From Kribbella albertanoniae (GTDB taxonomy: Bacteria; Actinomycetota; Actinomycetes; Propionibacteriales; Kribbellaceae): 64,000 nucleotides of DNA. Below the pieces are notes generated by a model. It did not search any database, was not told the origin of the DNA, and saw only the letters and a list, made by a program, of their open reading frames with translations. A program made the translations under genes and the position numbers. Below, one piece after another: positions 1-64,000 of the stretch. The stretch is taken from NCBI RefSeq assembly GCF_004348455.1, contig NZ_SMKA01000002.1, forward strand, positions 62,001-126,000, in the 5' to 3' direction. Position 1 is the stretch's first letter; each line of letters starts with the position of its first letter.

Positions 1-460
1 GCTGATGAACATGGTGCTGTCTTGACCGCCCCGGACAGCCCGGAGGTGCAACCACCTCCGGGCAACCGGCGTGTAACGGTGTTCCAACGTCTTGAGAAGC
101 TCAACAATCACCCGGTCCTCAAGATGATGGTGATGGTAGGCGAGATCGCGGGACTGATTGCGCTGATCGTCGCGGGCATCAAGTGGATCATCCTGCGACC
201 ACGCCGCCGTGGTCGGGTTCCTCGGCGGCCGGCCCGGCCTGGATGTCACGGTCGCCAAGTCCCTCGACCAGGTGCCAGGCGCGCTGGTCGAGGATCTCGA
301 GATCAGAGTCTTCGCCGTCGCGAGCGGCACCCAGGACCCGGCCCGCTGCATCATCGATGCCCGAGGCAACCACCTGCTCACCACCACGGTCCGCAACCCG
401 GGCACGAGGCCGGTGCCGATCCACTCGCCCCAGCCGGGCCTTACGGGCAGAGGCGGGTGA
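1..460 (+). pseudogene. Broken small membrane protein gene, 5' end outside window
   Basis: I do not recognise the family. Frame 1 is open from the left edge and encodes a basic stretch followed by one clear membrane helix (about 130-185: MVGEIAGLIALIVAGIKWII). After about 185 that frame turns into arginine/proline-rich shadow sequence, while frame 2 becomes protein-like and runs to a TGA at 458-460 (GRPGLDVTVAKSLDQVPGAL and on). The simplest reading is one small membrane-anchored protein broken by a frameshift near 185-200. A TTG at 22 could be a start, but the upstream frame stays open. No neighbour gives functional context. Alternatives are two separate small genes or a sequencing error. 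Confidence 0.3.
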
Positions 461-577
461 TGGACTTGATGGGGAACTGCGGTCGGCGGTGGTGATGGGC
501 AGGGACCATTTGCGGGCGACCTGTATCGCCTTCCCCGTCCCAGGCAGACGATCGCCGGCCCCGCTGTTCCGGCTCGC

Positions 578-1423
578 TCAGTGGGCGCTCTTCCATTCTT
601 CGGCCGCTTCGGACATGGTCTTGAAGGGGACTCCGAGCTCCTTGCCGCGTCGGATGAAGTTCTCGACGGTGCGCAGTTTGCTCGCGCGGCCGATCGCGGC
701 GGGGTGCCAGACTCCGGTCAGCGTTCCACCTGGCACCTGGTCGACCAGGAACTCCAGGTCGTCGATCCAGCGTTTGCCGAGTGCAACGACATCGGTGCTG
801 GCGGGGAGCAACAAGCCGGGGGTCATGACGAACTCGAGGAGGACGAAGTCAATGATCGTTCCCAGCGGTACTTCTACCAGGTCGAGCTCGTCGCCGAACT
901 GGACCGGAAGTTCGGGATCGACGACGTCGGCGGTGCGGCAGCGGTACATGCCGTAGTCGCTGCCCCACAAACTGCTGTCGTACCGGAAGCCGTACTCGAC
1001 CAGCAACGAGGTCGTATTGGGCGAAAGATCGGCTGCCGGCGACCGATAGCCGGTCGGGGTGACACCGAGGACCTGATCGAGCGCCTCGAGACCGCGCTCG
1101 ATCATCCGACGCTCGGCCGGTTCGTCGAGATTCGTCGGGACCTCGTGCGCGTAACCATGATGGCCGATCTCGTGGCCCGAGTCGCGGATTCGCTTGCAGA
1201 CGTCCGGGTAGGCCTCAGCGTCCATGCCTGGAATGAACCAGGTGGACTTGACCTCTTCGCGGTCGAGCAGATCCAGAATCCGCGGTGCTGCGACGGTGGC
1301 GGCGAACTCGCCTCGCGAGATGTAGGTCGGCGAGGACAGACCGAGCATGCCCACCCAGAACGAGATGGCGTCCAGGTCGAAGCTGAGACAAACGGACGCG
1401 CCGCTACTTTGTGAGTCGGACAT
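578..1423 (-). CDS. Polysaccharide deacetylase (NodB-homology) family protein
   Basis: A 281-aa protein of the carbohydrate esterase 4 fold. The metal-binding SFDLDA motif (residues 14-19, Asp16 and Asp18) and the HEIGHHGYAH motif (84-93, His89 and His93) are intact, and YRSPA follows near residue 130. Such enzymes hydrolyse C-N bonds of acetylated sugars, allantoin or related amides; no signal peptide is seen, so a cytoplasmic substrate is likely. The start at 1423 is chosen because GGGAG lies just upstream and because the longer frame to 1564 adds low-quality sequence. It is divergent from the acetyltransferase gene. The substrate cannot be deduced. Confidence 0.85.
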   Translation of the reverse strand: MSDSQSSGASVCLSFDLDAISFWVGMLGLSSPTYISRGEFAATVAAPRILDLLDREEVKSTWFIPGMDAEAYPDVCKRIRDSGHEIGHHGYAHEVPTNLDEPAERRMIERGLEALDQVLGVTPTGYRSPAADLSPNTTSLLVEYGFRYDSSLWGSDYGMYRCRTADVVDPELPVQFGDELDLVEVPLGTIIDFVLLEFVMTPGLLLPASTDVVALGKRWIDDLEFLVDQVPGGTLTGVWHPAAIGRASKLRTVENFIRRGKELGVPFKTMSEAAEEWKSAH

Positions 1424-1558
1424 TTCTGGCTCCCACTTCTGTTGATGCAAACGACATCGGGTCTGCGCCGGTCGACGCAGGCTAGGAGTCGTGCGCTGGC
1501 AGTGGATAGGAATCGAATTCCTCCCCTCCCTGCAGCTGCGGCTGATATTCAAGGAAGC

Positions 1559-2344
1559 ATGCACACGGCGAGACGCATTGCAGGGCTCGCGGCGCAGCTC
1601 GCGGCGAATCGGGCCTTCTTGCTCTCGTGGGATCGTGGCCAGGCTGCGGACAGCGAGCGCGGCCTGGTCATGTACCGAAGCGAGGTTCAGTATGCCCCGC
1701 TGAACGGCGTACTCCGGATCAATGACTGCGACATCGATCGTGCACTGACCGACGCTCGGCAGAACTTCGCTGGGCTTCCTTGGGTCTGGTGGGTGGGTCC
1801 GGACAGTGCGCCGGAGACGGCCGACGAGCTTCTACGGCGCGGAGCGGCGGAGCTGGAACGGCTTCCGGTCCTGGTGATGGATGCTTCGCTGGCGGCTTCC
1901 GTCCAGGCCCCGGCCGGAATCGCGATCGATCGGGTGCGCGGCCCTGCGGAACTGACAGAGTTCGTGCTCGCTCACAGTTTCGCCGCTTCGCTGCGAGCGC
2001 CGGACGTCCGGCTGATGGTCGCGCACGAAGCCGCGCTGCTGCGCGCGGAAAGAGTCGATCTATTCGCCGCACGGGCCGGCGGTCGCATCGTCGGGACGTC
2101 CATGGCGTGGGTCAGCCATGGCGTCACGGGGATCTACCTGGTCGGAACGCACCCTGACTTCAGAGGTAGCGGGATCGGCACCGCCCTGACTGCCGCGGCC
2201 GTGCGGGCCGGCGAAGCCAGGGGAGGGCAGGTCGCCGCGCTGACCGCCAGTGCGATGGGGGAGCCGGTCTACCGCCGGATGGGCTTTTCCGAAGTAACGC
2301 AGTACCGGCTGCTGTCTGTCCCTACGTGGTCTGAACCCAACTGA
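1559..2344 (+). CDS. GNAT family N-acetyltransferase
   Basis: A 261-aa acetyl-CoA-dependent N-acetyltransferase. The GNAT core is in the C-terminal half, with the acetyl-CoA loop GTHPDFRGSGIGTAL followed by the VYRRMGF strand typical of the family. The N-terminal half (about 130 aa) is variable and probably forms a second, degenerate GNAT-like domain. The ATG at 1559 follows AAGGA; a longer open frame from 1442 lacks coding character. It lies 13 bp upstream of the acylase gene and may be co-transcribed with it. The substrate is unknown. Confidence 0.8.
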   Translation: MHTARRIAGLAAQLAANRAFLLSWDRGQAADSERGLVMYRSEVQYAPLNGVLRINDCDIDRALTDARQNFAGLPWVWWVGPDSAPETADELLRRGAAELERLPVLVMDASLAASVQAPAGIAIDRVRGPAELTEFVLAHSFAASLRAPDVRLMVAHEAALLRAERVDLFAARAGGRIVGTSMAWVSHGVTGIYLVGTHPDFRGSGIGTALTAAAVRAGEARGGQVAALTASAMGEPVYRRMGFSEVTQYRLLSVPTWSEPN

Positions 2345-2357
2345 AACGAGACGTGGA

Positions 2358-4352
2358 GTGAATCCTCAGGTACACCGCGACGCGTATGGCGTACCCCATG
2401 TGCAGGCCGGCGACCCGCTCAGCCTTGTCCGCCTCCAGGGCGCGACCACAGCTCATGACCGTGCCTGGCAGCTCGAGTACGCGAGGCATCAGTTCAACGG
2501 GACGACCGCTGCCTTCCTCGGCCCGGACGCCGTACCGTGGGACACGTTCGCCCGCCAGGCACGGCTCGCCGACACCGCTCGGCAGTGCTTCGAGGCGTTG
2601 GACTCCTCGACGGCCGAGTGGGTGACGGCATATGTCGACGGGGTCAACTCAGCTCTTCCCTCAGCCGAGGCTCCGGAGTTCGTGGAGACGGGGCTGACAC
2701 CGGGCGAGTGGGAGCCGTGGACGCCGCTGGGGATCTGGCTCGTTCTGCACGTCCTGTTCGCGGGCTTCCCTGGGAAACTGTGGCGAACGCATGTCGCGGA
2801 GCGGCTGGGCGAGGAGTACCTCGAGCTCTTCACGGCGGAAGGGCCGACAGCGTCCGGCAGCAACGGTTGGCTGATCCCCGGCTCCTCGACCTCGACCGGG
2901 CAGCCGATCATCGCCGGTGACCCGCACCGCTACGTCGAGCACCCCGGCGTGTACCAGCAGATCCGGCTTACTTGCCCGGAGTACGACGTACTGGGTCTGG
3001 CCGTGCCGGGGGTTCCCGGGCTCGCGCACTTCGCTCACACCGGCAAGGTGGCGTGGGCGATCACCAACTCTGCTGCCGACTACCAGGACCTGTACGCCGA
3101 GCAGCTCCGGCGGACCGGCTCATCCGTCGAAGCGCTCGGTCCGTCCGGCTGGGCGCCCGCCGCATTGCACACCGAGGTCGTCGAGGTGGCCGGAGCGGAC
3201 GCGGTGACGATCGAGGTGATCGAGACCGAGCGTGGCCCGATCATTGTCGACCGTGCTGACCAGACGATCAGCCTGCGCCATCCGCCGCGCGTTCTGCACC
3301 GGCTCGGCTTCGAAGTGATTCCGCGGTTGCTGCAGGCAACGAGCGTCGCTGAGGTCGACGCTGCCCTGGAGGATTGGGTCGAGCCGGTCAACGTCGTGAT
3401 GGCCGCTGACACCGACGGCGGGCTGCTGCATCGGGTCGCCGGTGCAGTCCCGCGCCGGCACCAGGCGAACATGCTCCGCGTCGTCCCGGCCTGGGAGGCT
3501 GCCTACGCGTGGGACGGCTGGCTGCCGATGCCGAGCGAAGAGGTTATCGGGCCGATTTCGATGGGGAACGCCCGCGAGATCGCCGCGCCGCTCGGCGTCG
3601 AGTTCGCGCCACCGCATCGGACCCGGCGCATCCGCGAGCTGCTGCTGCAGCGTTCCGACTGGTCGGTCGACCAGATGCCGGCCATCCACACCGACACCTA
3701 CCTCGGCTCGGTCGGCAGCATTCTCGACCTCCTCCCCGGCCTACTCGGCCTGAGCGCCGAACCCGTTGCCCTCCGCAACGAGCTGTTGGCCTGGGATCGG
3801 CGGATGGACGCCACCAGTACCACCGCCTCGACGTACGTCGCCCTCCGCAAAGCCGTCATCGTCCGCTTGGCTGACCACTTCAACACTCTGGAGAAGCCCG
3901 ACTGGCCGGAACTCTTCGCGCCGCTCCTGGACGTCCACACCCGCACCACTTACGCCTTGGAGAACCTCCTCGCCTCCACCGTTCTCGATGTCCTACCGAT
4001 CGTCAGGGCCGGGCTGGAAGAAGTAGCCGCCGCCAAGCCGCGCTCACCCTGGGGCGAAACCCACCAGCTCACCCCGCTCCACCCGCTGCGTACGCCCCTC
4101 TTCACCCAGACCGAAGACCCGATCGACTTGGCCCTCAGCGGCGACCGCGACTGCGTATGGTCCACCACGAGCATCCCCGGCTGCACCGATCTCTGTCTCC
4201 AGGCCTCCGCCGCACGCTACGCCTGGGACCTCGCGGACCGCGACGCCAGCTCGTGGGTCGTCCCACTGGGCGCCTCCGGCATCCAAGGAACGCCCCACCA
4301 CCACGACCAACTCGCACTCTGGCTGGCCGGCAAGCTGATCCCAGTCGTCTAG
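2358..4352 (+). CDS. Penicillin acylase family Ntn hydrolase
   Basis: A 664-aa protein of the penicillin/cephalosporin/homoserine-lactone acylase family. These are made as a precursor that self-cleaves so that a serine becomes the N-terminal nucleophile of the beta chain. The expected SNGW motif is at residues 168-171 (Ser168 predicted nucleophile), after about 167 residues of alpha chain and spacer, and GQPIIAGDPH follows as in family members. There is no obvious signal peptide, so it may be cytoplasmic. It starts with GTG, 13 bp after the acetyltransferase. It lies outside the SARP-box region, so I do not assign it to the cluster, although an amide-cleaving role cannot be excluded. Confidence 0.85.
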   Translation: MNPQVHRDAYGVPHVQAGDPLSLVRLQGATTAHDRAWQLEYARHQFNGTTAAFLGPDAVPWDTFARQARLADTARQCFEALDSSTAEWVTAYVDGVNSALPSAEAPEFVETGLTPGEWEPWTPLGIWLVLHVLFAGFPGKLWRTHVAERLGEEYLELFTAEGPTASGSNGWLIPGSSTSTGQPIIAGDPHRYVEHPGVYQQIRLTCPEYDVLGLAVPGVPGLAHFAHTGKVAWAITNSAADYQDLYAEQLRRTGSSVEALGPSGWAPAALHTEVVEVAGADAVTIEVIETERGPIIVDRADQTISLRHPPRVLHRLGFEVIPRLLQATSVAEVDAALEDWVEPVNVVMAADTDGGLLHRVAGAVPRRHQANMLRVVPAWEAAYAWDGWLPMPSEEVIGPISMGNAREIAAPLGVEFAPPHRTRRIRELLLQRSDWSVDQMPAIHTDTYLGSVGSILDLLPGLLGLSAEPVALRNELLAWDRRMDATSTTASTYVALRKAVIVRLADHFNTLEKPDWPELFAPLLDVHTRTTYALENLLASTVLDVLPIVRAGLEEVAAAKPRSPWGETHQLTPLHPLRTPLFTQTEDPIDLALSGDRDCVWSTTSIPGCTDLCLQASAARYAWDLADRDASSWVVPLGASGIQGTPHHHDQLALWLAGKLIPVV

Positions 4353-4375
4353 CCCGCTTCGTGGCTTCTTGGTCT

Positions 4376-4498
4376 GTCGGACGAGTTCGGCCAGCAAGCG
4401 ATACCGGCCCCCACCTCAGAGATCTCGGAGGCATGTTCGAAGACCGTGACGTCGTGGCCGGTCCGTGCGAGCACCACCGCGGCAGTGGCTCCCCCCAA
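4376..4498 (-). pseudogene. Remnant: N-terminus of FAD-dependent monooxygenase
   Basis: Read on the minus strand, this stretch encodes about 41 residues typical of the N-terminal FAD-binding part of aromatic-ring monooxygenases (salicylate hydroxylase type): GGATAAVVLARTGHDVTVFE, then SEVGAGI and a WPNS segment. The usual GAGI...PN signature is recognisable. No start codon context and no downstream continuation exist; the frame dissolves toward 4353, where the acylase gene ends. It abuts the LuxR remnant almost exactly, so this is a deletion scar. Confidence 0.55.
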
Positions 4499-4605
4499 CC
4501 GTCAACACCCACATCCGCTGGATCTACGCCAAGCTCGGCGCGACAGATCGCCGTACCGCCGTCGAACGCGGCCGCGAGCTCCGTCTGCTCTCGACGACCC
4601 ACTAG
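4498..4605 (+). pseudogene. Remnant: C-terminal HTH of LuxR-family regulator
   Basis: The frame from 4498 to the TAG at 4603-4605 encodes TVNTHIRWIYAKLGATDRRT followed by AVERGRELRLL. This is the recognition helix and end of a LuxR-type (LAL/MalT-like) DNA-binding domain. Everything upstream (sensor part and the first HTH helices) is missing and replaced by the opposite-strand monooxygenase remnant. It is not expected to be functional. Confidence 0.6.
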
Positions 4606-4665
4606 GAGTCGTACACCCAGGATCACCGCGCTGACCTGCGGTAGACCTGTTGGCGGGAGGTGCTG

Positions 4666-5265
4666 ATGGGGCTGCGTGAGGTGAAGCGGGCACGGACTCG
4701 CCGGGTGCTCGCGGACAAGGCTGTCGAGCTGTTCACCGAGTACGGGTTCAGCCGGACGACGGTCGAGCAGATCGCCGAGGCCGCGGAGGTCGGGCCGACC
4801 ACGCTCTACCGCTACTTCCCGACCAAGGAATCGCTCGTCCTCGAGTTCTTCGAGGACTGCTTCCGCGACGCCACCACCTGGCTGCGCGAACAACCCCGCA
4901 TCACGGTTCCCGAGCTCTTGCGAGCCCTTGTCGAGCGGGTCCTGCACGAAGTGGAAGCCCGCCCCGACCGCGTCCGTGTGACCATCGCCCTGGCCGCCCA
5001 GACGCCGTCGATCAGCGCCTACCTCAGCGAGCTCAACACCCGGTTTCGTACGAGGGTCGCGGCTGAACTCGTCCGCCGCCTGCCCGATGCCGATCCCCAC
5101 CGCACTGCGTTCACCGCAGCGTTGATGGCCGGTACCACTGTGAACACCATCGACACAGTCATCCGCTTCTGGTCCGAAAACCCCAACCACCTGGGTCCCG
5201 TCCCGCTGGCACATCAGGCGATGACCCTGCTGGCTCACACCGAATGCGGGGCCCCGCGGCCGTGA
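4666..5265 (+). CDS. TetR family transcriptional regulator
   Basis: A 199-aa regulator. The N-terminal helix-turn-helix is classical (ELFTEYGFSRTTVEQIAEAA, then VGPTTLYRYFPTKESLV), followed by a divergent ligand-binding half rich in arginine and alanine. The ATG at 4666 is preferred over the GTG at 4660 because GGGAGG at 4655-4660 gives ideal spacing to it. It lies 76 bp upstream of the RraA-like gene in the same orientation and could control it or the decayed locus to its left. The ligand is unknown. Confidence 0.88.
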   Translation: MGLREVKRARTRRVLADKAVELFTEYGFSRTTVEQIAEAAEVGPTTLYRYFPTKESLVLEFFEDCFRDATTWLREQPRITVPELLRALVERVLHEVEARPDRVRVTIALAAQTPSISAYLSELNTRFRTRVAAELVRRLPDADPHRTAFTAALMAGTTVNTIDTVIRFWSENPNHLGPVPLAHQAMTLLAHTECGAPRP

Positions 5266-5341
5266 CGACGATGTCACAGGAACCTGCTGTGCCCTGTCTA
5301 TCAACACGAATCAGTGATTTCACCGAAAGGGGAAGCCGGAG

Positions 5342-6025
5342 ATGTTGGAGAGGTTCAAGGATTTCAGTACGGCGAACGTGGCGGATGCCTGTCAGCGATT
5401 GGGAGTGCCTGTCCGGGCGGTGCCGCTGAAGGCAGCCATCGGTGAGCGCGTTGCCGGCCGGGTACTCCCAGTTCAGCACTCGGGCAGCTTGGACGTCGTC
5501 TTCGAGGCGATCGGCTTGGCCGGGCCAGGCGACGTACTGGTCATCGACAACGCTGGCCGCCGCGACGAAGGCTGCTTCGGAGACCTCCTGGCGATCGAGG
5601 CCGAGTATGCCCAGCTGTCAGGAGCTGTCATCTGGGGCGTGCATCGTGACACGGCGGGCCTGAGGAAGGTCGGTCTGCCGGTCTTCAGTCTCGGCGAAGT
5701 GCCGACCTACCCCTGGCGCCTCGGCCCGGCCCCCGCCGATCCGTTCTCGACGGCAACTGTCGGAGACTGTCAAGTGACCCGCGAGGACGTCGTGCTGGGT
5801 GATGAGGACGGTGTCCTCTTCATCCCGGGCGATCGCCTGGATGAACTGTTCGACCTGGCTGAAGCCATCAAGAAGAACGAGGACCGCCAGATCGCCGCTG
5901 TCCGGGCAGGCCACCCGCTCCGCGAGCAAATGAAGTTCGACGAGTACTTGAAACTGCGCGCCACCGATCCGTCGCTGACGTTCCCCGGCTACCTGCACAC
6001 CCTCTCAACCACCGCCAAGAAGTAG
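5342..6025 (+). CDS. RraA / HMG-aldolase-like family protein
   Basis: A 227-aa protein of the RraA superfamily, which includes RNase E inhibitors and class II 4-hydroxy-4-methyl-2-oxoglutarate aldolases. The phosphate/oxaloacetate-site segment GCFGDLLA and the WGVHRDTAGLRKVGLPVFSLG region are present, with VVLGDEDGVLFIP near the C-terminus as in the family. Aldolase-type members bind a divalent metal through an Asp after the RD pair. GGGGAAG precedes the ATG. It probably acts as an aldolase or decarboxylase on a small keto acid. The exact reaction is not deducible, and older labels such as demethylmenaquinone methyltransferase are misnomers. Confidence 0.78.
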   Translation: MLERFKDFSTANVADACQRLGVPVRAVPLKAAIGERVAGRVLPVQHSGSLDVVFEAIGLAGPGDVLVIDNAGRRDEGCFGDLLAIEAEYAQLSGAVIWGVHRDTAGLRKVGLPVFSLGEVPTYPWRLGPAPADPFSTATVGDCQVTREDVVLGDEDGVLFIPGDRLDELFDLAEAIKKNEDRQIAAVRAGHPLREQMKFDEYLKLRATDPSLTFPGYLHTLSTTAKK

Positions 6026-6586
6026 CCCCGGCAGCGTCGATACGAACCGACAGTTCGACCCGGTCCAGACCCGATCGGGTCGGATGTCTTCAGCGGCGGA
6101 TCGTTTGTCTATCGTCCAGAACAGACGCAGCCGTTGTCTGGTTCAGATCGGTCGGATCGCAAGGGATGACCTCGTTGTCCGTTGAGCGGTCACACCTGAT
6201 CGTCTCATCCTCGGCCTCTGCGTCAATCCCGAGATCTCCAAGACCTAGCAGCTGTCAGAGGTGAACGCGACGAAGGGATCCGCAGCGCGAGCGATCCCGA
6301 TGACCGCACCACCTCAACCGGTGTTTGCCGCCTGCCGATTCCTCCTCAACAGGACTCCATGGCGGCACACTTCGACGCTGGCGCCATCCGCCTCACCTGG
6401 CCCGCTGACCCGCCATGAACCACGACGACGACGACCTCAACGAGTCCTCGGTCTGCGCTGAGCGGTGGGTAGCCAGGAGCAGGGCGCGAGCGGCGTACCG
6501 GGAGCCGAAGCCGTGATGACGGATGAGGCGGCCTATGGCAGACAGCGCCCTACCTGGAGCGTTGGACTGAGCAGAGCCTCGGGCCT
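6026..6586. other. Gene-poor interval with one perfect palindrome
   Basis: No convincing reading frame is present on either strand over about 560 bp; the open frames are short and lack family features. A perfect 14-bp palindrome, GACCCGATCGGGTC, lies at 6068-6081, about 40 bp after the RraA-like gene. It could be an operator or part of a weak terminator. The right end leads into the first SARP-type box. Confidence 0.4.
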
Positions 6587-6605
6587 GTATGCGGAGAGTA
6601 TGTAG
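6587..6605 (+). promoter_or_regulatory. SARP-type direct repeat before flavin reductase gene
   Basis: GTAT occurs at 6587-6590 and again at 6598-6601, exactly 11 bp apart. A possible -10 (AACTAT, 6612-6617) follows 8 bp after the second heptamer, the spacing usual for SARP promoters. It is the leftmost member of the window-wide set. Confidence 0.5.
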
Positions 6606-6662
6606 CTCCTGAACTATGACACAGAGCAAGGGGATCGCACGTTGTTTCGCGGGAGGTAACGC

Positions 6663-7316
6663 ATGCATCGGAATCTGGGATGTGTAATGACGACGTCGCA
6701 TCCTGGACCCCGTGCTGACACTGATGGATCGCGACGCGGTGAGGAGCATGCTGTCGATGCGGAAGTGTTTCGATCGGCCTTTCGTAGGCATCCGGCAGGG
6801 GTAGTGGTGATTACAGCCGATGCAGGATCCGGACCAGTGGGGTTCACCGCAAGTTCCTTGGTATCGGTGAGCCTGCAGCCGCCGCTGATCGCGTTCACCA
6901 TCACCACCGGTGCGTCGAGTTGGCCAACAATCGGGTCGGTCGAGAGTCTGGTCGTAAATTTTCTCGCCGCTGGGCAGGCGTCGATCGCGAGATGCTTCGC
7001 TCAGTTGGGAGCCGATCGGTTCTCGGAGCCTACGAGGTGGTCAAGGTTGCCAACCGGTGAACCCGTGCTTGATGAGGCGCCTGGGCACCTTCGTGTCGTC
7101 GTTGAGAATCGTTGGCCTGTTGGCGATCATCGGTTGGTTGTCGCCTGTGTTGTCGATCATGCGGGACGATCCGACTACGAACCTTTGATTTACCATGACG
7201 GCGGCTACACCACGGTCGATCGTGGTCATGGTGGAGACGCCTCACTACAACGCCGCTCGTCAGCTTCCGAAGATCTGGAGTTGCCCGGCCCCGATGCTGA
7301 CGGTTCCCGAGCTTAA
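6663..7316 (+). CDS. Flavin reductase-like FMN-binding protein
   Basis: A 217-aa protein with the split-barrel flavin-binding fold of HpaC/ActVB-type reductases. The family core is evident: FRSAFRRHPAGVVVITAD at about residues 36-53, GFTASSLVSVSLQPPLIAF, and a later VVNFLAAGQ segment. Such enzymes reduce FMN or FAD with NAD(P)H and supply reduced flavin to a monooxygenase. GGGAGG at 6650-6655 fixes the ATG at 6663. The 3' end overlaps the convergent MOSC gene by 57 bp, and the last 25 residues look non-conserved. A SARP-type box upstream suggests it belongs to the cluster; its oxygenase partner is not obvious. Confidence 0.8.
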   Translation: MHRNLGCVMTTSHPGPRADTDGSRRGEEHAVDAEVFRSAFRRHPAGVVVITADAGSGPVGFTASSLVSVSLQPPLIAFTITTGASSWPTIGSVESLVVNFLAAGQASIARCFAQLGADRFSEPTRWSRLPTGEPVLDEAPGHLRVVVENRWPVGDHRLVVACVVDHAGRSDYEPLIYHDGGYTTVDRGHGGDASLQRRSSASEDLELPGPDADGSRA

Positions 7317-7787
7317 GGGAAGTGCCCGAATACCGCCGCGGCTGCGGAGCGCCTGGAAGGCACCTGGATGGAGACCAACGTCCATCCAGGCACAGGGACT
7401 CGCCGGCGCGAGTGCCTGGAAGGCGACCGGACCCGATCCAGTGTCGAGACTGAACTGTTTTCCGAGACGACGGTCGTTGCCTGGGCCGCGACCGGCTGCG
7501 AGTCTGTCCATTGCATAGCCGCGTAGCGTGATGTTGCGTCGGGTCCGCAACGGGTCGATCGGTTCGGTCAGGTGCAGCTCTTCCTGCACATGGTCGAGCG
7601 ACGCAGCGTCCATTAGAGTTACCGCAGTACGACGACGCACGTCCGCACCGAAGTATCGGTCGCCGACGATGCCGAGTCCCGCGCGGACCTCGATCGATTG
7701 TCGGCCCACGGGACGAGGATCCGGCAGCGGTCCGTCCTGGGGATTCCCGTCGTACGAATGGACGGGGGACGCCATCAAGGCGACCAC
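7260..7787 (-). CDS. MOSC domain-containing protein
   Basis: A protein of about 175 aa with the MOSC (molybdenum-cofactor sulfurase C-terminal) fold. The N-terminal MVALMASPVHSYDGNPQDGP-type opening, the GIVGDRYFG segment, RRNITLRG, and the SPCAWMD segment carrying the conserved cysteine are all visible, ending with the GGIRA and SIG strands. MOSC proteins handle sulfur transfer or reduce N-oxygenated compounds with Moco. The frame is open to a GTG at 7862, but the SARP-type box places a transcription start near 7858, so the GTG at 7787 is preferred. It is convergent with the flavin reductase. Confidence 0.7.
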   Translation of the reverse strand: MVALMASPVHSYDGNPQDGPLPDPRPVGRQSIEVRAGLGIVGDRYFGADVRRRTAVTLMDAASLDHVQEELHLTEPIDPLRTRRNITLRGYAMDRLAAGRGPGNDRRLGKQFSLDTGSGPVAFQALAPASPCAWMDVGLHPGAFQALRSRGGIRALPLSSGTVSIGAGQLQIFGS

Positions 7788-7881
7788 CTCGACCGCGATC
7801 TGCGCGCCGCGGACCTCTTGCTGATCGAGCAAGGTGCCGACCCCTTCCAGACGAGTTTCCACCCCAGGGTGCCGGGCCCGC

Positions 7882-7909
7882 CTACAGCAGAACTACACGG
7901 CGGCTATGG
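7882..7909 (-). promoter_or_regulatory. SARP-type triple repeat before MOSC gene
   Basis: On the minus strand ATA, GTA and GTA triplets sit at 7905-7907, 7894-7896 and 7883-7885, each 11 bp apart. The central 16 bp (TGTAGTTCTGCTGTA plus flanks) are nearly identical to the box at 40797-40823. Confidence 0.65.
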
Positions 7910-7910
7910 G

Positions 7911-8291
7911 TCAGTCCGTGTAGAGGCAGAAGGGATGTCCGGCCGGATCGAGCATGACGCGGACGTCGTCCTGCGGCTGGTGGTCGCTGAGTTCCGCACC
8001 TGCTTCAACCGCGTGCGCGACAGCCGTGTCGAGGTCATCGACCTCGAGATCGAGGTGGACCTGCATCTGCTGTTTTCCGTCCGCGCTCGGCCACACCGGC
8101 CGCTCGAACCGCTGCTCCGTCTGGAAGGACAGGTTGTAGCCAGCGTTCTTGCTGGGTGCCAGCGTCATCCATCCCGGTTCGTCGGCGAACACCTCCCAGC
8201 CGAGCAGACGCTGGTAAAAGCGGCCGAGTTCCTGTGCGTCCGGAGCGTTCAGTGAGACCCCGAACCAGGTCTTCTTCGTTCGCAGAACCAT
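7911..8291 (-). CDS. VOC family (glyoxalase/bleomycin-resistance fold) protein
   Basis: A 126-aa single-chain vicinal-oxygen-chelate protein. It opens with WFGVSLNAPDAQELGRFYQR, has a central MQVHLDLEVDDLDTAVAHAV strand-helix, and closes with VMLDPAGHPFCLY, the standard VOC pattern. The usual metal ligand near the N-terminus (His) is replaced by Gly/Val, so it may be a binding or resistance protein rather than an enzyme. It lies 60 bp downstream of the TPP enzyme gene in the same orientation and is probably in its transcript. The ligand is unknown. Confidence 0.8.
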   Translation of the reverse strand: MVLRTKKTWFGVSLNAPDAQELGRFYQRLLGWEVFADEPGWMTLAPSKNAGYNLSFQTEQRFERPVWPSADGKQQMQVHLDLEVDDLDTAVAHAVEAGAELSDHQPQDDVRVMLDPAGHPFCLYTD

Positions 8292-8351
8292 GTTGACACC
8301 TTGCCCTGGTCAACTCGGGGCGTGGTGTAGCGACACTCCAGGCGGCTTCCG

Positions 8352-9905
8352 TCAGGAGATTGTTAGCAGTTCGGCGTCGATGAGGTAAGGACCCGGATGG
8401 GTCAGCGCGCGGCCTAACTGGGTCCTGAGCTCGGCTGTCGTCCGGACGCGTGCGCCCGGCACCCCTAGACCGGCCGCCACTGACACATAGTCGATCTCCG
8501 GGGCGGACAGGTCGAAGAACCCAGTGGTCGGCGCCGGCGCGATGCGGCGCAGAATGCCGTAGCCGCGGTTGTTCAGGATGATGGTCGTGACGTTCAGATC
8601 CTCGTGTGCCTGGCTCCAGAAGGCCGCGAGTGCATACATGGCGCTGCCGTCGGACTCCAGACAGACGACCCGACGGTCAGGTACGGCGATCGCCGCACCG
8701 ACGGCCAGCGGTAGACCTTGGCCGATGGCGAATCCACAGCCGGTCAAGAGATCGTGGGGTGGCGCCTCGCGTAACGCGGCCGCGAACTCCGGACCGGAGC
8801 TGTTGGTCTCGTCGACGACTACGGCGTTCTCCGGCAGCATCATCGCCACTACGGTGGCCAGCAACTCGGTCGTCAGCGGTTTGGCAACGGTCGGCAACGC
8901 CAGGGGAGGGCGGCGTGCGGATCTGGTCGGAGCGTCGTACTGACTGGACGACCGGCGACTGGCGTCGGCCAGCTGGAGCAGTGCGGCGGTGGCGTCCTCG
9001 TTCGGAGCCGCGAGTGACCAGATCCGGCAGTCGGCCGGGGCGAGCGTGCCCGGTGCGCCTTGCTGGGCGAACGCCGTCACAGGCAGCCGGGCGCCGGCGA
9101 GGACGAGATGCCGGGTGCCCGCGAGCTGGCGGCGAGCGACAGCCGGATCGGCGGCCAAGCGAGTCAGGAACAGGGAATCCGGTCCACCGGCGAGTAACCG
9201 TGGGAAGGCCTCGGCGACCGGCCGCCAGCCCAGTGTGCGACAGACCTGAGCCGCAACGGACAGACCGTGCCGATCGAGCGCCGTTCCGCCGAGGAGCACG
9301 GTGACGTCGTCGCCAGAGCCGTTGTGAAGCAGCGGGATGAGCTCGTCGACTCCGTTCGATGACGGCGCGGGCAGGCGGAGGCCGGGCGCGTCCCAGACCG
9401 CACCACCGCTCGGCGCGGCCGCTAGGTCGGACGGAACGATCAGCGTGGCGACGCCTGGCGTCGGCAGGTGGGCCGCGACGATCGCGGCGCGGGTGTCCGC
9501 CGTGATCAGTCGCGCGTCGCGAACCGTACGGACCCATCCGGACATCGGTCCGGCCAGGATCTCGATGTCACACTCCAGCGGCCCGTCGAGCTCGTGGTGG
9601 GTCGTGGCGCTCGCGCCGACGAGGTTGACGACCGGCGAGAGCGCGCGTTTGGCGTTGTGCAGGTTGGCCAGTCCGTTGGCCAGGCCGGGGCCTTGATGGA
9701 GGAGCGTCGCGGCAGGCACACCCGACATCCGGGCGAAACCGTCGGCCGCACCGGTCGCGATACCTTCCTCCAGACACAGCACGGTGTGCAGTTCGCTGCT
9801 GAGCCCGGCGGCGAGCAGTTCCAGTTCCGAGCTGCCCGGGTTGGTGAAGCACACCTGCAGACCCGCGAGCCGCAGAGTCTCCACCAGGGCCTCGGCGCCG
9901 TTCAC
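8352..9905 (-). CDS. Thiamine diphosphate enzyme (acetolactate synthase / benzoylformate decarboxylase-like)
   Basis: A 517-aa ThDP-dependent enzyme with the usual three domains. The catalytic glutamate of the PYR domain is in LCLEEGIATGAADGFAR (Glu46/47). The cofactor motif of the PP domain is SDGSAMY...NNRGYG, with Ser in place of the usual Gly before DGS. It would decarboxylate a 2-keto acid or join two carbonyl compounds. The GTG start overlaps the stop of the LLM gene (GTGA), so the two are translationally coupled and probably act in sequence. At 517 aa it is shorter than true AHAS subunits, and no regulatory subunit is nearby, so a dedicated biosynthetic role is likely. Confidence 0.82.
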   Translation of the reverse strand: MNGAEALVETLRLAGLQVCFTNPGSSELELLAAGLSSELHTVLCLEEGIATGAADGFARMSGVPAATLLHQGPGLANGLANLHNAKRALSPVVNLVGASATTHHELDGPLECDIEILAGPMSGWVRTVRDARLITADTRAAIVAAHLPTPGVATLIVPSDLAAAPSGGAVWDAPGLRLPAPSSNGVDELIPLLHNGSGDDVTVLLGGTALDRHGLSVAAQVCRTLGWRPVAEAFPRLLAGGPDSLFLTRLAADPAVARRQLAGTRHLVLAGARLPVTAFAQQGAPGTLAPADCRIWSLAAPNEDATAALLQLADASRRSSSQYDAPTRSARRPPLALPTVAKPLTTELLATVVAMMLPENAVVVDETNSSGPEFAAALREAPPHDLLTGCGFAIGQGLPLAVGAAIAVPDRRVVCLESDGSAMYALAAFWSQAHEDLNVTTIILNNRGYGILRRIAPAPTTGFFDLSAPEIDYVSVAAGLGVPGARVRTTAELRTQLGRALTHPGPYLIDAELLTIS

Positions 9906-10807
9906 GCCGATGCTCCGTCGCGCAGCTCGGCGGACAGTGTCGCGGCCAGCCCTTCCAGGGTCGCGAGCCGGCGGCTCGACGCGGCGTCGTCCGCTCCGGG
10001 CCAGAACACGACCAGATCGGTCACTCCGATCTCGGCGAGACTGCCGGACAGTTCCGCCAGAGCTGCCGGCGAGTCCAGCGCGCCGCCGAACTGCTGGCCG
10101 GCCAGGACCAGACGTCTGATCGTGGACGGGTCACGCTGCACCGTCCGGCAGGCCTCGCTCAGCGCCTCCAGCCGGTTGGGCAGGGCACGGACCGACTCCT
10201 CGAAGCGCTGTGGCCGGAATTTCCGCGAGGGTCCGTTGGTGACCCAGATATCGGCGTACGACGCGGTGGCGCGAAGTCCACTCGGTCCGCTGGCCGCGAC
10301 AGCCAGTGGTAGCCGGGGCCGCTGGACGCACCCTGGACGTAGATGGGCTTCGACGGCCTCGTAGTGGCTGCCGCGGTACGTGGTGACTGCGTGTCGCAGC
10401 AAGCGGTCCAGGAGGTCGGTGAACTCGACCAGGCGCTCGGCCCGGACCCGCGGCGACAACGGCGCCATACCCAGGACCTCGGCGTCGTACCCGTAGGCAC
10501 CGGACCCGATCCCGCAGATGGCGCGCCCGCCGGACACGTCGTCCAGCGTCATCATCTCTTTCGCCAGTGTCACAGGGTGCCGAAAGTTCGGGCTCGCGAC
10601 CAGCGTGCCGAGGTGGACCCGCCGCGTGGAGACCGCCGCGGCCGACAGGACGGGCAACGCCGAGAACCAGGGACCAGCCCGATGATCCCGCCACATCAGA
10701 TGGTCGAGCGTCCAGGCGTGCTCGAAACCCGCTTCGTCCGCGAACCGCCAACTGTCGACCGCACTCGACCACCGCTGCGTTGGCAGTACGACGATGCCGT
10801 AGCGCAC
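9902..10807 (-). CDS. LLM class flavin/F420-dependent oxidoreductase (copy 1)
   Basis: A 301-aa luciferase-like monooxygenase-fold protein. GTG at 10807 follows a perfect AGGAGG (10813-10818), so the longer open frame to 11116 is rejected. Family signatures include the N-terminal strand RYGIVVLPT, HLMWRDHRAGPWFSALPVLS, HLGTLVASPNFRHPVTLAKE and DDVSGGR. It is clearly paralogous to the second LLM protein at 17.5 kb, sharing GPWFS, SPxFRHPV and SGGR blocks. Such enzymes transfer hydride from F420H2 or activate oxygen with FMNH2. In lincomycin and PBD pathways an F420-dependent reductase acts on the LmbB1/B2-derived amino acid; a similar role is conceivable here. Confidence 0.85.
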   Translation of the reverse strand: MRYGIVVLPTQRWSSAVDSWRFADEAGFEHAWTLDHLMWRDHRAGPWFSALPVLSAAAVSTRRVHLGTLVASPNFRHPVTLAKEMMTLDDVSGGRAICGIGSGAYGYDAEVLGMAPLSPRVRAERLVEFTDLLDRLLRHAVTTYRGSHYEAVEAHLRPGCVQRPRLPLAVAASGPSGLRATASYADIWVTNGPSRKFRPQRFEESVRALPNRLEALSEACRTVQRDPSTIRRLVLAGQQFGGALDSPAALAELSGSLAEIGVTDLVVFWPGADDAASSRRLATLEGLAATLSAELRDGASA

Positions 10808-10884
10808 GGACAGCCTCCTGGTCCCGGACTCCCGAGCGAGCAGCCCGGCCTCCACCAGAAGTACCTGCCGACGCCATCGCCGCC

Positions 10885-10901
10885 ATACAGATGACCTACA
10901 G
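10885..10901 (-). promoter_or_regulatory. SARP-type direct repeat before LLM-TPP operon
   Basis: Minus-strand GTA triplets at 10897-10899 and 10886-10888 are 11 bp apart (TGTAG, then TGTAT). It lies about 80 bp before the GTG at 10807 and is back-to-back with the plus-strand box at 10920. Confidence 0.6.
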
Positions 10902-10919
10902 AGCGGTCCGCGGCCGCGT

Positions 10920-10937
10920 GTATCGGCGGCGTAGGTC
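10920..10937 (+). promoter_or_regulatory. SARP-type direct repeat before DAO-family gene
   Basis: Plus-strand GTA triplets at 10920-10922 and 10931-10933 (GTATCGGCGGCGTAGG) are 11 bp apart, about 46 bp before the GTG at 10983. The divergent intergenic region therefore carries one box for each direction. Confidence 0.6.
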
Positions 10938-10982
10938 GCGCGGCGAGCGTGAGGTGACAACCCATCGAGGAAGGCGGCGACC

Positions 10983-12131
10983 GTGCACAATGCCCGATCC
11001 GCCGAGGTAATCATCATCGGCGCAGGCGTGGTGGGAATGTCCATCGCGTGGCATCTCGGTCTGCAGGGCATCCACTGTCTCTGCGTGGAGCAGAACACCA
11101 TCGGCGCGGGCGCCACCAGCGTTCAGGCCGGTGGCGTCCGGACCCAGTGGACGACGCCGGTCACGATCGCGATGGCCGTCGAGTCGTCGCGCTTCTACGG
11201 CGATATCGACAGCCGCCTGAGCCCGGCCGTCGACCCTTCGTTCGACGCCGGCGGCTACCTGTTCGCGGCGACCGAGGAATCCACCCTGCGTGAGCTGGAA
11301 CAGGCGGTGGAGTTGCAGCGGAGTCTGGGGGTCGACACTTCGGTGCTCGACACCACGGGGGTGGCGGCGCTCGTCGACGGACTGGTCGCCGACGAGATCG
11401 TCGGAGGTACCTTCAACGGGGCCGACGGCTACTTCGATCGGCCCGATGTCGTCGCACAGGCCTTCGCGGACGCCGCCGTACGCTCCGGGCTTGCGTTCGT
11501 GAAGGGCACGGTGGACCGGATCACGGCCGACGGTCCGGACTGGACGGTGGTACTCGATGATCGCCGCACCTACACGGCTCCGCTCGTCGTCGTCGCCGCC
11601 GGCCTGGACACGGCCGGCCTGGTCGCGACCCAGGACGTGCCGCTGCCGGTACATGCCGCGCCCCGTTCGATGTTCCTCAGCGAGCCGCACGAGGGACAAC
11701 TGGTCCGTCCGTTGCTGATCCTTCAGGACCAGCGGTTCGTGGTCAAACACCTGGCCGACGGCAGGATCCTGGCGTGTGACCTGACCTACGAGGATTCCGG
11801 ATCGGTCGCCGACCGGAACTGCCGGTCGAAGATCGCCGACGTACTGCGCCGCTTCCTGCCGGAGGTCTCGTCGATCGCGTTCCCGCGCGTCCGGGTCGGC
11901 GCGTACGACGTGACACCGGACAACCAGTTGGTCGTCGGGCCGCTGCCGGCCCGGCCGGGACTCTGGGTGGCGACCGGGATGAACGGCCGCGGCATGATGC
12001 TCGCACCCGCGGTCGGCCGGATGATCGCCGACGCGATCACGCTCGGCGCCGCCGACGCGATCCCCGCCGAGCTGCTGCCCGAGCGGTTCACGAGCGGACG
12101 GCCACTCGCCGCCGAGGGACAGATGCTGTAG
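10983..12131 (+). CDS. FAD-dependent oxidoreductase, DAO / sarcosine oxidase-like
   Basis: A 382-aa flavoenzyme of the D-amino-acid oxidase superfamily. The dinucleotide-binding fold opens the protein (VIIIGAGVVGMSIAWHL), followed by QAGGVRTQW as in glycine/sarcosine oxidases, and the C-terminal FAD-contacting block is TGMNGRGMMLAPAVG. It would oxidise an amine, imino acid or secondary amino acid to an imine, releasing H2O2 or passing electrons on. The GTG start follows GAGGAAGG. It sits alone between two SARP-type boxes, ahead of the LmbB1/B2-like pair, so oxidation of an intermediate of that branch is plausible. Confidence 0.85.
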   Translation: MHNARSAEVIIIGAGVVGMSIAWHLGLQGIHCLCVEQNTIGAGATSVQAGGVRTQWTTPVTIAMAVESSRFYGDIDSRLSPAVDPSFDAGGYLFAATEESTLRELEQAVELQRSLGVDTSVLDTTGVAALVDGLVADEIVGGTFNGADGYFDRPDVVAQAFADAAVRSGLAFVKGTVDRITADGPDWTVVLDDRRTYTAPLVVVAAGLDTAGLVATQDVPLPVHAAPRSMFLSEPHEGQLVRPLLILQDQRFVVKHLADGRILACDLTYEDSGSVADRNCRSKIADVLRRFLPEVSSIAFPRVRVGAYDVTPDNQLVVGPLPARPGLWVATGMNGRGMMLAPAVGRMIADAITLGAADAIPAELLPERFTSGRPLAAEGQML

Positions 12132-12160
12132 CCACCCCGGCCGAAGGGTGTGCGATCTGC

Positions 12161-12178
12161 GTATCGGTCGCGTACTCG
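12161..12178 (+). promoter_or_regulatory. SARP-type direct repeat before LmbB1/B2-like operon
   Basis: GTA triplets at 12161-12163 and 12172-12174 (GCGTATCGGTCGCGTACTC) are 11 bp apart, about 55 bp before the GTG at 12231. Confidence 0.55.
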
Positions 12179-12230
12179 GCCCGTCGAGCATCGGTGATGA
12201 CTCAACTGGTACAGCGCAGGGAGGAAGCCT

Positions 12231-12731
12231 GTGGTTGTCATCTCCGACGAGCGATCGCCGACCGAAGCTCTGGTGGTGGGCCTGCACCATGTCGCCATCC
12301 AGACACACAGACTGGACGACACAGTGGCCTGGTACGTCGCTTTCCTCGGCGGGGAGCAGACCTGGACGCTGACCGAGTTCTCCGACCTCACCCGGGAGCG
12401 CCTGCCGGGGATCAGCCGCCTGACCGAGGTGCGGATCGGCAACCAGCACCTGCACCTGTTCGAGCGGACGGATCTCGATCCGCGCGACCCGGCCGCACGG
12501 GTCGAGGGCGTCCAACACCTGTGTTTCCAGGTGCGCGACGCCGAGCACCTGGAAACGCTCCGGGTGCGATGGCTCGAACTCGCGGACGCGGACCGATTCG
12601 CCGGCCGGACCGCGAACCCGCCGACGGCGATCGTCGAGGACTCCGACGGCATCCGGTGCTTCTACGCCGACGACCCGGACGGCACGGAACTCGAGCTGGT
12701 CTGGATCCCGACGACGACCGGCCAGGGCTGA
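12231..12731 (+). CDS. VOC-family dioxygenase, L-DOPA 2,3-dioxygenase (LmbB1)-like
   Basis: A 166-aa single-domain vicinal-oxygen-chelate protein. The three expected metal ligands are present: His20 in LHHVAIQT, His96 in VQHLCFQV, and Glu155 in DGTELELVW. The size and architecture match the small VOC extradiol dioxygenases that cleave L-DOPA in lincomycin (LmbB1), PBD and hormaomycin pathways, giving a product that cyclises to a dihydropyrrole amino acid. The assignment rests mainly on the next gene, which resembles the partner tyrosine hydroxylase and starts 1 bp after this stop. GGGAGGAAG precedes the GTG. Alternatively it is another VOC lyase or epimerase. Confidence 0.6.
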   Translation: MVVISDERSPTEALVVGLHHVAIQTHRLDDTVAWYVAFLGGEQTWTLTEFSDLTRERLPGISRLTEVRIGNQHLHLFERTDLDPRDPAARVEGVQHLCFQVRDAEHLETLRVRWLELADADRFAGRTANPPTAIVEDSDGIRCFYADDPDGTELELVWIPTTTGQG

Positions 12732-12732
12732 G

Positions 12733-13635
12733 ATGGCCGTCTTCCTGGCCGAACTCCCGGCCGGTGGGCAATGGGACTTCGGTGGCCGCGAGTACGGGCT
12801 GGAACCGCTGGTACTCCCGCCGCCGGGTGATCCGACCGAGCCCGCCGACGAGAATTCCTGGACCGAGCGGGTTCGGGTCTGCCGGCAGCTCGAAGCCGTG
12901 CTGGACAATCCGCGCTCGGTCAGCCTGGAGGCGCCGCCGGACGACCTGGTGTACTGGTTCCGCTGGATCACCGGACACCAGGTCAGCTTCGTGTTGTGGC
13001 GCCTGATCGCGCAGACGCTCGCCGATCTGGAGTCGGGCCGGGTGAGCCCGGAGGCCGCGTCAACGACACTGGCCGGCCACATCAACGGCTGCAGTGTGAT
13101 GCTGCTCTACACCGGATCGTGCCCGCCGGACATCTATCACGCCGTGATCCGGGCCAGCATGCGGTTGCATCACCCGGCGTTCAGCGGGACCTGGGCCCCG
13201 GACTACGGCCCGGTGCGTGCGCTCTTCCGCCGAAGTATGACGGTGGGCGAGCCCGACGGGCCGGTGGCCCGAGCCGTCCGTACCAACCAGTTGATGCACG
13301 CCGGCGTCGCTGCCGCGCTGGTACCGGACGGGCCTTCGCTGCTCCAGGCCTGTGGGCTGGACGGATCGTCCGACCTGCGCCAGCTACAGGCCATCTACGA
13401 CTGCTATTTTCTGACGCTGCGCGCTCGGACGACGCAGGGTTCGATGGTTGCCCAGCTCCTGCGCCGGCTGACCGCGATCGTCCAGGACCTGGATGTCTTC
13501 GGCCTGCGTCCCGGGCTTCTCGACGAGCCTGGATTCGGCACGCCCGGCATTCGGCAGCTGGCGGATGACTCCGGGCGGATTCTCGCGGGGGTGGCGACGG
13601 CAGTGGCCGAACCCCGGCCACGCCGTCGCCGGTAA
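12733..13635 (+). CDS. Probable heme-dependent L-tyrosine 3-hydroxylase (LmbB2/TyrH-like)
   Basis: A 300-aa protein without common signature motifs. From memory, its blocks resemble the histidine-ligated heme tyrosine hydroxylases (LmbB2, anthramycin Orf13, TyrH): an N-terminal WDFGG...LEPL strand, the LVYWFRWITGHQVSFVLWR segment (about residues 73-91), MLLYTGSCPPDIYH, and PAFSGTWAPDYGPV. Those enzymes use H2O2 to convert L-tyrosine to L-DOPA. The neighbouring VOC gene, 1 bp upstream, would be the DOPA-cleaving partner, which strengthens the case. The last residues (PRPRRRR) are a basic tail. It is convergent with the dehydrogenase gene, 5 bp away. A profile search is needed to raise this beyond a good guess. 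Confidence 0.55.
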   Translation: MAVFLAELPAGGQWDFGGREYGLEPLVLPPPGDPTEPADENSWTERVRVCRQLEAVLDNPRSVSLEAPPDDLVYWFRWITGHQVSFVLWRLIAQTLADLESGRVSPEAASTTLAGHINGCSVMLLYTGSCPPDIYHAVIRASMRLHHPAFSGTWAPDYGPVRALFRRSMTVGEPDGPVARAVRTNQLMHAGVAAALVPDGPSLLQACGLDGSSDLRQLQAIYDCYFLTLRARTTQGSMVAQLLRRLTAIVQDLDVFGLRPGLLDEPGFGTPGIRQLADDSGRILAGVATAVAEPRPRRRR

Positions 13636-13640
13636 CCGGC

Positions 13641-14831
13641 TCAGAGCCGGACCAGGAGATCGTCGGGGAGCTGTGCCGACAGCCATTGCCGGCGCAGCGC
13701 CGCGGTGAAGATGCTGCCCAGCTCCGCGCTGTAGGCGAAGGAGTCCTCGGGCCGCAACGGCCCCGCGTCGAAATCCAGTTCCGCGCGCATGACCTCGCGG
13801 GCCGCATCGGTGAAGTGCGCGGTCCCGTCCGCGTCGAACCGGTCGATCCCGTCGAACCGCTGGCCGGAGTTGTTGATCTCGAGTGCCGCCGCCTCGCTCA
13901 GGTTCTCCGGAAGGTCGAGACGCAGTTCGCCGCCGTCGGCCTGGGCGGTCCAGCCCCCGACCCGGCCGCCGAATCCCGGTACGTGCACCAGAGCGGACTC
14001 GCCGCTGAGCAGCGGACGCAGGACGCTGACCGCCGACGCGGCCGTCATCAGCTGACCGTCGCGACCACCCGTGCGAGGCTCTCGGACCGAGAGCTGGCGG
14101 AACAGCTCGGCCGGGTCGAGCTGCTTGGTCAGTTCCTCGCCGTCGCAGCGGATACCGAGGTGGTACGGCGCTCCGTTCGTCTGCCCCTGGCGCGAGACCG
14201 AGAAGCTCACGTAGTGATGCGCGATGAAGCGGATCTCGACCTTCTCGGCCTCGACCCCGAGCTCACCGGCGACCAGCGAGCGGAGCCCGGGAACGTAGTT
14301 CGCGACGTTGCCGATCCCGGCGTCCGGGGACAGCCCGGCCGGTGCGAGTGCGGGATGGACGGCGTCCGGGAAGGCCGCGTTCACCACGGTCGGCCGGACG
14401 CCGGACGCCCGCACCGCGAGCATCAGCGCCCGGGCCGGCGCCAGGTGCATGCTGAGCCAGGGGCCGTAGCCGGCCTTGATCAGCCGGGCCGTGCCTTCGC
14501 GCGGCAGTTGGGTGATGACATGCCAGGCCTGCAGGGACATCGCGTTGAAGATGACGTCGGGCCGGAACGACGCGATGACGTCGGCGGTACGGGACTCGTC
14601 CTCGATGTCGGTGACCGCCCAGTCGATGGCCGGGAGATGTCCCAGCTGATTCGCCGACAGCCGGGCCATGTTCGCGGTCCGTAGCGTTTTGTCACTGTTG
14701 CGTCCGACCACCCGGATCCGGGCCTGGGTCGGACTGTGGGCGAGCAAGGCCAGTGCCTTGGTCGCCACGTCACCGGTCCCGAAGACCAGGAGTCGGCGGG
14801 ATCGGGTGGTGGGGTGGGTACTTTCGGGCAT
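13641..14831 (-). CDS. NAD(P)-binding saccharopine dehydrogenase-like protein
   Basis: A 396-aa protein with an N-terminal Rossmann domain (LLVFGTGDVATKALALL, then RVVGRNSDKT) and a separate C-terminal alpha/beta domain, the layout of saccharopine dehydrogenase-like reductases. It could reductively couple an amine to a keto acid or oxidise an amino acid. GAGGTG precedes the ATG at 14831; an ATG at 14861 that overlaps the upstream stop as ATGA is an alternative. It follows the ATP-grasp gene in one operon, which suggests they work on the same intermediate. The substrate is unknown. Confidence 0.65.
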   Translation of the reverse strand: MPESTHPTTRSRRLLVFGTGDVATKALALLAHSPTQARIRVVGRNSDKTLRTANMARLSANQLGHLPAIDWAVTDIEDESRTADVIASFRPDVIFNAMSLQAWHVITQLPREGTARLIKAGYGPWLSMHLAPARALMLAVRASGVRPTVVNAAFPDAVHPALAPAGLSPDAGIGNVANYVPGLRSLVAGELGVEAEKVEIRFIAHHYVSFSVSRQGQTNGAPYHLGIRCDGEELTKQLDPAELFRQLSVREPRTGGRDGQLMTAASAVSVLRPLLSGESALVHVPGFGGRVGGWTAQADGGELRLDLPENLSEAAALEINNSGQRFDGIDRFDADGTAHFTDAAREVMRAELDFDAGPLRPEDSFAYSAELGSIFTAALRRQWLSAQLPDDLLVRL

Positions 14832-14857
14832 GTCCGGTTCACCTCGATGTGGAGTGC

Positions 14858-16114
14858 TCATGCGTACGTGATCCAGTTGGCGGCTTCCAGCTGGTCGATG
14901 GTGGCCGTCAGCTCGGCCAGGCTGTGCGCGGTCCCGATCGCGGCGGCGACCCCGCTGTCGTTGCCCAGCTGCCACCGCACCGGCATCCCGCGGCGGGCGC
15001 GGACGATCACCCGTTCGACGTTGCGGACGCGACGCAGTGCCGCGACGTCGTGAACAGCGGTGACGCTGACGGCGTCCGGCGGCGGCATCAGCAGGTACTG
15101 GAAGGAGATGGGTCCCTGCTGCCGGGGAATGACTGCCGGCAACGGCAGCCCCAGTGCGCTGCGGACAGCCAGCTCGACCGGGTCGCTGTGCCCGGTCGAC
15201 CGAGCCAGCTGGTCGACCCAGCCGCCGAGCCGACCGTTGACCTCGATGACTCGCGGGCCGCTGGGAGTCAGTTTGATCTCAGCGCCGGCGATACCCGTCC
15301 GGATACCCACGGCCCGGATCGCGCGGCAGGCGAGCTGCGCGGCGGCTTCCACGGTGGCGTCGTCCGACGCCGACTGCCCGGCGTACCCGCCGCGTTCGCG
15401 GAACGGAGCGGCGAGCCGGAACTTGCTCGTCACGAGCACGGGCTCGACAGTGTCCTCCGTGCACAGGCAGTCGACACCGAGGTAGTCGCCCCACGGCTGG
15501 TCGATCGGTGTGCCCGTCAAGAGCTCCTCGAGGAGGAGTTCGCGCTCGGGGAGTCCGGCGCCGTTCGGATCGGGTGCCAGCAGCGTGGCCGCGGCTCTCC
15601 GGCACTCGTCCGGAGTGCCGACCACGAAGGTGTTGCGGCTCGCGACGCCGGTGATCGGCTTCAGTACGGCGGGCAGGCCGACGACCCGGACGGCCGTTGC
15701 GACGTCGTCGACGGATCGGATCGGATGGAAGCGCACCGAGTCGACACCGGCGCGGGCGAGGGATTCGCGCTGTGCATCCTTGCGGGTGATGGCGTCGAGA
15801 GCAGCGGTCGGATGGTGCTCGAGACCGAGCCACTCGGCCAGCAGCGACGTCGTTCGCAGCTGACGCTCACTGAAGGTCAGGATGCCGACCGGCCGGAACT
15901 GGCGCAGCTGTTCGGCGACCTGGTCCGGCGCGGCGCCGGCCTCGTCGACGATCGGGCCGAGCCGCTCCAGGACCGGTCGCATCTCCCGTGTGTACGCCGA
16001 ATCCGTGGCGACGAAGACGGTTCGGTGACCCAGCTCCTGAGCCGCCTGCCGCATCCGGGTCGGGGCCACACTGCCCTCGTCGTAGACCACGGCGAGCCAT
16101 CGATCGGTCTGCAT
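14858..16114 (-). CDS. ATP-grasp ligase (copy 1)
   Basis: A 418-aa ATP-grasp enzyme, forming an acyl-phosphate and ligating it to an amine or thiol. Visible are the start of the grasp lobe (RKDAQRESLARAGV), the ATP-lysine strand PAVLKPITGVASRNTFVV, and the Mg-binding GAEIKLTPSGPRVIEVNGRLGG block with conserved Glu and Asn. GGGAGGTG precedes the ATG at 16114; the open frame upstream is rejected. A second, unrelated-looking ATP-grasp gene diverges from the same control region. In carrier-based pathways such enzymes load or extend amino acids (as BtrJ does) or form dipeptides. Substrates here are unknown. Confidence 0.82.
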   Translation of the reverse strand: MQTDRWLAVVYDEGSVAPTRMRQAAQELGHRTVFVATDSAYTREMRPVLERLGPIVDEAGAAPDQVAEQLRQFRPVGILTFSERQLRTTSLLAEWLGLEHHPTAALDAITRKDAQRESLARAGVDSVRFHPIRSVDDVATAVRVVGLPAVLKPITGVASRNTFVVGTPDECRRAAATLLAPDPNGAGLPERELLLEELLTGTPIDQPWGDYLGVDCLCTEDTVEPVLVTSKFRLAAPFRERGGYAGQSASDDATVEAAAQLACRAIRAVGIRTGIAGAEIKLTPSGPRVIEVNGRLGGWVDQLARSTGHSDPVELAVRSALGLPLPAVIPRQQGPISFQYLLMPPPDAVSVTAVHDVAALRRVRNVERVIVRARRGMPVRWQLGNDSGVAAAIGTAHSLAELTATIDQLEAANWITYA

Positions 16115-16160
16115 CGGCTCACCTCCCTGGGGATCGGTGACCCAACGGTCGCCGCCGCAG

Positions 16161-16188
16161 CTACACCGGAAGTACAAGCGGCGTACCC
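16161..16188 (-). promoter_or_regulatory. SARP-type triple repeat before ATP-grasp 1 operon
   Basis: Minus-strand GTA triplets at 16184-16186, 16173-16175 and 16162-16164 are in perfect 11-bp register (GGTAC, TTGTAC, GTGTAG), about 47 bp before the ATG at 16114. Confidence 0.7.
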
Positions 16189-16231
16189 GCGCGGGACCGT
16201 CGCGCGCCGGCCGATCGTTGCCCAGGGAACC

Positions 16232-16260
16232 GAATACTGCGGACGTATCGGTGCTGTAGC
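16232..16260 (+). promoter_or_regulatory. SARP-type triple repeat before ATP-grasp 2 operon
   Basis: Plus-strand ATA, GTA and GTA triplets at 16232-16234, 16243-16245 and 16254-16256 are in perfect 11-bp register, only about 25 bp before the ATG at 16282. The transcript may have a very short leader. Confidence 0.7.
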
Positions 16261-16281
16261 CCATCGGGCGACGGTCGATCC

Positions 16282-17499
16282 ATGGGCCCGAAACTTCTTG
16301 TCGTAGGGGCGGGAGCCATGCGCTCGGGAGCGTTCGGGCTCTGGCGCCGGATGGGGCTGGAGGTGATCCTGGTCGACGGGACCTCGGCCTCGCAGTACCA
16401 GGAGCTCGCCGACTCCTACATCGCGCTCGATCCGCGCGACGGCACCGCGGCGTACGAACGCATCAAGGACCTGGCCGCGGGATGTGACGGCGTCACGACG
16501 CTCGCCGACGGCTCGCAGCAACTGGTGGCCGAGATCGCGGCTGAGCTCGGGCTTCCCGGCTCCGGTGTCCAGGCGGCTGCCGCGGCTCGGTCGAAGGCCG
16601 TGCAGCGGGAGCTCTGCGAGCAGGCAGGCATGGTGACGCCGCGCTGGCGAACGGTTCGGTCGGAGCGCGATCTCCAGGAGTTCTTCGGCGACCGGAAGAT
16701 CGATGCGGTGCTGAAGCCGACCGACGCCACCGGCGGTTCGGGGGTACTCGCGGTCAGTACCGTGGCCGCTGCCCTGCGCGAGTGGCCGATCGTTCGAACC
16801 TTGTCCCGGCAGCGGATCGGGGTGGTCGAGGAGCTGGTCGAGGGACGCGAGGTGTGCGTCGAGGCCGTGCTCAGTCAGGGCGAACCGGTCGCGGTCTCGA
16901 TCACCGAGGCCGAGCACGGCGTCGGCCCGGGCTTCGTCTGCACCGCCGGCCGAGTGGCGAGCGTGCAGCCCGATCATGCGATCGCGTCCGCGCAGGCGGC
17001 GCAGCTCGGTGCTGTCCTCGGCTTATCCGACGGAATTCTGCACGCCGAGTTCAAGGTGGGCCCGTCCGGCTGGACACTGCTGGAGACGGCCGTCCGGCCC
17101 GGCGGCGCGCTGGTCCCGGACATGACCCGGCTGGCGACCGGCACGGACCTCTATCGTGCGCAGGCGTTGCAGGCCCTGGGACAGGACCCGCGAGCGGCCA
17201 CCGGCGCCCCGACGGCCCCGTACGCGCAGGTCCGGTACCTGGTGGCGACCGGCCGGGTCCGGCGCTTCGTCCCGCCCGCCGAAGTTCTCGACGGTCTTCC
17301 CGACGTCCTGCTGCTGTGCCAACAAGGCCACCCCGGTCAGCAGCTGCGATCGCCGTTGAGCGACGGTGGCCGGGCCGGCTATGCGCTGGGCTGCGGCGAC
17401 GACCCCGAGCGATTGGACGAACAACTCCGGACAGCGCTGACGAGGCTCTGCGCCGGTATGGGACTGACCGTCGTCGATCGTGCTTCGGCGCAGGAGTAG
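16282..17499 (+). CDS. ATP-grasp ligase (copy 2)
   Basis: A 405-aa ATP-grasp protein of the carbamoyl-phosphate synthase / biotin-carboxylase-like type. It opens with a preATP-grasp Rossmann strand (LLVVGAGAMRSGAFGLW). It then shows SKAVQRELCEQAGMVTPRW, the ATP-lysine strand AVLKPTDATGGSGV, VVEELVEGREVCVEAVL, and the metal-binding AEFKVGPSGWTLLETAVRPGG. Such enzymes activate a carboxylate for amide formation. It heads a plus-strand operon of six closely packed genes (ATP-grasp, LLM, radical SAM, cupin, cyclase, aminotransferase). The product probably contains an amide made by this enzyme. Confidence 0.82.
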   Translation: MGPKLLVVGAGAMRSGAFGLWRRMGLEVILVDGTSASQYQELADSYIALDPRDGTAAYERIKDLAAGCDGVTTLADGSQQLVAEIAAELGLPGSGVQAAAAARSKAVQRELCEQAGMVTPRWRTVRSERDLQEFFGDRKIDAVLKPTDATGGSGVLAVSTVAAALREWPIVRTLSRQRIGVVEELVEGREVCVEAVLSQGEPVAVSITEAEHGVGPGFVCTAGRVASVQPDHAIASAQAAQLGAVLGLSDGILHAEFKVGPSGWTLLETAVRPGGALVPDMTRLATGTDLYRAQALQALGQDPRAATGAPTAPYAQVRYLVATGRVRRFVPPAEVLDGLPDVLLLCQQGHPGQQLRSPLSDGGRAGYALGCGDDPERLDEQLRTALTRLCAGMGLTVVDRASAQE

Positions 17500-18423
17500 G
17501 TGATCGCCGTGCGGCTCGGTGTGCTGCTTCTTCCAGAGGTCGGCTGGCAGGTTGCCCAGGACCAGTGGCGGATGGTGGAGGACCTCGGGTTCGACGCGGG
17601 GTGGACCATCGACCACCTGTTCTGGCGCACTCTGAGGGACGGCCCGTGGTTCTCCACCTTCCCGTGGCTGTGCGCCGCGGCCACGGCGACCGACCGGTTG
17701 TCGCTCGGAGTGCTGGTCACGTCGCCGACGTTCCGGCATCCGGTGCTGGTCGCCAAGGACGCGATCGCGATCGACGACATCTCCGGCGGCCGGTTCGCGC
17801 TCGGGCTCGGTGCCGGCTCGGCGGGCGCCGGCGACGCGGACGTCATCGAGCCGGTGCTGCCGGCTCGCCAGCGGGCCGACCGCTTCGAGGAATTCGTCGA
17901 GGTCACCGACCTGCTGTTGCGCGAGCCACTGGCCAGCTACAACGGCTCCTACTACACCGTCAAGGACGCGCGGAACTTTCCTGGTTGCGTGCAGAGCCCC
18001 CGGGTGCCGTTGTGTATCGCCGCCGCCGGTCCTCGGGGGATGCGGCTGGCGGCACGGCACGGCGACGCGTGGGTCTGCTGCGGACCGGTCGATCTGGCCG
18101 CCGGCGGGACACCTGAGCTGTTCCTCACCGCGGTCCAGGAGCAGTCCCGGCAGCTGTCGCGGGAGTGTACGGCGATCGGCCGCGACCCCGCCGCGTTGCG
18201 CAGGATCCTGGTCCTGACCGAGATGGCCGACCCGTTGCCACGATCGGTCGACCTGTTCGTCGAGCGGGCGACCGAGTACGCGCGAGCCGGGATCACCGAC
18301 CTGGTCGTTCCGATACCGCGTCCGTCCGGAGTCCACCAAGGCGATCCTGGCCTGCTGGCCGAGCTCGCCTCCACCGCGCTTCCGTTGTTACGCGAGCTGA
18401 GCAGTTCCCGGGAGACAACATGA
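17500..18423 (+). CDS. LLM class flavin/F420-dependent oxidoreductase (copy 2)
   Basis: A 307-aa paralogue of the 9.9-10.8 kb LLM protein, with the blocks RLGVLLLP, HLFWRTLRDGPWFSTFPWL, GVLVTSPTFRHPVLVAKD and DDISGGRFALGLGAG. The GTG at 17500 touches the preceding stop; a second GTG at 17509 aligns better with the start of copy 1 and is an equally good choice. Two such enzymes in one cluster suggest either two reduction steps or a reductase and an oxygenase. The stop overlaps the radical SAM start (ATGA). Confidence 0.85.
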   Translation: MIAVRLGVLLLPEVGWQVAQDQWRMVEDLGFDAGWTIDHLFWRTLRDGPWFSTFPWLCAAATATDRLSLGVLVTSPTFRHPVLVAKDAIAIDDISGGRFALGLGAGSAGAGDADVIEPVLPARQRADRFEEFVEVTDLLLREPLASYNGSYYTVKDARNFPGCVQSPRVPLCIAAAGPRGMRLAARHGDAWVCCGPVDLAAGGTPELFLTAVQEQSRQLSRECTAIGRDPAALRRILVLTEMADPLPRSVDLFVERATEYARAGITDLVVPIPRPSGVHQGDPGLLAELASTALPLLRELSSSRETT

Positions 18424-19319
18424 ATCCAAGCCACTTCCCGTCCAGTGCGTCCGCCGTCGAACTCGTCGATCAGCCGGCCTCCGGACTACCTGGCCTGTCG
18501 GTGGTCGAACTCGAGGTCTGTTCGCGCTGCAACCGCAGTTGCTCCTACTGCCCGGTGTCGCTGAACCCTCGGCCGCCGGTTCCGGCCCGAATGTCCGCGG
18601 ACGTCTTCGACACCACCATCGCGCAGCTGGCCGAGGTCTCGTTCGCCGGCCGGATCTCCTACCACCTGTACAACGAGCCGTTGCTGCGCACGGATCTTCC
18701 CCGGCTGATCGCCAAGGTCGCGGAACGGCTGCCGGACGCGCTCCAGCTGCTGCTCACCAACGGCGACCTCCTCGACGACCGGCGCTACGAGGCGCTGCGG
18801 GCGGCGGGTGTCGACTACTTCTATGTCACCCGGCATGTCGACGGCGAGTACCCGGCCCGGCCGTTCCAGATCGTCCAGAACTTCCGCGGCCTGACACTCA
18901 CGAACCGCGGCGGGACAGTCACCGAAGTCCCGCTGCCGTCCCCACTCGCTCGGAGCACACCATGTTTCGCGCCGTCGGAGATGCTCATTGTCACCGTCAA
19001 CGGCGACGTACTGCTCTGCTACGAGGACGCCAATCGCAGCCAGGTGCTGGGAAACATCCTGACCACCAGCCTGACCGACATCTGGATGGCGCCCGAGAAC
19101 GTAGAACACCGCGAGGAGCTCGCCGCCGGCGAGCGCGAGCGCGCCGAGATCTGCCGGCGGTGCTCGAACACGTCGCACTCGGCGCCCGGTCTGTCGGCGC
19201 TGGAGGACTTCGTGCTGAACGCGAGTGGGCTGTCCCGCGAGGACGATCCGGTCCGGACCCTCAAACAGCGGTCCACGGATGGCCGCCCGATCGGACCTCC
19301 GGACGGAGACGGCCGATGA
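18420..19319 (+). CDS. Radical SAM protein with SPASM-like C-terminus
   Basis: A 299-aa radical SAM enzyme. The [4Fe-4S] motif is Cys37-NRS-Cys41-SY-Cys44, preceded by VVELEVCSRC. The C-terminal part has additional cysteines in PCFAPSEMLIVTVNGDVLLC and in EICRRCS, with the NGDVLLCYED and GNI...SLTDIW pattern of SPASM/twitch domains that hold an auxiliary cluster. Such proteins catalyse epimerisation, C-C cleavage, dehydrogenation or peptide modification. No precursor peptide is seen, so a small-molecule or sugar substrate is likelier. The reading frame extends upstream, but the ATGA overlap at 18420 defines the start. Confidence 0.85.
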   Translation: MNPSHFPSSASAVELVDQPASGLPGLSVVELEVCSRCNRSCSYCPVSLNPRPPVPARMSADVFDTTIAQLAEVSFAGRISYHLYNEPLLRTDLPRLIAKVAERLPDALQLLLTNGDLLDDRRYEALRAAGVDYFYVTRHVDGEYPARPFQIVQNFRGLTLTNRGGTVTEVPLPSPLARSTPCFAPSEMLIVTVNGDVLLCYEDANRSQVLGNILTTSLTDIWMAPENVEHREELAAGERERAEICRRCSNTSHSAPGLSALEDFVLNASGLSREDDPVRTLKQRSTDGRPIGPPDGDGR

Positions 19320-19702
19320 CCGCCGGGAGCGCGCCGGAGTTCGAGCGGGTGAACCTGTCCGCGATCCCGCTCGATCCTGTGGTCGCCCACGCCGGCCAGG
19401 GCACGATCCGGGCCACGACCGTGGTCACCGGCGCCCAGCTGGCCGGCGGCTGCAACTTCATCGACGTCGCGGAGCTCCCGCCGGGAACCACGATCGGAGC
19501 GCATCGGCACACCCCAGCCCAGGAGGAGTTCTACCTGATCCTGGCCGGCCGCGGACTGATGCGGCGCGAGGACCGGACCTTCGAGGTCGGACCCGGCGAT
19601 CTGATCCGGAACCCGCCCGGTGGGCTGCACGGTCTGAGCAACACCTCCGACGACGTACTCCGGTTGTTCGTCTTCGAGCTCTCGGTCGGTGGCGATGGTT
19701 GA
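19316..19702 (+). CDS. Cupin domain protein
   Basis: A 128-aa single-cupin protein. Motif 1 is GAHRHTPAQEEFYLILAGRG (His63, His65, Glu70 or Glu71) and motif 2 is GDLIRNPPGGLHGLSN with the third histidine, so a mononuclear metal site is likely. Small cupins in sugar or antibiotic pathways act as isomerases, epimerases or dioxygenases. It overlaps the radical SAM gene (ATGA) and the cyclase gene (14 bp), making coupled expression certain. The reaction is unknown. Confidence 0.82.
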   Translation: MTAGSAPEFERVNLSAIPLDPVVAHAGQGTIRATTVVTGAQLAGGCNFIDVAELPPGTTIGAHRHTPAQEEFYLILAGRGLMRREDRTFEVGPGDLIRNPPGGLHGLSNTSDDVLRLFVFELSVGGDG

Positions 19703-20915
19703 GACCCAGGATCCGCAGTTCCGGCGCGAGAGCGGCCGGTTGCAGGTCGGCGAGCACGGATTCGATCTCGCGTCGCAGCGCGGCCACGTTCAACGGGTCG
19801 TGCTCGCGGAGCGGCTGCTGTCGCCGGACAGCTCCGTCCTCGCGGCGGCGCTGGCCGATCGGCCGGCCCTGATCGTCATGACACCGTCCGTCCTGCGGCA
19901 CCATGGCGCACGGCTGCGGGCCTATCTGCACGCGGCTCGTCCGGGCCAGCGGCACGAGCTCATGGTCGTGCGCCGCACCGAGGCGACCAAGGACCTGGCC
20001 GCGGTGACGGAGATCTGCGACCGCGCCGCGGCGACCCGGCTGCCTCGCCGCTCTCCGATCGTCGCCTTTGGCGGGGGAGTGTGCAGTGACCTGTGCGGTC
20101 TCGCGGCCGCTCTCCATCGGCGCGGGGTGCCGCACATCAAGGTGCCGACCACCCTGGTCGGCCTGATCGACGCGGGCATCGGGACCAAGAACGCCGTCAA
20201 CCACGACGGCCGGAAGAGCGGTCTCGGCAGCTTCCATCCGCCCGAGTACTCGCTGCTCGACCCCGGCTTCCTGCGGACACTGCCGCACCGGCAGTTGCGC
20301 AACGGCCTGGCCGAGGCGATCAAACTCGCGATCGCGGCGGATCCCGTGCTGTTCGAGCATCTGGAGACGCACGGCGCCGCGCTCGCCGCGCGCCAGTTCC
20401 GGCCGGACGACGGCGCGATCACGGAGCTGATCCGCCGCGCTGTCCAGGGCATGCTCGAAGAGCTGGCGCTCAGCCCGTACGAGAGCATCGACAAGCTGCG
20501 CCGCAAGATGGATCTCGGGCACACCTTCAGTCCCGAGGTCGAGAGCGCGTCGGATCACCTGGTCCTGCACGGCGAAGCGGTGGCCGTGGACCTCGCGCTG
20601 TCCAGCCAGCTGGCTGCGCAGTTGGGCATTCTCCGGCCCGCGGATCTCGAACGGGTGCTCGCCTTACTGGAGACCTGTGGGTTGCCGCTGACGTGGTCCA
20701 AGCTGTCCGCCGACGCGCTGTGGGCGTCGCTGGCCGGCGTTGTCGATCACCGCGACGGTGAGCTGAACCTGGTGGTACCGACGGGGATCGGCGGCTGCGT
20801 CTTCCTGGACCTCGCGGACATCGACCTGGCACTGGTCCGCAGCAGCATCGAGTTGCTGCGCAGACGAGCGACGAGCAGGAGCACTTCGGGCGCCCGGCTG
20901 TTGAGCCTGCCCTGA
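19689..20915 (+). CDS. Sugar phosphate cyclase (2-epi-5-epi-valiolone synthase-like)
   Basis: A 408-aa member of the dehydroquinate-synthase superfamily. The NAD-binding GGG is at 128-130, then HIKVPTTLVGLIDAGIGTKN, GLGSFHPPEYSLLD, NGLAEAIK, the metal-ligand block DLGHTFSPEVE and LHGEAVAVDLAL. The GSFHPP and GHTFSPEVE wording is closer to enzymes that cyclise sedoheptulose 7-phosphate than to 2-deoxy-scyllo-inosose synthases or true AroB. It would make a C7 cyclitol such as 2-epi-5-epi-valiolone. The start is GTG 19689 or ATG 19695. An aminotransferase of the cyclitol type follows 26 bp later, so an aminocyclitol is the predicted outcome. The exact subclass needs a tree. Confidence 0.78.
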   Translation: MAMVETQDPQFRRESGRLQVGEHGFDLASQRGHVQRVVLAERLLSPDSSVLAAALADRPALIVMTPSVLRHHGARLRAYLHAARPGQRHELMVVRRTEATKDLAAVTEICDRAAATRLPRRSPIVAFGGGVCSDLCGLAAALHRRGVPHIKVPTTLVGLIDAGIGTKNAVNHDGRKSGLGSFHPPEYSLLDPGFLRTLPHRQLRNGLAEAIKLAIAADPVLFEHLETHGAALAARQFRPDDGAITELIRRAVQGMLEELALSPYESIDKLRRKMDLGHTFSPEVESASDHLVLHGEAVAVDLALSSQLAAQLGILRPADLERVLALLETCGLPLTWSKLSADALWASLAGVVDHRDGELNLVVPTGIGGCVFLDLADIDLALVRSSIELLRRRATSRSTSGARLLSLP

Positions 20916-20941
20916 CCGACTAACCCGCCGAGGAGGCCGTG

Positions 20942-22243
20942 ATGACACACGAGTTGGCTGTATTGGGTGGCCGGCCCGTCCGCGATACCGCATGGCCGCT
21001 CTGGCCTCGGGCCACGGAGACCGCGGGCCGAGCGCTGGCAGAGGTGCTCGGTTCCGGCCGCTGGACGGTGTCAGGTCCCTACCAAGGAACGGAAAGCGTC
21101 GAGCAGCGCTTCGCGAAGGCGTACGCGAGCTACACCGGTACGGCGTACTGCACGCCGACGACCGCGGGCACGACAGCGCTGACGATCGCTCTGCAAGCGC
21201 TGGGGATCGGCCCAGGTGACGAAGTCCTGGTTCCAGGTCTCACGTGGGTCGCCTGCGCGTCCGCGGTGCTGTTCGCCGGCGCGACACCGGTGCTGGTGGA
21301 CTGCGATCCCCGGACCCTGGCGATCAGTGCCGACGCCGCGCGCGCCGCGTGCACACCGCGGACCGCCGCGATCATGGTGGTCCACCCCTTCTGCAACCTG
21401 GCCGATCTCGACGCGTTCGTCGCCTTGTCCGCCGAGAAGGGCCTGCCGCTGATCGAGGACTCTGCACAGGCGCACGGCGCCCGGTGGCGAGACCGGCCGG
21501 TCGGCTCGTACGGCGTCGTCGGATGTTTCAGCATGCAGCAGTCCAAGTTGCTCACCGCCGGTGAAGGCGGTGCCGTTGTGACGAACGACGCCGAACTGCA
21601 CAGCAAGCTCGAACAGTTGCGGCTCGACGGCCGTCGGTACGGTCCCGCGCCGATTCCAGGGCGGCTCGAGCTGGTCGAGGTCGGCGCTGTCCAGGGCCGC
21701 AACTTCTGCCTGACCGAATTCCAGGCGGCGCTGCTGCTGGACGGTCTGGTCCGGCTGGACGCCGAGAACGAGGAGCGGGCCCGGACGGTGAAGGTGCTGG
21801 TCGATGCCTTACGCGGTGTTCCCGGACTGAGTCTCCTGGCGCACGACGATCCCCGGGTGACGCGCAGGACGTACTACAACGCCGTACTGCGGTTCGATCT
21901 CGCAGAGTTCGGTGGCAGCTCGATCGACGCGATCGCTTCGGCGCTGAGCACCGAACTGGGCGCGCAGACCAGCCCGGTCTACATTCCACTCAACCGCCAT
22001 CCCTTGCTGCGAGCGGATCTGGCCGACTCCCGGCTCCGGACACAGGCCACGGTCGACGCGATCAGTTCTGCGCGCCTACCGGTTGCGGAGGAGGCGCGCC
22101 GTACGTGCTTGACCCTGCCGCATCCGCTGTTGCTGGCCGGTGCGGACGGCGTTGCCGACATCGTGGCCGCGCTCGGCAAGCTCCGCGGTCACGCGCACGA
22201 ACTGGCAGGTCTGCCGCAGACCCGGTCGGCGCGAGCCTTCTAG
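20942..22243 (+). CDS. DegT/DnrJ/EryC1 aminotransferase, cyclitol type (copy 1)
   Basis: A 433-aa PLP-dependent aminotransferase of the secondary-metabolic type (scyllo-inosose aminotransferase StsC/BtrR, AHBA synthase). Recognised blocks are GGRPVRDTAWPLWP near the N-terminus, SGRWTVSGPY, DEVLVPGLTWVA, IEDSAQAHGA and CFSMQQSKLLTAGEGGA, where Lys202 should bind PLP. The substrate is probably a ketocyclitol made by the preceding cyclase, with L-glutamine as usual donor. AGGAGG (20931-20936) selects the ATG at 20942. Its TAG shares a CTAG palindrome with the stop of the convergent flavoprotein gene. Confidence 0.87.
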   Translation: MTHELAVLGGRPVRDTAWPLWPRATETAGRALAEVLGSGRWTVSGPYQGTESVEQRFAKAYASYTGTAYCTPTTAGTTALTIALQALGIGPGDEVLVPGLTWVACASAVLFAGATPVLVDCDPRTLAISADAARAACTPRTAAIMVVHPFCNLADLDAFVALSAEKGLPLIEDSAQAHGARWRDRPVGSYGVVGCFSMQQSKLLTAGEGGAVVTNDAELHSKLEQLRLDGRRYGPAPIPGRLELVEVGAVQGRNFCLTEFQAALLLDGLVRLDAENEERARTVKVLVDALRGVPGLSLLAHDDPRVTRRTYYNAVLRFDLAEFGGSSIDAIASALSTELGAQTSPVYIPLNRHPLLRADLADSRLRTQATVDAISSARLPVAEEARRTCLTLPHPLLLAGADGVADIVAALGKLRGHAHELAGLPQTRSARAF

Positions 22244-24078
22244 CCCGAGACGCGCGCCGCGGCCCCCAGGATTGCGTCCACACACCGATCGGCGTCGGTG
22301 TGTGGACGCGAATAGTCGCCGGCCGACGGCACCTCGTGGTTGTAGTACGTGTTGCCCTCGCAGAGCGGACCGAAAACCCAGATCTCTTGCACTGGCCGCC
22401 CACGGGTGTCGACCGGATGCTGGTCGGCGTCCACCTCGACTCCGGGGATCGCGCCGAGGCCGGGGAAGGGCCGGATCAGGCCGTGCGCGTGCAGGTTCCG
22501 GAGCAGCCGCGAAGTCGAGCGCAGGACGGACGGCGGCGGTGTCGTCGCGTCGACGAGCCAGTCCGCCTGGCCGGTTACGGGCGCGGCCAGGCGGGTACTT
22601 CGGACCACCCAGCGCTGGTCCGGATCCGACCAGCTCACCTGTGGTGCCGGGCCGAACGGCGTCCGGACGACACCGGCCGCGAACAGCGCCAGGAGCTCGG
22701 CCTGGCGTTCGTACTGCGGACCGACCACGGCCCGATTCAGCTGGTAGGTGGTTCGGCTGAAGAACGTGGCGAGCGACGCCTGGGTGAGGCCGCCGTGGTC
22801 GATGGCCGCTCTGATCACCGGCAGCCGTTCGTCGCAGACCTGCAGCGCGGCCTTGAGCGGACTGGCGGCTGTCCCCCGATCGGCCTCCGCCAGGTCGAGG
22901 GCCAACGCGTTGGTGAGCCAGTGCTGGTAGGTGTCGATTCGCTCGAGGCCGAGGCCGGGCTCCCGCTCGAATGCGGCGCGGGCATCGAAACCACCGTGGG
23001 CCGCATCGACTTGCGCGAGCAGGGCTCGCAAGGCCTCCGGATCGGTGGACGAGCGCAGTATGGCGGCGGTCGGCTTGTCACCGCCCAGTTCGCTCGCACG
23101 GATCCCGTAAGCGAGGCGCATCTCGTCGAAGAGCAAGGGAAGAACCAACTGCTGGAAGTCCAGGGCGCGACCATGGACCTGACGCAGGCCGGCCAAGGCG
23201 GCCGGCGTGAGGAACCGCGCGCGATGCGTGTCCGGCGTCGAGCCGGCACGTCCCCTGGGCTTCGCGCGGTACGGGATACCCGAGCGCGAGAACATCACGA
23301 TCGTCGGCTCCTGGCCGTTCGGAACGTAGCGCAATCCATCGCGCCCGCGCTGGAAGTGGCCACCGCGACCTACGGTAAGGGATGCGACGACGTCGTACGC
23401 ACTGAGTCCCAGGCCCGAGACGGCGACGGTCTGGGCGCGGCCGATCGCCTGCGTCCGGGGACCCCGCTCGGGCTGAAGGCCGATGCGACGATGTGATCCC
23501 GGCGCTGCTGGCGGAGGTTCGTCCGCCGTGTGGCCGGTGGTGATCACCAGATAGTCGGCGGTGGTTCGGAGGCCGTCCCGCCCGAGAATCGTGAAGCGTC
23601 CCGAAGGCTCCATCCAGACGTCGTCGGCATGAGTCCGATGCAAGGTGACCTGGACGTACGACGGGGTCCGTGCGAGCAGCTTCACCAGGCAGTACCGCAG
23701 ATACGCGCCGAGGACGCGACGGGGAAGGTAGTCGGTCGTCGCGACCGTTCTCCCCGTGCCGGCCGATCGTCGGCCGTGTTCGTCCAGCCCGGCCTTCCGT
23801 GCCCATTCGTAGAACGTCGGGCCGCCGCACGACACGGCCGACCCGGCGACGCTGTGATGGGGGAAGAGTGAGATCTCGCCGCAGCTGCTGTTCAGCAGCA
23901 GATAGTCCGGCAACTGCACGTCATGGACTCCGGTCCCGGTGCAGGTCGGGTCGATCACTTCGATGCGCAACCGTCCGGCCACAGGTCCGAGTACCAGGCA
24001 ACGACTGAGGATACGTTCGAGAACGGTGAGACCTCGTGGGCCGAGCCCGATCAGCGCGACCGCCGGATCCGCGGTCAT
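22240..24078 (-). CDS. FAD/NAD(P)-binding protein (flavin-containing monooxygenase-like)
   Basis: A 612-aa flavoprotein. It opens with ALIGLGPRGLTVLERI, the nucleotide-binding loop of the FAD-NAD(P)-binding family (HI0933-like and ornithine hydroxylase relatives). It later has DYLVITTGHTA (ATG-like motif of N-hydroxylating monooxygenases) and a second dinucleotide loop VAVSGLGLSAYDVVASL. The C-terminal VFGPLCEGNTYYNHEVPSAG block is typical of the group. It may oxygenate an amine or carbon, or be a dehydrogenase. The ATG at 24078 overlaps the stop of the condensation-domain gene (ATGA), so the two are coupled. The longer frame to 25464 is an artefact of high GC. Confidence 0.75.
   Translation of the reverse strand: MTADPAVALIGLGPRGLTVLERILSRCLVLGPVAGRLRIEVIDPTCTGTGVHDVQLPDYLLLNSSCGEISLFPHHSVAGSAVSCGGPTFYEWARKAGLDEHGRRSAGTGRTVATTDYLPRRVLGAYLRYCLVKLLARTPSYVQVTLHRTHADDVWMEPSGRFTILGRDGLRTTADYLVITTGHTADEPPPAAPGSHRRIGLQPERGPRTQAIGRAQTVAVSGLGLSAYDVVASLTVGRGGHFQRGRDGLRYVPNGQEPTIVMFSRSGIPYRAKPRGRAGSTPDTHRARFLTPAALAGLRQVHGRALDFQQLVLPLLFDEMRLAYGIRASELGGDKPTAAILRSSTDPEALRALLAQVDAAHGGFDARAAFEREPGLGLERIDTYQHWLTNALALDLAEADRGTAASPLKAALQVCDERLPVIRAAIDHGGLTQASLATFFSRTTYQLNRAVVGPQYERQAELLALFAAGVVRTPFGPAPQVSWSDPDQRWVVRSTRLAAPVTGQADWLVDATTPPPSVLRSTSRLLRNLHAHGLIRPFPGLGAIPGVEVDADQHPVDTRGRPVQEIWVFGPLCEGNTYYNHEVPSAGDYSRPHTDADRCVDAILGAAARVSG
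22274..22309. terminator. Perfect 15-bp hairpin at convergent gene ends
   Basis: Arms 22274-22288 and 22295-22309 (GCGTCCACACACCGA and its exact complement) flank a 6-base loop. It lies 31 bp after the aminotransferase stop and inside the last codons of the opposing flavoprotein gene. No U-tract follows, as is common in actinobacteria. A terminator for the plus-strand operon is the likely role. Confidence 0.6.
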
Positions 24079-25511
24079 CTCGCCGGCCGCGTGGAACCGG
24101 CGCCGGTCAGGCGCTGCCGGTGGAACCGGAGGCGCAGTTGATCCACAGTCGTTTCGGGATGCCGGACCAGTTCGCTCACCACCCACAGGTACTGGTCGGT
24201 CAGCGCCTGGACCGTCGGCGGACTGTGCAATTGGTCGTTGTAGACGACTGCACCGCCGTCCCGGTTCAGGTTGACCACGAACCACGGCGCGCCCTTGTTC
24301 TCCCAGGCACGACGGATCACCGGATCGGCGCTCGGGAACGCGGTCGGCGCGACGCCGGCTGGACGCAGTGGCGGGACGTCGACGTCCTCGATCACGAAGC
24401 CGGGCATGTCCGGCTCCGGTACGGACGGCGCCCAGGAGCTGATATCGCTCTCGCGCAGCTGGTGATCCGGCCACGGCCGCTCGATGCTGTACCGCGGATA
24501 GACGGCGGCGGCGAGTTCGCTGTAGGGCAGCGGAGAGCTCAGCGCCGAGCTGATGGTGCGGTGCACCGCTTGGACGACATCGACCAGCCGGTCGCGCGGT
24601 GACACTGCTGCCGCGATGTAGTGCTCCTCCTCGAAGGACATCAAGGCGTACTTCTGCCAGCGCGCCCGGCGTCCCGAGTCGCTGGTGCTCACGACCGCGT
24701 CGGAACGACCGGTGACCAGGAGGATCAGCAGGTGGTGCGCGGCGAGCAGACACACGAACGGCGTGGTGCGAGCGGACCAGGCCAGCCGCTGGACGCCGTG
24801 CCCCTCCGGGACGGAGAACAGGATCGCCTGCCGGCTGTCCGGATCGGTCGACGACGTACTGGTTGCCTGGAGCAATGGGCTGCGTGGCATGTCGGTGAGA
24901 TGCTCGCGCCAGTAGCTCAGCCGGGCCGGATCGACCGCGAGGTTGTCCGTCTGCCCGGCGGCGATCTGTTCGAAGGTAGGGACCGTTGGCCGGACCGGAG
25001 GCAGGAGCCCGGCCCGGACGCCGCACTCGCGCAGGAGTTCGCTGATGAACAGAGCAACCGCCCAGCCGTCGCTGATGACAGTGGCGAAACAGGCGATCAG
25101 CAAATGTTCGTCCGGACCCAGCCGCGCGACGACGAGCTGCCAGAGCGGTCCGCGGCGGAAGTCGAAGTAGCGGGTCTGCTCGCGGTGCATCAACTCGCCG
25201 AGCCGCCGGTCCTGCGCCGGTCCGGGCAGGCTGGACAGATCGACCACGTCGATCGGCGGGTCCAGCTCCGGCGCGATCCGGATCCGGGGGTCGGTGCCGA
25301 CCGCGGTGAACGTCAGACGCAAGGGCTCGTGGCGCTGGGTCAACTCGTCCGCCGCGGCGCGGAGGACGCCGATGTCGAGCAGCCCGCGGACCCGCCGGCA
25401 GGCGATGATCTGGGCCCGGGCCACACCGGGATCGGCGCCGGACAGTCCGAGGATCTCCTCCCACTTCCGCTCCTGGCCGGGGCTCAGCGGCCGGCTGTCA
25501 TCGGGGTGCAT
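24075..25511 (-). CDS. Free-standing NRPS condensation-like domain, HHxxxDG degenerate
   Basis: A 478-aa protein with the condensation-domain fold and no other NRPS domain. It opens with RPLSPGQERKWEEILGLSG, has RRVRGLLDIGVLRAAADELTQRHEPLRLTF (C1-C2 region), and FRRGPLWQLVVARLGPDEHLL. At the active-site position HHxxxDGW it reads ATVISDGWA, so both histidines are lost while Asp-Gly-Trp remains. It may have an altered condensing mechanism, or serve as a carrier-protein-binding scaffold. The ATG at 25511 has no strong ribosome site. The promoter carries a SARP-type box, and the FAD gene is coupled downstream. Confidence 0.78.
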   Translation of the reverse strand: MHPDDSRPLSPGQERKWEEILGLSGADPGVARAQIIACRRVRGLLDIGVLRAAADELTQRHEPLRLTFTAVGTDPRIRIAPELDPPIDVVDLSSLPGPAQDRRLGELMHREQTRYFDFRRGPLWQLVVARLGPDEHLLIACFATVISDGWAVALFISELLRECGVRAGLLPPVRPTVPTFEQIAAGQTDNLAVDPARLSYWREHLTDMPRSPLLQATSTSSTDPDSRQAILFSVPEGHGVQRLAWSARTTPFVCLLAAHHLLILLVTGRSDAVVSTSDSGRRARWQKYALMSFEEEHYIAAAVSPRDRLVDVVQAVHRTISSALSSPLPYSELAAAVYPRYSIERPWPDHQLRESDISSWAPSVPEPDMPGFVIEDVDVPPLRPAGVAPTAFPSADPVIRRAWENKGAPWFVVNLNRDGGAVVYNDQLHSPPTVQALTDQYLWVVSELVRHPETTVDQLRLRFHRQRLTGAGSTRPAR

Positions 25512-25535
25512 GACCGCGACGATGCTCGGTCGCGA

Positions 25536-25551
25536 TACAGCCGGACTACAG
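25536..25551 (-). promoter_or_regulatory. SARP-type direct repeat before condensation-domain gene
   Basis: Minus-strand GTA triplets at 25547-25549 and 25536-25538 (CTGTAGTCCGGCTGTATC) are 11 bp apart, 25 bp before the ATG at 25511. On the plus strand a weaker GTG/GTA pair at 25598-25611, also 11 bp apart, precedes the GT8 gene. Confidence 0.6.
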
Positions 25552-25634
25552 CCGGGCTTGTCCGGCGTCGCGGTCTGCCGGCCGACATCGCGATCCTGTG
25601 TCCGGCCTGTATCCCGAGCTGTGACTGTCACTGC

Positions 25635-26540
25635 ATGACGAGACTGCCTGAGGTGTGGAACAGCCCGCCCAGCGCCATCACACAGGTGACCCCAGTGGTC
25701 TTCACGATCGACGAGGAGTACCTGGACCCTTGGGTCGTCACAGTGAAGTCGCTCGTGGCCGCGTACCGGCGGCGCGACAGCGCGCTCCCGCAGATCGTCG
25801 TCGTCAGCCAGGCCGAGTGCGGCCCCAGCATTCCGGCGCGGATCGAGGCGCTGAACGAAGGCCTCGGCTGCCGGATCGAGTTCCGGCGCGCGGAGCGGTC
25901 GATCATCCACCCGGAGCGGGACTCGCTGCGACTGCGCACGCTCTACCTGCGGCTGGCGCTCCCGGAGATCCTGGCCGACTATCGGCGGTGCGTCTACCTG
26001 GACTCCGATCTGATCATCCGCGACGTGCTGCACGAGCTGACGGCGCTCGATCTGGGCAACCTGCTGCTGGCCGCGGTCCGCGATCCGTACAACCCGATCC
26101 TGCTCGGCAGCGAGGTCTGGCCCGGGATGCGAAGTTTCGGGCTGACCGAGCAGACCCAGTACTTCAATGCCGGTGTGATGGTGATGAACCTGGAGCGGAT
26201 GCGGTCGGCCGACCTCTTCGCGACCTCGCAGCGGCTGATCAAGGAGCGGTACCGCGATCTGATCTGGCACGACCAGGACATCCTGAACGCGTTGTTCTCC
26301 GAGCGCTGGCTGCCGCTGGATCCGTGCTGGAACGCGTTCCCGTTCTCCGTGCTGCACCGGCTGCACCGCAGCTACGCGTCCGAGCACCTGACCAGTCTGC
26401 GCGATCTGTGCGACATCGAGCGACGTGCCCGGATCCTGCACTATGCGGTCAAGAAGCCGTGGCGGGACGGCTTCCCGGACAGCGAGGTCTACCGGGAGTT
26501 TCGGCACTACGAGGCACTCCCGCCGCGCGAGCCGACCTGA
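25635..26540 (+). CDS. Glycosyltransferase family 8
   Basis: A 301-aa retaining GT8 (glycogenin/galactinol synthase fold) enzyme. The GT-A signatures are PVVFTIDEEYLDPWVVTVKS at the N-terminus, the metal-binding DxD in YLDSDLII (Asp123, Asp125), FNAGVMVMNLERMR and WHDQDILNALF. It should transfer a sugar from a nucleotide donor, most simply the NDP-heptose made by the 29.3-33.4 kb genes, onto the aminocyclitol or the amino-acid part. It is the only recognisable glycosyltransferase in the window. The ATG at 25635 is the first well-placed start, since the longer upstream frame is shadow. Confidence 0.85.
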   Translation: MTRLPEVWNSPPSAITQVTPVVFTIDEEYLDPWVVTVKSLVAAYRRRDSALPQIVVVSQAECGPSIPARIEALNEGLGCRIEFRRAERSIIHPERDSLRLRTLYLRLALPEILADYRRCVYLDSDLIIRDVLHELTALDLGNLLLAAVRDPYNPILLGSEVWPGMRSFGLTEQTQYFNAGVMVMNLERMRSADLFATSQRLIKERYRDLIWHDQDILNALFSERWLPLDPCWNAFPFSVLHRLHRSYASEHLTSLRDLCDIERRARILHYAVKKPWRDGFPDSEVYREFRHYEALPPREPT

Positions 26541-26565
26541 TCGCCGACGCGGCCGCCTGGCGTGC

Positions 26566-27867
26566 TCAGGCGACGTACTCGGCCTCGGCGCCAAGTGACC
26601 GCAGGTCGCGGGCCAGATCGGTGTATCCACGGCGCAGGTGGAAGGTCTGCTCCAAGGTGCAGACGCCGTCGGAGATCAGTCCGGCCAGCGCGAGCGCCGC
26701 CGAACCACGGATGTCGTCGCAGCTGCCCAGGCTGGCGGCGCGAAGCGTCAGGTCGGGTACGCCACCGACCGTCCAGGTGGTGCTGCTTCGGGACCCGGAC
26801 GGCGTCGTGCGTTCGGGCGGCGCCGGGATGCCGAGCGGTCCGAGATTGCGAAGGAACTGGAGCCGGCGCGGGAAGACATCGTCGGAGATTTCGCTGCTGC
26901 CTTTGCTGCGGGCCGCCAGCAGCAACGCGACGAAGGGAATCCAGTCGCTGCTGAACCGTGGCTCGGACCCGGCCTCGATCCGGACGGCTCGGAGCGGTCC
27001 CGACCCCGGCGGATAGCCGACGGTCAGCCTTCCAGGGCACTCCGAGACCTCCGCGCCCATCTCTTCGACGACAGCCAGGAACCTCGGGATGCGGAGCGCG
27101 TCCATGGACCGCAACGTGACCCGGCCGCGAGTCAGCAGCGCCGCGGTCGCGTAGGTCACCGCGTGGATGCGGTCGCTCGAAATGGTCCAGCCGACGCGCT
27201 CGGGTGCCTGCTCGCTGCCCTCGATCACAACCTCGGGCAGGGTGCCAGCGATCGTGATTCCCTGGCCTCGCGCGCAGTCGATCTGATCGGCGCAGGACGG
27301 TTCGACGGAGCAGTTCGTCAGCACGCTTCGACCGGGCGCGACCGCGGCCGCGGCGACGGCGATCACCGTGCCTGTCATCGGCGGATAGCGGAAGTCGATG
27401 TCGGCCGGTGTGCGTCGCCGCCACTCGATGGTGGTCGTCCGGTCGCCGTCGTCGACGGTCGCGCCGAACCGGCGCAGGATGTCGACATACCAGTCGAAGG
27501 GCCGGTCGCCGATGAGGCAGCCGACCGGGGACGCCTCGATGACCACCTCGCCGGCGTGGTGCAGCAACGCGGGCAGCAGGCAGAACAACGAGCGTGATCG
27601 GGCCGTGAGCTCGCGCCGCAGCACGACCCGGCGAGGGGATCGCGGAGCCGCGAACCGGAGCACGCCCGACTCGTGGCCGACCTCTTCGAAGATCAGCTCC
27701 AGGGCTTTTCGAAGGGCCGCCGCGTCGATGTGGCCGGGCACGTTGTGCAGCGTTCCGGTGCTGCTCAGCGCCGCGGTCGCCAAACAGTGCGCGAACGAGT
27801 GTTTCCCGCCGTCCAGACGGAGCGCGGCGTCCAGCTGCCGGGTTCCGTTCACCTGCAATCTGGTCAC
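26566..27867 (-). CDS. MurA/EPSP-synthase-like enolpyruvyl transferase
   Basis: A 433-aa protein of the enolpyruvyl-transferase fold (two inside-out alpha/beta barrels). The MurA catalytic positions are retained: Lys22 in LDGGKHSFAHCL (Asn usually after the Lys is His here) and Cys117 in PVGCLIGDRPFDW, which matches the mobile-loop cysteine. The rest is far from housekeeping MurA. It may add enolpyruvate from PEP to a cyclitol, sugar or nucleotide hydroxyl, as NikO does in nikkomycin. The GTG at 27867 lies directly under a triple SARP-type box, supporting a cluster role rather than cell-wall synthesis. Whether it still uses PEP is unproven. Confidence 0.75.
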   Translation of the reverse strand: MTRLQVNGTRQLDAALRLDGGKHSFAHCLATAALSSTGTLHNVPGHIDAAALRKALELIFEEVGHESGVLRFAAPRSPRRVVLRRELTARSRSLFCLLPALLHHAGEVVIEASPVGCLIGDRPFDWYVDILRRFGATVDDGDRTTTIEWRRRTPADIDFRYPPMTGTVIAVAAAAVAPGRSVLTNCSVEPSCADQIDCARGQGITIAGTLPEVVIEGSEQAPERVGWTISSDRIHAVTYATAALLTRGRVTLRSMDALRIPRFLAVVEEMGAEVSECPGRLTVGYPPGSGPLRAVRIEAGSEPRFSSDWIPFVALLLAARSKGSSEISDDVFPRRLQFLRNLGPLGIPAPPERTTPSGSRSSTTWTVGGVPDLTLRAASLGSCDDIRGSAALALAGLISDGVCTLEQTFHLRRGYTDLARDLRSLGAEAEYVA

Positions 27868-27889
27868 GCTGAAATCATGACGCAGAAAA

Positions 27890-27916
27890 TACAGGCGGGA
27901 TACAGAAATGCTATGG
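27890..27916 (-). promoter_or_regulatory. SARP-type triple repeat before MurA-like gene
   Basis: Minus-strand ATA, GTA and GTA triplets at 27912-27914, 27901-27903 and 27890-27892 are in perfect 11-bp register, 23 bp before the GTG at 27867. Confidence 0.7.
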
Positions 27917-27939
27917 AGAATGCCGGTCGACGGCTTTCC

Positions 27940-27969
27940 TTGACGCTGTTTCGAGCAACGGAGTAATGT
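27940..27969 (+). promoter_or_regulatory. Housekeeping-type promoter for DNA glycosylase gene
   Basis: TTGACG at 27940-27945 and TAATGT at 27964-27969 are separated by 18 bp, close to the vegetative sigma consensus. No plus-strand SARP-type box is seen here. A start near 27976 excludes the GTG at 27974 and supports the ATG at 28010. Confidence 0.5.
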
Positions 27970-28009
27970 CGGCGTGAAATGCGAACCGGCCGATCGGGGT
28001 GATGGCAGG

Positions 28010-29299
28010 ATGCAGGCGATATCCGCCGGGACTGCGAGGCGGCTCGCTCTGGCCGCCCAGGGCTTCGGCGCCGACCGGTACGGAGCGCGGGTCCCGGCCG
28101 GGCAGTTGCGAGCGATGCTCGACCAGATCTCCGTCCTGCAACTCGACTCGGTCAACGTGCTCTGCCGCTCGCACTACCTGCCGCTGTTCGCGCGGCTCGG
28201 CGCCTATAGTCGCAACGAACTGGACGACCTCGCCTGGAGTGCGGACCGGGCTCTGTTCGAGTACTGGGTGCACCGCGCGTCGCTGGCGCGCCTGGCGTTG
28301 TTCCCTTTGTTCAGGTGGCGGATGGAGGCCGCTCGGGCGCATGTGTGGGACCGCGACATCCGGAACTGGCGACAGAGTTCGGATCCCGCGCTGCACGTCG
28401 GGCCGTCCGCGATCATCGAGGGCATGACGCGGATCTCGGCCGAACGACCGCGGTTGCTGGACGAGGTGCGGACCCTCGTCGACGACCACGGCCCGCTCAC
28501 CGCGGCCGAGGCCGAGTCGAATTCGCCGGCCGGGCCGGCCGGCGAGGGGGGACGAATGTGGAACTGGAACGACGCGAAGATCGCGCTGGAATGGCTCTTC
28601 TTCGCCGGTGAGATCACCGTCGCCGGACGCCGGGGTTTCGAGCGGGTGTACGACCTGACCGAGCGGGTGCTTCCGGCCGCCGTCGTGAAGGGCCCGGCGC
28701 CAGATCGTGAGACCGCCCAGCGGGAATTGCTGAAGCTGTCCGTCGCGGCCCAGGGAATAGCCACCGAGAAACAATTGCGCGAGTATTTCCATTTGCCAGT
28801 GTCGGACACCAGGCAGCGTATTTCCGAGCTGCTTGAATCCGGCGCCCTGGTGCCTGCCGTGCTCGAGGGCTCGAAGCGCAGGACCTACCTGGCGCCCGAG
28901 GTGCCGGAGCCCGCCGAGCCGCAGGCCCGAGCCTTGCTCTCACCCTTCGATTCCCTGATCTGGAACCGGGACCGCACCGAGGAGCTCTTCGATTTCCATT
29001 ACCGGATCAGCATCTACACGCCCGCGGCGCAACGGGTGCACGGCTATTACGTGCTCCCGTTCCTGCTCGGCGACCGGCTGGTCGCGAGGGTCGATGTGAA
29101 GGCGGACCGGCGCCGGTCGGCGCTGGTGGTCCCGTCGGCGCACGGCGAGCCGGAGATCGACCGGGCCGAGGTCAGCCGAGCGCTGGCCGCCGAACTGCGG
29201 CTGCTCGCCGACTGGCTGGAGCTGGATGAGGTGACGGTGCAGCGATCCGGCGACCTGGGCGCTCCGCTGTCCAAGGCGATGGCGTCGATCGGCGCATGA
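28010..29299 (+). CDS. YcaQ/AlkZ-family DNA glycosylase (HTH_42), probable self-resistance
   Basis: A 429-aa member of the winged-helix DNA glycosylase family that includes E. coli YcaQ (AlkX) and azinomycin-producer AlkZ. The N-terminal SAGTARRLALAAQGFG matches the family. The catalytic Q-phi-D motif is Gln44-Leu45-Asp46 in SVLQLDSVNVLCRSHYLPLF, the YcaQ-like version (AlkZ has Q-phi-Q). Later blocks include MWNWNDAKIALEWLFFAGEI and LSPFDSLIWNRDR. These enzymes excise bulky or crosslinked N7-alkylpurines. The stop overlaps the next kinase start (ATGA), tying it to the cluster, so it is the likely self-protection gene. It is expressed from a non-SARP promoter, so protection may precede production. 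Confidence 0.85.
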   Translation: MQAISAGTARRLALAAQGFGADRYGARVPAGQLRAMLDQISVLQLDSVNVLCRSHYLPLFARLGAYSRNELDDLAWSADRALFEYWVHRASLARLALFPLFRWRMEAARAHVWDRDIRNWRQSSDPALHVGPSAIIEGMTRISAERPRLLDEVRTLVDDHGPLTAAEAESNSPAGPAGEGGRMWNWNDAKIALEWLFFAGEITVAGRRGFERVYDLTERVLPAAVVKGPAPDRETAQRELLKLSVAAQGIATEKQLREYFHLPVSDTRQRISELLESGALVPAVLEGSKRRTYLAPEVPEPAEPQARALLSPFDSLIWNRDRTEELFDFHYRISIYTPAAQRVHGYYVLPFLLGDRLVARVDVKADRRRSALVVPSAHGEPEIDRAEVSRALAAELRLLADWLELDEVTVQRSGDLGAPLSKAMASIGA

Positions 29300-30318
29300 G
29301 TACGGAGGTCACCAGCCGCACCCCGTTGCGGATCAGTCTCTTCGGCGGCGGCACGGACCTGGACTGGTACAGCCGCAGTTTCGGCGGTCACGTCCTGAGC
29401 ATCGCCATCGACCAGTACGTCGACGTGGTGGTCCGTCCCACGGACTACGACGGCATCACGCTGATCAACCGCGGAGCCGTGCAGGTCTACGCGTCGGCCG
29501 ACGCGCTGCCGGCCGGTATCGTCCGGGAGTGTCTCGCGGTGGCCGGTGGCGGCCGCGGGATCGAGATCACCTGGAGCTCGTCGGTCCGGGCCGGTGCCGG
29601 GCTCGGCGGGTCGAGCAGTTTCACGGTCGGCCTGCTGAACGCTCTGCTGAGATACCGGGGCGGCTCGGCGTCGGCGGCCTGGCTCGCCGACCGCGCGTGT
29701 CATGTCGAGATCGATCGCCTGTCCGAGCCGATCGGCCGGCAGGATCAATACGCCGCGGCGTTCGGCGGCGTGAACTGGTTCCGGTTCGGGCCTGGCGTCG
29801 AGGTCGCGCGCGAACCGGTCGATATCGGCGCCGACTTCCTGGCGGCGGCGCGCGAGCAGATCCTGGTCGTCTCGACCGGCGGCTCCCGGCGTGCCGGTGC
29901 GATCCTGGCCGACGTCCGCGCCGGCGGCGCCGGCCGCTTCGAGGCACTGCACGCTCTGAAGCAGTTGGCCGTCCGGGGACGCGAGGCGCTGCTGGCCGGG
30001 GATCTGAAGGCGGTCGGCTGTTTGCTGGACGAGAGCTGGCAGCAGAAGAAACAACTGTCCGAGCGGGTGCACAACTCCTTCGTGGACCAGATCTATCGCG
30101 AGGCGCTGACGGCGGGGGCGTACGGCGGGAAGCTCCTCGGCGCCGGCGGGCACGGGTACTTCCTGCTGATCTGCCCCGCGCAGCGCCAGGCAGCGGTCCG
30201 GGCCGCGCTGGCCGAGTTCGACGAGCTGCCGTTCGCCATCTCGGCGAGCGGCAGCCGGACCGTTGCCCAACGCAACGTTATGCCCGGACCGCCAGATTGG
30301 CGTCGAGCCAGCCGCTGA
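29296..30318 (+). CDS. GHMP kinase (heptose/octose 7(8)-phosphate 1-kinase-like)
   Basis: A 340-aa sugar kinase of the GHMP fold, most like D-glycero-D-manno-heptose-7-phosphate 1-kinase (HddA) and LmbP. Features are RTPLRISLFGGGTDLDWY at the N-terminus, the ATP loop VRAGAGLGGSSSFTVG, GRQDQYAAAFGG, and the C-terminal GAYGGKLLGAGGHGYF. It would phosphorylate the anomeric hydroxyl of a heptose phosphate, preparing it for the phosphatase and nucleotidyltransferase. The start overlaps the glycosylase stop (ATGA), and the 3' end overlaps the convergent nucleotidyltransferase gene by 41 bp. Confidence 0.85.
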   Translation: MSTEVTSRTPLRISLFGGGTDLDWYSRSFGGHVLSIAIDQYVDVVVRPTDYDGITLINRGAVQVYASADALPAGIVRECLAVAGGGRGIEITWSSSVRAGAGLGGSSSFTVGLLNALLRYRGGSASAAWLADRACHVEIDRLSEPIGRQDQYAAAFGGVNWFRFGPGVEVAREPVDIGADFLAAAREQILVVSTGGSRRAGAILADVRAGGAGRFEALHALKQLAVRGREALLAGDLKAVGCLLDESWQQKKQLSERVHNSFVDQIYREALTAGAYGGKLLGAGGHGYFLLICPAQRQAAVRAALAEFDELPFAISASGSRTVAQRNVMPGPPDWRRASR

Positions 30319-31096
30319 CGCTGCCGCAGTCGAAATGCCGTCCCGCGAGCTGGTGAACCGCGACGACGTGGTCCCTGGCATAGCGGTCGATCGCCTGTGC
30401 GGCCACGAACTCACCGGTCCGCGGGTCGGCGGGCAGTTGATCGAGGGTGCCGAGGAATCCGGGTCCGAGCACCATCCTGGACACGAAACACAGATCCGAA
30501 TCGGTGCGGCCCGGCTCGGGTTTCTCGATCAGCCGCTCGAGCTCGAGCCGGCCGGCGGCCTGCCGTACCTCGACGATGCCGCAGGCCGATACGCGCTCCG
30601 GCGGCACCCGGACCACCTGAACAGCGGTCGACGAGGGCACTGCCGCGGCCGCCGCGGCGAGATCGGCAAGATCGTTGCCTTCCGCACGCAGGACGAGATC
30701 ATCGGACGACACGGCCATCCAGACGTCGTCGCCGATCCAGTCGCGCGCCGCCAGCAGGGCACAGGCCGAGCCGTACGGCGCAGGCTGTTGCCTGATCCAC
30801 GTCAGGCTCAGCCCGCGCAGACTCCGGTGGAAAGCCGCGACCGGTTCGTACCGGTCCAGACGCCCGGTCCGGACGAAGGACTCCCGCAAATCGAGATCCT
30901 CGCTGAAGTACCGCGGGACGAGGTCGTCGTCCGGCCGGAGCACCACAGCGATGTCCGTGAGGCCGGCGCCGGCGAGTTCGGCGACCAGGTGCTGGAGGAC
31001 CGGAACGGCCCCGACCGGAAGCATCGCCTTGTTCAGCACGGCCGCGACCGGGAACCAGCGGCTGCCCGAGCCCGCGGCGGTGATGACTGCCTTCAT
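30278..31096 (-). CDS. Sugar-1-phosphate nucleotidyltransferase
   Basis: A 272-aa nucleotidyltransferase of the GalU/RmlA-like type. The N-terminal KAVITAAGSGSRWFP loop with Lys23 (NKAMLP) binds the nucleotide, VSSDDLVL is the metal-binding strand, and RLIEKPEP and GEFVAAQAIDR are typical of UTP/dTTP-glucose pyrophosphorylases. It should activate the anomeric phosphate made by the GHMP kinase and HAD phosphatase. The base used cannot be read from the sequence. It is the last gene of a five-gene minus-strand operon (aminotransferase, epimerase, isomerase, phosphatase, this gene) joined by ATGA overlaps. Confidence 0.85.
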   Translation of the reverse strand: MKAVITAAGSGSRWFPVAAVLNKAMLPVGAVPVLQHLVAELAGAGLTDIAVVLRPDDDLVPRYFSEDLDLRESFVRTGRLDRYEPVAAFHRSLRGLSLTWIRQQPAPYGSACALLAARDWIGDDVWMAVSSDDLVLRAEGNDLADLAAAAAAVPSSTAVQVVRVPPERVSACGIVEVRQAAGRLELERLIEKPEPGRTDSDLCFVSRMVLGPGFLGTLDQLPADPRTGEFVAAQAIDRYARDHVVAVHQLAGRHFDCGSVSGWLDANLAVRA

Positions 31097-31728
31097 GTCC
31101 CGGCCAGAATCATCGCACCGGCGGCGGCCAGGTCGTCGACCACGGTGACGCTCCCCGGCGCCGCGCCGAGTTGCCGCTCCTGTCCGCGCCCGCGTCCGGT
31201 GCGGACCAGGACGCCGGGAACGCCGACCGCTCGCGCTGCTTCGAGATCGGTGAGACTGTCGCCGATCAGAACCGAACGCTCGAGTGACAAGGGCAGCCGC
31301 CGCGCCGCCGTACGGATCAGGCCGGCGGCGGGTTTGCGGCAGTCGCATCCGTCGACCGGAGCGTGCGGGCAGATCAGGGTGTGGACCGGGACCGACGATC
31401 GCGCCAGCAGGTCGACCAGGTGTTCGTGGATCTCCACTGTTTGCCGTAGTGTCAGTCGGCCGCGGCCGACGGCGGACTGATTGGTCACGATGACCAGGCC
31501 GAAGCCGGCCCGGACCAGATCGGTCAGGATCCGGGTGATACCGGTGAACGGAACCAGTTGATCGACGGACGTGATGTAGTCGTCGCGGTTCTCGACCAGG
31601 ACTCCGTCGCGGTCGAGGAAGACCGCGCCGGTGGCATCCGTCGGGTCGGCCCTGCAGACGGGACACAACGCGCGCAGGTCCGGCCGGCAATCGAGGACCA
31701 GCGGGCTGTTCCGCGTCCGGACGGTCAT
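31093..31728 (-). CDS. HAD phosphatase, GmhB-like (heptose 1,7-bisphosphate phosphatase)
   Basis: A 211-aa HAD-IIIA phosphatase. The nucleophile motif is FLDRDGVLVE (Asp39, Asp41), motif II is IVTNQSAVGRGR, and the zinc-binding loop reads CPHAPVDGCDCRKP with the expected cysteines and histidine. Motif IV is LIGDSLTDLEAA. This is the GmhB/HisB-N signature. It would remove the 7-phosphate from a heptose bisphosphate (LmbK does the equivalent on an octose). An extra N-terminal 33 residues carry a CPVC pair, not part of the core. It is coupled by ATGA to both neighbours. Confidence 0.88.
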   Translation of the reverse strand: MTVRTRNSPLVLDCRPDLRALCPVCRADPTDATGAVFLDRDGVLVENRDDYITSVDQLVPFTGITRILTDLVRAGFGLVIVTNQSAVGRGRLTLRQTVEIHEHLVDLLARSSVPVHTLICPHAPVDGCDCRKPAAGLIRTAARRLPLSLERSVLIGDSLTDLEAARAVGVPGVLVRTGRGRGQERQLGAAPGSVTVVDDLAAAGAMILAGT

Positions 31729-32399
31729 GCGCCCTGGCCGGTGGTGGTGTGTACGACCTGGTGCCGGCCGCGGACGAAGGTGGTCATCAGGTGGCCGATG
31801 CTGAGATGGATGTCTTCGGTCCGGCCGAACGAAGGATCCTTGGTGATGACCCCGATGGCGGCGTACTCCGCGACCGCGCCCGGTGACCCGAGGAGAGCGA
31901 CGATCTCCAGGTTGAGGGCGGACGCGGTCCGGCAGGCTTCGACGACGTTCGTCGATGTGCCACTCACACTCAGGACCACGAGGGCGTCACCCGGCCGGGC
32001 GGACTGCTGTAGCTGCTGGGCGAAGATCCGGTCGTAGCTCACGTCGTTGGCGATCGCTGTCATCCACGCGAGGCTGCCGGTCAGCGGGAGCGCACGGCCG
32101 CACCGCTCGGTCTCCGGACAGTCCGTCAGCGCCTGGCTGAGATCAGCGGCGATGTGGGTGGCCGTCGAGGCGCTGCCGCCGTTCCCGGCCAGGTAGACGT
32201 CGTGCCCGGTACTGAGTTTGGCCCAGATCAGCTCGAGTGCGTCGATCAGACCCGGGTCGGCCCGAAGCCGGTCGAGGTCCTCGATCAGTGTGCTGGTGTA
32301 CCGGTCGACGAGATCGTCCGCGTTCCGGAAGACATCCCAGCGCTCCTCGGTACTGCGGATGGTAGTGACGAACCGGCGCCGGTGGCTGCTCTGCGTCAT
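31725..32399 (-). CDS. SIS-domain sedoheptulose-7-phosphate isomerase, GmhA-like
   Basis: A 224-aa SIS protein of the GmhA family (LmbN core is a relative). The sugar-phosphate loop is LAGNGGSASTATHIAADLSQ, followed by DVSYDRIFAQQLQQ and VLSVSGTSTNVVEA; the C-terminal HLSIGHLMTTF helix carries the catalytic histidine region. It converts sedoheptulose 7-phosphate to D-glycero-D-manno-heptose 7-phosphate, the same metabolite the 19.7 kb cyclase is expected to use. It is coupled by ATGA to the epimerase and phosphatase genes. Confidence 0.87.
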   Translation of the reverse strand: MTQSSHRRRFVTTIRSTEERWDVFRNADDLVDRYTSTLIEDLDRLRADPGLIDALELIWAKLSTGHDVYLAGNGGSASTATHIAADLSQALTDCPETERCGRALPLTGSLAWMTAIANDVSYDRIFAQQLQQSARPGDALVVLSVSGTSTNVVEACRTASALNLEIVALLGSPGAVAEYAAIGVITKDPSFGRTEDIHLSIGHLMTTFVRGRHQVVHTTTGQGA

Positions 32400-33352
32400 C
32401 GGGGGTCCTCCAGCAGTTGGCGGCCGGCCAGGGTGGCCTGGACGACGTCGTCGACACCCTCGGGAAAGCCGATCTGCGGCGACCAGCCGAGCTCGACGCA
32501 GCCGGTGATGTCGAGGGTGACGAAGCGGACGTCGCCGAGTCGCTCCGGCTGCCAGTCGACGGCCGGCTCGGCCAGCCCGGCCGATCGCGCGACCGCGTCG
32601 AGAACCTGTCGCGTCGTCCGCGACGTACCGGAGCCGATGTTGTAGATGCCCTGGCCGGCGGAGACCGCGTGGACGAAGGCGCCGGCCACGTCGCGGACGT
32701 GGATGTAGTCCCTCGTCGAGAGGCCATCACCGTAGACCTGGACCGGCCGTCCGGTCAGCATCGCGTCAGCGAAGATGGCCACCACTCCGTACCCTGCGGC
32801 TGCTCGCTGGCGCGGACCGTAGGCGTTGCCGAGCGCGAGTGCCACCCACTCGAGGTCGTAGAGACGTTCGTACAGCTCCAGGTACTCGACCATCACCCGC
32901 TTGGTCAGGGCGTAAGGGCTGTCACTGCGCCGACTGAAGTGCTCAGCGGAGGCGCCGACGGGTTCGCGGTGCGATCCGTAGATCGTGCCGCCACTGCTGG
33001 CGGCGACGACCTTGGCGCCGACCTGCCGCGCCGCGTCGAAGACGCGCAACGAGCCGGCCAGATTCACCTCGCAGTCGAGTAGGGGCATCGCGACGGACCG
33101 CATGACGGACGGCTGCGCGGCCAGATGGATCACCCCGGCCGGTCCGAAGTCGAGCAGCCGCTGCCCGGCGACCGGCGTACAGATGTCGAGCTCCGCCAGG
33201 GTGTGACAGCCATGGCTCTCGTGCTGCTCGAGGTTCTCGCGACGACCTGCCCGCAGATCGTCGATGATCAGAGTTTCGTGCCCGCCGGCACACAGAGCAT
33301 CGAGTACATGGCTGCCGATGAAGCCGGCGCCACCTGTCAAACAGATTCGCAT
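32396..33352 (-). CDS. NAD-dependent sugar epimerase/dehydratase
   Basis: A 318-aa extended SDR enzyme. The NAD loop is LTGGAGFIGSHVLD, with IIDDL and HLAAQ strands, an SSGGTIYG serine region, the catalytic Tyr-x3-Lys in SPYALTKRVMVEY, and the sugar-binding ALGNAYGPRQ and VYGDGLSTRDYIHV blocks. This is the GalE/WbpP subgroup, so C4 epimerisation of an NDP-heptose is the simplest guess; a 4,6-dehydratase is less likely. GAGGAG precedes the ATG. It overlaps the SIS gene (ATGA). Confidence 0.86.
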   Translation of the reverse strand: MRICLTGGAGFIGSHVLDALCAGGHETLIIDDLRAGRRENLEQHESHGCHTLAELDICTPVAGQRLLDFGPAGVIHLAAQPSVMRSVAMPLLDCEVNLAGSLRVFDAARQVGAKVVAASSGGTIYGSHREPVGASAEHFSRRSDSPYALTKRVMVEYLELYERLYDLEWVALALGNAYGPRQRAAAGYGVVAIFADAMLTGRPVQVYGDGLSTRDYIHVRDVAGAFVHAVSAGQGIYNIGSGTSRTTRQVLDAVARSAGLAEPAVDWQPERLGDVRFVTLDITGCVELGWSPQIGFPEGVDDVVQATLAGRQLLEDPR

Positions 33353-33365
33353 CGCGGCGTTCTCC

Positions 33366-34637
33366 TCATCTCCAACTGATCGGCGACGCCACCCGGGCGA
33401 TCGCCGAGGCGATGTCGTGCATGTCCTGCGCGTCTCCCAGCAACGTGCTGTGGTGCGTCACGACGCAGCGGTCGTAGAGGTCCTCGGTCGCCGTGAACTT
33501 GCGATCCTTGTTGCACTCGACGAAGTCCCGCGTCAGCGGCTGCAGGGTGGGTTTGGTCCAAGGCTGCAGCAGCCGGCTGCGGTGCAACGGCGGATCGCCC
33601 TGGTAGAACGGCCGGTGCAGCTCGGCGGTCAGGGCATCCGCGAGATGTTCGGCCGTGACGGCCGGCGGCAGCGGGTCGAAGACGATCGCGAGCTCGTAGA
33701 TCGACATCTTCGTCTGTTCCGGACGCGGACGGATCAGCCGGACGCCGGGGACGTCGGTCAGCAGCTCGTCCAGCAGCCGGAAGTTGTGGTTGCGCCGTGC
33801 GTGCTGGGCATCGAGCAGCGGGAGCTGGGCGCACAGCACCGCGGCTCCGAACTCGCTCAGGCAGAAGTTGGAGCCGAGGATCCCGGCGCTCTCCTCGAGC
33901 GCGGGATCCGTGCTGTCGGCCCGGTACCGGCGGGAGTCGGCCCGCAGCTCCTGGAGAGCGGTCGCGAGATCGTCGTCGTCGGTCACGACGGCGCCACCTT
34001 CGCCGCAAGTGAGAACCTTGCCCTGCTGCATGCTGAAGCAGCCCAGTCGGCCCCAGGATCCGGCCGGCCGGCCGAGCCACTCCGCGCCGTGCGCCTGGGC
34101 GCAGTCCTCGACGATCTCGATACCGCGCCGGTCGGCGGCGGCCACCAGGCCCGGAGCATCGGCCATCACGGCCGACCAGTGCACGACCACTGCGGCTTTC
34201 GCCCCGACCTCCGCGTCGAGGTGCTCGGGTCCCATACAGCCGAGCTCGCTGTCGACGTCGACCAGGATCGGGACCAGGCCGGCCCGCAGCGCGGCGGTCG
34301 CCGACGCGACCCAGGTCAGCGCCGGCACCAGAACGCGGTCGCCGAACGACAGTTTCAGCGACTCCAGCGCCACGACGAGCGCGCTGGATCCGTGGTCGAC
34401 GGGCACACAGTGCCGAGTGCCCGTGTAGGCCGCGAACATCTCCGCGAAGCGGCGTTCGAACAAACCCGACGAGCCCCATTGGCTGGTCAGCGTCCAGCGG
34501 TCGCTGCCGACGACTTCGGCCAGGTTCGCCTGGACGTCGGGGCTCGGTTGCGGCCAGCGCGGCCAGGGCCGGCTGGGATCACGGACGGGCCGGCCGCCGT
34601 GGACGGCGAGGATCGGTAGCTTGGTTTGGCTGACCAT
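33366..34637 (-). CDS. DegT/DnrJ/EryC1 aminotransferase (copy 2)
   Basis: A 423-aa PLP aminotransferase of the same cyclitol/AHBA-like subgroup as copy 1, but clearly divergent. Blocks are GGRPVRDPSRPWPRWPQP, DRVLVPALTWVAS, VEDCAQAHGAEW and FSMQQGKVLTCGEGGA (Lys207 predicted to bind PLP). It heads the operon that makes the activated heptose, so it may aminate a keto-heptose, or a second position of the cyclitol. It starts about 24 bp after the SARP-type box at 34661. Substrate choice between the two aminotransferases is not resolved. Confidence 0.86.
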   Translation of the reverse strand: MVSQTKLPILAVHGGRPVRDPSRPWPRWPQPSPDVQANLAEVVGSDRWTLTSQWGSSGLFERRFAEMFAAYTGTRHCVPVDHGSSALVVALESLKLSFGDRVLVPALTWVASATAALRAGLVPILVDVDSELGCMGPEHLDAEVGAKAAVVVHWSAVMADAPGLVAAADRRGIEIVEDCAQAHGAEWLGRPAGSWGRLGCFSMQQGKVLTCGEGGAVVTDDDDLATALQELRADSRRYRADSTDPALEESAGILGSNFCLSEFGAAVLCAQLPLLDAQHARRNHNFRLLDELLTDVPGVRLIRPRPEQTKMSIYELAIVFDPLPPAVTAEHLADALTAELHRPFYQGDPPLHRSRLLQPWTKPTLQPLTRDFVECNKDRKFTATEDLYDRCVVTHHSTLLGDAQDMHDIASAIARVASPISWR

Positions 34638-34660
34638 GCTGAAACGGTCGCGGATCCGGC

Positions 34661-34678
34661 TACATGCCGGGTACAGGA
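34661..34678 (-). promoter_or_regulatory. SARP-type direct repeat before NDP-heptose operon
   Basis: Minus-strand GTA triplets at 34672-34674 and 34661-34663 (TGTACCCGGCATGTAGCC) are 11 bp apart, 24 bp before the ATG at 34637. Confidence 0.65.
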
Positions 34679-34692
34679 AGCCGGGTCCGGTC

Positions 34693-35478
34693 CTAGACGA
34701 CCTCGAGAGTGGCCTTGGCCCGGCTGCTCGCCTCGAAATAGCGCAGGATGCAGATCCCCAGCAGGAGATAGCCGCTCGTCAGTGCGAGCTCGTGCAGCAC
34801 GAGTCCGCCGACGTGCCCGAGGGAGGCACCTGCCGCGACCTCGCGGGTGGCCTCGATGGTCCTGGTCAACGGCAGCCAGGCAGAGACAGCCGGCATCCAT
34901 CCGGGCAGCGCGGCCAGGGGCACGTTGACACCGCAGAAGATCAGCAGGACGCCGTACATCGAGTTCGCCAGGGTCGCCGTGTCGCGGACCCGCAGGCTGA
35001 TCGCGGCCAGGACGAGGGCCAGCCCGGTGCAGGACACGGATCCCACCAGGACCAGTACGGCGATGGCCGGCCAGCGGCTGGGCGGCAGGTCGACCCGAAG
35101 CAGCCAGGCCCCGACCGCGAAGCTGATCAACGAGACGATCCAGGCGTTCGCGATCACCGGGATCGCCCGGCCGACGAAGGTCGCCACCCGGGGTGCGGGA
35201 CTCGCGAGCAGCAGCCCGAGAGTCCTCGACGAGCGTTCACCGGCGATGGCACTGGTCATACCCCACAGGCAGGGCGTCGAGGCCGACTGCACCGCGTTGC
35301 CGATGACGAAGAACTGATCCGACTCGAGGTTGGCCTGCCGGCCCATGAAGGCGAACAGCAGGATCTGGAAGATCGGCAGCAGCACCAGCGTCGGGATGAA
35401 GATCCAGGGGTTGAGCCAGTTGAACAGGGCGCGGTAGCTGAGCAGACCACCGATGAACACGATCCGGGCAGCGGACAT
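34693..35478 (-). CDS. ABC-2 type transporter permease (distal)
   Basis: A 261-aa integral membrane protein with about six predicted helices (for example IFIPTLVLLPIFQILLFAFM and IAVLVLVGSVSCTGLALVL), the DrrB-like ABC-2 permease architecture. It contains the loop GERSSRTLGLLLASPAPR typical of these permeases. It lies 11 bp after the first permease gene. Together with that permease and the ATPase it should form an exporter for the cluster product, contributing to self-resistance. Confidence 0.85.
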   Translation of the reverse strand: MSAARIVFIGGLLSYRALFNWLNPWIFIPTLVLLPIFQILLFAFMGRQANLESDQFFVIGNAVQSASTPCLWGMTSAIAGERSSRTLGLLLASPAPRVATFVGRAIPVIANAWIVSLISFAVGAWLLRVDLPPSRWPAIAVLVLVGSVSCTGLALVLAAISLRVRDTATLANSMYGVLLIFCGVNVPLAALPGWMPAVSAWLPLTRTIEATREVAAGASLGHVGGLVLHELALTSGYLLLGICILRYFEASSRAKATLEVV

Positions 35479-35489
35479 GGCACGACCAG

Positions 35490-36272
35490 TCAGGTGAGGG
35501 ACAGGGTGGCATTGCGGCGGGCGGAGGTGAGTAGCCGCTTACTGAGGAGCAGACCGATGACGCCGTACGCGACCCCCAGGGCGACGCAGATCGCGCACTG
35601 CAGCCAGGGGCTGCGCCCGGCGGCCGCGTCCCGCATCCCGGCCAGTCCCCAGGTCGGCGCGAACACGTAGGACAGCGGTTTGACCCAGTCGGGCAGGATC
35701 GCGAGCGGGACGAAGAATCCGCCGAGCAGCCAGCCCGGGAACTCCAGCGCGTTGCCCAGTGCCCAGGACGTGCGATAGCGGATCACCGAGACCGACAGCA
35801 GGAAGCCGAGCATCGCCATCGCCGCGATCGTGACCAGGATGCTCACCAGGAAGCCGCTGATGTCGGCGACGGGAATGCTGATTCCGAAGGCGAACCGGGC
35901 CCAGAGCAGCGTGACGACCATACTGAGCAGGCCCATCGTGGCCATCGCCAGCGCGACCGGCGCCAGCACCAGCGCGAGCGGCGCCGGTGCCGCGACGAGT
36001 AGCTCGAGCGTCCCGGACCACCGTTCTTCCTGCAGCAGGTTGCTGGCCGCGGTCGCCATCGCCGACCAGATCCCCATCGCCGAAGCGCCCAGACCGGCGA
36101 AGATCAGCAGCTCGCGGTCGCCGTTCACGCGGAAGATGAGGAACGCGCTGGTCGCGAAGATCATCGGCCAGATCAGTTGCATGAGGGCCTCGAACGCGGA
36201 GACCGCGAACATGCGGAGCTGGAGATACCAGACCACGCCGACCAGGCGTGCGGCACGGACGACGCGGTTCAC
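35490..36272 (-). CDS. ABC-2 type transporter permease (proximal)
   Basis: A 260-aa integral membrane protein with about six helices (LIWPMIFATSAFLIF, APVALAMATMGLLSMVVTLL, ILVTIAAMAMLGFLLSV). The cytoplasmic loop LLQEERWSGTLELLVAAPAP is characteristic of ABC-2 permeases. The GTG at 36272 overlaps the ATPase stop as GTGA. The open frame continues upstream in high-GC shadow, and is not used. It pairs with the distal permease in a heterodimeric exporter. Confidence 0.85.
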   Translation of the reverse strand: MNRVVRAARLVGVVWYLQLRMFAVSAFEALMQLIWPMIFATSAFLIFRVNGDRELLIFAGLGASAMGIWSAMATAASNLLQEERWSGTLELLVAAPAPLALVLAPVALAMATMGLLSMVVTLLWARFAFGISIPVADISGFLVSILVTIAAMAMLGFLLSVSVIRYRTSWALGNALEFPGWLLGGFFVPLAILPDWVKPLSYVFAPTWGLAGMRDAAAGRSPWLQCAICVALGVAYGVIGLLLSKRLLTSARRNATLSLT

Positions 36273-37240
36273 GAGCCGCCGACCAATGCGACGTACGCGT
36301 CCTCGAGCGTCGGCTCCCGGGTCAGTACCCGATGGACCACCTGGTCGTCGACGGCGGCCAGCACCGACCCGGTGACCTCCGCGCCGGGATGTCCCTGGAC
36401 CACGAGCAGCTGCAGATGCCCGCGGACGCTCGCGGTGACGGTGCGGACGCCGTCCAGGGTCTCGATCCGGTCGATCGCTGTCTGCGGCAGGCCGAAGGTC
36501 TCGACCTCGATCACCTGGCCGATGTCGACGGAGGACTTCAGCTCCGTGGGCGTGCCCAGGGCCAGCAGCTGTCCTTTGTCGATGACCGCGATCCGATCGC
36601 AGAGCAGGTCGGCTTCCAGCATGTAGTGGGTCGTCAGCAGGATGGTCTTGCCGGCCTCGCGGAGCCGAACCACCAGCTCGCGCAGCTGGCGCGCGCCGAC
36701 CGGGTCGATGCCGATCGTCGGTTCGTCGAGGAAGAGCACCTCCGGGTCGTGCAGCAAGCCGCGGGCGATGTGCAGGCGCTGCCGCATTCCGCGGGAGAAG
36801 CCCTCCACCCGCTCCTTCTCCCGCCCGCTCAGATCGACGAGTTCCAGCAATTCGGCGATCCGGGTCCGTTGGCTGCGCGGACTCACGCCGTACAGCTCGG
36901 CGAAGTAGCGCAGATTGTCCGCCGCCGACAGTCGTTCGTACAGGCCACGTTCGCCGCCGAACACGTAACCGATCCGGGAGCGGACCGCCTGTGGATCGCG
37001 GGCGACGTCGATACCGAGGACCCGCGCGACCCCGCTGGTGGGCAGGAGCAGGGTGATCAGCATCTTGATCGTGGTCGTCTTGCCGGCGCCGTTGGGGCCG
37101 AGCAGTCCGAAGAGCTCGCCGCGTTCGACCGAAAAACTGAGATCGCGGACGGCCTCGGTGGTCCGGTGGCTGCGCCAGAGGAGGCCGGTCGAGGTCTTGA
37201 AGGACCGGCAGAGATCCGTCACTTCGACTGTGCTCGTCAC
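36269..37240 (-). CDS. ABC transporter ATPase, DrrA-like
   Basis: A 323-aa ATPase. Walker A is GPNGAGKTTT, the signature is FSRGMRQRLHIARG, Walker B is VLFLDEPTIGID, and the H-loop is LTTHYMLEA. The C-terminal 80 residues resemble the DrrA/NodI regulatory tail (EPTLEDAYVALVG). It energises the two permeases. The GTG start at 37240 is about 47 bp from a triple SARP-type box. Drug-type substrate preference fits export of the cluster product. Confidence 0.9.
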   Translation of the reverse strand: MTSTVEVTDLCRSFKTSTGLLWRSHRTTEAVRDLSFSVERGELFGLLGPNGAGKTTTIKMLITLLLPTSGVARVLGIDVARDPQAVRSRIGYVFGGERGLYERLSAADNLRYFAELYGVSPRSQRTRIAELLELVDLSGREKERVEGFSRGMRQRLHIARGLLHDPEVLFLDEPTIGIDPVGARQLRELVVRLREAGKTILLTTHYMLEADLLCDRIAVIDKGQLLALGTPTELKSSVDIGQVIEVETFGLPQTAIDRIETLDGVRTVTASVRGHLQLLVVQGHPGAEVTGSVLAAVDDQVVHRVLTREPTLEDAYVALVGGS

Positions 37241-37286
37241 AGGCCCTCCGAGGGATTCGCGTCATCGCCACTGTTGGACCACCGGA

Positions 37287-37313
37287 TACGCCGCGGCTAT
37301 AGGTGCGCTACAC
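37287..37313 (-). promoter_or_regulatory. SARP-type triple repeat before ABC exporter operon
   Basis: Minus-strand GTA, ATA and GTA triplets at 37309-37311, 37298-37300 and 37287-37289 are in perfect 11-bp register, 47 bp before the GTG at 37240. Confidence 0.68.
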
Positions 37314-37337
37314 GGCGACGTTCGTCCGCGTGCGGCT

Positions 37338-37355
37338 GTAGCTGACCTGTATGGG
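37338..37355 (+). promoter_or_regulatory. SARP-type direct repeat before transferase-carrier gene
   Basis: Plus-strand GTA triplets at 37338-37340 and 37349-37351 (CTGTAGCTGACCTGTATG) are 11 bp apart. The second overlaps the ATG at 37351, which therefore cannot be the start; the ATG at 37375 would give a nearly leaderless transcript. Confidence 0.6.
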
Positions 37356-37374
37356 CCGCGACGACGCTGGCCGC

Positions 37375-38556
37375 ATGAATGGCTCGGATGGGCAGGCCGA
37401 CCGTTGGGCACGGCTGGTCGACGTACCGGATCTGAAGCTGCTCGATTGCTTGCAGACCTCGCTCGCGCTGGCGGCCGTCCATCGGTTCGGGCCGGACGCA
37501 CACCTCGCGCTGGGAACCAACTGGCGCCTGCCCGCGGTGGTGGCCGGCTCGGTGGTCGTCGCGGCCGGCATCGAGGAGCGGCTCGACGACGGACGCCGGC
37601 TACTCGGGCTGGTGACGGACAAGCCGCGGCCGGTGTCCACCAGCCGCGACATCCGCGCGCTGGCGCCGTCGTCCGGCCTGATCTACCTGGTCGGGGACGC
37701 GTTCCTGATGCCGTGGCTTCCGTACGCCGGCCGTCGTCATCTCGACCACAGCGTGCTGATCGAAGTGGCCGACGACGAACTCTTGATGATCGACGGCTAC
37801 CACAACGTGACCCCGTGGGGACCGAGTCTGCCAGTGGTCCGGGAGATCGGACCGTCCGAGCTGGACGACGTACTGAGTGGTCCCACCGTGGCAGCGGGCC
37901 TCGAGTTCGCCGAGTACCCGCCGCCGCTGACCAGCGCCGAGGTTCTGGCTGGGAACGCCGCCGCCGCGAGGGTCGCGGGGCCGGTCATCGACGGCTACCT
38001 TGCCCAGGCTCTGCAGCGATCGGCGACAGCGGACGGCCTCGACGAGCTGGTGCTGGACATCTGGCTGCTCGCTCGGGAACGCGCGCTGCACAGCCGCTGG
38101 CTCGGATGCGTAGGCCTGCCGGTTGCCCGGGCCGATGACCGGGTCGAGGCGTGGCAAGGGTTGATGCTGCAGAGCTTCGTCGCCCAGCGGCGGGCCGAGC
38201 GCACCGGCCGCGCCGATCCGGAGGTGATCGCCGAGCTGGGACGCCAGTTGCGAGCCGATGCCGAGTTCGCGATCGATGCCGTGGAGAACGTTTCCTGGGT
38301 ACCGCAGCCCGGCGCTGATCGGGCGGTCGTCGCGGTCGAGCTCGCGCGGATCCTGCGCGAGGTGCTCGTCCTCGGCCCCGACGATCCGACGCCCGCCGGT
38401 TCCCTCCGGGACCTCCCCGGATTCGACTCCTTCCGACTGGTGCAGGTCATTGATCGCGCGGAAGAACGCCTCGGAGTCGGTCTTCCGCCAGGAGCGACCG
38501 CCGCCGACCTCTGGACGTTCGACGGCCTCTGCAGGCTGTTCGCGCGCGCCGGCTGA
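37375..38556 (+). CDS. BtrH-like cysteine transferase fused to carrier protein
   Basis: A 393-aa two-part protein. Residues about 15-150 look like a papain/C39-type fold related to BtrH, the enzyme that moves the aminoacyl side chain of butirosin from its carrier to the antibiotic. The candidate triad is Cys25 (LLDCLQTSLALAAV), His125 (HLDHSVLIEV) and Asp140 (MIDGYHN). The middle is helical and unassigned. The last 80 residues form an acyl-carrier domain with the phosphopantetheine serine Ser352 in GFDSFRLVQV. A carrier fused to its own transferase suggests loading and release in one chain. The BtrH link is my reading of the triad layout, not a search result. Confidence 0.6.
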   Translation: MNGSDGQADRWARLVDVPDLKLLDCLQTSLALAAVHRFGPDAHLALGTNWRLPAVVAGSVVVAAGIEERLDDGRRLLGLVTDKPRPVSTSRDIRALAPSSGLIYLVGDAFLMPWLPYAGRRHLDHSVLIEVADDELLMIDGYHNVTPWGPSLPVVREIGPSELDDVLSGPTVAAGLEFAEYPPPLTSAEVLAGNAAAARVAGPVIDGYLAQALQRSATADGLDELVLDIWLLARERALHSRWLGCVGLPVARADDRVEAWQGLMLQSFVAQRRAERTGRADPEVIAELGRQLRADAEFAIDAVENVSWVPQPGADRAVVAVELARILREVLVLGPDDPTPAGSLRDLPGFDSFRLVQVIDRAEERLGVGLPPGATAADLWTFDGLCRLFARAG

Positions 38557-38567
38557 GTTGTACGCCG

Positions 38568-40436
38568 TCAGCCGCGGCCGGGGAGCTGGAAACACTCGAG
38601 GAAGATCCCGTGGGTGACCACTGTGGTCAACAGGTCGTCCTCGGCGAACACATCGGCGAGGCTGAACTCACGATCCGCGTACTTGGCCCGTAGTGTCGCG
38701 ACAGTGCCGGGGTCGAAGAACCCCTCGCGTTCGATCCGGCGCGGGCTCAGGTAGCTGCTGACCCAGCTCTTGTCGAGGCGGACCAGTTCCCGCCCGGTGA
38801 ACGACTGGAACGAGAACTTCCGCCGGCCGACGATCGAGGGTGGCAGGTACCTGTCCGCGATCCGGCGCAGCGGGTACTTCGCCGTCGAGTTGCGCAGCAT
38901 CAGGTCAGGTGGGATCGCTCGGGCGCGGTCGATGACATGGGGATCGAGAAACGGGAACCGGGTCTCGACCGAGTGCGCCATCGCCATCCGGTCGCCTTCG
39001 TCGCTCAGGAGGTGATCGGCCAGCCGGAGCTTGAAGTCCAGGTAGGACCGCTGATGGAAGATGTGCCGTCCGCGCAGCCTGTCGTGATCGACCAGCGGCT
39101 GGACCAGGCAGTCGAAGTCGGCAAGTTGTTCGACCAGACTCCGCGAGTATAGTTCGCGCCGGCTGCGGTAGAGGCCCGCGATGTTCGGCCCGTAGGCCAG
39201 TCGGGGGTTTCCCCACAGCCGGTCCCGGGCCTGTTCCTCGGCGTCCGGTACCCGATCGCCGGCCCCGGCCGTCGATCGTTTGCGGTCGAACTGGTAGCCC
39301 AGATAGCCGCCGAAGAGCTCGTCGGCGCCTTCACCCGTCAGCACCACCTTGAACCCGTGCGCGTGCGCTACGCCGGAGAGCAGGTAGGAAGCGACGTTGT
39401 GCGTCCCCTTCAGCGGGCACTCGGCATGATCGACCGTACTGACGAGGTTGTCGAGGATGCCGTCGGCGGTGAGCTCGAGTTCGGTGTGTTCGGTCTTCAG
39501 CTCGTCAGCCAGCAGCTGCTGGAAACGCCGTTCGGATCGGGCGTCGTCGAACACGGTGGAGAAGGTGCGCGGCCGATCGTGACCGTTCGACCGGGCCGCC
39601 ATTCCCAGTAACAACGAAGAGTCCAGGCCGCCGCTGAGATAGAACGCGTGCGGCACGTCCGCGTGGGTCCGCAGCCGGATCGCCTCCGCGAGCGACTCCT
39701 CCAGACCTTCCAGATGGCCGCGGACCGCGGCGTCGTCGACAGCGGTGAGTTCGCCGGCGTCCGGATAGTCGAGGTCCCAGTACTGACGGCGGACGAGGCC
39801 GTGGTCGTCGAGGACGAGCAGGTGGCCCGGCGGGAGGCTCGAGATACCGGCGAACATCGTCCGCGGGCTGACCAGTCCGGGCAGGGTCAGGATCATGTCC
39901 AGGCCTGTTGGATCCACTTCGCGCCGGACCCCGGGGTGGGCCAGGACAGCCTTGATCTCGGAGGCGAAGATCAAACGGCCGCCGGCGACGGTGTAGTGCA
40001 ACGGCGCGATGCCGACCCGGTCCCGGGCCAGCACCAGCCGGCGGCGCCGGCCGTCGTACAGCGCGATCGCGAACTGCCCGTTCAGCCGATGGACGAAGTC
40101 CAGGCCGAGATCCTCGTACAGGTGAGCGATCACCTCGACGTCGGTGTCCGTCGTGAAGCGGTGGCCGGCTCGGGCCAGCTCGAGCCGGAGCTCCCGGTGA
40201 TTGAAGATCTCGCCGTTGCAGCACAGCACCACGCCGCCGTCGGTCCGGATCGGCTGGTCACCATGTTCGAGGCCGACTATCGCGAGTCGGCGACTGGCCA
40301 GCCCGACGTGATCGATGCCGATCGATCCGGCCGAGTCCGGGCCGCGGTGGTCCAAGGTGGCGGCCATCCGGTGCAGCGCACCGAGATCCGGGGCGTCGCC
40401 GCGATCCAGGTCGGCGACACCCGCGATTCCGCACAT
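38568..40436 (-). CDS. Glutamine-dependent asparagine synthetase-like amidotransferase
   Basis: A 622-aa full-length class B asparagine synthetase. Cys2 of MCGIAGV is the glutaminase nucleophile, with the family HRGPDS and CCNGEIFNHREL blocks. The synthetase half has the PP-loop FYLSGGLDSSLLLG and VLTGEGADELFGGYLGYQ. It amidates a carboxylate using ATP and glutamine. Within a cluster and just downstream of a carrier-protein gene, it may amidate a pathway acid or close a ring (as beta-lactam synthetase relatives do) rather than make asparagine. It is 18 bp from the carrier gene in the same operon. Confidence 0.88.
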   Translation of the reverse strand: MCGIAGVADLDRGDAPDLGALHRMAATLDHRGPDSAGSIGIDHVGLASRRLAIVGLEHGDQPIRTDGGVVLCCNGEIFNHRELRLELARAGHRFTTDTDVEVIAHLYEDLGLDFVHRLNGQFAIALYDGRRRRLVLARDRVGIAPLHYTVAGGRLIFASEIKAVLAHPGVRREVDPTGLDMILTLPGLVSPRTMFAGISSLPPGHLLVLDDHGLVRRQYWDLDYPDAGELTAVDDAAVRGHLEGLEESLAEAIRLRTHADVPHAFYLSGGLDSSLLLGMAARSNGHDRPRTFSTVFDDARSERRFQQLLADELKTEHTELELTADGILDNLVSTVDHAECPLKGTHNVASYLLSGVAHAHGFKVVLTGEGADELFGGYLGYQFDRKRSTAGAGDRVPDAEEQARDRLWGNPRLAYGPNIAGLYRSRRELYSRSLVEQLADFDCLVQPLVDHDRLRGRHIFHQRSYLDFKLRLADHLLSDEGDRMAMAHSVETRFPFLDPHVIDRARAIPPDLMLRNSTAKYPLRRIADRYLPPSIVGRRKFSFQSFTGRELVRLDKSWVSSYLSPRRIEREGFFDPGTVATLRAKYADREFSLADVFAEDDLLTTVVTHGIFLECFQLPGRG

Positions 40437-40454
40437 GGCGTCCGCCGGTCCCGG

Positions 40455-40736
40455 TCAGCGCCGGTCGAGTTCGGCCTCGGACGAACCCGACAGCAGGACC
40501 GTGACCAGGTCGGAGACCGAGTCGAAGCTGGAGTCGAAGATCAGGTCGTCGTTCAGTTCGACGCCGAAGTGTTCCTCGAGTCCCACGATCACCCGAATCA
40601 GATCGAGCGAGGTCAGCTCCAGGCCGCCGTCGGCCAGCGCGGTCCGGCCGGTGATCTCCAGGTCGGCGCTCGGATGGTCGAAACCCTTCAGCAGTTCGGC
40701 GATCCCCTGATGAACCTCGTGTTCGGTGAGCACCAC
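40455..40736 (-). CDS. Free-standing acyl/peptidyl carrier protein (copy 1)
   Basis: A 93-aa carrier protein. The attachment site is Ser43 in GLELTSLDLIRVI, with Thr instead of the usual Asp before the serine, and GLEEHFGVELNDDLIF follows as in other carriers. It heads the operon with the asparagine synthetase gene and is preceded by the clearest SARP-type box. Its partner AMP ligase is probably encoded just upstream (40.8-42.3 kb). A ribosome site GGAGG is visible before the start. Confidence 0.83.
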   Translation of the reverse strand: MVLTEHEVHQGIAELLKGFDHPSADLEITGRTALADGGLELTSLDLIRVIVGLEEHFGVELNDDLIFDSSFDSVSDLVTVLLSGSSEAELDRR

Positions 40737-40796
40737 GCGATCCCTCCTCCGGTGGCCGGCTGCGCTGGTCGTTGTTCACAGCCTGCTGCGCGCCGG

Positions 40797-40823
40797 TACA
40801 GCAGAACTACAGGGCCGCTATGC
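40797..40823 (-). promoter_or_regulatory. SARP-type triple repeat before carrier-AsnB operon
   Basis: Minus-strand ATA, GTA and GTA triplets at 40819-40821, 40808-40810 and 40797-40799 are in perfect 11-bp register. The core is almost identical to the box at 7882-7909, including TGTAGTTCTGCTGTA. Confidence 0.72.
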
Positions 40824-42308
40824 CAGCGCGCGGAGCCGATGCCGGTCGATCTTCCCGTTCGCGGTGGTCGGGAAGCTGATCAGCCGCCGGACGGAGATCG
40901 GCACCAGGTACGGCGGTAGCAGCCGGCGGAGCTCGGTGAGCAGCGCGGCCGGGTCTCGCGAGTGGCCGGTGTAGAACCCGTGCAGCGCTCCGTTGCTCTC
41001 GACAACCACCGCGTTCTCGATGCCGGTCAGGCCGCGCAGCGTGCCTTCGATCTGGCCTGGTTCGACGCGGTGCCCGCGGACTTTCAGCTGGTCGTCCAAG
41101 CGGCCCAGGTGCACGAGCTCGCCGTTCTCCCAGCCGACGAGATCACCGGTCCGGTACCAGTCCTGAGCCGTCGGCGCCTGGGCGAGCCGCTCGATCCGGC
41201 CCGGTGTGATCCGCACGAAGCGGCCCTGGTTCTCGGTCGGTGTGAGGTAGCCGTCGAAACGTTGCGAGCCACGGATACACAGTTCGCCTCGTGCCGACGG
41301 TCCGGCGTCGCCGAGAACGGTCGCTTCGAGATGGGGATGCGGCTGTCCGATGGGCACGCTGTGGTTCGACGTCCGGGGCCAGCGGTCCCGGTCCGAGGGG
41401 AGCTGGTAGCCGGTGCACGTGATCGACGTCTCCGTCGGACCGTAGAGATTCTCGATGACCGAGCCGGGCGCCGCCGCGGCCCAGGTGCCGGCCTGCTGGA
41501 CGGTGAACTGCTCACCCGCGAACAGGCTCCAGCGCAGACCCGGCATACTGACCGGCCGCAAGGCGCCGAAGCGGTGGGCCAGCGAGATCACCGACGGGAC
41601 CGAGAACCAGTGCGTGATCGCTCGCCGCGACACGAACGTGTCCGGCGCCAGAATGTCGTCGCGGTCCGGTACCACGACGGTCGCGCCACCGGCCCAGGCG
41701 ACGAACATCGCGAAGACCGACGGATCGAAGGACAGCTCGAAGGTCTGCGCGAAGCGATCACCAGGCTGTACGTCGAATCGCCTGACACAGTAGGGGATGT
41801 ACTCCGTGAGGTGGCGATGCCGGATCGGGACGCCTTTGGGGCTTCCGGTCGAGCCGGACGTGAACAAGATGTAGGCGAGATCGTCGGGCTCGGGGGATCC
41901 GTTGGCGCGCTGCCGTCGGCCGGACCGGTGCAGGGTCAGGCCGCTCAAGACGAGCTTTGCGACTGATCGTGCGGGTGCGGGTTCCGGGCCGGCGTCGATG
42001 ACGGCATCGAGGTCGGCCAGCTCGGCCAGAGTTTCGACGTAGGCGGCCGGAGCGCCGGCCGACAGTGGAACGACGGCCGCGCCAAGGCGCTGCGCGGCCA
42101 GGTACCCCGCGTACGTGGCGATGGTGGGCCTGGCCACCAACCCGACACGTCGGGGTGCGACGGAGGCCAGGCCATCGGCGCCGACGGCCTTGACGATCTG
42201 CTGGAGCTGCGCGTACGTCAGCCGCTGCTCGCCGACCTCGAGCGCGACCAGGTCGGGAAACCGTTCGGCACTCGACCGGAACCAGTCGTAGAGAGTGGGC
42301 ATCGTCAT
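40818..42308 (-). CDS. Free-standing adenylation enzyme (AMP ligase, copy 1)
   Basis: A 496-aa ANL-superfamily enzyme with the NRPS adenylation look. Core motifs are YILFTSGSTGSPKGVPI (A3), NLYGPTETSI (A5), YRTGDLVGW (A7), LDDQLKVRGHRVEPGQIE (A8) and TTANGKIDRHRL with the catalytic Lys (A10). It should activate an amino acid and load it on one of the free carriers. The selectivity pocket around FELSFDPSVFAMF and SLFAGEQ could be decoded by a predictor; I do not assign a substrate. The ATG at 42308 overlaps the preceding stop (ATGA). Confidence 0.87.
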   Translation of the reverse strand: MTMPTLYDWFRSSAERFPDLVALEVGEQRLTYAQLQQIVKAVGADGLASVAPRRVGLVARPTIATYAGYLAAQRLGAAVVPLSAGAPAAYVETLAELADLDAVIDAGPEPAPARSVAKLVLSGLTLHRSGRRQRANGSPEPDDLAYILFTSGSTGSPKGVPIRHRHLTEYIPYCVRRFDVQPGDRFAQTFELSFDPSVFAMFVAWAGGATVVVPDRDDILAPDTFVSRRAITHWFSVPSVISLAHRFGALRPVSMPGLRWSLFAGEQFTVQQAGTWAAAAPGSVIENLYGPTETSITCTGYQLPSDRDRWPRTSNHSVPIGQPHPHLEATVLGDAGPSARGELCIRGSQRFDGYLTPTENQGRFVRITPGRIERLAQAPTAQDWYRTGDLVGWENGELVHLGRLDDQLKVRGHRVEPGQIEGTLRGLTGIENAVVVESNGALHGFYTGHSRDPAALLTELRRLLPPYLVPISVRRLISFPTTANGKIDRHRLRALA

Positions 42309-43255
42309 CGCCGTCCCCGGACATCCGCTTCGGTGCGCTCGAGTTGCTCGAAGAGTGTGCTGACCAGGTCGCAACGTGGCCTGCCGCGGCTGGCGGATTC
42401 GGCGGCGAACCGCAGTACCCGGGGCACGTTGTCCCAGCAGCGGATGGCCGCTGCCAAGGCTGCCTGGTTCGTGCCGGCGTCGTGGGCCGAGTACCAGCGA
42501 TAGGCGAAGCTCTTGTGGCTGGCGGCCGCCCAGAGGTCCTCCAGTAGTCCGGACTCCGCGCGGCAATCCGCCATGAGGTGGGCGCGCAGACACTGCAGGA
42601 CGTCCGTGGGGTGCAGGACCAGCTGACCGGTCGGCAGTATGGCGGGCTTGGCCGGTTGTTCGGAGGATCGGCGCAGCCAGAGTGGGCCGTCCGCCGGCGG
42701 AGTGACCGGTGCGCCGAAGGCGAACCTGATCCGCAGCCGGTGCTCCGGCAACCACGCCGAGAACGGACGAAGAGCGGCACGAAGGTCGCGGACCCGTACC
42801 TCGCCGCGGTAGGGGAGCTGGTGCCCGTGCGGAAGGAGCGCGGAGAACGAGTCGTTGACCTGCCAGCTGCGCGGACCGCAGGACTCGATCAGCAGCCAAT
42901 GCGGCGCAGGGGACCGGCCAGCGTGGACGGACCAAGGAAGTTCTGCGGCATCGACCGGGATGATTGCCCGGCCGTACGTCGCGACCTCGGCCGCTGCCAG
43001 TGCGGTCAGAGCTTCCGGATCGGCTGCTGCGGCGTATGCCAGGTGGCTGCCGTCCGGGAGCCGGTCCAGCGACGGACGGTGATGTGAGAACGCGAGTCGT
43101 CCCGGTACCAGATCCGTCACGAGAGTCAGCTCGATGGATCTGGCCAGCAACTCGTCCGCCGCCCATTCGACGGCGAGGTAGTCCCGGAGCGCCGACGTGA
43201 AACAGCTGAGCCCGGACACCGTGCTGGGCCGATCTGCTGCGGTGTCGCCGGTCAT
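42305..43255 (-). CDS. BtrH-like cysteine transferase, free-standing
   Basis: A 316-aa protein I cannot assign with certainty. The N-terminal half has the same spaced residues as the 37.4 kb transferase domain: Cys18 (GLSCFTSALRDYL), His119 (APHWLLIES) and Asp135 or Asn134 (WQVNDSFSAL). This suggests a cysteine peptidase-like fold acting as a carrier-to-amine acyltransferase. The C-terminal half is helical with a short WYSAHDAGTNQAAL segment. It is coupled by ATGA to both the acyl-CoA dehydrogenase gene and the ligase gene, so it works with carrier-bound intermediates. A function as editing thioesterase is an alternative. Confidence 0.45.
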   Translation of the reverse strand: MTGDTAADRPSTVSGLSCFTSALRDYLAVEWAADELLARSIELTLVTDLVPGRLAFSHHRPSLDRLPDGSHLAYAAAADPEALTALAAAEVATYGRAIIPVDAAELPWSVHAGRSPAPHWLLIESCGPRSWQVNDSFSALLPHGHQLPYRGEVRVRDLRAALRPFSAWLPEHRLRIRFAFGAPVTPPADGPLWLRRSSEQPAKPAILPTGQLVLHPTDVLQCLRAHLMADCRAESGLLEDLWAAASHKSFAYRWYSAHDAGTNQAALAAAIRCWDNVPRVLRFAAESASRGRPRCDLVSTLFEQLERTEADVRGRR

Positions 43256-44337
43256 CGCGCCACCAAGAGCTCGTCCGCGTTCTCGGCGATTCCCGCCAGG
43301 AGAGCGCCGGTCGCGCCGCCGGCGACGCCGAACATGGTCGACTGGGATCGGAGCAGGGCCGTTCCGTTGTCGTGGTACGCGTCGGCACCGCGCAGGTCGC
43401 AACACTCCGCGATGATCAGCTGCACCGCATCCGCGCAGGCCACCTTGAGCACCATGCCCGAGGTGCCTGGCGGCTGGGTGGGTTCCAGCCGCCGGAGCGC
43501 CTGAAGTCTGCGCAACTCGACGAGGCAACGGGCGAATCGCTGTCTGATCACCTGGTTGTCCCACAACGGCCCTGCGCCAGCCCTGCGGCGTACCAAGAAC
43601 CGATGGGTGTCGGCGAGGACCCGTCGGCACAGGGCGTGCGCCCAGATCGCGCCGACCAGGCGCTCGGTCTGCATCTGCCGAGCGAGCTCGGCCAGTCCGC
43701 GTCCCGACCGACCGACCAGCTGCTCTTCCGTGACCACTGCATCGAGGTCGACCCGGCCGAGGGCCGCTCCCGGGAACGTCTGGCGGGCAAGGGGGACGAT
43801 CTCGACGCCGGCCGATCTGGCCGGCAACAACACCCATCGGAAGCTGGAGAAGTGGACGGCCGGTCGATGGCGGCTCAGAACGAGCAGGTAATCGCACTGA
43901 CTCGCGTTGGTGATCCAGTCCTTGCTGCCGACGATTCGCAGCTCCGACTCGGTCGTGGTCAAACCGGTCACCGCACTGGCCAACGTCGATCCGGAAACCT
44001 CGGCATCGGTCGCCGCCACGGCGACCAGGCATCGGCCGGTCAGAACGCGCTGGAACACCTGCTGTGCAAGCGGACTGGCAGTCGCCTGCCGTTCCAGCAG
44101 CGGCAGAGCCAGTGCGAGGTGCACGCAGAACGCCAGCATCTGGCCCGTCGGCAGCTGTGCGTCGAGTTCGGCAAGGACGTCGTCCAGTACGGCCGATCCG
44201 GACATGCCTCCGTCGGACACCAGCGGCCGGAGTTCCTCGAGTATGCCGGCCTCGGCCAGGACACGCCAGAGCGACCGCAGATCGGGCGTGGCCGACGCGG
44301 CCAGGGCCTGCCTGACCCGGAGCGCGGTGTCAGACAA
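43252..44337 (-). CDS. Acyl-CoA dehydrogenase-like flavoprotein (copy 1)
   Basis: A 361-aa protein with the acyl-CoA dehydrogenase fold, diverged. The middle beta domain is visible (LVAVAATDAEVSGSTLASAV, RIVGSKDWITNASQCDYLLV), and the C-terminal helices include GRGLAELARQMQTERLVGA. It begins with a TTG codon at 44337, overlapping the preceding stop by 8 bp. Carrier-linked ACADs desaturate acyl- or aminoacyl-S-carrier substrates. The low conservation of the active-site helix leaves open that it is a non-catalytic partner of the second ACAD. It is coupled to the BtrH-like gene. Confidence 0.78.
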   Translation of the reverse strand: MSDTALRVRQALAASATPDLRSLWRVLAEAGILEELRPLVSDGGMSGSAVLDDVLAELDAQLPTGQMLAFCVHLALALPLLERQATASPLAQQVFQRVLTGRCLVAVAATDAEVSGSTLASAVTGLTTTESELRIVGSKDWITNASQCDYLLVLSRHRPAVHFSSFRWVLLPARSAGVEIVPLARQTFPGAALGRVDLDAVVTEEQLVGRSGRGLAELARQMQTERLVGAIWAHALCRRVLADTHRFLVRRRAGAGPLWDNQVIRQRFARCLVELRRLQALRRLEPTQPPGTSGMVLKVACADAVQLIIAECCDLRGADAYHDNGTALLRSQSTMFGVAGGATGALLAGIAENADELLVAR

Positions 44338-45484
44338 GATCCGACCTGGTGTCCATGAGGGCCAGCGAACCGTTGACCAAGCGCAGCCGGTCGTTGCCGA
44401 AATTCAGTGACGCCGAGCGCAGATCGCGGAACGACCGTTCGAGCCGGAGTGGCGAGTCCGGCAGGTAGCCGTGCCGCAGACCGGCCAGTTCGACCAGTTC
44501 GTGCACCACCTCGAAACAGCGCACCGCGGACTCGGTCTTCAGCGTGTTGACCAGGAGCTGGACCCCGGTTCGCGCTATGTCGGAGTCGGTCGCGATGGCC
44601 CGCGCCGTATGCCGGAGCAGCGCGTGCGTGACGTCCAGATTGGCCCTGCAGGTCGCGAGCCGGGTCTTCAGCAGATCCGAGCCCGGGTCGAAGCCGCGAC
44701 GTCCCGCGGGGCCGCGAATATGTCCGATGACCCGGCTGTACGCGCCGAGCGCCGTACCGAGCCAGGCCGCGGCCCACCCGAGATGTGCTACCGGAGCGAA
44801 GACGGTCGCGACGATGGAGCGGTAGTCCTGGTGGGAACTGACGATCTGCGTGGCCGGCACCGCTCCGGCCAGATGCATCGGCACGCTCTCGGTGGCTCGC
44901 ATACCCAGTGCGTCCCAGGTGCCGGTGACCTCGGCCGTCAGTTGATCCGCAGTCGCATAGACGAGGTCGACCTGGTTCGGTGAACCGTCCGGGCTGCGGA
45001 CGGTGATCAGGAAAGCGTCCGCATGGGAGCCGCCGGTCACGATCGGCGCCATCCGGTCCACGACCACCTGGCCGGCCACGAGACTCGTCGTCGAGCCCGA
45101 TACGAGGAGCTGCGCGCCCGTGGACGGCTCAGTGGTCACCGACGCCAGGTACAGCTCGCCTTCGGCCACCGCGGGCAGCACCTGGGCCCGCAGTCGCGGG
45201 CCGGCGCAACAGGCCAGCGTCCGGACCTGCTGGCAGTGCATCGCGAAGATCATCGCGACCGACAGATCGTGCCGACCGAGTTCGATGGTGATGTCGACCA
45301 GGTCGTCCAGCTCGCCGCCAGGCCCGCCGTACTCGGCCGGAACCAGCAGCCCCAGCAGCTTGGTCTCCCGCAGTTCGTGCAGTGCTTCCTTCGGGAAGAC
45401 GGCGTGCCGATCGTTGCCGGCGGCATGCACTTCCGCAACGGCCGTCACGGTGGCGACAGCGTCGCGGTAGCGTTCGGCGATCAC
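44330..45484 (-). CDS. Acyl-CoA dehydrogenase-like flavoprotein (copy 2)
   Basis: A 384-aa ACAD-family protein. The N-terminal helical domain contains LGLLVPAEYGGPGGELDDLV, the beta domain YLASVTTEPSTGAQLL and VTGGSHADAFLITV, and the C-terminal helices DYRSIVATVFAPVAHLGWAA and AVRCFEVVHELVELAG. The size is close to the L-prolyl-carrier dehydrogenases of pyrrole pathways (PltE/RedW). It starts with GTG at 45484, 4 bp after the carrier gene stop, so oxidation of a carrier-bound substrate is the simplest role. Together with copy 1 it may form a heterodimer. Confidence 0.82.
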   Translation of the reverse strand: MIAERYRDAVATVTAVAEVHAAGNDRHAVFPKEALHELRETKLLGLLVPAEYGGPGGELDDLVDITIELGRHDLSVAMIFAMHCQQVRTLACCAGPRLRAQVLPAVAEGELYLASVTTEPSTGAQLLVSGSTTSLVAGQVVVDRMAPIVTGGSHADAFLITVRSPDGSPNQVDLVYATADQLTAEVTGTWDALGMRATESVPMHLAGAVPATQIVSSHQDYRSIVATVFAPVAHLGWAAAWLGTALGAYSRVIGHIRGPAGRRGFDPGSDLLKTRLATCRANLDVTHALLRHTARAIATDSDIARTGVQLLVNTLKTESAVRCFEVVHELVELAGLRHGYLPDSPLRLERSFRDLRSASLNFGNDRLRLVNGSLALMDTRSDLV

Positions 45485-45488
45485 GGGC

Positions 45489-45752
45489 TCAGCCGTCCGT
45501 CGGCTGCGTGGCCTGGCGCCGGAGCCGGTCGACGGTCACCTGCAGCGAGCGTCCGGTGGCGAACGTATGGTCGGTCAGGAGTTCGTCCGGGATGACCACG
45601 TGGAACGTGTCCTCCAAGGCGAACAACAAGTCGATGGCTCGCATCGAGTCCAGGCCCAGATCGCGCAACGGCCGGTCCGGGTCCAGAGCCTCGCCGTCGA
45701 CGTACTTCAAGTGCTTTCGCAGTACGGCGTCGAGGTCGGCATGTAGCGTCAT
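45489..45752 (-). CDS. Free-standing acyl/peptidyl carrier protein (copy 2)
   Basis: An 87-aa carrier protein. The phosphopantetheine serine is Ser36 in DLGLDSMRAIDLLFALED, followed by the usual FHVVIPDELLTD helix-loop. It overlaps the PLP decarboxylase stop (ATGA) and is immediately followed by two ACAD genes. The order ligase, decarboxylase, carrier, ACADs suggests that an amino acid is loaded here, decarboxylated and then oxidised while tethered, as with glutamyl-carrier in butirosin or 3-methylaspartyl-carrier in vicenistatin biosynthesis. Confidence 0.88.
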   Translation of the reverse strand: MTLHADLDAVLRKHLKYVDGEALDPDRPLRDLGLDSMRAIDLLFALEDTFHVVIPDELLTDHTFATGRSLQVTVDRLRRQATQPTDG

Positions 45753-47017
45753 GTCACCTGACCTTCCTGATCGGCGATGGGGAACTGCTGGACGGTGCGT
45801 TCGACGACGAGCCGGCTGATGTCGATCAGCTCGGCTCCGTCGACCACGACCTCGTATGGCGCCGGATGGCCGAGGAAGGCGATCAGGCTGGCCGAGAGGC
45901 CGTAGGCGCCGACGTTGGGAATCCGGACCGTGTCGCCGGGACGGAGGGCCGGCAGCCTGGTGTGGGTCGCCCAGGTATCCAGTGGGCTGCAGAGCGGACC
46001 GGTGACCATCGCGTCGTCGAGGACGCCGTCGCGATCGTCGGCCAGTAGGTCGGGAACGAGCTGTGGGAGCCGGCGTAACCCGGACATACCGCCGAGATGG
46101 TTGATCCCCGACTCCAGTACGACGACGGGCCTCCCGGACGAGTACTTCACGTCGGCGACCTTGGTGAGCAACTGGCCCGCTGCTGCGACCAGGTGGCGTC
46201 CGGACTCGAAGAAGACCTGTGGCCGGCCACGTCTCCAGCCAGGGAACGTCTGGTCGAGCGTCGATGCCAGGTGGTCGGCCAGATCCGGATAGGCCGGACA
46301 GTCGCCGGCCCGCGCGTACGGCGCGCCGAAGCCGCCGCCGAGGTTGAGGATCCGCAGTGGACCGCCGAGCACATCGGACACCGCGCGTGCGGTGTCGATC
46401 GCCAACTGGAACTGCGCCAGCAACGCCGCCTCGGAAGCGAGGTTGCTGCCGAGATAGAGATGCAGTCCGGTCACTCCGGTCCGGAACCGCTCCGGCCTTC
46501 TGATCACCCATTCGGCATCTGCGCCGAACTGCGAGGTCTCGCCCGCCATGGCCAGACCTTGCCCGCTGAGGCCCTGGGTGGCGTTCAGTCTGAGCAGGCA
46601 GTCGACGTCGGGGCCCTGGACGGCACGTCCGACCTGAGCCAGAGCTGTCGGTGAATCCACGGAGAAGGTCCGCACTCCCGCGCGGACGGCGGAAGTCACG
46701 TCGTCGGTGCTCTTGCCCGGACCGGTGAAGAGGATGCGGTTCGGCGGTACGCCGGCCGCGATCGCGATCACGACTTCCCCGATCGAGCTGACCTCGGCCC
46801 AGCAGCCGAGCTCGGCCAGCGCGGCGACGAGGATCGGGTGCGGGTTGGCCTTCAGCGAATAGCAGAGCACGCTGGGATGCGGCAGCGTCGAGCTGAGCCG
46901 GCGATGGGAGCGGCGCACCTGCCGGAGGTCGTAGACGTAGGCGGGGGTGGGAAAGCGGGTGCCGTCGAGAGACGGCTCCGCCGCGGACCGCGCGGTCATC
47001 GTCCGGTCACGTGACAT
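45749..47017 (-). CDS. PLP-dependent (alanine racemase-fold) amino acid decarboxylase
   Basis: A 422-aa fold-type III decarboxylase of the diaminopimelate/ornithine and BtrK/VinO group. Lys56 in VLCYSLKANPHP should hold PLP. HLYLGSNL, ILNLGGGFGAPYARAG (phosphate-binding glycines) and the C-terminal VTGPLCSPLDTWATH and GDTVRIPNVGAYG with the catalytic Cys and Tyr regions are visible. In a carrier-protein operon the likely substrate is an aminoacyl thioester with a free alpha-amino acid end. Its start overlaps the ligase stop by 11 bp. Free lysine or ornithine remains possible. Confidence 0.88.
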   Translation of the reverse strand: MSRDRTMTARSAAEPSLDGTRFPTPAYVYDLRQVRRSHRRLSSTLPHPSVLCYSLKANPHPILVAALAELGCWAEVSSIGEVVIAIAAGVPPNRILFTGPGKSTDDVTSAVRAGVRTFSVDSPTALAQVGRAVQGPDVDCLLRLNATQGLSGQGLAMAGETSQFGADAEWVIRRPERFRTGVTGLHLYLGSNLASEAALLAQFQLAIDTARAVSDVLGGPLRILNLGGGFGAPYARAGDCPAYPDLADHLASTLDQTFPGWRRGRPQVFFESGRHLVAAAGQLLTKVADVKYSSGRPVVVLESGINHLGGMSGLRRLPQLVPDLLADDRDGVLDDAMVTGPLCSPLDTWATHTRLPALRPGDTVRIPNVGAYGLSASLIAFLGHPAPYEVVVDGAELIDISRLVVERTVQQFPIADQEGQVT

Positions 47018-48497
47018 GGCTTCGCACCAGAGTCACCAGAGCCGCGCGGGCGACCTTGCCGTGGGCCGTGAGCGGCAGTTCCGGCAGTACGAGGCACCGG
47101 TCGGGGATCTTCGGCGCCTCGAGGAAGTCCCGCATGCCTCGCAGCACTTCGGCAGCGGTGCATCGACCGGCGACGACCAGTACCGCGCCGTCGGAATCCT
47201 GCACCGGCGGGACCACCTCGGCAGCTTCCACGCCCGCGACGGCGAGCGCTGCCGCGACGACCTCGATCGCGCTCACGCGGAAGCCGTGTTCCTTGTACAG
47301 ATCGTCCCGGCGGCCGTGGAAGTACAGGAAGCCGTCTTCGTCGAGCCGACCGAAATCCCCGGTGTGGAGTTGCCGGAAGAGCCCGTCGACAACCCGGAAC
47401 CGTTCGGCGGTCGCGGCCGGTGCGTGCCAGTAGCCCGACATGACGTGCGGACCGCGGACGACGATCTCTCCGGTGACGCCGGCCGGTACCTGGTGGCCCG
47501 CCTCGTCGACGATGATCAACTCGGTCCCCGGTAGCGCGCAGCCGCACGATCCCGGACGGTCCAGATCGCCGTCCGGCGGCATGATCGCCGCGCGTTTGCA
47601 TTCGGTGAGTCCGTACATCACCTGGATGCGCAGTTGCGGCAGCCGCGTTCTGAGTGCCGCCAATGTCGGAGCCGGCAGCGCCGCTCCGGTGTTCGTGAGC
47701 AGGCGAAGGTCCGAGGGAACCTCGTCGGACCTGGCCAGCAGCATGGCGAGGTTCGCCGCCAGCGAAGGTACTGCCGGCAGCACGGTCGCACGCGTCTCGC
47801 GCAATCGGCGCAGGAGCGCAGGGCCGGCGGCAGTGGTCGGTGCGGAGGCCAGCTCCGCGCCCGCCGAAACGGCGAGCAGGAGCTGGTACAGGCCGTAGTC
47901 GAAGGAGAGTGGCAGCGCACAGAAGACGATGTCGTCGCGACGATACCGAAGCTGCGACTGGATGGAATGGGTGGCGAAGACCATCTGCTGATGTGTGCAG
48001 ACGACCGCGCGCGGCAGCGCCGTACTTCCCGAGGTGTAGATCATGCAGGCAGGATCGACCGCGATCGGTGGCTGCGGCGTACCTGTTCCGAGCGCGGCAT
48101 CGCCGAGTCGGTCGGGATCTGCGACCCGGATTCCCACTCTACGCGCGAGCTCCTGAAGACGCGGATCGCGAGTCACGACCAGCACGGGAGCGGCGTCGGC
48201 CAGGACGTGTTCGGCGAGCCGTGCCGGAATCTCCTCCTGGATGACGACGAAGACTGCTCCGATGCGCGACAACGCGAACAGCACTGGCGCTAGTTCGATC
48301 GCTTCGGCGAGGGCCAGGACCACGTGATCGCCGCGGCGCAGGCCGTCCGCTGCCAGACTTCGGGCGAGGCGGTCGCTGTGACCGCGCAGTTCCGCGTAGG
48401 TGATGACGCGACCGCCGCCGCTGACAGCGATCCGTTCTGGCGCCTGGTCCGCGGCCAGGTCCAGCAGTTCGTGGAGTAGGCACGGGTTCGCCGTCAT
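47007..48497 (-). CDS. AMP-dependent ligase (copy 2), carrier-loading
   Basis: A 496-aa ANL-family ligase. MIYTSGSTALPRAVVCTHQQ is the phosphate loop, but it departs from the usual TGxPK, having Ala-Leu and Arg. QVMYGLTEC, HTGDFGRLDEDGFLYFHGR, KEHGFRVSAIEV and the catalytic Lys in LTAHGKVARAAL are conserved. The wording resembles the ligases paired with PLP decarboxylases and carriers (exosortase-associated and BtrJ-functional analogues). It probably loads an amino acid on the 45.5 kb carrier. It heads a seven-gene overlapping operon beginning just after a SARP-type box. Confidence 0.86.
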   Translation of the reverse strand: MTANPCLLHELLDLAADQAPERIAVSGGGRVITYAELRGHSDRLARSLAADGLRRGDHVVLALAEAIELAPVLFALSRIGAVFVVIQEEIPARLAEHVLADAAPVLVVTRDPRLQELARRVGIRVADPDRLGDAALGTGTPQPPIAVDPACMIYTSGSTALPRAVVCTHQQMVFATHSIQSQLRYRRDDIVFCALPLSFDYGLYQLLLAVSAGAELASAPTTAAGPALLRRLRETRATVLPAVPSLAANLAMLLARSDEVPSDLRLLTNTGAALPAPTLAALRTRLPQLRIQVMYGLTECKRAAIMPPDGDLDRPGSCGCALPGTELIIVDEAGHQVPAGVTGEIVVRGPHVMSGYWHAPAATAERFRVVDGLFRQLHTGDFGRLDEDGFLYFHGRRDDLYKEHGFRVSAIEVVAAALAVAGVEAAEVVPPVQDSDGAVLVVAGRCTAAEVLRGMRDFLEAPKIPDRCLVLPELPLTAHGKVARAALVTLVRSHVT

Positions 48498-48521
48498 GTC
48501 TGGTGATTCTTCGGATTGCTC

Positions 48522-48540
48522 CTACAGGGGGTGTACAGGA
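48522..48540 (-). promoter_or_regulatory. SARP-type direct repeat before ligase/decarboxylase operon
   Basis: Minus-strand GTA triplets at 48534-48536 and 48523-48525 (TGTACACCCCCTGTAGGAG) are 11 bp apart, 25 bp before the ATG at 48497. It overlaps the last codons of the TrpB-like gene and is the rightmost box found. Confidence 0.62.
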
Positions 48541-49814
48541 TTGCTTTCGCTGCTCGGACGACCCATGGCACCTTCGCGGAAGGCCTGGTACGCCGTCAGG
48601 TCGTACAGGCCGTGACCGCTGACGCAGACCAGTAGCACACCCGGCCGACCGGCCGCGTCCGCCTGCAAGGCTGCCTCGGCAGTGGCGTGGATTGCGAAGG
48701 CGCTCTCCGGTGCGGGCAGCAGTCCTTCGGCTTCGGCGAAGTCGGCGGCGGTCGCGAAAGCCTCCGCTTGCGAGCAGGCCACCGCCTCCATCAGGCGCCG
48801 GTGGTAGAGCGCACTGATGAGCTTGGCCGCGCCGTGGTATCGCAACCCGCCGGTATGGTCCGGGGGGGCCGCGAAGTCGTGTCCAAGCGTGTACATCAGC
48901 TGTAACGGCGTCAATCTGGAGGCGTCGGTGAAGTCATACTCGTACCGGCCCTGCGTCAGCTTCGGGCATGCCGAGGGTTCGGCCGCGATGACACGGACCG
49001 GCCGGCCCCCTCGCAGCGTCGTGCCGAGAAAAGGCAGCGCGATCCCGCCGAGATTGCTGCCGCCGCCGATCGATGCGACGACGGTGTCGGGCACCGTGCC
49101 CAGCCGGTCGAGTTGTTCCATCGCCTCCAAACCGATGACCGTCTGGTGAAGCAGCGAGTAGGTCTCCCCGCTGCCGGTGCAGAAGTAGTCACCGCTGGAT
49201 CTGGCGTCCTCGACGGCCTCGGCCAACGCGATGGAGAGGCTGCCGCTGCCGCCCGGGTCGCTGGTGGCAGCATGACGTCCGCTGTCAGTCCGGTCGCTCG
49301 GACTCGGGATCACCTCGGCACCGAGGAACTCCATCAGCGAACGCCTTCCAGGCTTCGCCCGATAGCTGGATCCGACCATGTAGACCGTGCAGTGCAGGCC
49401 GAAGACCGCGCACGCAGCGGCGACGGCGGTACCCCACTGACCCGCACCGGTTCCGACGGTCAGCCGACGGGCACCGGCGCGCTGGTAGTAGTAGATCTGC
49501 GCGATGGCGGTGTTCAATTTGTGACTGCCGGACAGGTTGCCGCCTTCGTACTTGTAGTAGATCCGGCTTCGTGTTCCGATCCTGCGCTCGAACGTTTCGG
49601 CCCTGCGTAACGGCGTTGGCCGCCACTGGGCGTACCGGTCGGCGACCTCTGGCGGAATCTCGATCCAGCGTTTGCGGCTCAGCTCTTGCCTGATTAGCGC
49701 CGGCGGGACTTGGACTCTCAAGGAGGTTCGGTCCCGGTCGGGGGACGGACGGTCAGGCGGTAGGTCGAACCCGAGGTCAGGCAGCACGTTATACCAGGCA
49801 GATGGCAAGTCCAT
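48522..49814 (-). CDS. TrpB-like PLP enzyme (TrpB2 type)
   Basis: A 430-aa member of the tryptophan synthase beta family, of the longer TrpB2-like group that does not need TrpA. WRPTPLRRAETFE, YYKYEGGNLSGSHKLNTAIA (PLP lysine in HKLN), GTGAGQWGTAVA and the PLP-phosphate loop ASIGGGSNLGG are present. Such proteins join indole or other nucleophiles to dehydroalanine from serine, and secondary-metabolic versions make unusual amino acids. It follows the SARP gene by 8 bp, so it is probably co-transcribed with the regulator. A housekeeping Trp role is unlikely, as no trp genes are near. Confidence 0.86.
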   Translation of the reverse strand: MDLPSAWYNVLPDLGFDLPPDRPSPDRDRTSLRVQVPPALIRQELSRKRWIEIPPEVADRYAQWRPTPLRRAETFERRIGTRSRIYYKYEGGNLSGSHKLNTAIAQIYYYQRAGARRLTVGTGAGQWGTAVAAACAVFGLHCTVYMVGSSYRAKPGRRSLMEFLGAEVIPSPSDRTDSGRHAATSDPGGSGSLSIALAEAVEDARSSGDYFCTGSGETYSLLHQTVIGLEAMEQLDRLGTVPDTVVASIGGGSNLGGIALPFLGTTLRGGRPVRVIAAEPSACPKLTQGRYEYDFTDASRLTPLQLMYTLGHDFAAPPDHTGGLRYHGAAKLISALYHRRLMEAVACSQAEAFATAADFAEAEGLLPAPESAFAIHATAEAALQADAAGRPGVLLVCVSGHGLYDLTAYQAFREGAMGRPSSESNPVHPL

Positions 49815-49822
49815 CGTGGCCC

Positions 49823-51637
49823 CTATCCGGCGTTGCGGCGGATGTCGTCGTCCGCTTCCGCAGCCAGGCAGATGCGGGCGTAGGCATGCAGGATCGGCGG
49901 CAGTTCATAGGTGAGTACGCCGTCGACGGAATGGCGTGAGCGCAGCAGGCCGTTGTGCACGAGTCGTTCCAGCAGCCGGTCGGCGACCTGAGTCGGCTGC
50001 AGCATCGCGTCGGCGACTGCCGCGGGGACGATCCGCTCCGGGGGCAGAAAGGCCAGTGCTCCGAAGCATCGGCGGGTCAACGGGTCCATCCGCTCGAATC
50101 CGGAGTCGAGCAGCCGCCGGATCGACATTTCACCGACACTCAACTCATCGAGAACGCGGTCGGTGTCCTTCAGGCGATCCGCTAGGAACCGCATGGTGTG
50201 CGCTGGTCTGGCGGACAGCCGAGCGCCGGCAACCCGAATCGCTGCTGGAAGCATGGCGCAGCGCACGACGATGTCGCGTGCGGCGGCGCGTTCCGCATCG
50301 ATGCGATCGTCACCGATCAGCTGCGCGAGCATCTGTAGTGACTCGTCCTCATTGAGTGGTCTCAGATCGAGGCGGAGATCCGCGTTGATCCCGGCGAGCC
50401 AATCGCGGCTGGTGATCAGCACGCAGCTAGGCCCAGCACCCGGTAGCAGATCGGCAACCTGTGGACTGCTGGCCGCGTCATCCAGGATGATCAGAGCTCT
50501 TCGCTCAGCCAGAACCGACCGATAGAGCGCTCGTCGCCTGTCTGCACTCTGTGGGATCGCCTCGGGAGTGATGCCGAATGCTTGCAGGATCTCGCCTATC
50601 GCATCTCCCGGTCTCTTGGGAGTCTTGGTTGAGCCGGCGAGATCAATATGGATCTCGCCGTCCTCGTACACATCGCGTGTCGCCATGGCCGCGCTGGTAG
50701 CGGTCGCCGTCTTCCCGATGCCAGGCGGGCCGGACAACACTGCGATCGGGACTCGACCGCTCGGGCGTTCGGCGCTGATTAGCGCGGTTAATTGCTCCAG
50801 TTCGGAGGAGCGCCCGGCAATGGCTGGACCAACTGGCAGCAACTGATGTGGTGTGACCGGTGCGCCCGCCTCGAGGCCGGGGCGTGGAATTCGCAGGCTG
50901 CCGTCGAGGATGCCGGCCTGTGCACTGCGCAGTGCGAGACCTGGCTGGACACCCAGCTCATTCTGCACCGTGTGCAGCGCTCGCTGATAGGCCGCGAGTG
51001 CGTCACCTGTCCGCCCCACAGCGTGCAGGACGGTGATCAACGAGTACCACAGTGACTCGTCGAGCGGCCGGTCACCGACCAGTTCTTCGAGCAGGGGCAG
51101 GAGCTCTGCTCGTTCACCGAGCGCCAGACGGGCGTCGATCCAGTCCCGTTGGACCTGCCATCGTTCTTCTTCGAGTGCTGACACCCGGGCTCGCATCCCG
51201 GCACCGAGTTCGATCTCCGGCAGCGGCATGCTCCGCCACATCTGTAGCGCCTCGCCGAGTAGCGATCGGGCATCGTTGTAAGAGCTCGACCGCAGTGCCT
51301 GCCGCCCGGCGTCGGCGAGGGTGGAGAAGCGGAGGAGATCAAGCTCCTCGTGGTCGGCTAATAGCCGATAGCCTGCCGGATGCCCCCGCAATCGGTGCTG
51401 TGCGCCCGAACTGGTCAGGATGGCTCGCAGCTGGGAAACATAGGTCCGCACGTTTTCGACGGCTGACCGTGGTGGTTTTCCCGGCCATATCCCGTCGATG
51501 ATCTGATCGAGTGGTACGACCTGATTGGTCCGGAGGAGGAGAATAGCCAGAAGCGCGCGTAGTCGCCGCGCTTTGATGGGTAGTGGTCGGCCCTGGGAGT
51601 CCATTACTTCCAACGGCCCGAGAATATAATAACGCAT
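49823..51637 (-). CDS. SARP-family pathway activator with NB-ARC domain
   Basis: A 604-aa AfsR/DnrI/RedD-type regulator. Residues 1-95 are the winged-helix DNA-binding domain (YILGPLEVMDSQGRPLPIKA, SAVENVRTYVSQLRAIL), about 96-240 the bacterial transcriptional activation domain, and about 265-480 an NB-ARC ATPase with P-loop GPPGIGKT (303-310). There is no TPR tail, so it is a medium-size SARP. GGGGG precedes the ATG at 51637. SARPs bind direct repeats spaced 11 bp just upstream of -10; thirteen such boxes occur across 6.6-48.5 kb, so this protein is very likely the activator of the cluster. Its own promoter has no such box. Confidence 0.9.
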   Translation of the reverse strand: MRYYILGPLEVMDSQGRPLPIKARRLRALLAILLLRTNQVVPLDQIIDGIWPGKPPRSAVENVRTYVSQLRAILTSSGAQHRLRGHPAGYRLLADHEELDLLRFSTLADAGRQALRSSSYNDARSLLGEALQMWRSMPLPEIELGAGMRARVSALEEERWQVQRDWIDARLALGERAELLPLLEELVGDRPLDESLWYSLITVLHAVGRTGDALAAYQRALHTVQNELGVQPGLALRSAQAGILDGSLRIPRPGLEAGAPVTPHQLLPVGPAIAGRSSELEQLTALISAERPSGRVPIAVLSGPPGIGKTATATSAAMATRDVYEDGEIHIDLAGSTKTPKRPGDAIGEILQAFGITPEAIPQSADRRRALYRSVLAERRALIILDDAASSPQVADLLPGAGPSCVLITSRDWLAGINADLRLDLRPLNEDESLQMLAQLIGDDRIDAERAAARDIVVRCAMLPAAIRVAGARLSARPAHTMRFLADRLKDTDRVLDELSVGEMSIRRLLDSGFERMDPLTRRCFGALAFLPPERIVPAAVADAMLQPTQVADRLLERLVHNGLLRSRHSVDGVLTYELPPILHAYARICLAAEADDDIRRNAG

Positions 51638-52457
51638 CGCATCGACCCCCGATTGACGAGTTTCGGTGGGTCCCACCCGGAGGGCGTCTCCCGTGTGAGG
51701 TGGGCGCTCTGTCACTGGAGTTCACCAGTCAGCCTGAAGTGGGCTACGCCGGATAGTCAACGGTTTTGCATGAACCTGCAAAAAGTCTGTGTTGGCTCGA
51801 GTCGAGCGAAGAAATCGGTGAGAATCTCAACAGTACTTGCCATCCGCCCTCGGCATGCACCTCGTGCCCGTGGGTGCGTTCGAACGCGCGCGCACGACGA
51901 TCGGGTACATGGCGGCGACAGGTAGGCTAGTTTGCAGTCTCGCTTGACATCTCTGTGGGTATGCCGAGGTTCTCATTCTTGCGGAGCGCAATTCGTCCTC
52001 TCAAGCTGATTTTGGAATCATCCTTGCTGCTGTCCGGCCCATCGCACCTGGCCGAAATGCGGATACGGCAGACCACAGTCAACCGCGTCGCCTTCCCCTA
52101 AGGAGCGCGGCCCATCTGCTCATGCCTTGATCGCGATTTCGCTACCGTACGCATCGTGAGTCGTGAGTCTCGAATTGCGGATCGCTCGCGACCGATGCCT
52201 CGGAGGAGCCTGGGAGCCGGTAAGCCTGAGATCCGGAGGTGGCGAGCCTCCAGTGTCGGGCGAGATCGGATCAAGACGACGCTGGCAAGAGCAAGCAACG
52301 GCCAACCATCTTGGGGCGAACGAGTCTTCCTAGAGGCGGAACCTCACCAGCTTGCATCAAGCACTCGGAGTCCCCATGGTGCGGCGACGACTGTGAGAGT
52401 CGGCGAGGTCGGACGTATCCGCTGATACGTCGTGGCGAGGAACAGACTGGGCTAGAG
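51638..52457. other. Gene-poor interval at right edge of cluster
   Basis: About 820 bp without a convincing gene on either strand. It holds the upstream region of the SARP gene, one inverted repeat (listed separately), and AT-richer sequence than the cluster. From about 51.9 kb rightward the base composition is visibly less GC-rich, marking the change to mobile-element DNA. Confidence 0.4.
51764..51783. promoter_or_regulatory. Inverted repeat TTTTGCA-N6-TGCAAAA upstream of SARP gene
   Basis: A perfect 7-bp inverted repeat with a 6-bp spacer lies about 130 bp before the SARP start. It could be an operator for a dimeric repressor (TetR/GntR type) controlling the activator. No dedicated repressor gene is adjacent. 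Confidence 0.35.
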
Positions 52458-53189
52458 CTACGGACAGTCTCCTGTAGTGATGGCGCTGTGTGACTGCGTT
52501 TCCGTCGGTTCGCGCCCAAAGGGCGATGTGCTGTTGATCCCATAGCGCTCGCGATAGGCGACGACTTCGCGGAGCCGTACTTCTCGCGTCGAGTTGGGTT
52601 GGCCGGCTACCACGCTCGCGAACGCGTCGTACCAGAGCGGCCTTCCTAGCTTCGCCGTGGTGGCTAGCCAGTCGATGCGCTGGACAATTTCGGCCTCGAG
52701 TTCGAGCAAACGCAAGTGCATGGACGGATGCTCGGTGGGGCCTGCGGCAACCACCAGACCGGCTAGGCGTGTAGGGCCTTCGCCCGATCTGCGGGCCTTC
52801 CTGCTGATGAGCCGTTCAACCCGAGTATGGAGGACCGCAGCGAGGTCGTTCGCGCTGTCGAGATCTGAGTGCTCGACTGCCTCTCTGAGGACATCTGCCA
52901 TTTCGAGCCCGGCGTTCTCTGCGCGTCGGAGTTCGGCTACGAGGGCTCCGTAGGCGGGAGAGGCGCGCAGCGCTGCTTGGCTGCTCGAGTCAAGACTGCT
53001 AACGGTGATGGCTCTGGCCAGGCGGGCACGCGCGTCTAGCTGGCAGAGGTGTTCGTGGATGGGGATTAGGCGGTCTAGGCGGGTGGCGTTGTCTAGTTCT
53101 TGGCGCATGACTTCGTGGGCTGAGAGCTCTACGCGGGGGTTGTTGAGGACTGCTTCTAGGACGTCTTGGACGGGTCTGCTCGAAGTGGG
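52458..53189 (-). pseudogene. MobF/TraA relaxase, C-terminal fragment
   Basis: About 240 residues typical of the C-terminus of actinobacterial MobF relaxases: VLEAVLNNPRVELSAHEV, ARLARAITVSSLDSSSQAAL, SDLDSANDLAAVLHTRVERL and the final VVAYRERYGI. The nicking and helicase domains are absent. Upstream the frame joins, without a start codon, to the integrase fragment near 53190-53223. This is the scar of a deletion inside an integrative conjugative element. The fragment is not expected to be functional. Confidence 0.65.
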
Positions 53190-53223
53190 GTTCGTGGAGG
53201 TCTGGGGTGGGTTGTGGGTGGCT

Positions 53224-53643
53224 GGTGATGACCTTGTCGAGGCGCTGGGTGGTGGCCTCGCCGATGCGGAGTTCGGCGATCGCGGGGCGGATGTGGAGGC
53301 GCGTCACGCGCTCGTAGGTGTCGTAGGAAGTTGGGGAGCGCTTGCCGAGGTCGACAAGCTTCTTGAACTTCTCGCTCCACAGGTCGAGGAGGTCGCCGAC
53401 CTTGTGCATCGCGGTCAGCTCGGTCGAGTGGCCGGTTCTGGTGCGGTCCTGGAGCTTCTTCAGGAGTGAGCGCTCGGCGGCGGCCTTGGTGGGGCCGTAG
53501 GCGCTGACGGGACGGACGTGCCCGTCGAGGTCACGGAACTTCGCCTGCGCTTTGTGCTGGACGGCCTTGCCCTTGGCGTCGGTCTTGGTCGGCCAGGTCG
53601 AGATGGTTCCCCAGGAACCGAGTGGGATGGTCGGTCGTGCCAT
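53224..53643 (-). pseudogene. Tyrosine integrase, N-terminal fragment
   Basis: The first about 140 residues of a phage/ICE-type tyrosine recombinase: an arm-binding AP2-like region (GSWGTISTWP, AKFRDLDGHVRPVSAYGPTK, AAAERSLLKKLQDR) and the start of the SAM-like core-binding domain (TYERVTRLHIRPAIAELRIG). After KVIT at 53224 the frame becomes proline/arginine-rich shadow, and the catalytic domain is missing. It lies 230 bp from a tRNA-Lys att copy, as expected for the recombinase that inserted the element. Confidence 0.7.
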
Positions 53644-53831
53644 GTCATGCCTCCAACCGGGTGATGGTTGGGGTGCTCAACGGTCTCGGAGGTCGAGAAT
53701 CTGGAACGTGGGGAACGACGAGCATCGCTGTGACATGACGCACAGTCACGATCAGGTCAAGGCGGGCAGGTGGCCCGGGGTCGACGCCGCCGGATCAATT
53801 GAGTGCGTTTTGAGTGCGTGGAGGACACACG

Positions 53832-53866
53832 AAGGCCCGGTGCACATTGCGATGTGTGCCCGGGCC
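53832..53866. terminator. Hairpin next to tRNA-Lys copy
   Basis: AGGCCCGGTGCACAT and ATGTGTGCCCGGGCCT pair with a short loop and one bulge. It stands just downstream (minus-strand sense) of the tRNA-Lys 3' copy, where a tRNA gene terminator would be, so it probably travelled with it. Confidence 0.6.
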
Positions 53867-53875
53867 TCGGTGTTT

Positions 53876-53913
53876 GTGCGCCGCCAGGGACTCGAACCCC
53901 GAACCCGCTGATT
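53876..53913 (-). repeat. tRNA-Lys 3'-end copy (attachment site remnant)
   Basis: On the minus strand the sequence AATCAGCGGGTTCGGGGTTC, continuing to GGCGGCGCAC, reproduces the anticodon-stem 3' side, variable loop, T arm and acceptor 3' side of actinobacterial tRNA-Lys. Identity stops at the anticodon loop (TGTAAAT instead of the Lys anticodon), so it is not a complete tRNA gene. Next to an integrase fragment this is best read as an attL/attR core. It could be mistaken for tRNA-Tyr because TGTAAATC resembles a GTA anticodon loop. Confidence 0.7.
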
Positions 53914-54120
53914 TACAGCCGAGACCGATCACGAGTTGCCGCTGATGTGCAGGATCGCTTGCTGGCAAGAGATCCTGCAGCTTTCAGGTACTCGTAGATC
54001 CTCATCGCTGCCCATCCTCTCTCGCTGATTGAGGTGCGTAAAGAGGTGTGTTGCGGAGGTGGGCGGCGCTGCCTACATGGCGATCGAGCCGCCGGCTACC
54101 GGAACACGGTCGGTCCCGCA

Positions 54121-55965
54121 CTAGCTTGATGGCGGGAAGAACCCGTAGCGGTCTCTCGACCGGTTCTTGGTGAAGGTGATTTCGACCGCGCCCGGACCCA
54201 GTCCGTTGGGTGGCTCGATGTTCTCGAGGACGATGACTTGACCGTCGACTCCGTTCTGAATGTCGTCGTAGAACCGGTCGATGACGCTTCTCGGAAGCGT
54301 GCCGTCGGCATCGCCGCCTTGGTCTGGCGGCCGATAGGTGACCAGCGGTGAATCGAGCACGACGAATCCTGGATGCGGGAGGTCTCGGTCGTAGCAGTAC
54401 TGGGCGAGCGCCAAGGTAAATGCCGCGTGCAAGACAGCTCGAACCCCCTTTCCGTGGGACGCGCGTAACTGGTCCCCGGAGACGATGTCCTGCTCGCTTC
54501 GGTCGTATCGGGTGTCGCCTGCGTCTGGTACGCCCCAAGCGGTTAGCCGTTCGGCGATCGCGGCTGAGAACGCGCCCACGGTGACCAGTTGCATGCCCTC
54601 GGCAGCCGTAGCGGTCTCCCTCACCTCGTCGTCGGCCAACTGTCGACGTAGCCTCTCCAAGCTGTCGATCTGGTCGTAGAGGCTCAGCAGGTGTTCGACC
54701 TCGGCGCGCTTGTTAAGAAGGTCGGCCAAGCCGTCCCGGTCAGGAGCCATCGCGGAGTCGAAGTCTGTGAGTTGAACCCGCGCCGCGTCGATCGCTCGTT
54801 GCATGGCCTCGATCCGCTGAGACAGTGTCCCGTGTTCGGCTGCGAGATCACCCAGCGTCGCCCTGAGGTCAGCCTGAAGGCTCGTCGTCTTGGCTTGCTC
54901 GGCGAGCACCGAGTCTCGGAATGCTGTTGTTCCTTCGAGAAGATCCTCGTTGTAGTGCTGGTGTTCGACCTCAGCGCCGCAGAAGGCACACGGTCCAGAG
55001 CGGAAGTATCCAAGGAGGTTTCCCGCCTCCGAGATCATCTCCAACCGCTGGAGATCGGAGCTGTACTGGTCGTCCAGCAATTGGAAGCGTGCGGTGAGCG
55101 CGGTGATGTCGGTCAGGCGCTCCAACTCTTCCAATCGCAGACGTTCCGTCGCAGCAATCCGCCGACTCAGCTGATCCCGCTCGGCCGAGATACTGCTGAT
55201 TGAGTCGGTGAATATGCTGGCGGATGACGAGAGCCGGTCGCGTTGGGCTCTCAGCTCGGTGGGGCTGGGAACGTCCTCGAGTTGGGCTTCGAGATCGGCG
55301 ACCAGTTTGTTTACGACCGTTTCCTGGGCCGCGGACGTCTGACGCCGTTCCTTGTCGGTGGGAACCGCCACAAGATTGGAGTCGTCCTGGCCCTCCAGGA
55401 GCAGTTTCAAGACCGAGATGTCGACCGTTTTGCTGGTTGTCACGGCAGTGAGAACTGGGGACCGGGTGGCCTGCATGCTGGTCTCGTCGATCACGCAGAA
55501 GTGGGCGATGTTGCGGAAGCTGAGTTCGTTGGTTTGGTTGTATACGTTCCTGCGGACGCGCTGACCGGAGAGGTCCAGCGCAGCGAGTAGATACGCGGAC
55601 AGACTTCCACGCTTGCCGGTGACGTGTTTCTCCCCGAGCACGAGTCCTGCAGGTTCGGCGGGCGGAGTTCGCACGTCGCCTTCGTACACAGAGAAACGGC
55701 CGCCGTTGACCGGGCGCACCAGTGTGACGTGGGCTTCGCCGGGCAGTGTCAGGCCTAGAAGGACGGAGCTGTAGCCTGCGCGTTCAGGGATGTCGTCGAG
55801 AGGTGTCGACCCGCCCAGCATGAAGTCTATTGCGTCGGCGATGAATGACTTCCCCGTGTCTGAGGGACCCCGGACTACGGTGACCGCAGGGCCGAACTCC
55901 ACGCTCGCGGGTGGCACATCGGCGCCAGTAAAGGTGAGGTGGGTCAGAGTGATGCGTCCAGTCAT
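54121..55965 (-). CDS. ABC three-component system ATPase (SMC/Rad50-like)
   Basis: A 614-aa SMC-like ATPase. Walker A is RGPSDTGKS (33-40), followed by FIADAIDFMLGG. Long coiled-coil arms flank a CxxC hook (GPCAFCGAEVEHQHY), and the Walker B/D-loop is VVLDSPLVTY near residue 540. This matches the ATPase of ABC-3C conflict systems, in which the ATPase, a small middle component and a variable effector are encoded together. The ATG at 55965 overlaps the middle-component stop (ATGA). It probably senses invading DNA or its replication. It is the last gene of the operon. Confidence 0.82.
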   Translation of the reverse strand: MTGRITLTHLTFTGADVPPASVEFGPAVTVVRGPSDTGKSFIADAIDFMLGGSTPLDDIPERAGYSSVLLGLTLPGEAHVTLVRPVNGGRFSVYEGDVRTPPAEPAGLVLGEKHVTGKRGSLSAYLLAALDLSGQRVRRNVYNQTNELSFRNIAHFCVIDETSMQATRSPVLTAVTTSKTVDISVLKLLLEGQDDSNLVAVPTDKERRQTSAAQETVVNKLVADLEAQLEDVPSPTELRAQRDRLSSSASIFTDSISSISAERDQLSRRIAATERLRLEELERLTDITALTARFQLLDDQYSSDLQRLEMISEAGNLLGYFRSGPCAFCGAEVEHQHYNEDLLEGTTAFRDSVLAEQAKTTSLQADLRATLGDLAAEHGTLSQRIEAMQRAIDAARVQLTDFDSAMAPDRDGLADLLNKRAEVEHLLSLYDQIDSLERLRRQLADDEVRETATAAEGMQLVTVGAFSAAIAERLTAWGVPDAGDTRYDRSEQDIVSGDQLRASHGKGVRAVLHAAFTLALAQYCYDRDLPHPGFVVLDSPLVTYRPPDQGGDADGTLPRSVIDRFYDDIQNGVDGQVIVLENIEPPNGLGPGAVEITFTKNRSRDRYGFFPPSS

Positions 55966-56447
55966 GTTGCCCATCCCTCGCTGCCTAGGTCGATCTGAGC
56001 GAACTCCTCGGACCAACTCGAGAAGATCGACCGCATCTCGGCTCTGAGGACGTCCTCCGTAAGGTCTGGGAAACGGTCGAGGACCCAGACCACACGTTGG
56101 TTCAGGGTGACGGCGTAGGTCGAAGCCAGCGCACTGACGAAGCTGTAAGCGTCCTCGCTGGCCAGAAATTCGATCCCGGAGCTTCCTGCGCGCATCTCGA
56201 CGAGTGCACGTCGAACCATGACGTGAAGTCCTGCCTCGACCATGGCGCGCCGTGCGCCGAGCTCTCCCGATCGAATCGGCAAGGGAGGGTGCAGACTGCT
56301 CGGTCCTCCGAGATCCGCACTGTGGAGAACTCCATGGTCCAGCAGGACCAGCCGGTTCAGGTCGAGGCGCTCCGGATATGCCGCCGTGAGGATCATCAGC
56401 ACGCGGACACCTACCTCGAGCGAGCTGTTCAGCGGGCTGATAGTCAT
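55962..56447 (-). CDS. ABC three-component system middle component (MC2-like)
   Basis: A 161-aa helical protein with the wording I associate with ABC-3C middle component 2: SLEVGVRVLMILTAAYPERL, NRLVLLDHGVLHSADLGGPS, SLHPPLPIRSGELGARR and GLHVMVRRALVE. It should bridge the ATPase and the effector. Both ends overlap neighbours by ATGA, as is usual for these operons. There is no enzymatic motif. Confidence 0.72.
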   Translation of the reverse strand: MTISPLNSSLEVGVRVLMILTAAYPERLDLNRLVLLDHGVLHSADLGGPSSLHPPLPIRSGELGARRAMVEAGLHVMVRRALVEMRAGSSGIEFLASEDAYSFVSALASTYAVTLNQRVVWVLDRFPDLTEDVLRAEMRSIFSSWSEEFAQIDLGSEGWAT

Positions 56448-57526
56448 TCCTGGATCCAGATGAGACGGTTGGCGTTGGCTAGGTGGTGGCAGATTCCGGT
56501 TCGGTCTTGCAGGTCCGAGACCTGAATCAGCGTGTGCTGCTGAAGGTCGAGTGTCCCGACGTGCACCAAGACCTTCGTCATCCTGGTCCAGCCGTTCGGA
56601 TGGACATCGTCAGCGAGGTCGACGACACCGTGGTAGATGTCATCCTGGAGGCGGCTGAAGGTATCCGGGTGCACCGAGTCCCGTGCATACACACGGAGCG
56701 CTTCGGCCTTGAAGAACGCCTCTCGTTGGCGCTTGAAATGGGGACCCGCGTTCACGTGCTCGGTCACGTTGCTGGCGTCGATCGGCTTGTCCGAGAAGCG
56801 TTCGTTGTAGACCCCGAGCAGTTGCGCGACGTACCGAGCTTCCGCCGCAGTTACCTCGTTGGGTGGCGGCTCGTGATCAGGTCTAGCCGGCATCACGGGC
56901 TCGAAATTGCGCAGGTAGTACGGCGTCCCCTCAAGCTGTGCAATGGCGTCGACGAGCTCGACGGATTTGAACATCGTGAAGTCTGCCGAGGTTGCCGATG
57001 CGATGACCGTGGCGATTTCCGTCGCGTCCACGTCACTGCCGAGTGCTTTGTCCGGATCAGCCAGCTCGTCGAGGAAGCGCTGCTTGAGTCTGGTCGGCTG
57101 ACTCAGCAGCTGGTTGAGTTGCGTGCTGCATCCTTTGGGCGCAAGAAACTGATAGGTGTCCGGCAGAGTCCAGAAACCCGCACAGGCTGCACGAAACACC
57201 TTGAGCATCTCCGGGGCGGCGTCACCGAAGCTGAGTGGCTTGACATAGTGCTTGCACTGGAAACAATCCCAGGGGCCTTCGAGGCCCTGCGTCGTCTTGA
57301 GTGCGGCAACGTCGGCACCCCGGTCGCCGCTGCCGCCGAATCTCTTGATCTGAGCGTATGCCTCAGCGAGCGTGGATACCCACTCGCGGACGAACTCTTC
57401 CCAGTCATCGTCCGTATAGAGATAGATGCGGCCTTGTGGGCTGACGGGAGGAGGGGCGATCTTGCTGCCTGACAGGGCAGGCGTCTTCGGCTTCGGCATG
57501 TCGTGGAGTACCGGTGGACTCAGCAT
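56444..57526 (-). CDS. ABC three-component system effector with PD-(D/E)xK-like nuclease domain
   Basis: A protein of about 360 aa. The N-terminal third has a restriction-endonuclease-like pattern: FGGSGDRGADVAAL followed after about 15 residues by WDCFQCKHYVKP, giving Asp...Gln-x-Lys of Mrr-like nucleases. The rest is a helical C-terminal domain with NVTEHVNAGPHFKRQREAFF, as in ABC-3C effector tails. It likely cleaves DNA when the ATPase complex is triggered. The start is uncertain: TTG 57598, ATG 57526 and ATG 57499 are all in frame, and 57526 is chosen as the first ATG. It heads the three-gene operon. Confidence 0.72.
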   Translation of the reverse strand: MLSPPVLHDMPKPKTPALSGSKIAPPPVSPQGRIYLYTDDDWEEFVREWVSTLAEAYAQIKRFGGSGDRGADVAALKTTQGLEGPWDCFQCKHYVKPLSFGDAAPEMLKVFRAACAGFWTLPDTYQFLAPKGCSTQLNQLLSQPTRLKQRFLDELADPDKALGSDVDATEIATVIASATSADFTMFKSVELVDAIAQLEGTPYYLRNFEPVMPARPDHEPPPNEVTAAEARYVAQLLGVYNERFSDKPIDASNVTEHVNAGPHFKRQREAFFKAEALRVYARDSVHPDTFSRLQDDIYHGVVDLADDVHPNGWTRMTKVLVHVGTLDLQQHTLIQVSDLQDRTGICHHLANANRLIWIQE

Positions 57527-57598
57527 GGGCGGTCCAGCCTGACCGGCTGTAGTCAGTTCCCCCACCCCCAACGGATCACGCTTACGCAGAGTGCACAA

Positions 57599-58134
57599 CC
57601 CTAGAGTAAATACGGTGGTTTGCGAACTACCTGCGGTCGGACGATTTGAGGGCGACGCCGTACCGTCGTTCGTGCGGTCGGCTGTGGGCGAGATGTCGGA
57701 CAGTGCTCGCCTACTAGGCGCGAGGTCTGGGTTCCCTTTCGACCATCGGCTAGGAAGCCGACGATCTCCCGGACTGAGGGATCCGTGTTGGCACTCGTGA
57801 TCGAGTGGATCGCGTGACCGTCCAGTCCGAGGAATCTTGATCAGACTGCTGCAGTTCTGATCAAGGCCTCAGGGCAGAGACCTCTCCTGAAACCACGACA
57901 TGCGCGCGCTCGGTCTTCCGGCCAGCCCATCCTGCGTCATCTGCCTTCGAGGAGCGATACGCACCATAACCACACTCCTAGATCTCGACGTCTGAGGAAG
58001 AGTGGTAGAGGGCTCGGCTCTTTCTCGATCGGAACAGTTTCAGTCGGCCGGCGACTACCGTCGAGCGATCTCGTAACCTGTAGGTCCAAGTGGACTTGAC
58101 GGATGTACGGCATGGGCTGATCCCAGGGGGATGC
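57599..58134. other. Divergent intergenic region between defence operon and protease gene
   Basis: About 535 bp with no supported gene. Short open frames exist but carry no family features. Promoters for the leftward ABC-3C operon and the rightward protease must lie here; I see no sequence close enough to consensus to mark. Confidence 0.35.
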
Positions 58135-58803
58135 ATGGAGTATGGCAGCCGATTGGCGATCCCAGTGGCAGCGGCGAACGGCCGCGGGGACTTCCACATT
58201 GGTACGGGGTTCCTCGGGCGCCGAGTCGATGGCCAAGCTGGTTTGTATACGTCCGCTCACGTCCCGACCAACGCTCAACCTCGCCACACTGCAAACTGGC
58301 GTGGTTGGCCTGAGACCATCCTCGCTTGCCTCTCTCCAACCGAGTCGATTGAGGTGCCACTCTTCCTGGGAACGGGGGGACGTCGTGAACCGGCCTTCGC
58401 CTTCATCGAAGGCGAGGGCCGGCGGCTTGCAGACATGATGGGTTTCGTCGGACCGCAGTTTGCCAGTGTGACGGTTAAATTGATGGAGCGGTACGAGGTC
58501 GCGGACCTTGGAGATGTGGTTGGGAGCAATGGCGGAGGCGGTCTGGAGTTGGTCTGCCATGGCTACCCGGATCTAGGTGGCGGGGCCAAATGGCCTTACG
58601 CACCGCCCAGCGTCGTGAATGGACAGTTCACCGGCATCAATCAATCAGGACCGATGATCGAGGCCGATATGGCGACCGAGAAAGGGTTCTCTGGAGGCCC
58701 GGTGCTCATGGAGGACGGCTCCCTGGCAGGAATGTTGATCGGCGATACCGATGGGAAGGCGAGAATCGTTCCACGCCAGGTACTCGCCCTGCTAGGAGGC
58801 TAG
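58135..58803 (+). CDS. Trypsin-like serine protease domain protein
   Basis: A 222-aa protein with a chymotrypsin-fold signature. The histidine motif is LYTSAHV (His42) after GTGFLG, and the nucleophile motif is EKGFSGGPVLMEDGSLAGM with the expected Ser. The catalytic Asp is not obvious, which may mean a degenerate protease. There is no signal peptide, so it is cytoplasmic. AGGGGG sits 4 bp before the ATG at 58135; an upstream GTG at 58090 has no such site. Similar small proteases accompany bacterial conflict systems, and its place beside the ABC-3C operon suggests a defence role. The target is unknown. Confidence 0.7.
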   Translation: MEYGSRLAIPVAAANGRGDFHIGTGFLGRRVDGQAGLYTSAHVPTNAQPRHTANWRGWPETILACLSPTESIEVPLFLGTGGRREPAFAFIEGEGRRLADMMGFVGPQFASVTVKLMERYEVADLGDVVGSNGGGGLELVCHGYPDLGGGAKWPYAPPSVVNGQFTGINQSGPMIEADMATEKGFSGGPVLMEDGSLAGMLIGDTDGKARIVPRQVLALLGG

Positions 58804-59013
58804 TGGCTCGGCGCGACTCAGACTCCCCGGCTTGGAGCCCGTCGAGCGCAACGCGAAGGCGAACCACCACGATGCTGTGAACAGAGCCACGCCTAGAACG
58901 AAGAGTGGACCGAGCTTCTCACTGTGGCCGTACGCAAGGCTCAGGAGATCGGTGCAGATTCCGAGCTGTCCGATGATGGCAAGCGAGCCCCAGCCGCCTC
59001 GTGCGAGCCGGTT
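58792..59013 (-). pseudogene. Membrane protein C-terminal fragment
   Basis: The minus-strand frame between a TAA at 59014-59016 and a TAG at 58792-58794 encodes about 73 residues with a good hydrophobic helix (LGPLFVLGVALFTASWWFAF) and a plausible tail. It contains no start codon before the helix (first GTG is inside it), so it looks like the 3' end of a truncated gene. It overlaps the protease stop by 12 bp. Family unknown. Confidence 0.35.
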
Positions 59014-59073
59014 TTACGATGCGGTGGCGCCTTGGGCTCGGTGGGCTGTGGTGGCGTAGGCGAGCCCGCGCCG
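59014..59073 (-). pseudogene. Relaxase/helicase motif remnant
   Basis: A 19-residue stretch ending at the TAA reads RGLAYATTAHRAQGATAS. AYATTAHRAQGAT is the wording of the helicase motif near the end of the RecD-like part of MobF relaxases. It is broken on both sides and may derive from the same element as the 52.5 kb relaxase fragment. Short length keeps confidence low. Confidence 0.35.
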
Positions 59074-59170
59074 TACTCGTCTCGGCCGGGATCGCTGCTG
59101 CACTCCTTCCAAGAGAGCTTCAACCTGATCCTTGCGGAAGCCACGGGGTCAGTGATGCCATGGCCCGGGC

Positions 59171-60319
59171 TCAAGGGATGTCGGGTCCGCCTGCCTCTGC
59201 GACTTCGCCGAGTACGCTGATCGCCTCCTGGGCGTCGTGCGCATCGGCGGAGACGGCATCAGGCAACGATCCGGATGCTTCCTCGTCAGCGAGGTGTGGG
59301 TACTTTTCAAGAAGGAACCGCCGCCTGTATGCAACGTCGGCGGCGTCAACGATCGCCTCCAAGGTGGCCCAGTTGAGAGTGCCTCCAACGACGATCCCGA
59401 CTGCGGGTACGACCTTGCCGAGGCCCTGCTTGGTGAGGCGGATGCCGAATGCCTTCGCGAGTTGCGTGGAGACTCTCGCGACGACTGTCTCGTTCAGGAC
59501 ATCCCACGACTTGCCGCGGACGAGTGCTTGGGTGAGCCGCGAGATGTCGGACATTGCGGCGGTCTTGGCGGTGGCTGACGTTGCCGTGCCGGCGTTGACG
59601 ACTGACATCACGAAGAGCTTCTCGGCAGGCGCTTCGGGATCGTAGCCGTAGAGCAGCGAGACGTGGCCCACGGAACGAGACGCAAGGCCGAGAACGAATG
59701 CAGCGTCGCCGGTAAAGGCGCCGGCGATGGCTGCGCCCGAAGGCGCTGCTGCGGCGCCGCCGGAGGCTGCGGCGACAAGCTCGCCCCCGGAGATCACCAT
59801 CCCTGCACCCGCTCCGGAGAGTGCCGCGGCAGCTGGGTAGTACCAGCTTGCTCCACGTCCGCGAACAATGTCGATCTGCTCAAGATCGAGGCGGCGCAGG
59901 TCCAAAAGTGATTCAACGTCGTGCCCGCGCTTCTTGTGCATCGCCACCACCCGTTTGGGCGAGAGTCCAACTCGCGAAATCCGACCCACCGTCCGTCGTG
60001 CAGACTCTAAAGCAGTGCCGCTCCAGTCGGGGAGGGCATCGGCGGCCAGGCGAGCGCCTGTGCCGACTACGTGAACGCCTTTGGCGGCGACGTCCTGCCC
60101 TCGCGAGACGGCCGACTGGGCCCGTGGGTGGCCCTCGAGGTACCTCATAGCACGCTTGCCGAGACTGGCGGCGCCGCTGGCCACTTGCTCGCTGACATTC
60201 CGCGTCCCTCGTGACAGTGGTCGGCCCTTGAAACGTTGGATGTCACGCCATGCCGCTAGTTCGTAGTCCGAGGGAACCGCCATCCCATCAGGGTAGTTGC
60301 ACAGATCGGCCAGCGACAT
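59171..60319 (-). CDS. EcsC family protein
   Basis: A 382-aa protein with the EcsC domain in its C-terminal two thirds: LRRLDLEQIDIVRGRG, alternating glycine/alanine-rich amphipathic helices (AALSGAGAGMVISGGELVAA), GDAAFVLGLASRSVGHVSLLYGYDP and ALVRGKSWDVLNE. EcsC proteins are of unclear molecular role, are linked to secretion and membranes, and recur in defence islands. The N-terminus up to about 110 is a basic helical extension. The ATG at 60319 is used; one at 60283 is also possible. There is no operon partner. Confidence 0.75.
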   Translation of the reverse strand: MSLADLCNYPDGMAVPSDYELAAWRDIQRFKGRPLSRGTRNVSEQVASGAASLGKRAMRYLEGHPRAQSAVSRGQDVAAKGVHVVGTGARLAADALPDWSGTALESARRTVGRISRVGLSPKRVVAMHKKRGHDVESLLDLRRLDLEQIDIVRGRGASWYYPAAAALSGAGAGMVISGGELVAAASGGAAAAPSGAAIAGAFTGDAAFVLGLASRSVGHVSLLYGYDPEAPAEKLFVMSVVNAGTATSATAKTAAMSDISRLTQALVRGKSWDVLNETVVARVSTQLAKAFGIRLTKQGLGKVVPAVGIVVGGTLNWATLEAIVDAADVAYRRRFLLEKYPHLADEEASGSLPDAVSADAHDAQEAISVLGEVAEAGGPDIP

Positions 60320-61440
60320 CGGCCTGGTGTCGCGGCTTCAGTCTTCGGATTGATCCTCACTGCTGTCGCTCGCTATGTCCACAAACATCAGCAGATGATC
60401 TTCTGACGCCGGCGGTCCGAAAGAATCGGGGACAGCGCCTAACTCCGCCTATGCGTTGTTAGTTGCTCCGGGTTCCGCGGTGTCGACGTCCCGTCGATAG
60501 AGCAAGCCGGTGAGCCCGCTCTGACATCCCAGAATGAGGGCATCGGCGGTGACCGCCTTGGTAAGGTCACGATGCTGGTGGCGTTTCCACGGGTTTTGTC
60601 GCGGTCCTCAGCTAGAGACAAAGCCTGCGCGGTAAGGCGTCCGGGGTGTCATCAGATCGCCGCATTTGATGGACACCGAACCTGGCGTTCGATCTGCAGA
60701 GATGGGAAACGACGAATCGCCCGTACGCAACGAGTCCTGTGGGAGTGGCGGATGGGCTTCCGGCTGGAAGATCGGGATCGGTCGGCGGCGTCTGGCGCGG
60801 CCAGGCGCCCGTTCAGACAGGTGGCGCTGCTCGGGCGACCGCTGAACCTGATCCTTCGGCGGATGGCTTCGGTGAGGCAATCGCTAGCGTTGTTCAATCA
60901 GTCGTTCTGTCGGTGGTCGCCGCCAGACTCACCGAATGATCGAGCTGACGTCCGTTGCGGCCGCGGTGACCAACAGCCTCACTGGGACAGCGACTCGTAC
61001 CTCGAAACTTTTTGTTGCCGTCTGGGATGGCTTGGCTTGCGGCTGTCTCGCTTCTGACCGAGCGCCCTCGGGCCAGGTACTGCAGTCAGCCGTGCATATT
61101 GGTGCGGGTTGTTGTGGTCGACTGCTCCGACGCTGGCATGGCTCCACGACAGAAGTGATGCAGCTACAAATTGGGCAGTGCTGCTCAGCCGGTCCGGCAG
61201 CGACGGCGACCGCGGTCTAGGTTGCAGCCCAACTGCCGGTCCGCAGGCGCGACTTCCGCGGCCCTAGGTAGGCGTGCGAGTCGGCTCGGTTCCCTGATCA
61301 TCACATCAGTGTGAATGACAGGACCGACAGGTGTCTCTCCTGATGCGGCGGCAGCGACTCCGGCCATCTAGTTCAAGACGTTGTATCAAGTCGGCATCCC
61401 GCTGCTCTGATACTGCAGCGGCCCAAGTCGGAGGAGCCCT
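60320..61440. other. Long interval without a supported gene
   Basis: About 1.1 kb in which open frames on both strands (the longest on the plus strand, 60572-61057) lack recognisable domains or coherent composition. The stretch may be decayed mobile-element DNA or regulatory sequence. The only clear element is the GGAGGAG ribosome site at 61430-61436 that belongs to the next gene. Confidence 0.4.
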
Positions 61441-64000
61441 TTGCTTCGGCTCGACTTGGCGCCCAACTCATTGACCGGCATCGCTGGAGCGTGGAACGTG
61501 CCCTTGGACCTGAGCAAGATCAAGGCTGGTGCGAAGTCCGCGCTGATTGAGCCAAGAGACATATTTGCGAGTCTGGGCCATAGGCCGTGGCCTCGGTTGC
61601 GAGTCGAGCAGGACCAGGTCCTGAAGGGCTGGTTCGAGCGGCGCCACGAGCGCGATCTCGTGATCAAGCAGAACACAGGTGGAGGGAAGACCGTAGTCGG
61701 CCTCCTCGTGGCCCAGTCCAGCCTGAGCGAGGGAGTAGGTCCTGCGGCCTACGTAGTCCCAGATACCTACCTAGTGGACCAGGTTGTGGACGAGGCGAAC
61801 GCGCTCGGGATCCCGGTCACGACAGATCCTCGGGGCGCGGACTTCATCTCGGGCCTCGCGATTCTTGTCTGTACCTTCGAGAAGGTCGTCAACGGCCGTA
61901 GCATCTTCGGGCTCGCGGGTGACTCTAACGCCCGAAGGATTGGAACCGTGGTCGTTGACGACGCGCACGCGGCGTTGGCGGCGGCGCGCAAACAGTTCAC
62001 CGTTAATGTGCCAGCAGAACATCCGGCATATAAGAAGGCTCTGTCAATCTTCGGCGACGAGCTCATGCGGCAGAGCTACAAGAATGGCACAGCTATTCTG
62101 AGTGGCGACCGGGCTACGCCACTCCGCATCCCCTTCTGGGCTTGGTCGAAGAAGCACTCCGAAGTCACGGCTGAGATCGAGGCATCAGCCGGGAATAGTG
62201 CGCTCAAGGGGATATTCTTCTCCTGGCCACTGCTAGCGGACTATTTGGGGCTAGCAGTCGCGACGATCTCGGATCGGCTCCTGCAGTTGCGTACGCCGTG
62301 CCCTCCCATCCAAGAGATACCAGCATTCCACCTGGCTACACGACGCATCTACTTGACTGCAACGCTAGCCGACGACGGCGTCCTTGTGACCGACCTGGCA
62401 GCTGACCCCGAGTCGGTTCGCCGGCCGATCACGCCTGAGCGCGCAACGGACCTAGGCGATCGACTGATAATGGCTCCCGGTGCGCTGAACCCAAACCTTA
62501 CGAGCGACAGGATCCGCCGACTGGCTTGGGAGTTCGCAATGGGCGACCGCACTGGCGACGGAGAGCGAGACGCAGAGCCCGTGAACGTTGTGGTCCTGGT
62601 GCCGAGCGACAGGGCATCAGAGCTCTGGAGTCCGTATGCGGCAGAGACACTCCACGTCGGTGATATGAAGGCCGTCGTCGATCGAATGGCCGCCGGTGAA
62701 CACCTAGGCATCGTGGTCCTTGTCAACAAGTATGACGGAGTCGACCTGCCACATGACGCCTGCCGGCTGTTGGTCGTCGATGGTGTTCCAACACCGCTCG
62801 ATCCAGGCGAGCAGCGCGAGGCAGGAGCGTTGATCGGAAGTGACACCTATCGGATCCGCAAGGTCCAACGACTTGAGCAAGGTATGGGGCGCGGCATCCG
62901 CGACGCAGAGGACCACTGCGCTGTGCTGCTCCTTGGCAGCGACCTTGCTCTGTCGCTAGTCGACAGGGAGGACCTAAGGCTCTTTTCTCCCGCGACCCGT
63001 GCACAGATTGATCTCAGCAAAGAGGTTGCCGCACAGATCGCTGGCGAAGGCCTCGATTCGGTTCGGGAGGTGTTATCGCTGTTCCTGGGGCGTGACGAAG
63101 ACTGGAGAGTCGCGAGCAGCAGGGCGACCGCCGGAGTGGAGTATGACCCGGACGGACATGTCTCAGCGGTATCTGAAGCGCGCCGAAAGGCCTGGGACCT
63201 CGCAGCGGCGGGCGATCCCGCCGCTGCGGCAACAACTCTGCGCAATGCGCTTGATCAAGTCGACTCAGCGGAGCGGGGATGGCGACTGGAGGAAGTGGCC
63301 GCCTATCAGCACGAGGTTTCGCCTGAAGACGCGCAGAAGACAATCAAGGCGGCAAAGCAGGCGAACACGAGCGTGCTTATGCCTGCTCTGCCTCTCGCGC
63401 CAAGGCCGGTACGGGGGCATCAGCAGCAGGCGGTCGCGTGTGTAGATTACCTCAGCGAACACTTCGACAACGGCACGCAGCTGCGCCTGGGTGTTCAGTC
63501 GATGCTTGACGATTTGGCGTTCTCGCCAGAGGACGATCGGGTTGACGCGGCGGAGGCGGCAGTAAAGCGCCTTGGGCAACTACTCGGGTTCGACGCCACG
63601 CGGCCGGAGAAGGAGCAGGGGAAAGGACCAGATGGCTGCTGGGGTCTCACCCCACATCGGTCCGCGGTGATCGAGCTCAAGACTGGCACTTCGCGTGACG
63701 ACAGCGACATCATCAAGTCCGAGACCGATCAGCTGTCCGGTGCGGTCAGTTGGAACTCGGCAGCCAACCCGGACACAACAGAGTGCGTGCCTGTTCTACT
63801 CGCAAGATCTGCACGGCTTCATAAGCTGGCGAGCGCACCCGTAGGTAGCAGAGTTGTCACGCCGGACGACCTCGCTACGTTGAAAGCAGATGTTCAGGCG
63901 TTCGCCGACGAAATCGCTTGCGACAGAGGTTGGGAGCGGTCCAGTGCGGTATCCGCGGCCCTGGCGAGCCACTGCCTGACAGCAGATCAAGTGATTCAAC
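61441..64000 (+). CDS. DEAD/DEAH-type helicase with C-terminal nuclease-like region, 3' end outside window
   Basis: An open frame of 853 codons running off the right edge. TTG at 61441 follows GGAGGAG at ideal distance and is the first start after an in-frame TGA at 61408. Motif I is NTGGGKT (78-84), the Walker B is VVVDDAH (DDAH at 173-176), RIYLTATL is motif III-like, and RLEQGMGRGIRD is motif VI, so this is an SF2 helicase. Further on, Asp731 and Glu745-Leu-Lys747 (VIELKTG) resemble a PD-(D/E)xK nuclease core. Helicase-nuclease fusions are common in phage defence, and the neighbours support this. The C-terminal end cannot be seen. Confidence 0.8.
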   Translation, partial: MLRLDLAPNSLTGIAGAWNVPLDLSKIKAGAKSALIEPRDIFASLGHRPWPRLRVEQDQVLKGWFERRHERDLVIKQNTGGGKTVVGLLVAQSSLSEGVGPAAYVVPDTYLVDQVVDEANALGIPVTTDPRGADFISGLAILVCTFEKVVNGRSIFGLAGDSNARRIGTVVVDDAHAALAAARKQFTVNVPAEHPAYKKALSIFGDELMRQSYKNGTAILSGDRATPLRIPFWAWSKKHSEVTAEIEASAGNSALKGIFFSWPLLADYLGLAVATISDRLLQLRTPCPPIQEIPAFHLATRRIYLTATLADDGVLVTDLAADPESVRRPITPERATDLGDRLIMAPGALNPNLTSDRIRRLAWEFAMGDRTGDGERDAEPVNVVVLVPSDRASELWSPYAAETLHVGDMKAVVDRMAAGEHLGIVVLVNKYDGVDLPHDACRLLVVDGVPTPLDPGEQREAGALIGSDTYRIRKVQRLEQGMGRGIRDAEDHCAVLLLGSDLALSLVDREDLRLFSPATRAQIDLSKEVAAQIAGEGLDSVREVLSLFLGRDEDWRVASSRATAGVEYDPDGHVSAVSEARRKAWDLAAAGDPAAAATTLRNALDQVDSAERGWRLEEVAAYQHEVSPEDAQKTIKAAKQANTSVLMPALPLAPRPVRGHQQQAVACVDYLSEHFDNGTQLRLGVQSMLDDLAFSPEDDRVDAAEAAVKRLGQLLGFDATRPEKEQGKGPDGCWGLTPHRSAVIELKTGTSRDDSDIIKSETDQLSGAVSWNSAANPDTTECVPVLLARSARLHKLASAPVGSRVVTPDDLATLKADVQAFADEIACDRGWERSSAVSAALASHCLTADQVIQ

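Follow-up and report, generated by a model that had tools for sequence, protein, structure and literature searches.

Deletion and tandem accretion were reportedly described for ICESt1-related elements by Pavlovic et al. in 2004. Two elements stacked at a single tRNA gene are also known from Frankia (Fean5518 and Fean5534, at tRNA-Lys) and from Streptomyces avermitilis (Sav3708 and Sav3728); the Frankia pair, with related integrases that target tRNA-Lys, is reported to excise both singly and together, and T4SS-based ICEs with MOBF relaxases occur in Actinobacteria (relevant parts of PMC3218068). The word Kribbella is absent from the text of that paper, and a literature search for Kribbella with ICE or genomic-island terms returned no paper that has such a term in title or abstract. 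Tandem accretion at tRNA genes is already established biology, and the locus described here is a newly documented example of it, traced in detail.

The locus lies in a draft genome of the genus Kribbella (9.73 Mb, 593 contigs), within a stretch of 64,000 nucleotides, bases 62001-126000 of contig C222, that is called the window here and supplies the coordinates unless another contig is named. At its tRNA-Lys locus a newer ICE with phage-defence genes (ICE1) would stand in front of a crippled, older, related ICE (ICE2), and there is good support for reading their meeting point as a junction inside a tandem array of ICEs. The comparison set comprised 37 other Kribbella genomes (38 with this one), and matches to the junction were listed at E <= 1e-15.

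Table 1. Features on both sides of the junction, in window coordinates.
Feature	Coordinates	Strand	Basis
Start of the block collinear with the sequence directly behind the G003 tRNA-Lys; penicillin-amidase gene first (2358-4352)	1..4355		collinearity
Biosynthetic cluster with its neighbouring genes, on the side of the ICE2 remnant	5342..51637		gene content
Relaxase remnant (ICE2), MobF/TrwC C-terminal region, from about residue 919 of 1207 (C444 homologue)	52458..53230	-	homology
Probable deletion breakpoint, 8-bp overlap CATCACCA (- strand)	53223..53230	-	common to C444 integrase and C444 relaxase; C11 relaxase only partly
Integrase remnant (ICE2), first 141 or so codons of a tRNA-Lys-family tyrosine recombinase	53223..53643	-	Pfam and homology to C444 integrase
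Two direct repeats TTGAGTGCGT, integrase side of core, candidate integrase arm sites	53799..53819		sequence repeats
Terminator-like hairpin downstream of the tRNA copy	53827..53873	-	nearly identical to hairpin behind intact C444 tRNA-Lys
att core, 38-nt copy of the tRNA-Lys(CTT) 3' end, from the anticodon loop on	53876..53913	-	identity to C444 gene
Distal att arm of ICE1, non-tRNA sequence, conserved TTTACGCACCTCAATCAGCG at 54023-54042	53914..54055	-	position and conservation
LmuB, Lamassu, distal ICE1 cargo; longest ORF, later start possible	54121..56016	-	PADLOC, E 2.6e-168
LmuC, Lamassu	55962..56447	-	PADLOC, E 2.7e-50
LmuA, Lamassu; longest ORF	56444..57598	-	PADLOC, E 3e-97

The core is identical to the last 38 nt of the tRNA-Lys(CTT) gene at C444:72669-72742, with an exact match that runs on to 53871. 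The original prediction had read a 38-nt tRNA-Lys 3' end with its hairpin at this place; both are real, and the intact tRNA-Lys gene that such an origin calls for elsewhere in the genome is the one on C444, beside an intact integrase. ARAGORN finds no tRNA in the window, so the copy is not a portion of an intact gene. This possibility and the lack of any matching tRNA-Lys elsewhere in the genome had been named as fatal to the prediction, and both are ruled out. The bases that precede the core are non-tRNA sequence, and the 5' half of the tRNA is absent. A tRNA-Tyr was also considered, as CTGTAAA before the core resembles a Tyr anticodon, and was discarded on the match to tRNA-Lys(CTT). Searched with up to three mismatches, the 29-mer of the core occurs at two sites in the 9.7-Mb draft, the window and C444, and its reversed control at none. 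An Rfam scan of 50000-64000 gave no match, and a plasmid search merely three short matches, over the tRNA end, in three records.

The copy is flanked by the distal arm of one element and by the integrase side of another. Arm, core, terminator and repeats, and integrase start follow each other in the order of a complete attachment site, and because distal arm, core and integrase side are all present, the copy is an internal junction and not an outer edge. The prediction had taken the whole for the footprint of one element: the decayed element on the integrase side stands, and the copy itself turns out to be a tandem junction with the distal arm of a newer one. The conserved TTTACGCACCTCAATCAGCG lies about 110 to 130 nt upstream of the tRNA copy. 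TTTACGCACC is found at equal distance before 14 of the 18 distinct non-tRNA core copies in the loci examined, a sample that is not independent, several loci having been chosen for their resemblance to the window; the four copies without it come from G022, G001, G019 and the first G049 site. The distal arm also holds a 15-nt inverted repeat with a 2-nt loop (53948-53979), which could be a terminator for Lamassu or a protein-binding site; the dyad of the relatives is similar but different by eye.

On the integrase side, the ORF at 52999-53643 (-) is 72% identical to residues 1-142 of the intact C444 integrase and matches Phage_int_SAM_3 in Pfam (E 5e-4), at 20.6 bits slightly below the curated cut-off of 22.6; nucleotide similarity to the C444 gene ends at 53223. 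The stretch 52458-53230 (-) aligns at 58% identity with residues 919-1153 of a C444 protein of 1207 aa, a TrwC relaxase by Pfam (E 9e-86), and at 59-61% with a second TrwC-type relaxase on contig C11. An integrase broken at about codon 141 thus passes into the final quarter of a relaxase that is read in another frame; no fused protein is therefore expected, and an in-frame chimera gene is ruled out. In every listed relative the integrase matches end by query position 838 and the relaxase matches begin at or beyond 838. Among the matches listed at this threshold none of the 37 relatives spans the break, which the window alone does. The C444 and C11 genes are relatives and not parents of the two pieces, so that a microhomology-mediated deletion is the likely, though unproven, origin of the fusion.

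The two pieces keep the order and orientation of intact relatives, as in a decayed ICE. No third copy of the tRNA end, at up to three mismatches, was found in the genome that could serve as the remnant's own distal att copy, and ICE2 is for this reason filed as a remnant only. That an integrase N-terminus runs into a MobF relaxase C-terminus had been foreseen with coordinates correct to within a few bases, the break at 53223-53230 falling at the upper end of the expected 53190-53223. So had the lost middle: in the three relatives whose assemblies were opened, the order is integrase, relaxase, VirD4.

What, then, is the newer element? On C444 a 476-aa Phage_integrase lies beside the tRNA-Lys(CTT) gene; cargo follows that includes heavy-metal binding proteins, a P-type ATPase and transporters (by eye from the translations), and then the 1207-aa TrwC relaxase and an RHS-repeat protein. 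The second att copy, the sole other one in the genome, is that of the window, which would bound the same element as the C444 integrase. C444 ends with the tail of VirD4 (from PDIIRT), and C222 carries VirD4 up to GGRTTST, about nine residues apart judging by the nine homologous loci, of 11 tried, whose C-terminus is fully readable. The T4SS genes on C222 begin with the rest of VirD4 (TraG-D_C, E 6.6e-23) and continue with TrbL-like, EccE-like and primase genes; the VirD4/TraG-D_C match is clear, and the TrbL and AAA_10 matches stay below curated cut-offs. Pfam identified neither VirB4 nor an excisionase among the ICE1 genes, and together with these sub-threshold matches this makes the element only apparently complete. 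ICE1 would extend for about 100 kb, from the tRNA on C444 across an assembly gap of nine codons in VirD4 to window position 53914. The proposed pairing of the two contigs rests on the sole second tRNA-end copy, on C222, and the sole intact integrase of the family, on C444; other matches to this integrase in the same genome reach at most 30% identity. The RHS-repeat protein (L017:695-7390, on C444) has 2231 aa, and its G003 homologue is 73% identical over residues 5-2101, so the tip differs.

Between the T4SS and the arm, C222 carries PDC-S28, an EcsC/PDC-S29-like gene, LmuA, LmuC and LmuB, the three Lmu genes being adjacent on one strand as PADLOC expects of Lamassu. This position places the defence genes with the newer element, and Lamassu would be cargo of ICE1 and not of the remnant. 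The suggestion that the decayed element had carried them found no support: LmuB, whose stop codon lies about 66 bp from the ICE1 distal arm, sits with its neighbours on the newer element's side. Of the 37 relatives, one gives a match to LmuB at E <= 1e-60, with 39% identity. The PDC-S28 candidate defence protein has 847 aa (E 1.9e-269; 61498-64000 and on, L157:11498-14041), the EcsC/PDC-S29-like protein beside Lamassu is encoded at 59171-60319, and PADLOC gives no match for a neighbour of 1344 aa.

The other side of the junction is that of the remnant. No gene is called in the first 740 bp or so past the relaxase piece; a BTAD regulator follows, and with it a biosynthetic cluster with AMP-binding enzymes, an asparagine synthase, a DegT aminotransferase and others, which ICE2 may have carried, as the prediction had allowed. 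For 13 kb of this cluster the 37 relatives gave no match at E <= 1e-60, in a first look that scored seven candidates per genome. A second att copy that would mark the far end of the cluster was not found in the genome (29-mer, up to three mismatches), nor was the outer border of the island or the far end of ICE2. From position 4355 down, some 50 kb beyond the junction, C222 becomes collinear with about 28 kb of G003 that directly follow its tRNA-Lys gene. This block is a link between C222 and the tRNA-Lys locus that does not depend on the att copy. It lies at no common place in the other relatives and is therefore not called a chromosome border. For the same reason G003 was rejected as an empty-site control; by eye, it also keeps a scrap of the sequence upstream of the integrase. 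The only downstream sequence common to G002 and G012 stands at about 136-152 kb. The penicillin-amidase gene of the block has an 87% identical counterpart in G003 only, and a partial second copy, 80% identical, lies on contig C365 of the same genome.

How could such a junction arise? An older ICE2 would have resided at tRNA-Lys. ICE1, whose integrase is related to that of ICE2, would later have inserted by recombination at the tRNA end and displaced the ICE2 att site from the tRNA gene, leaving a junction made of the ICE1 distal arm and the ICE2 core and integrase side. The middle of ICE2 would have been lost by recombination between short similar sequences in its integrase and relaxase genes, which share a strand, and the proposal is that this loss disabled its own excision and transfer. 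We regard tandem accretion, with ICE1 (C444-C222) ahead of an ICE2 remnant that has lost its middle, as very likely the joint explanation of these features.

C444 and C222 are only probable neighbours: C11 and C235 also end within the same VirD4 gene, and C444 could pair with C235 instead; the T4SS-Lamassu end on C222 would then belong to the ICE on C11, and the window would hold the att junction of a different ICE1. The ends of C222 and C235 are 82% identical over 8.2 kb, and those of C444 and C11 75-76%. Yet the ICE on C444 requires a distal tRNA-end copy, of which the genome offers no other than that on C222, and the draft contains no second integrase of the family to own that copy (the others being 30% identical or less), which leaves the swapped pairing improbable. 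C11:63484-67110 with C235 is itself a second relaxase/T4SS element of this genome, broken by the assembly in that VirD4 gene.

A lone element that entered tRNA-Lys and lost its middle would also leave a single att copy and a truncated integrase, the copy being its own distal or proximal scar and Lamassu either its cargo or chromosomal. Both arms stand around the copy in the order arm, core, integrase, however, with the tRNA 5' half absent and an intact integrase and tRNA located on C444; this reading was discarded on the two arms and keeps next to no credence. Equally little can be given to an assembly artefact, in which 53223 would be a false join between contig ends with no relation to each other. 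The draft is fragmented, the fusion is seen in none of the 37 relatives searched, and an assembler could be misled by a word of 8 bp that the two sides share; but 8 bp is below usual assembly overlaps, other integrase copies in the relatives are likewise truncated, and every other copy in the genome is 23-27% different from either piece, so there is no repeat to cause a chimera.

The relatives place the tandem junction in a wider context. Eleven of the 37 relatives hold arm, core and integrase in one stretch (matches with query start <= 20 and end >= 780), with 15 such places among the matches listed: G001, G005, G012, G014, G017 (three), G018 (three), G020, G042, G046, G048 and G049. Stacked elements of this tRNA-Lys ICE family are thus common in the genus. 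The junction search fetched 30 loci, 23 of which match the integrase; in seven the match is unbroken across 456 columns or more, and in the other 16, among them the window's own, it is interrupted or incomplete, a class that could partly consist of diverged C-termini. Three relatives (G018, G046 and G049) were opened, chosen from 14 with a VirD4 match. In each of them integrase and then relaxase share a strand and are followed by VirD4 on the opposite one, as proposed for C444-C222. The tRNA-Lys gene lies beside the integrase in G018 and G046, and the first integrase of G049 lies beside another att copy. From the tRNA to the next junction is about 275 kb in G018 and 200 kb in G046, so these arrays are longer than one ICE; such distances, and a G049 integrase that is not at a tRNA gene, count against tandem accretion as the explanation.

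The integrase itself carries an XRE-type helix-turn-helix (HTH_31, residues 333-392 on C444; Pfam, E 5e-13) within the catalytic domain, where it stands after the first arginine motif and before the HxxR motif. HTH_31 is present in six of nine aligned family members and absent from three of Amycolatopsis. In 12 scanned loci a tRNA-Lys was found in six (all with Kribbella-type integrases), a tRNA-Leu in the three Amycolatopsis loci and no tRNA in three. Integrases with the insertion are L002:494-1921 (-) (G000:C444) and L141-L146; those lacking it are Amycolatopsis L149-L151, by tRNA-Leu. An AlphaFold model from nine sequences is too weak for domain placement (pTM 0.43, mean pLDDT 72.8), with pLDDT 75-88 over the inserted stretch 331-400 in this weak model, whose top Foldseek match is the Tn1549 integrase. 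The insertion is evident from the alignments; a regulatory role for it is a guess. Could the tRNA-Lys integrase read and repress its own att region, one protein deciding both integration and quiescence? Stacking and truncation of the integrase would then lock islands, together with their defence systems and biosynthetic clusters, in place. This is a speculative idea that we hold to be possible but rather doubtful.

Kribbella is a genus with many natural-product genes, and the locus offers a base-level record of how an island there grows at a tRNA gene: a newer defence ICE in front of a disabled one, beside a cluster without a match (E <= 1e-60, limited first look, 37 relatives). It also corrects the ownership of Lamassu, and shows that a junction inside an array may be taken for its outer border when no more than a window is in view. 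The integrase with its embedded DNA-binding domain is what might interest a specialist.

Like the Frankia and S. avermitilis pairs, the Kribbella locus has two tyrosine-integrase elements stacked at one tRNA gene. Those pairs, in the relevant parts of PMC3218068, are AICEs (att-tra-rep-int-att), whereas the Kribbella elements are of the relaxase/T4SS kind; one of them has decayed to a fused fragment, and the array bears a large load of defence and biosynthetic genes, unlike the AICEs. With the T4SS-based MOBF ICEs, as far as that source describes them, Kribbella shares a TrwC-type relaxase, a coupling protein, T4SS genes and a tyrosine integrase, but its integrase differs in the embedded XRE-type helix-turn-helix.

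As in the ICESt1-related elements, the island would have grown by site-specific accretion beside an element that lacks recombination and transfer genes. Host and target are other ones, and the Kribbella remnant, for which no second att copy was found, differs in keeping the ends of both its integrase and its relaxase genes.
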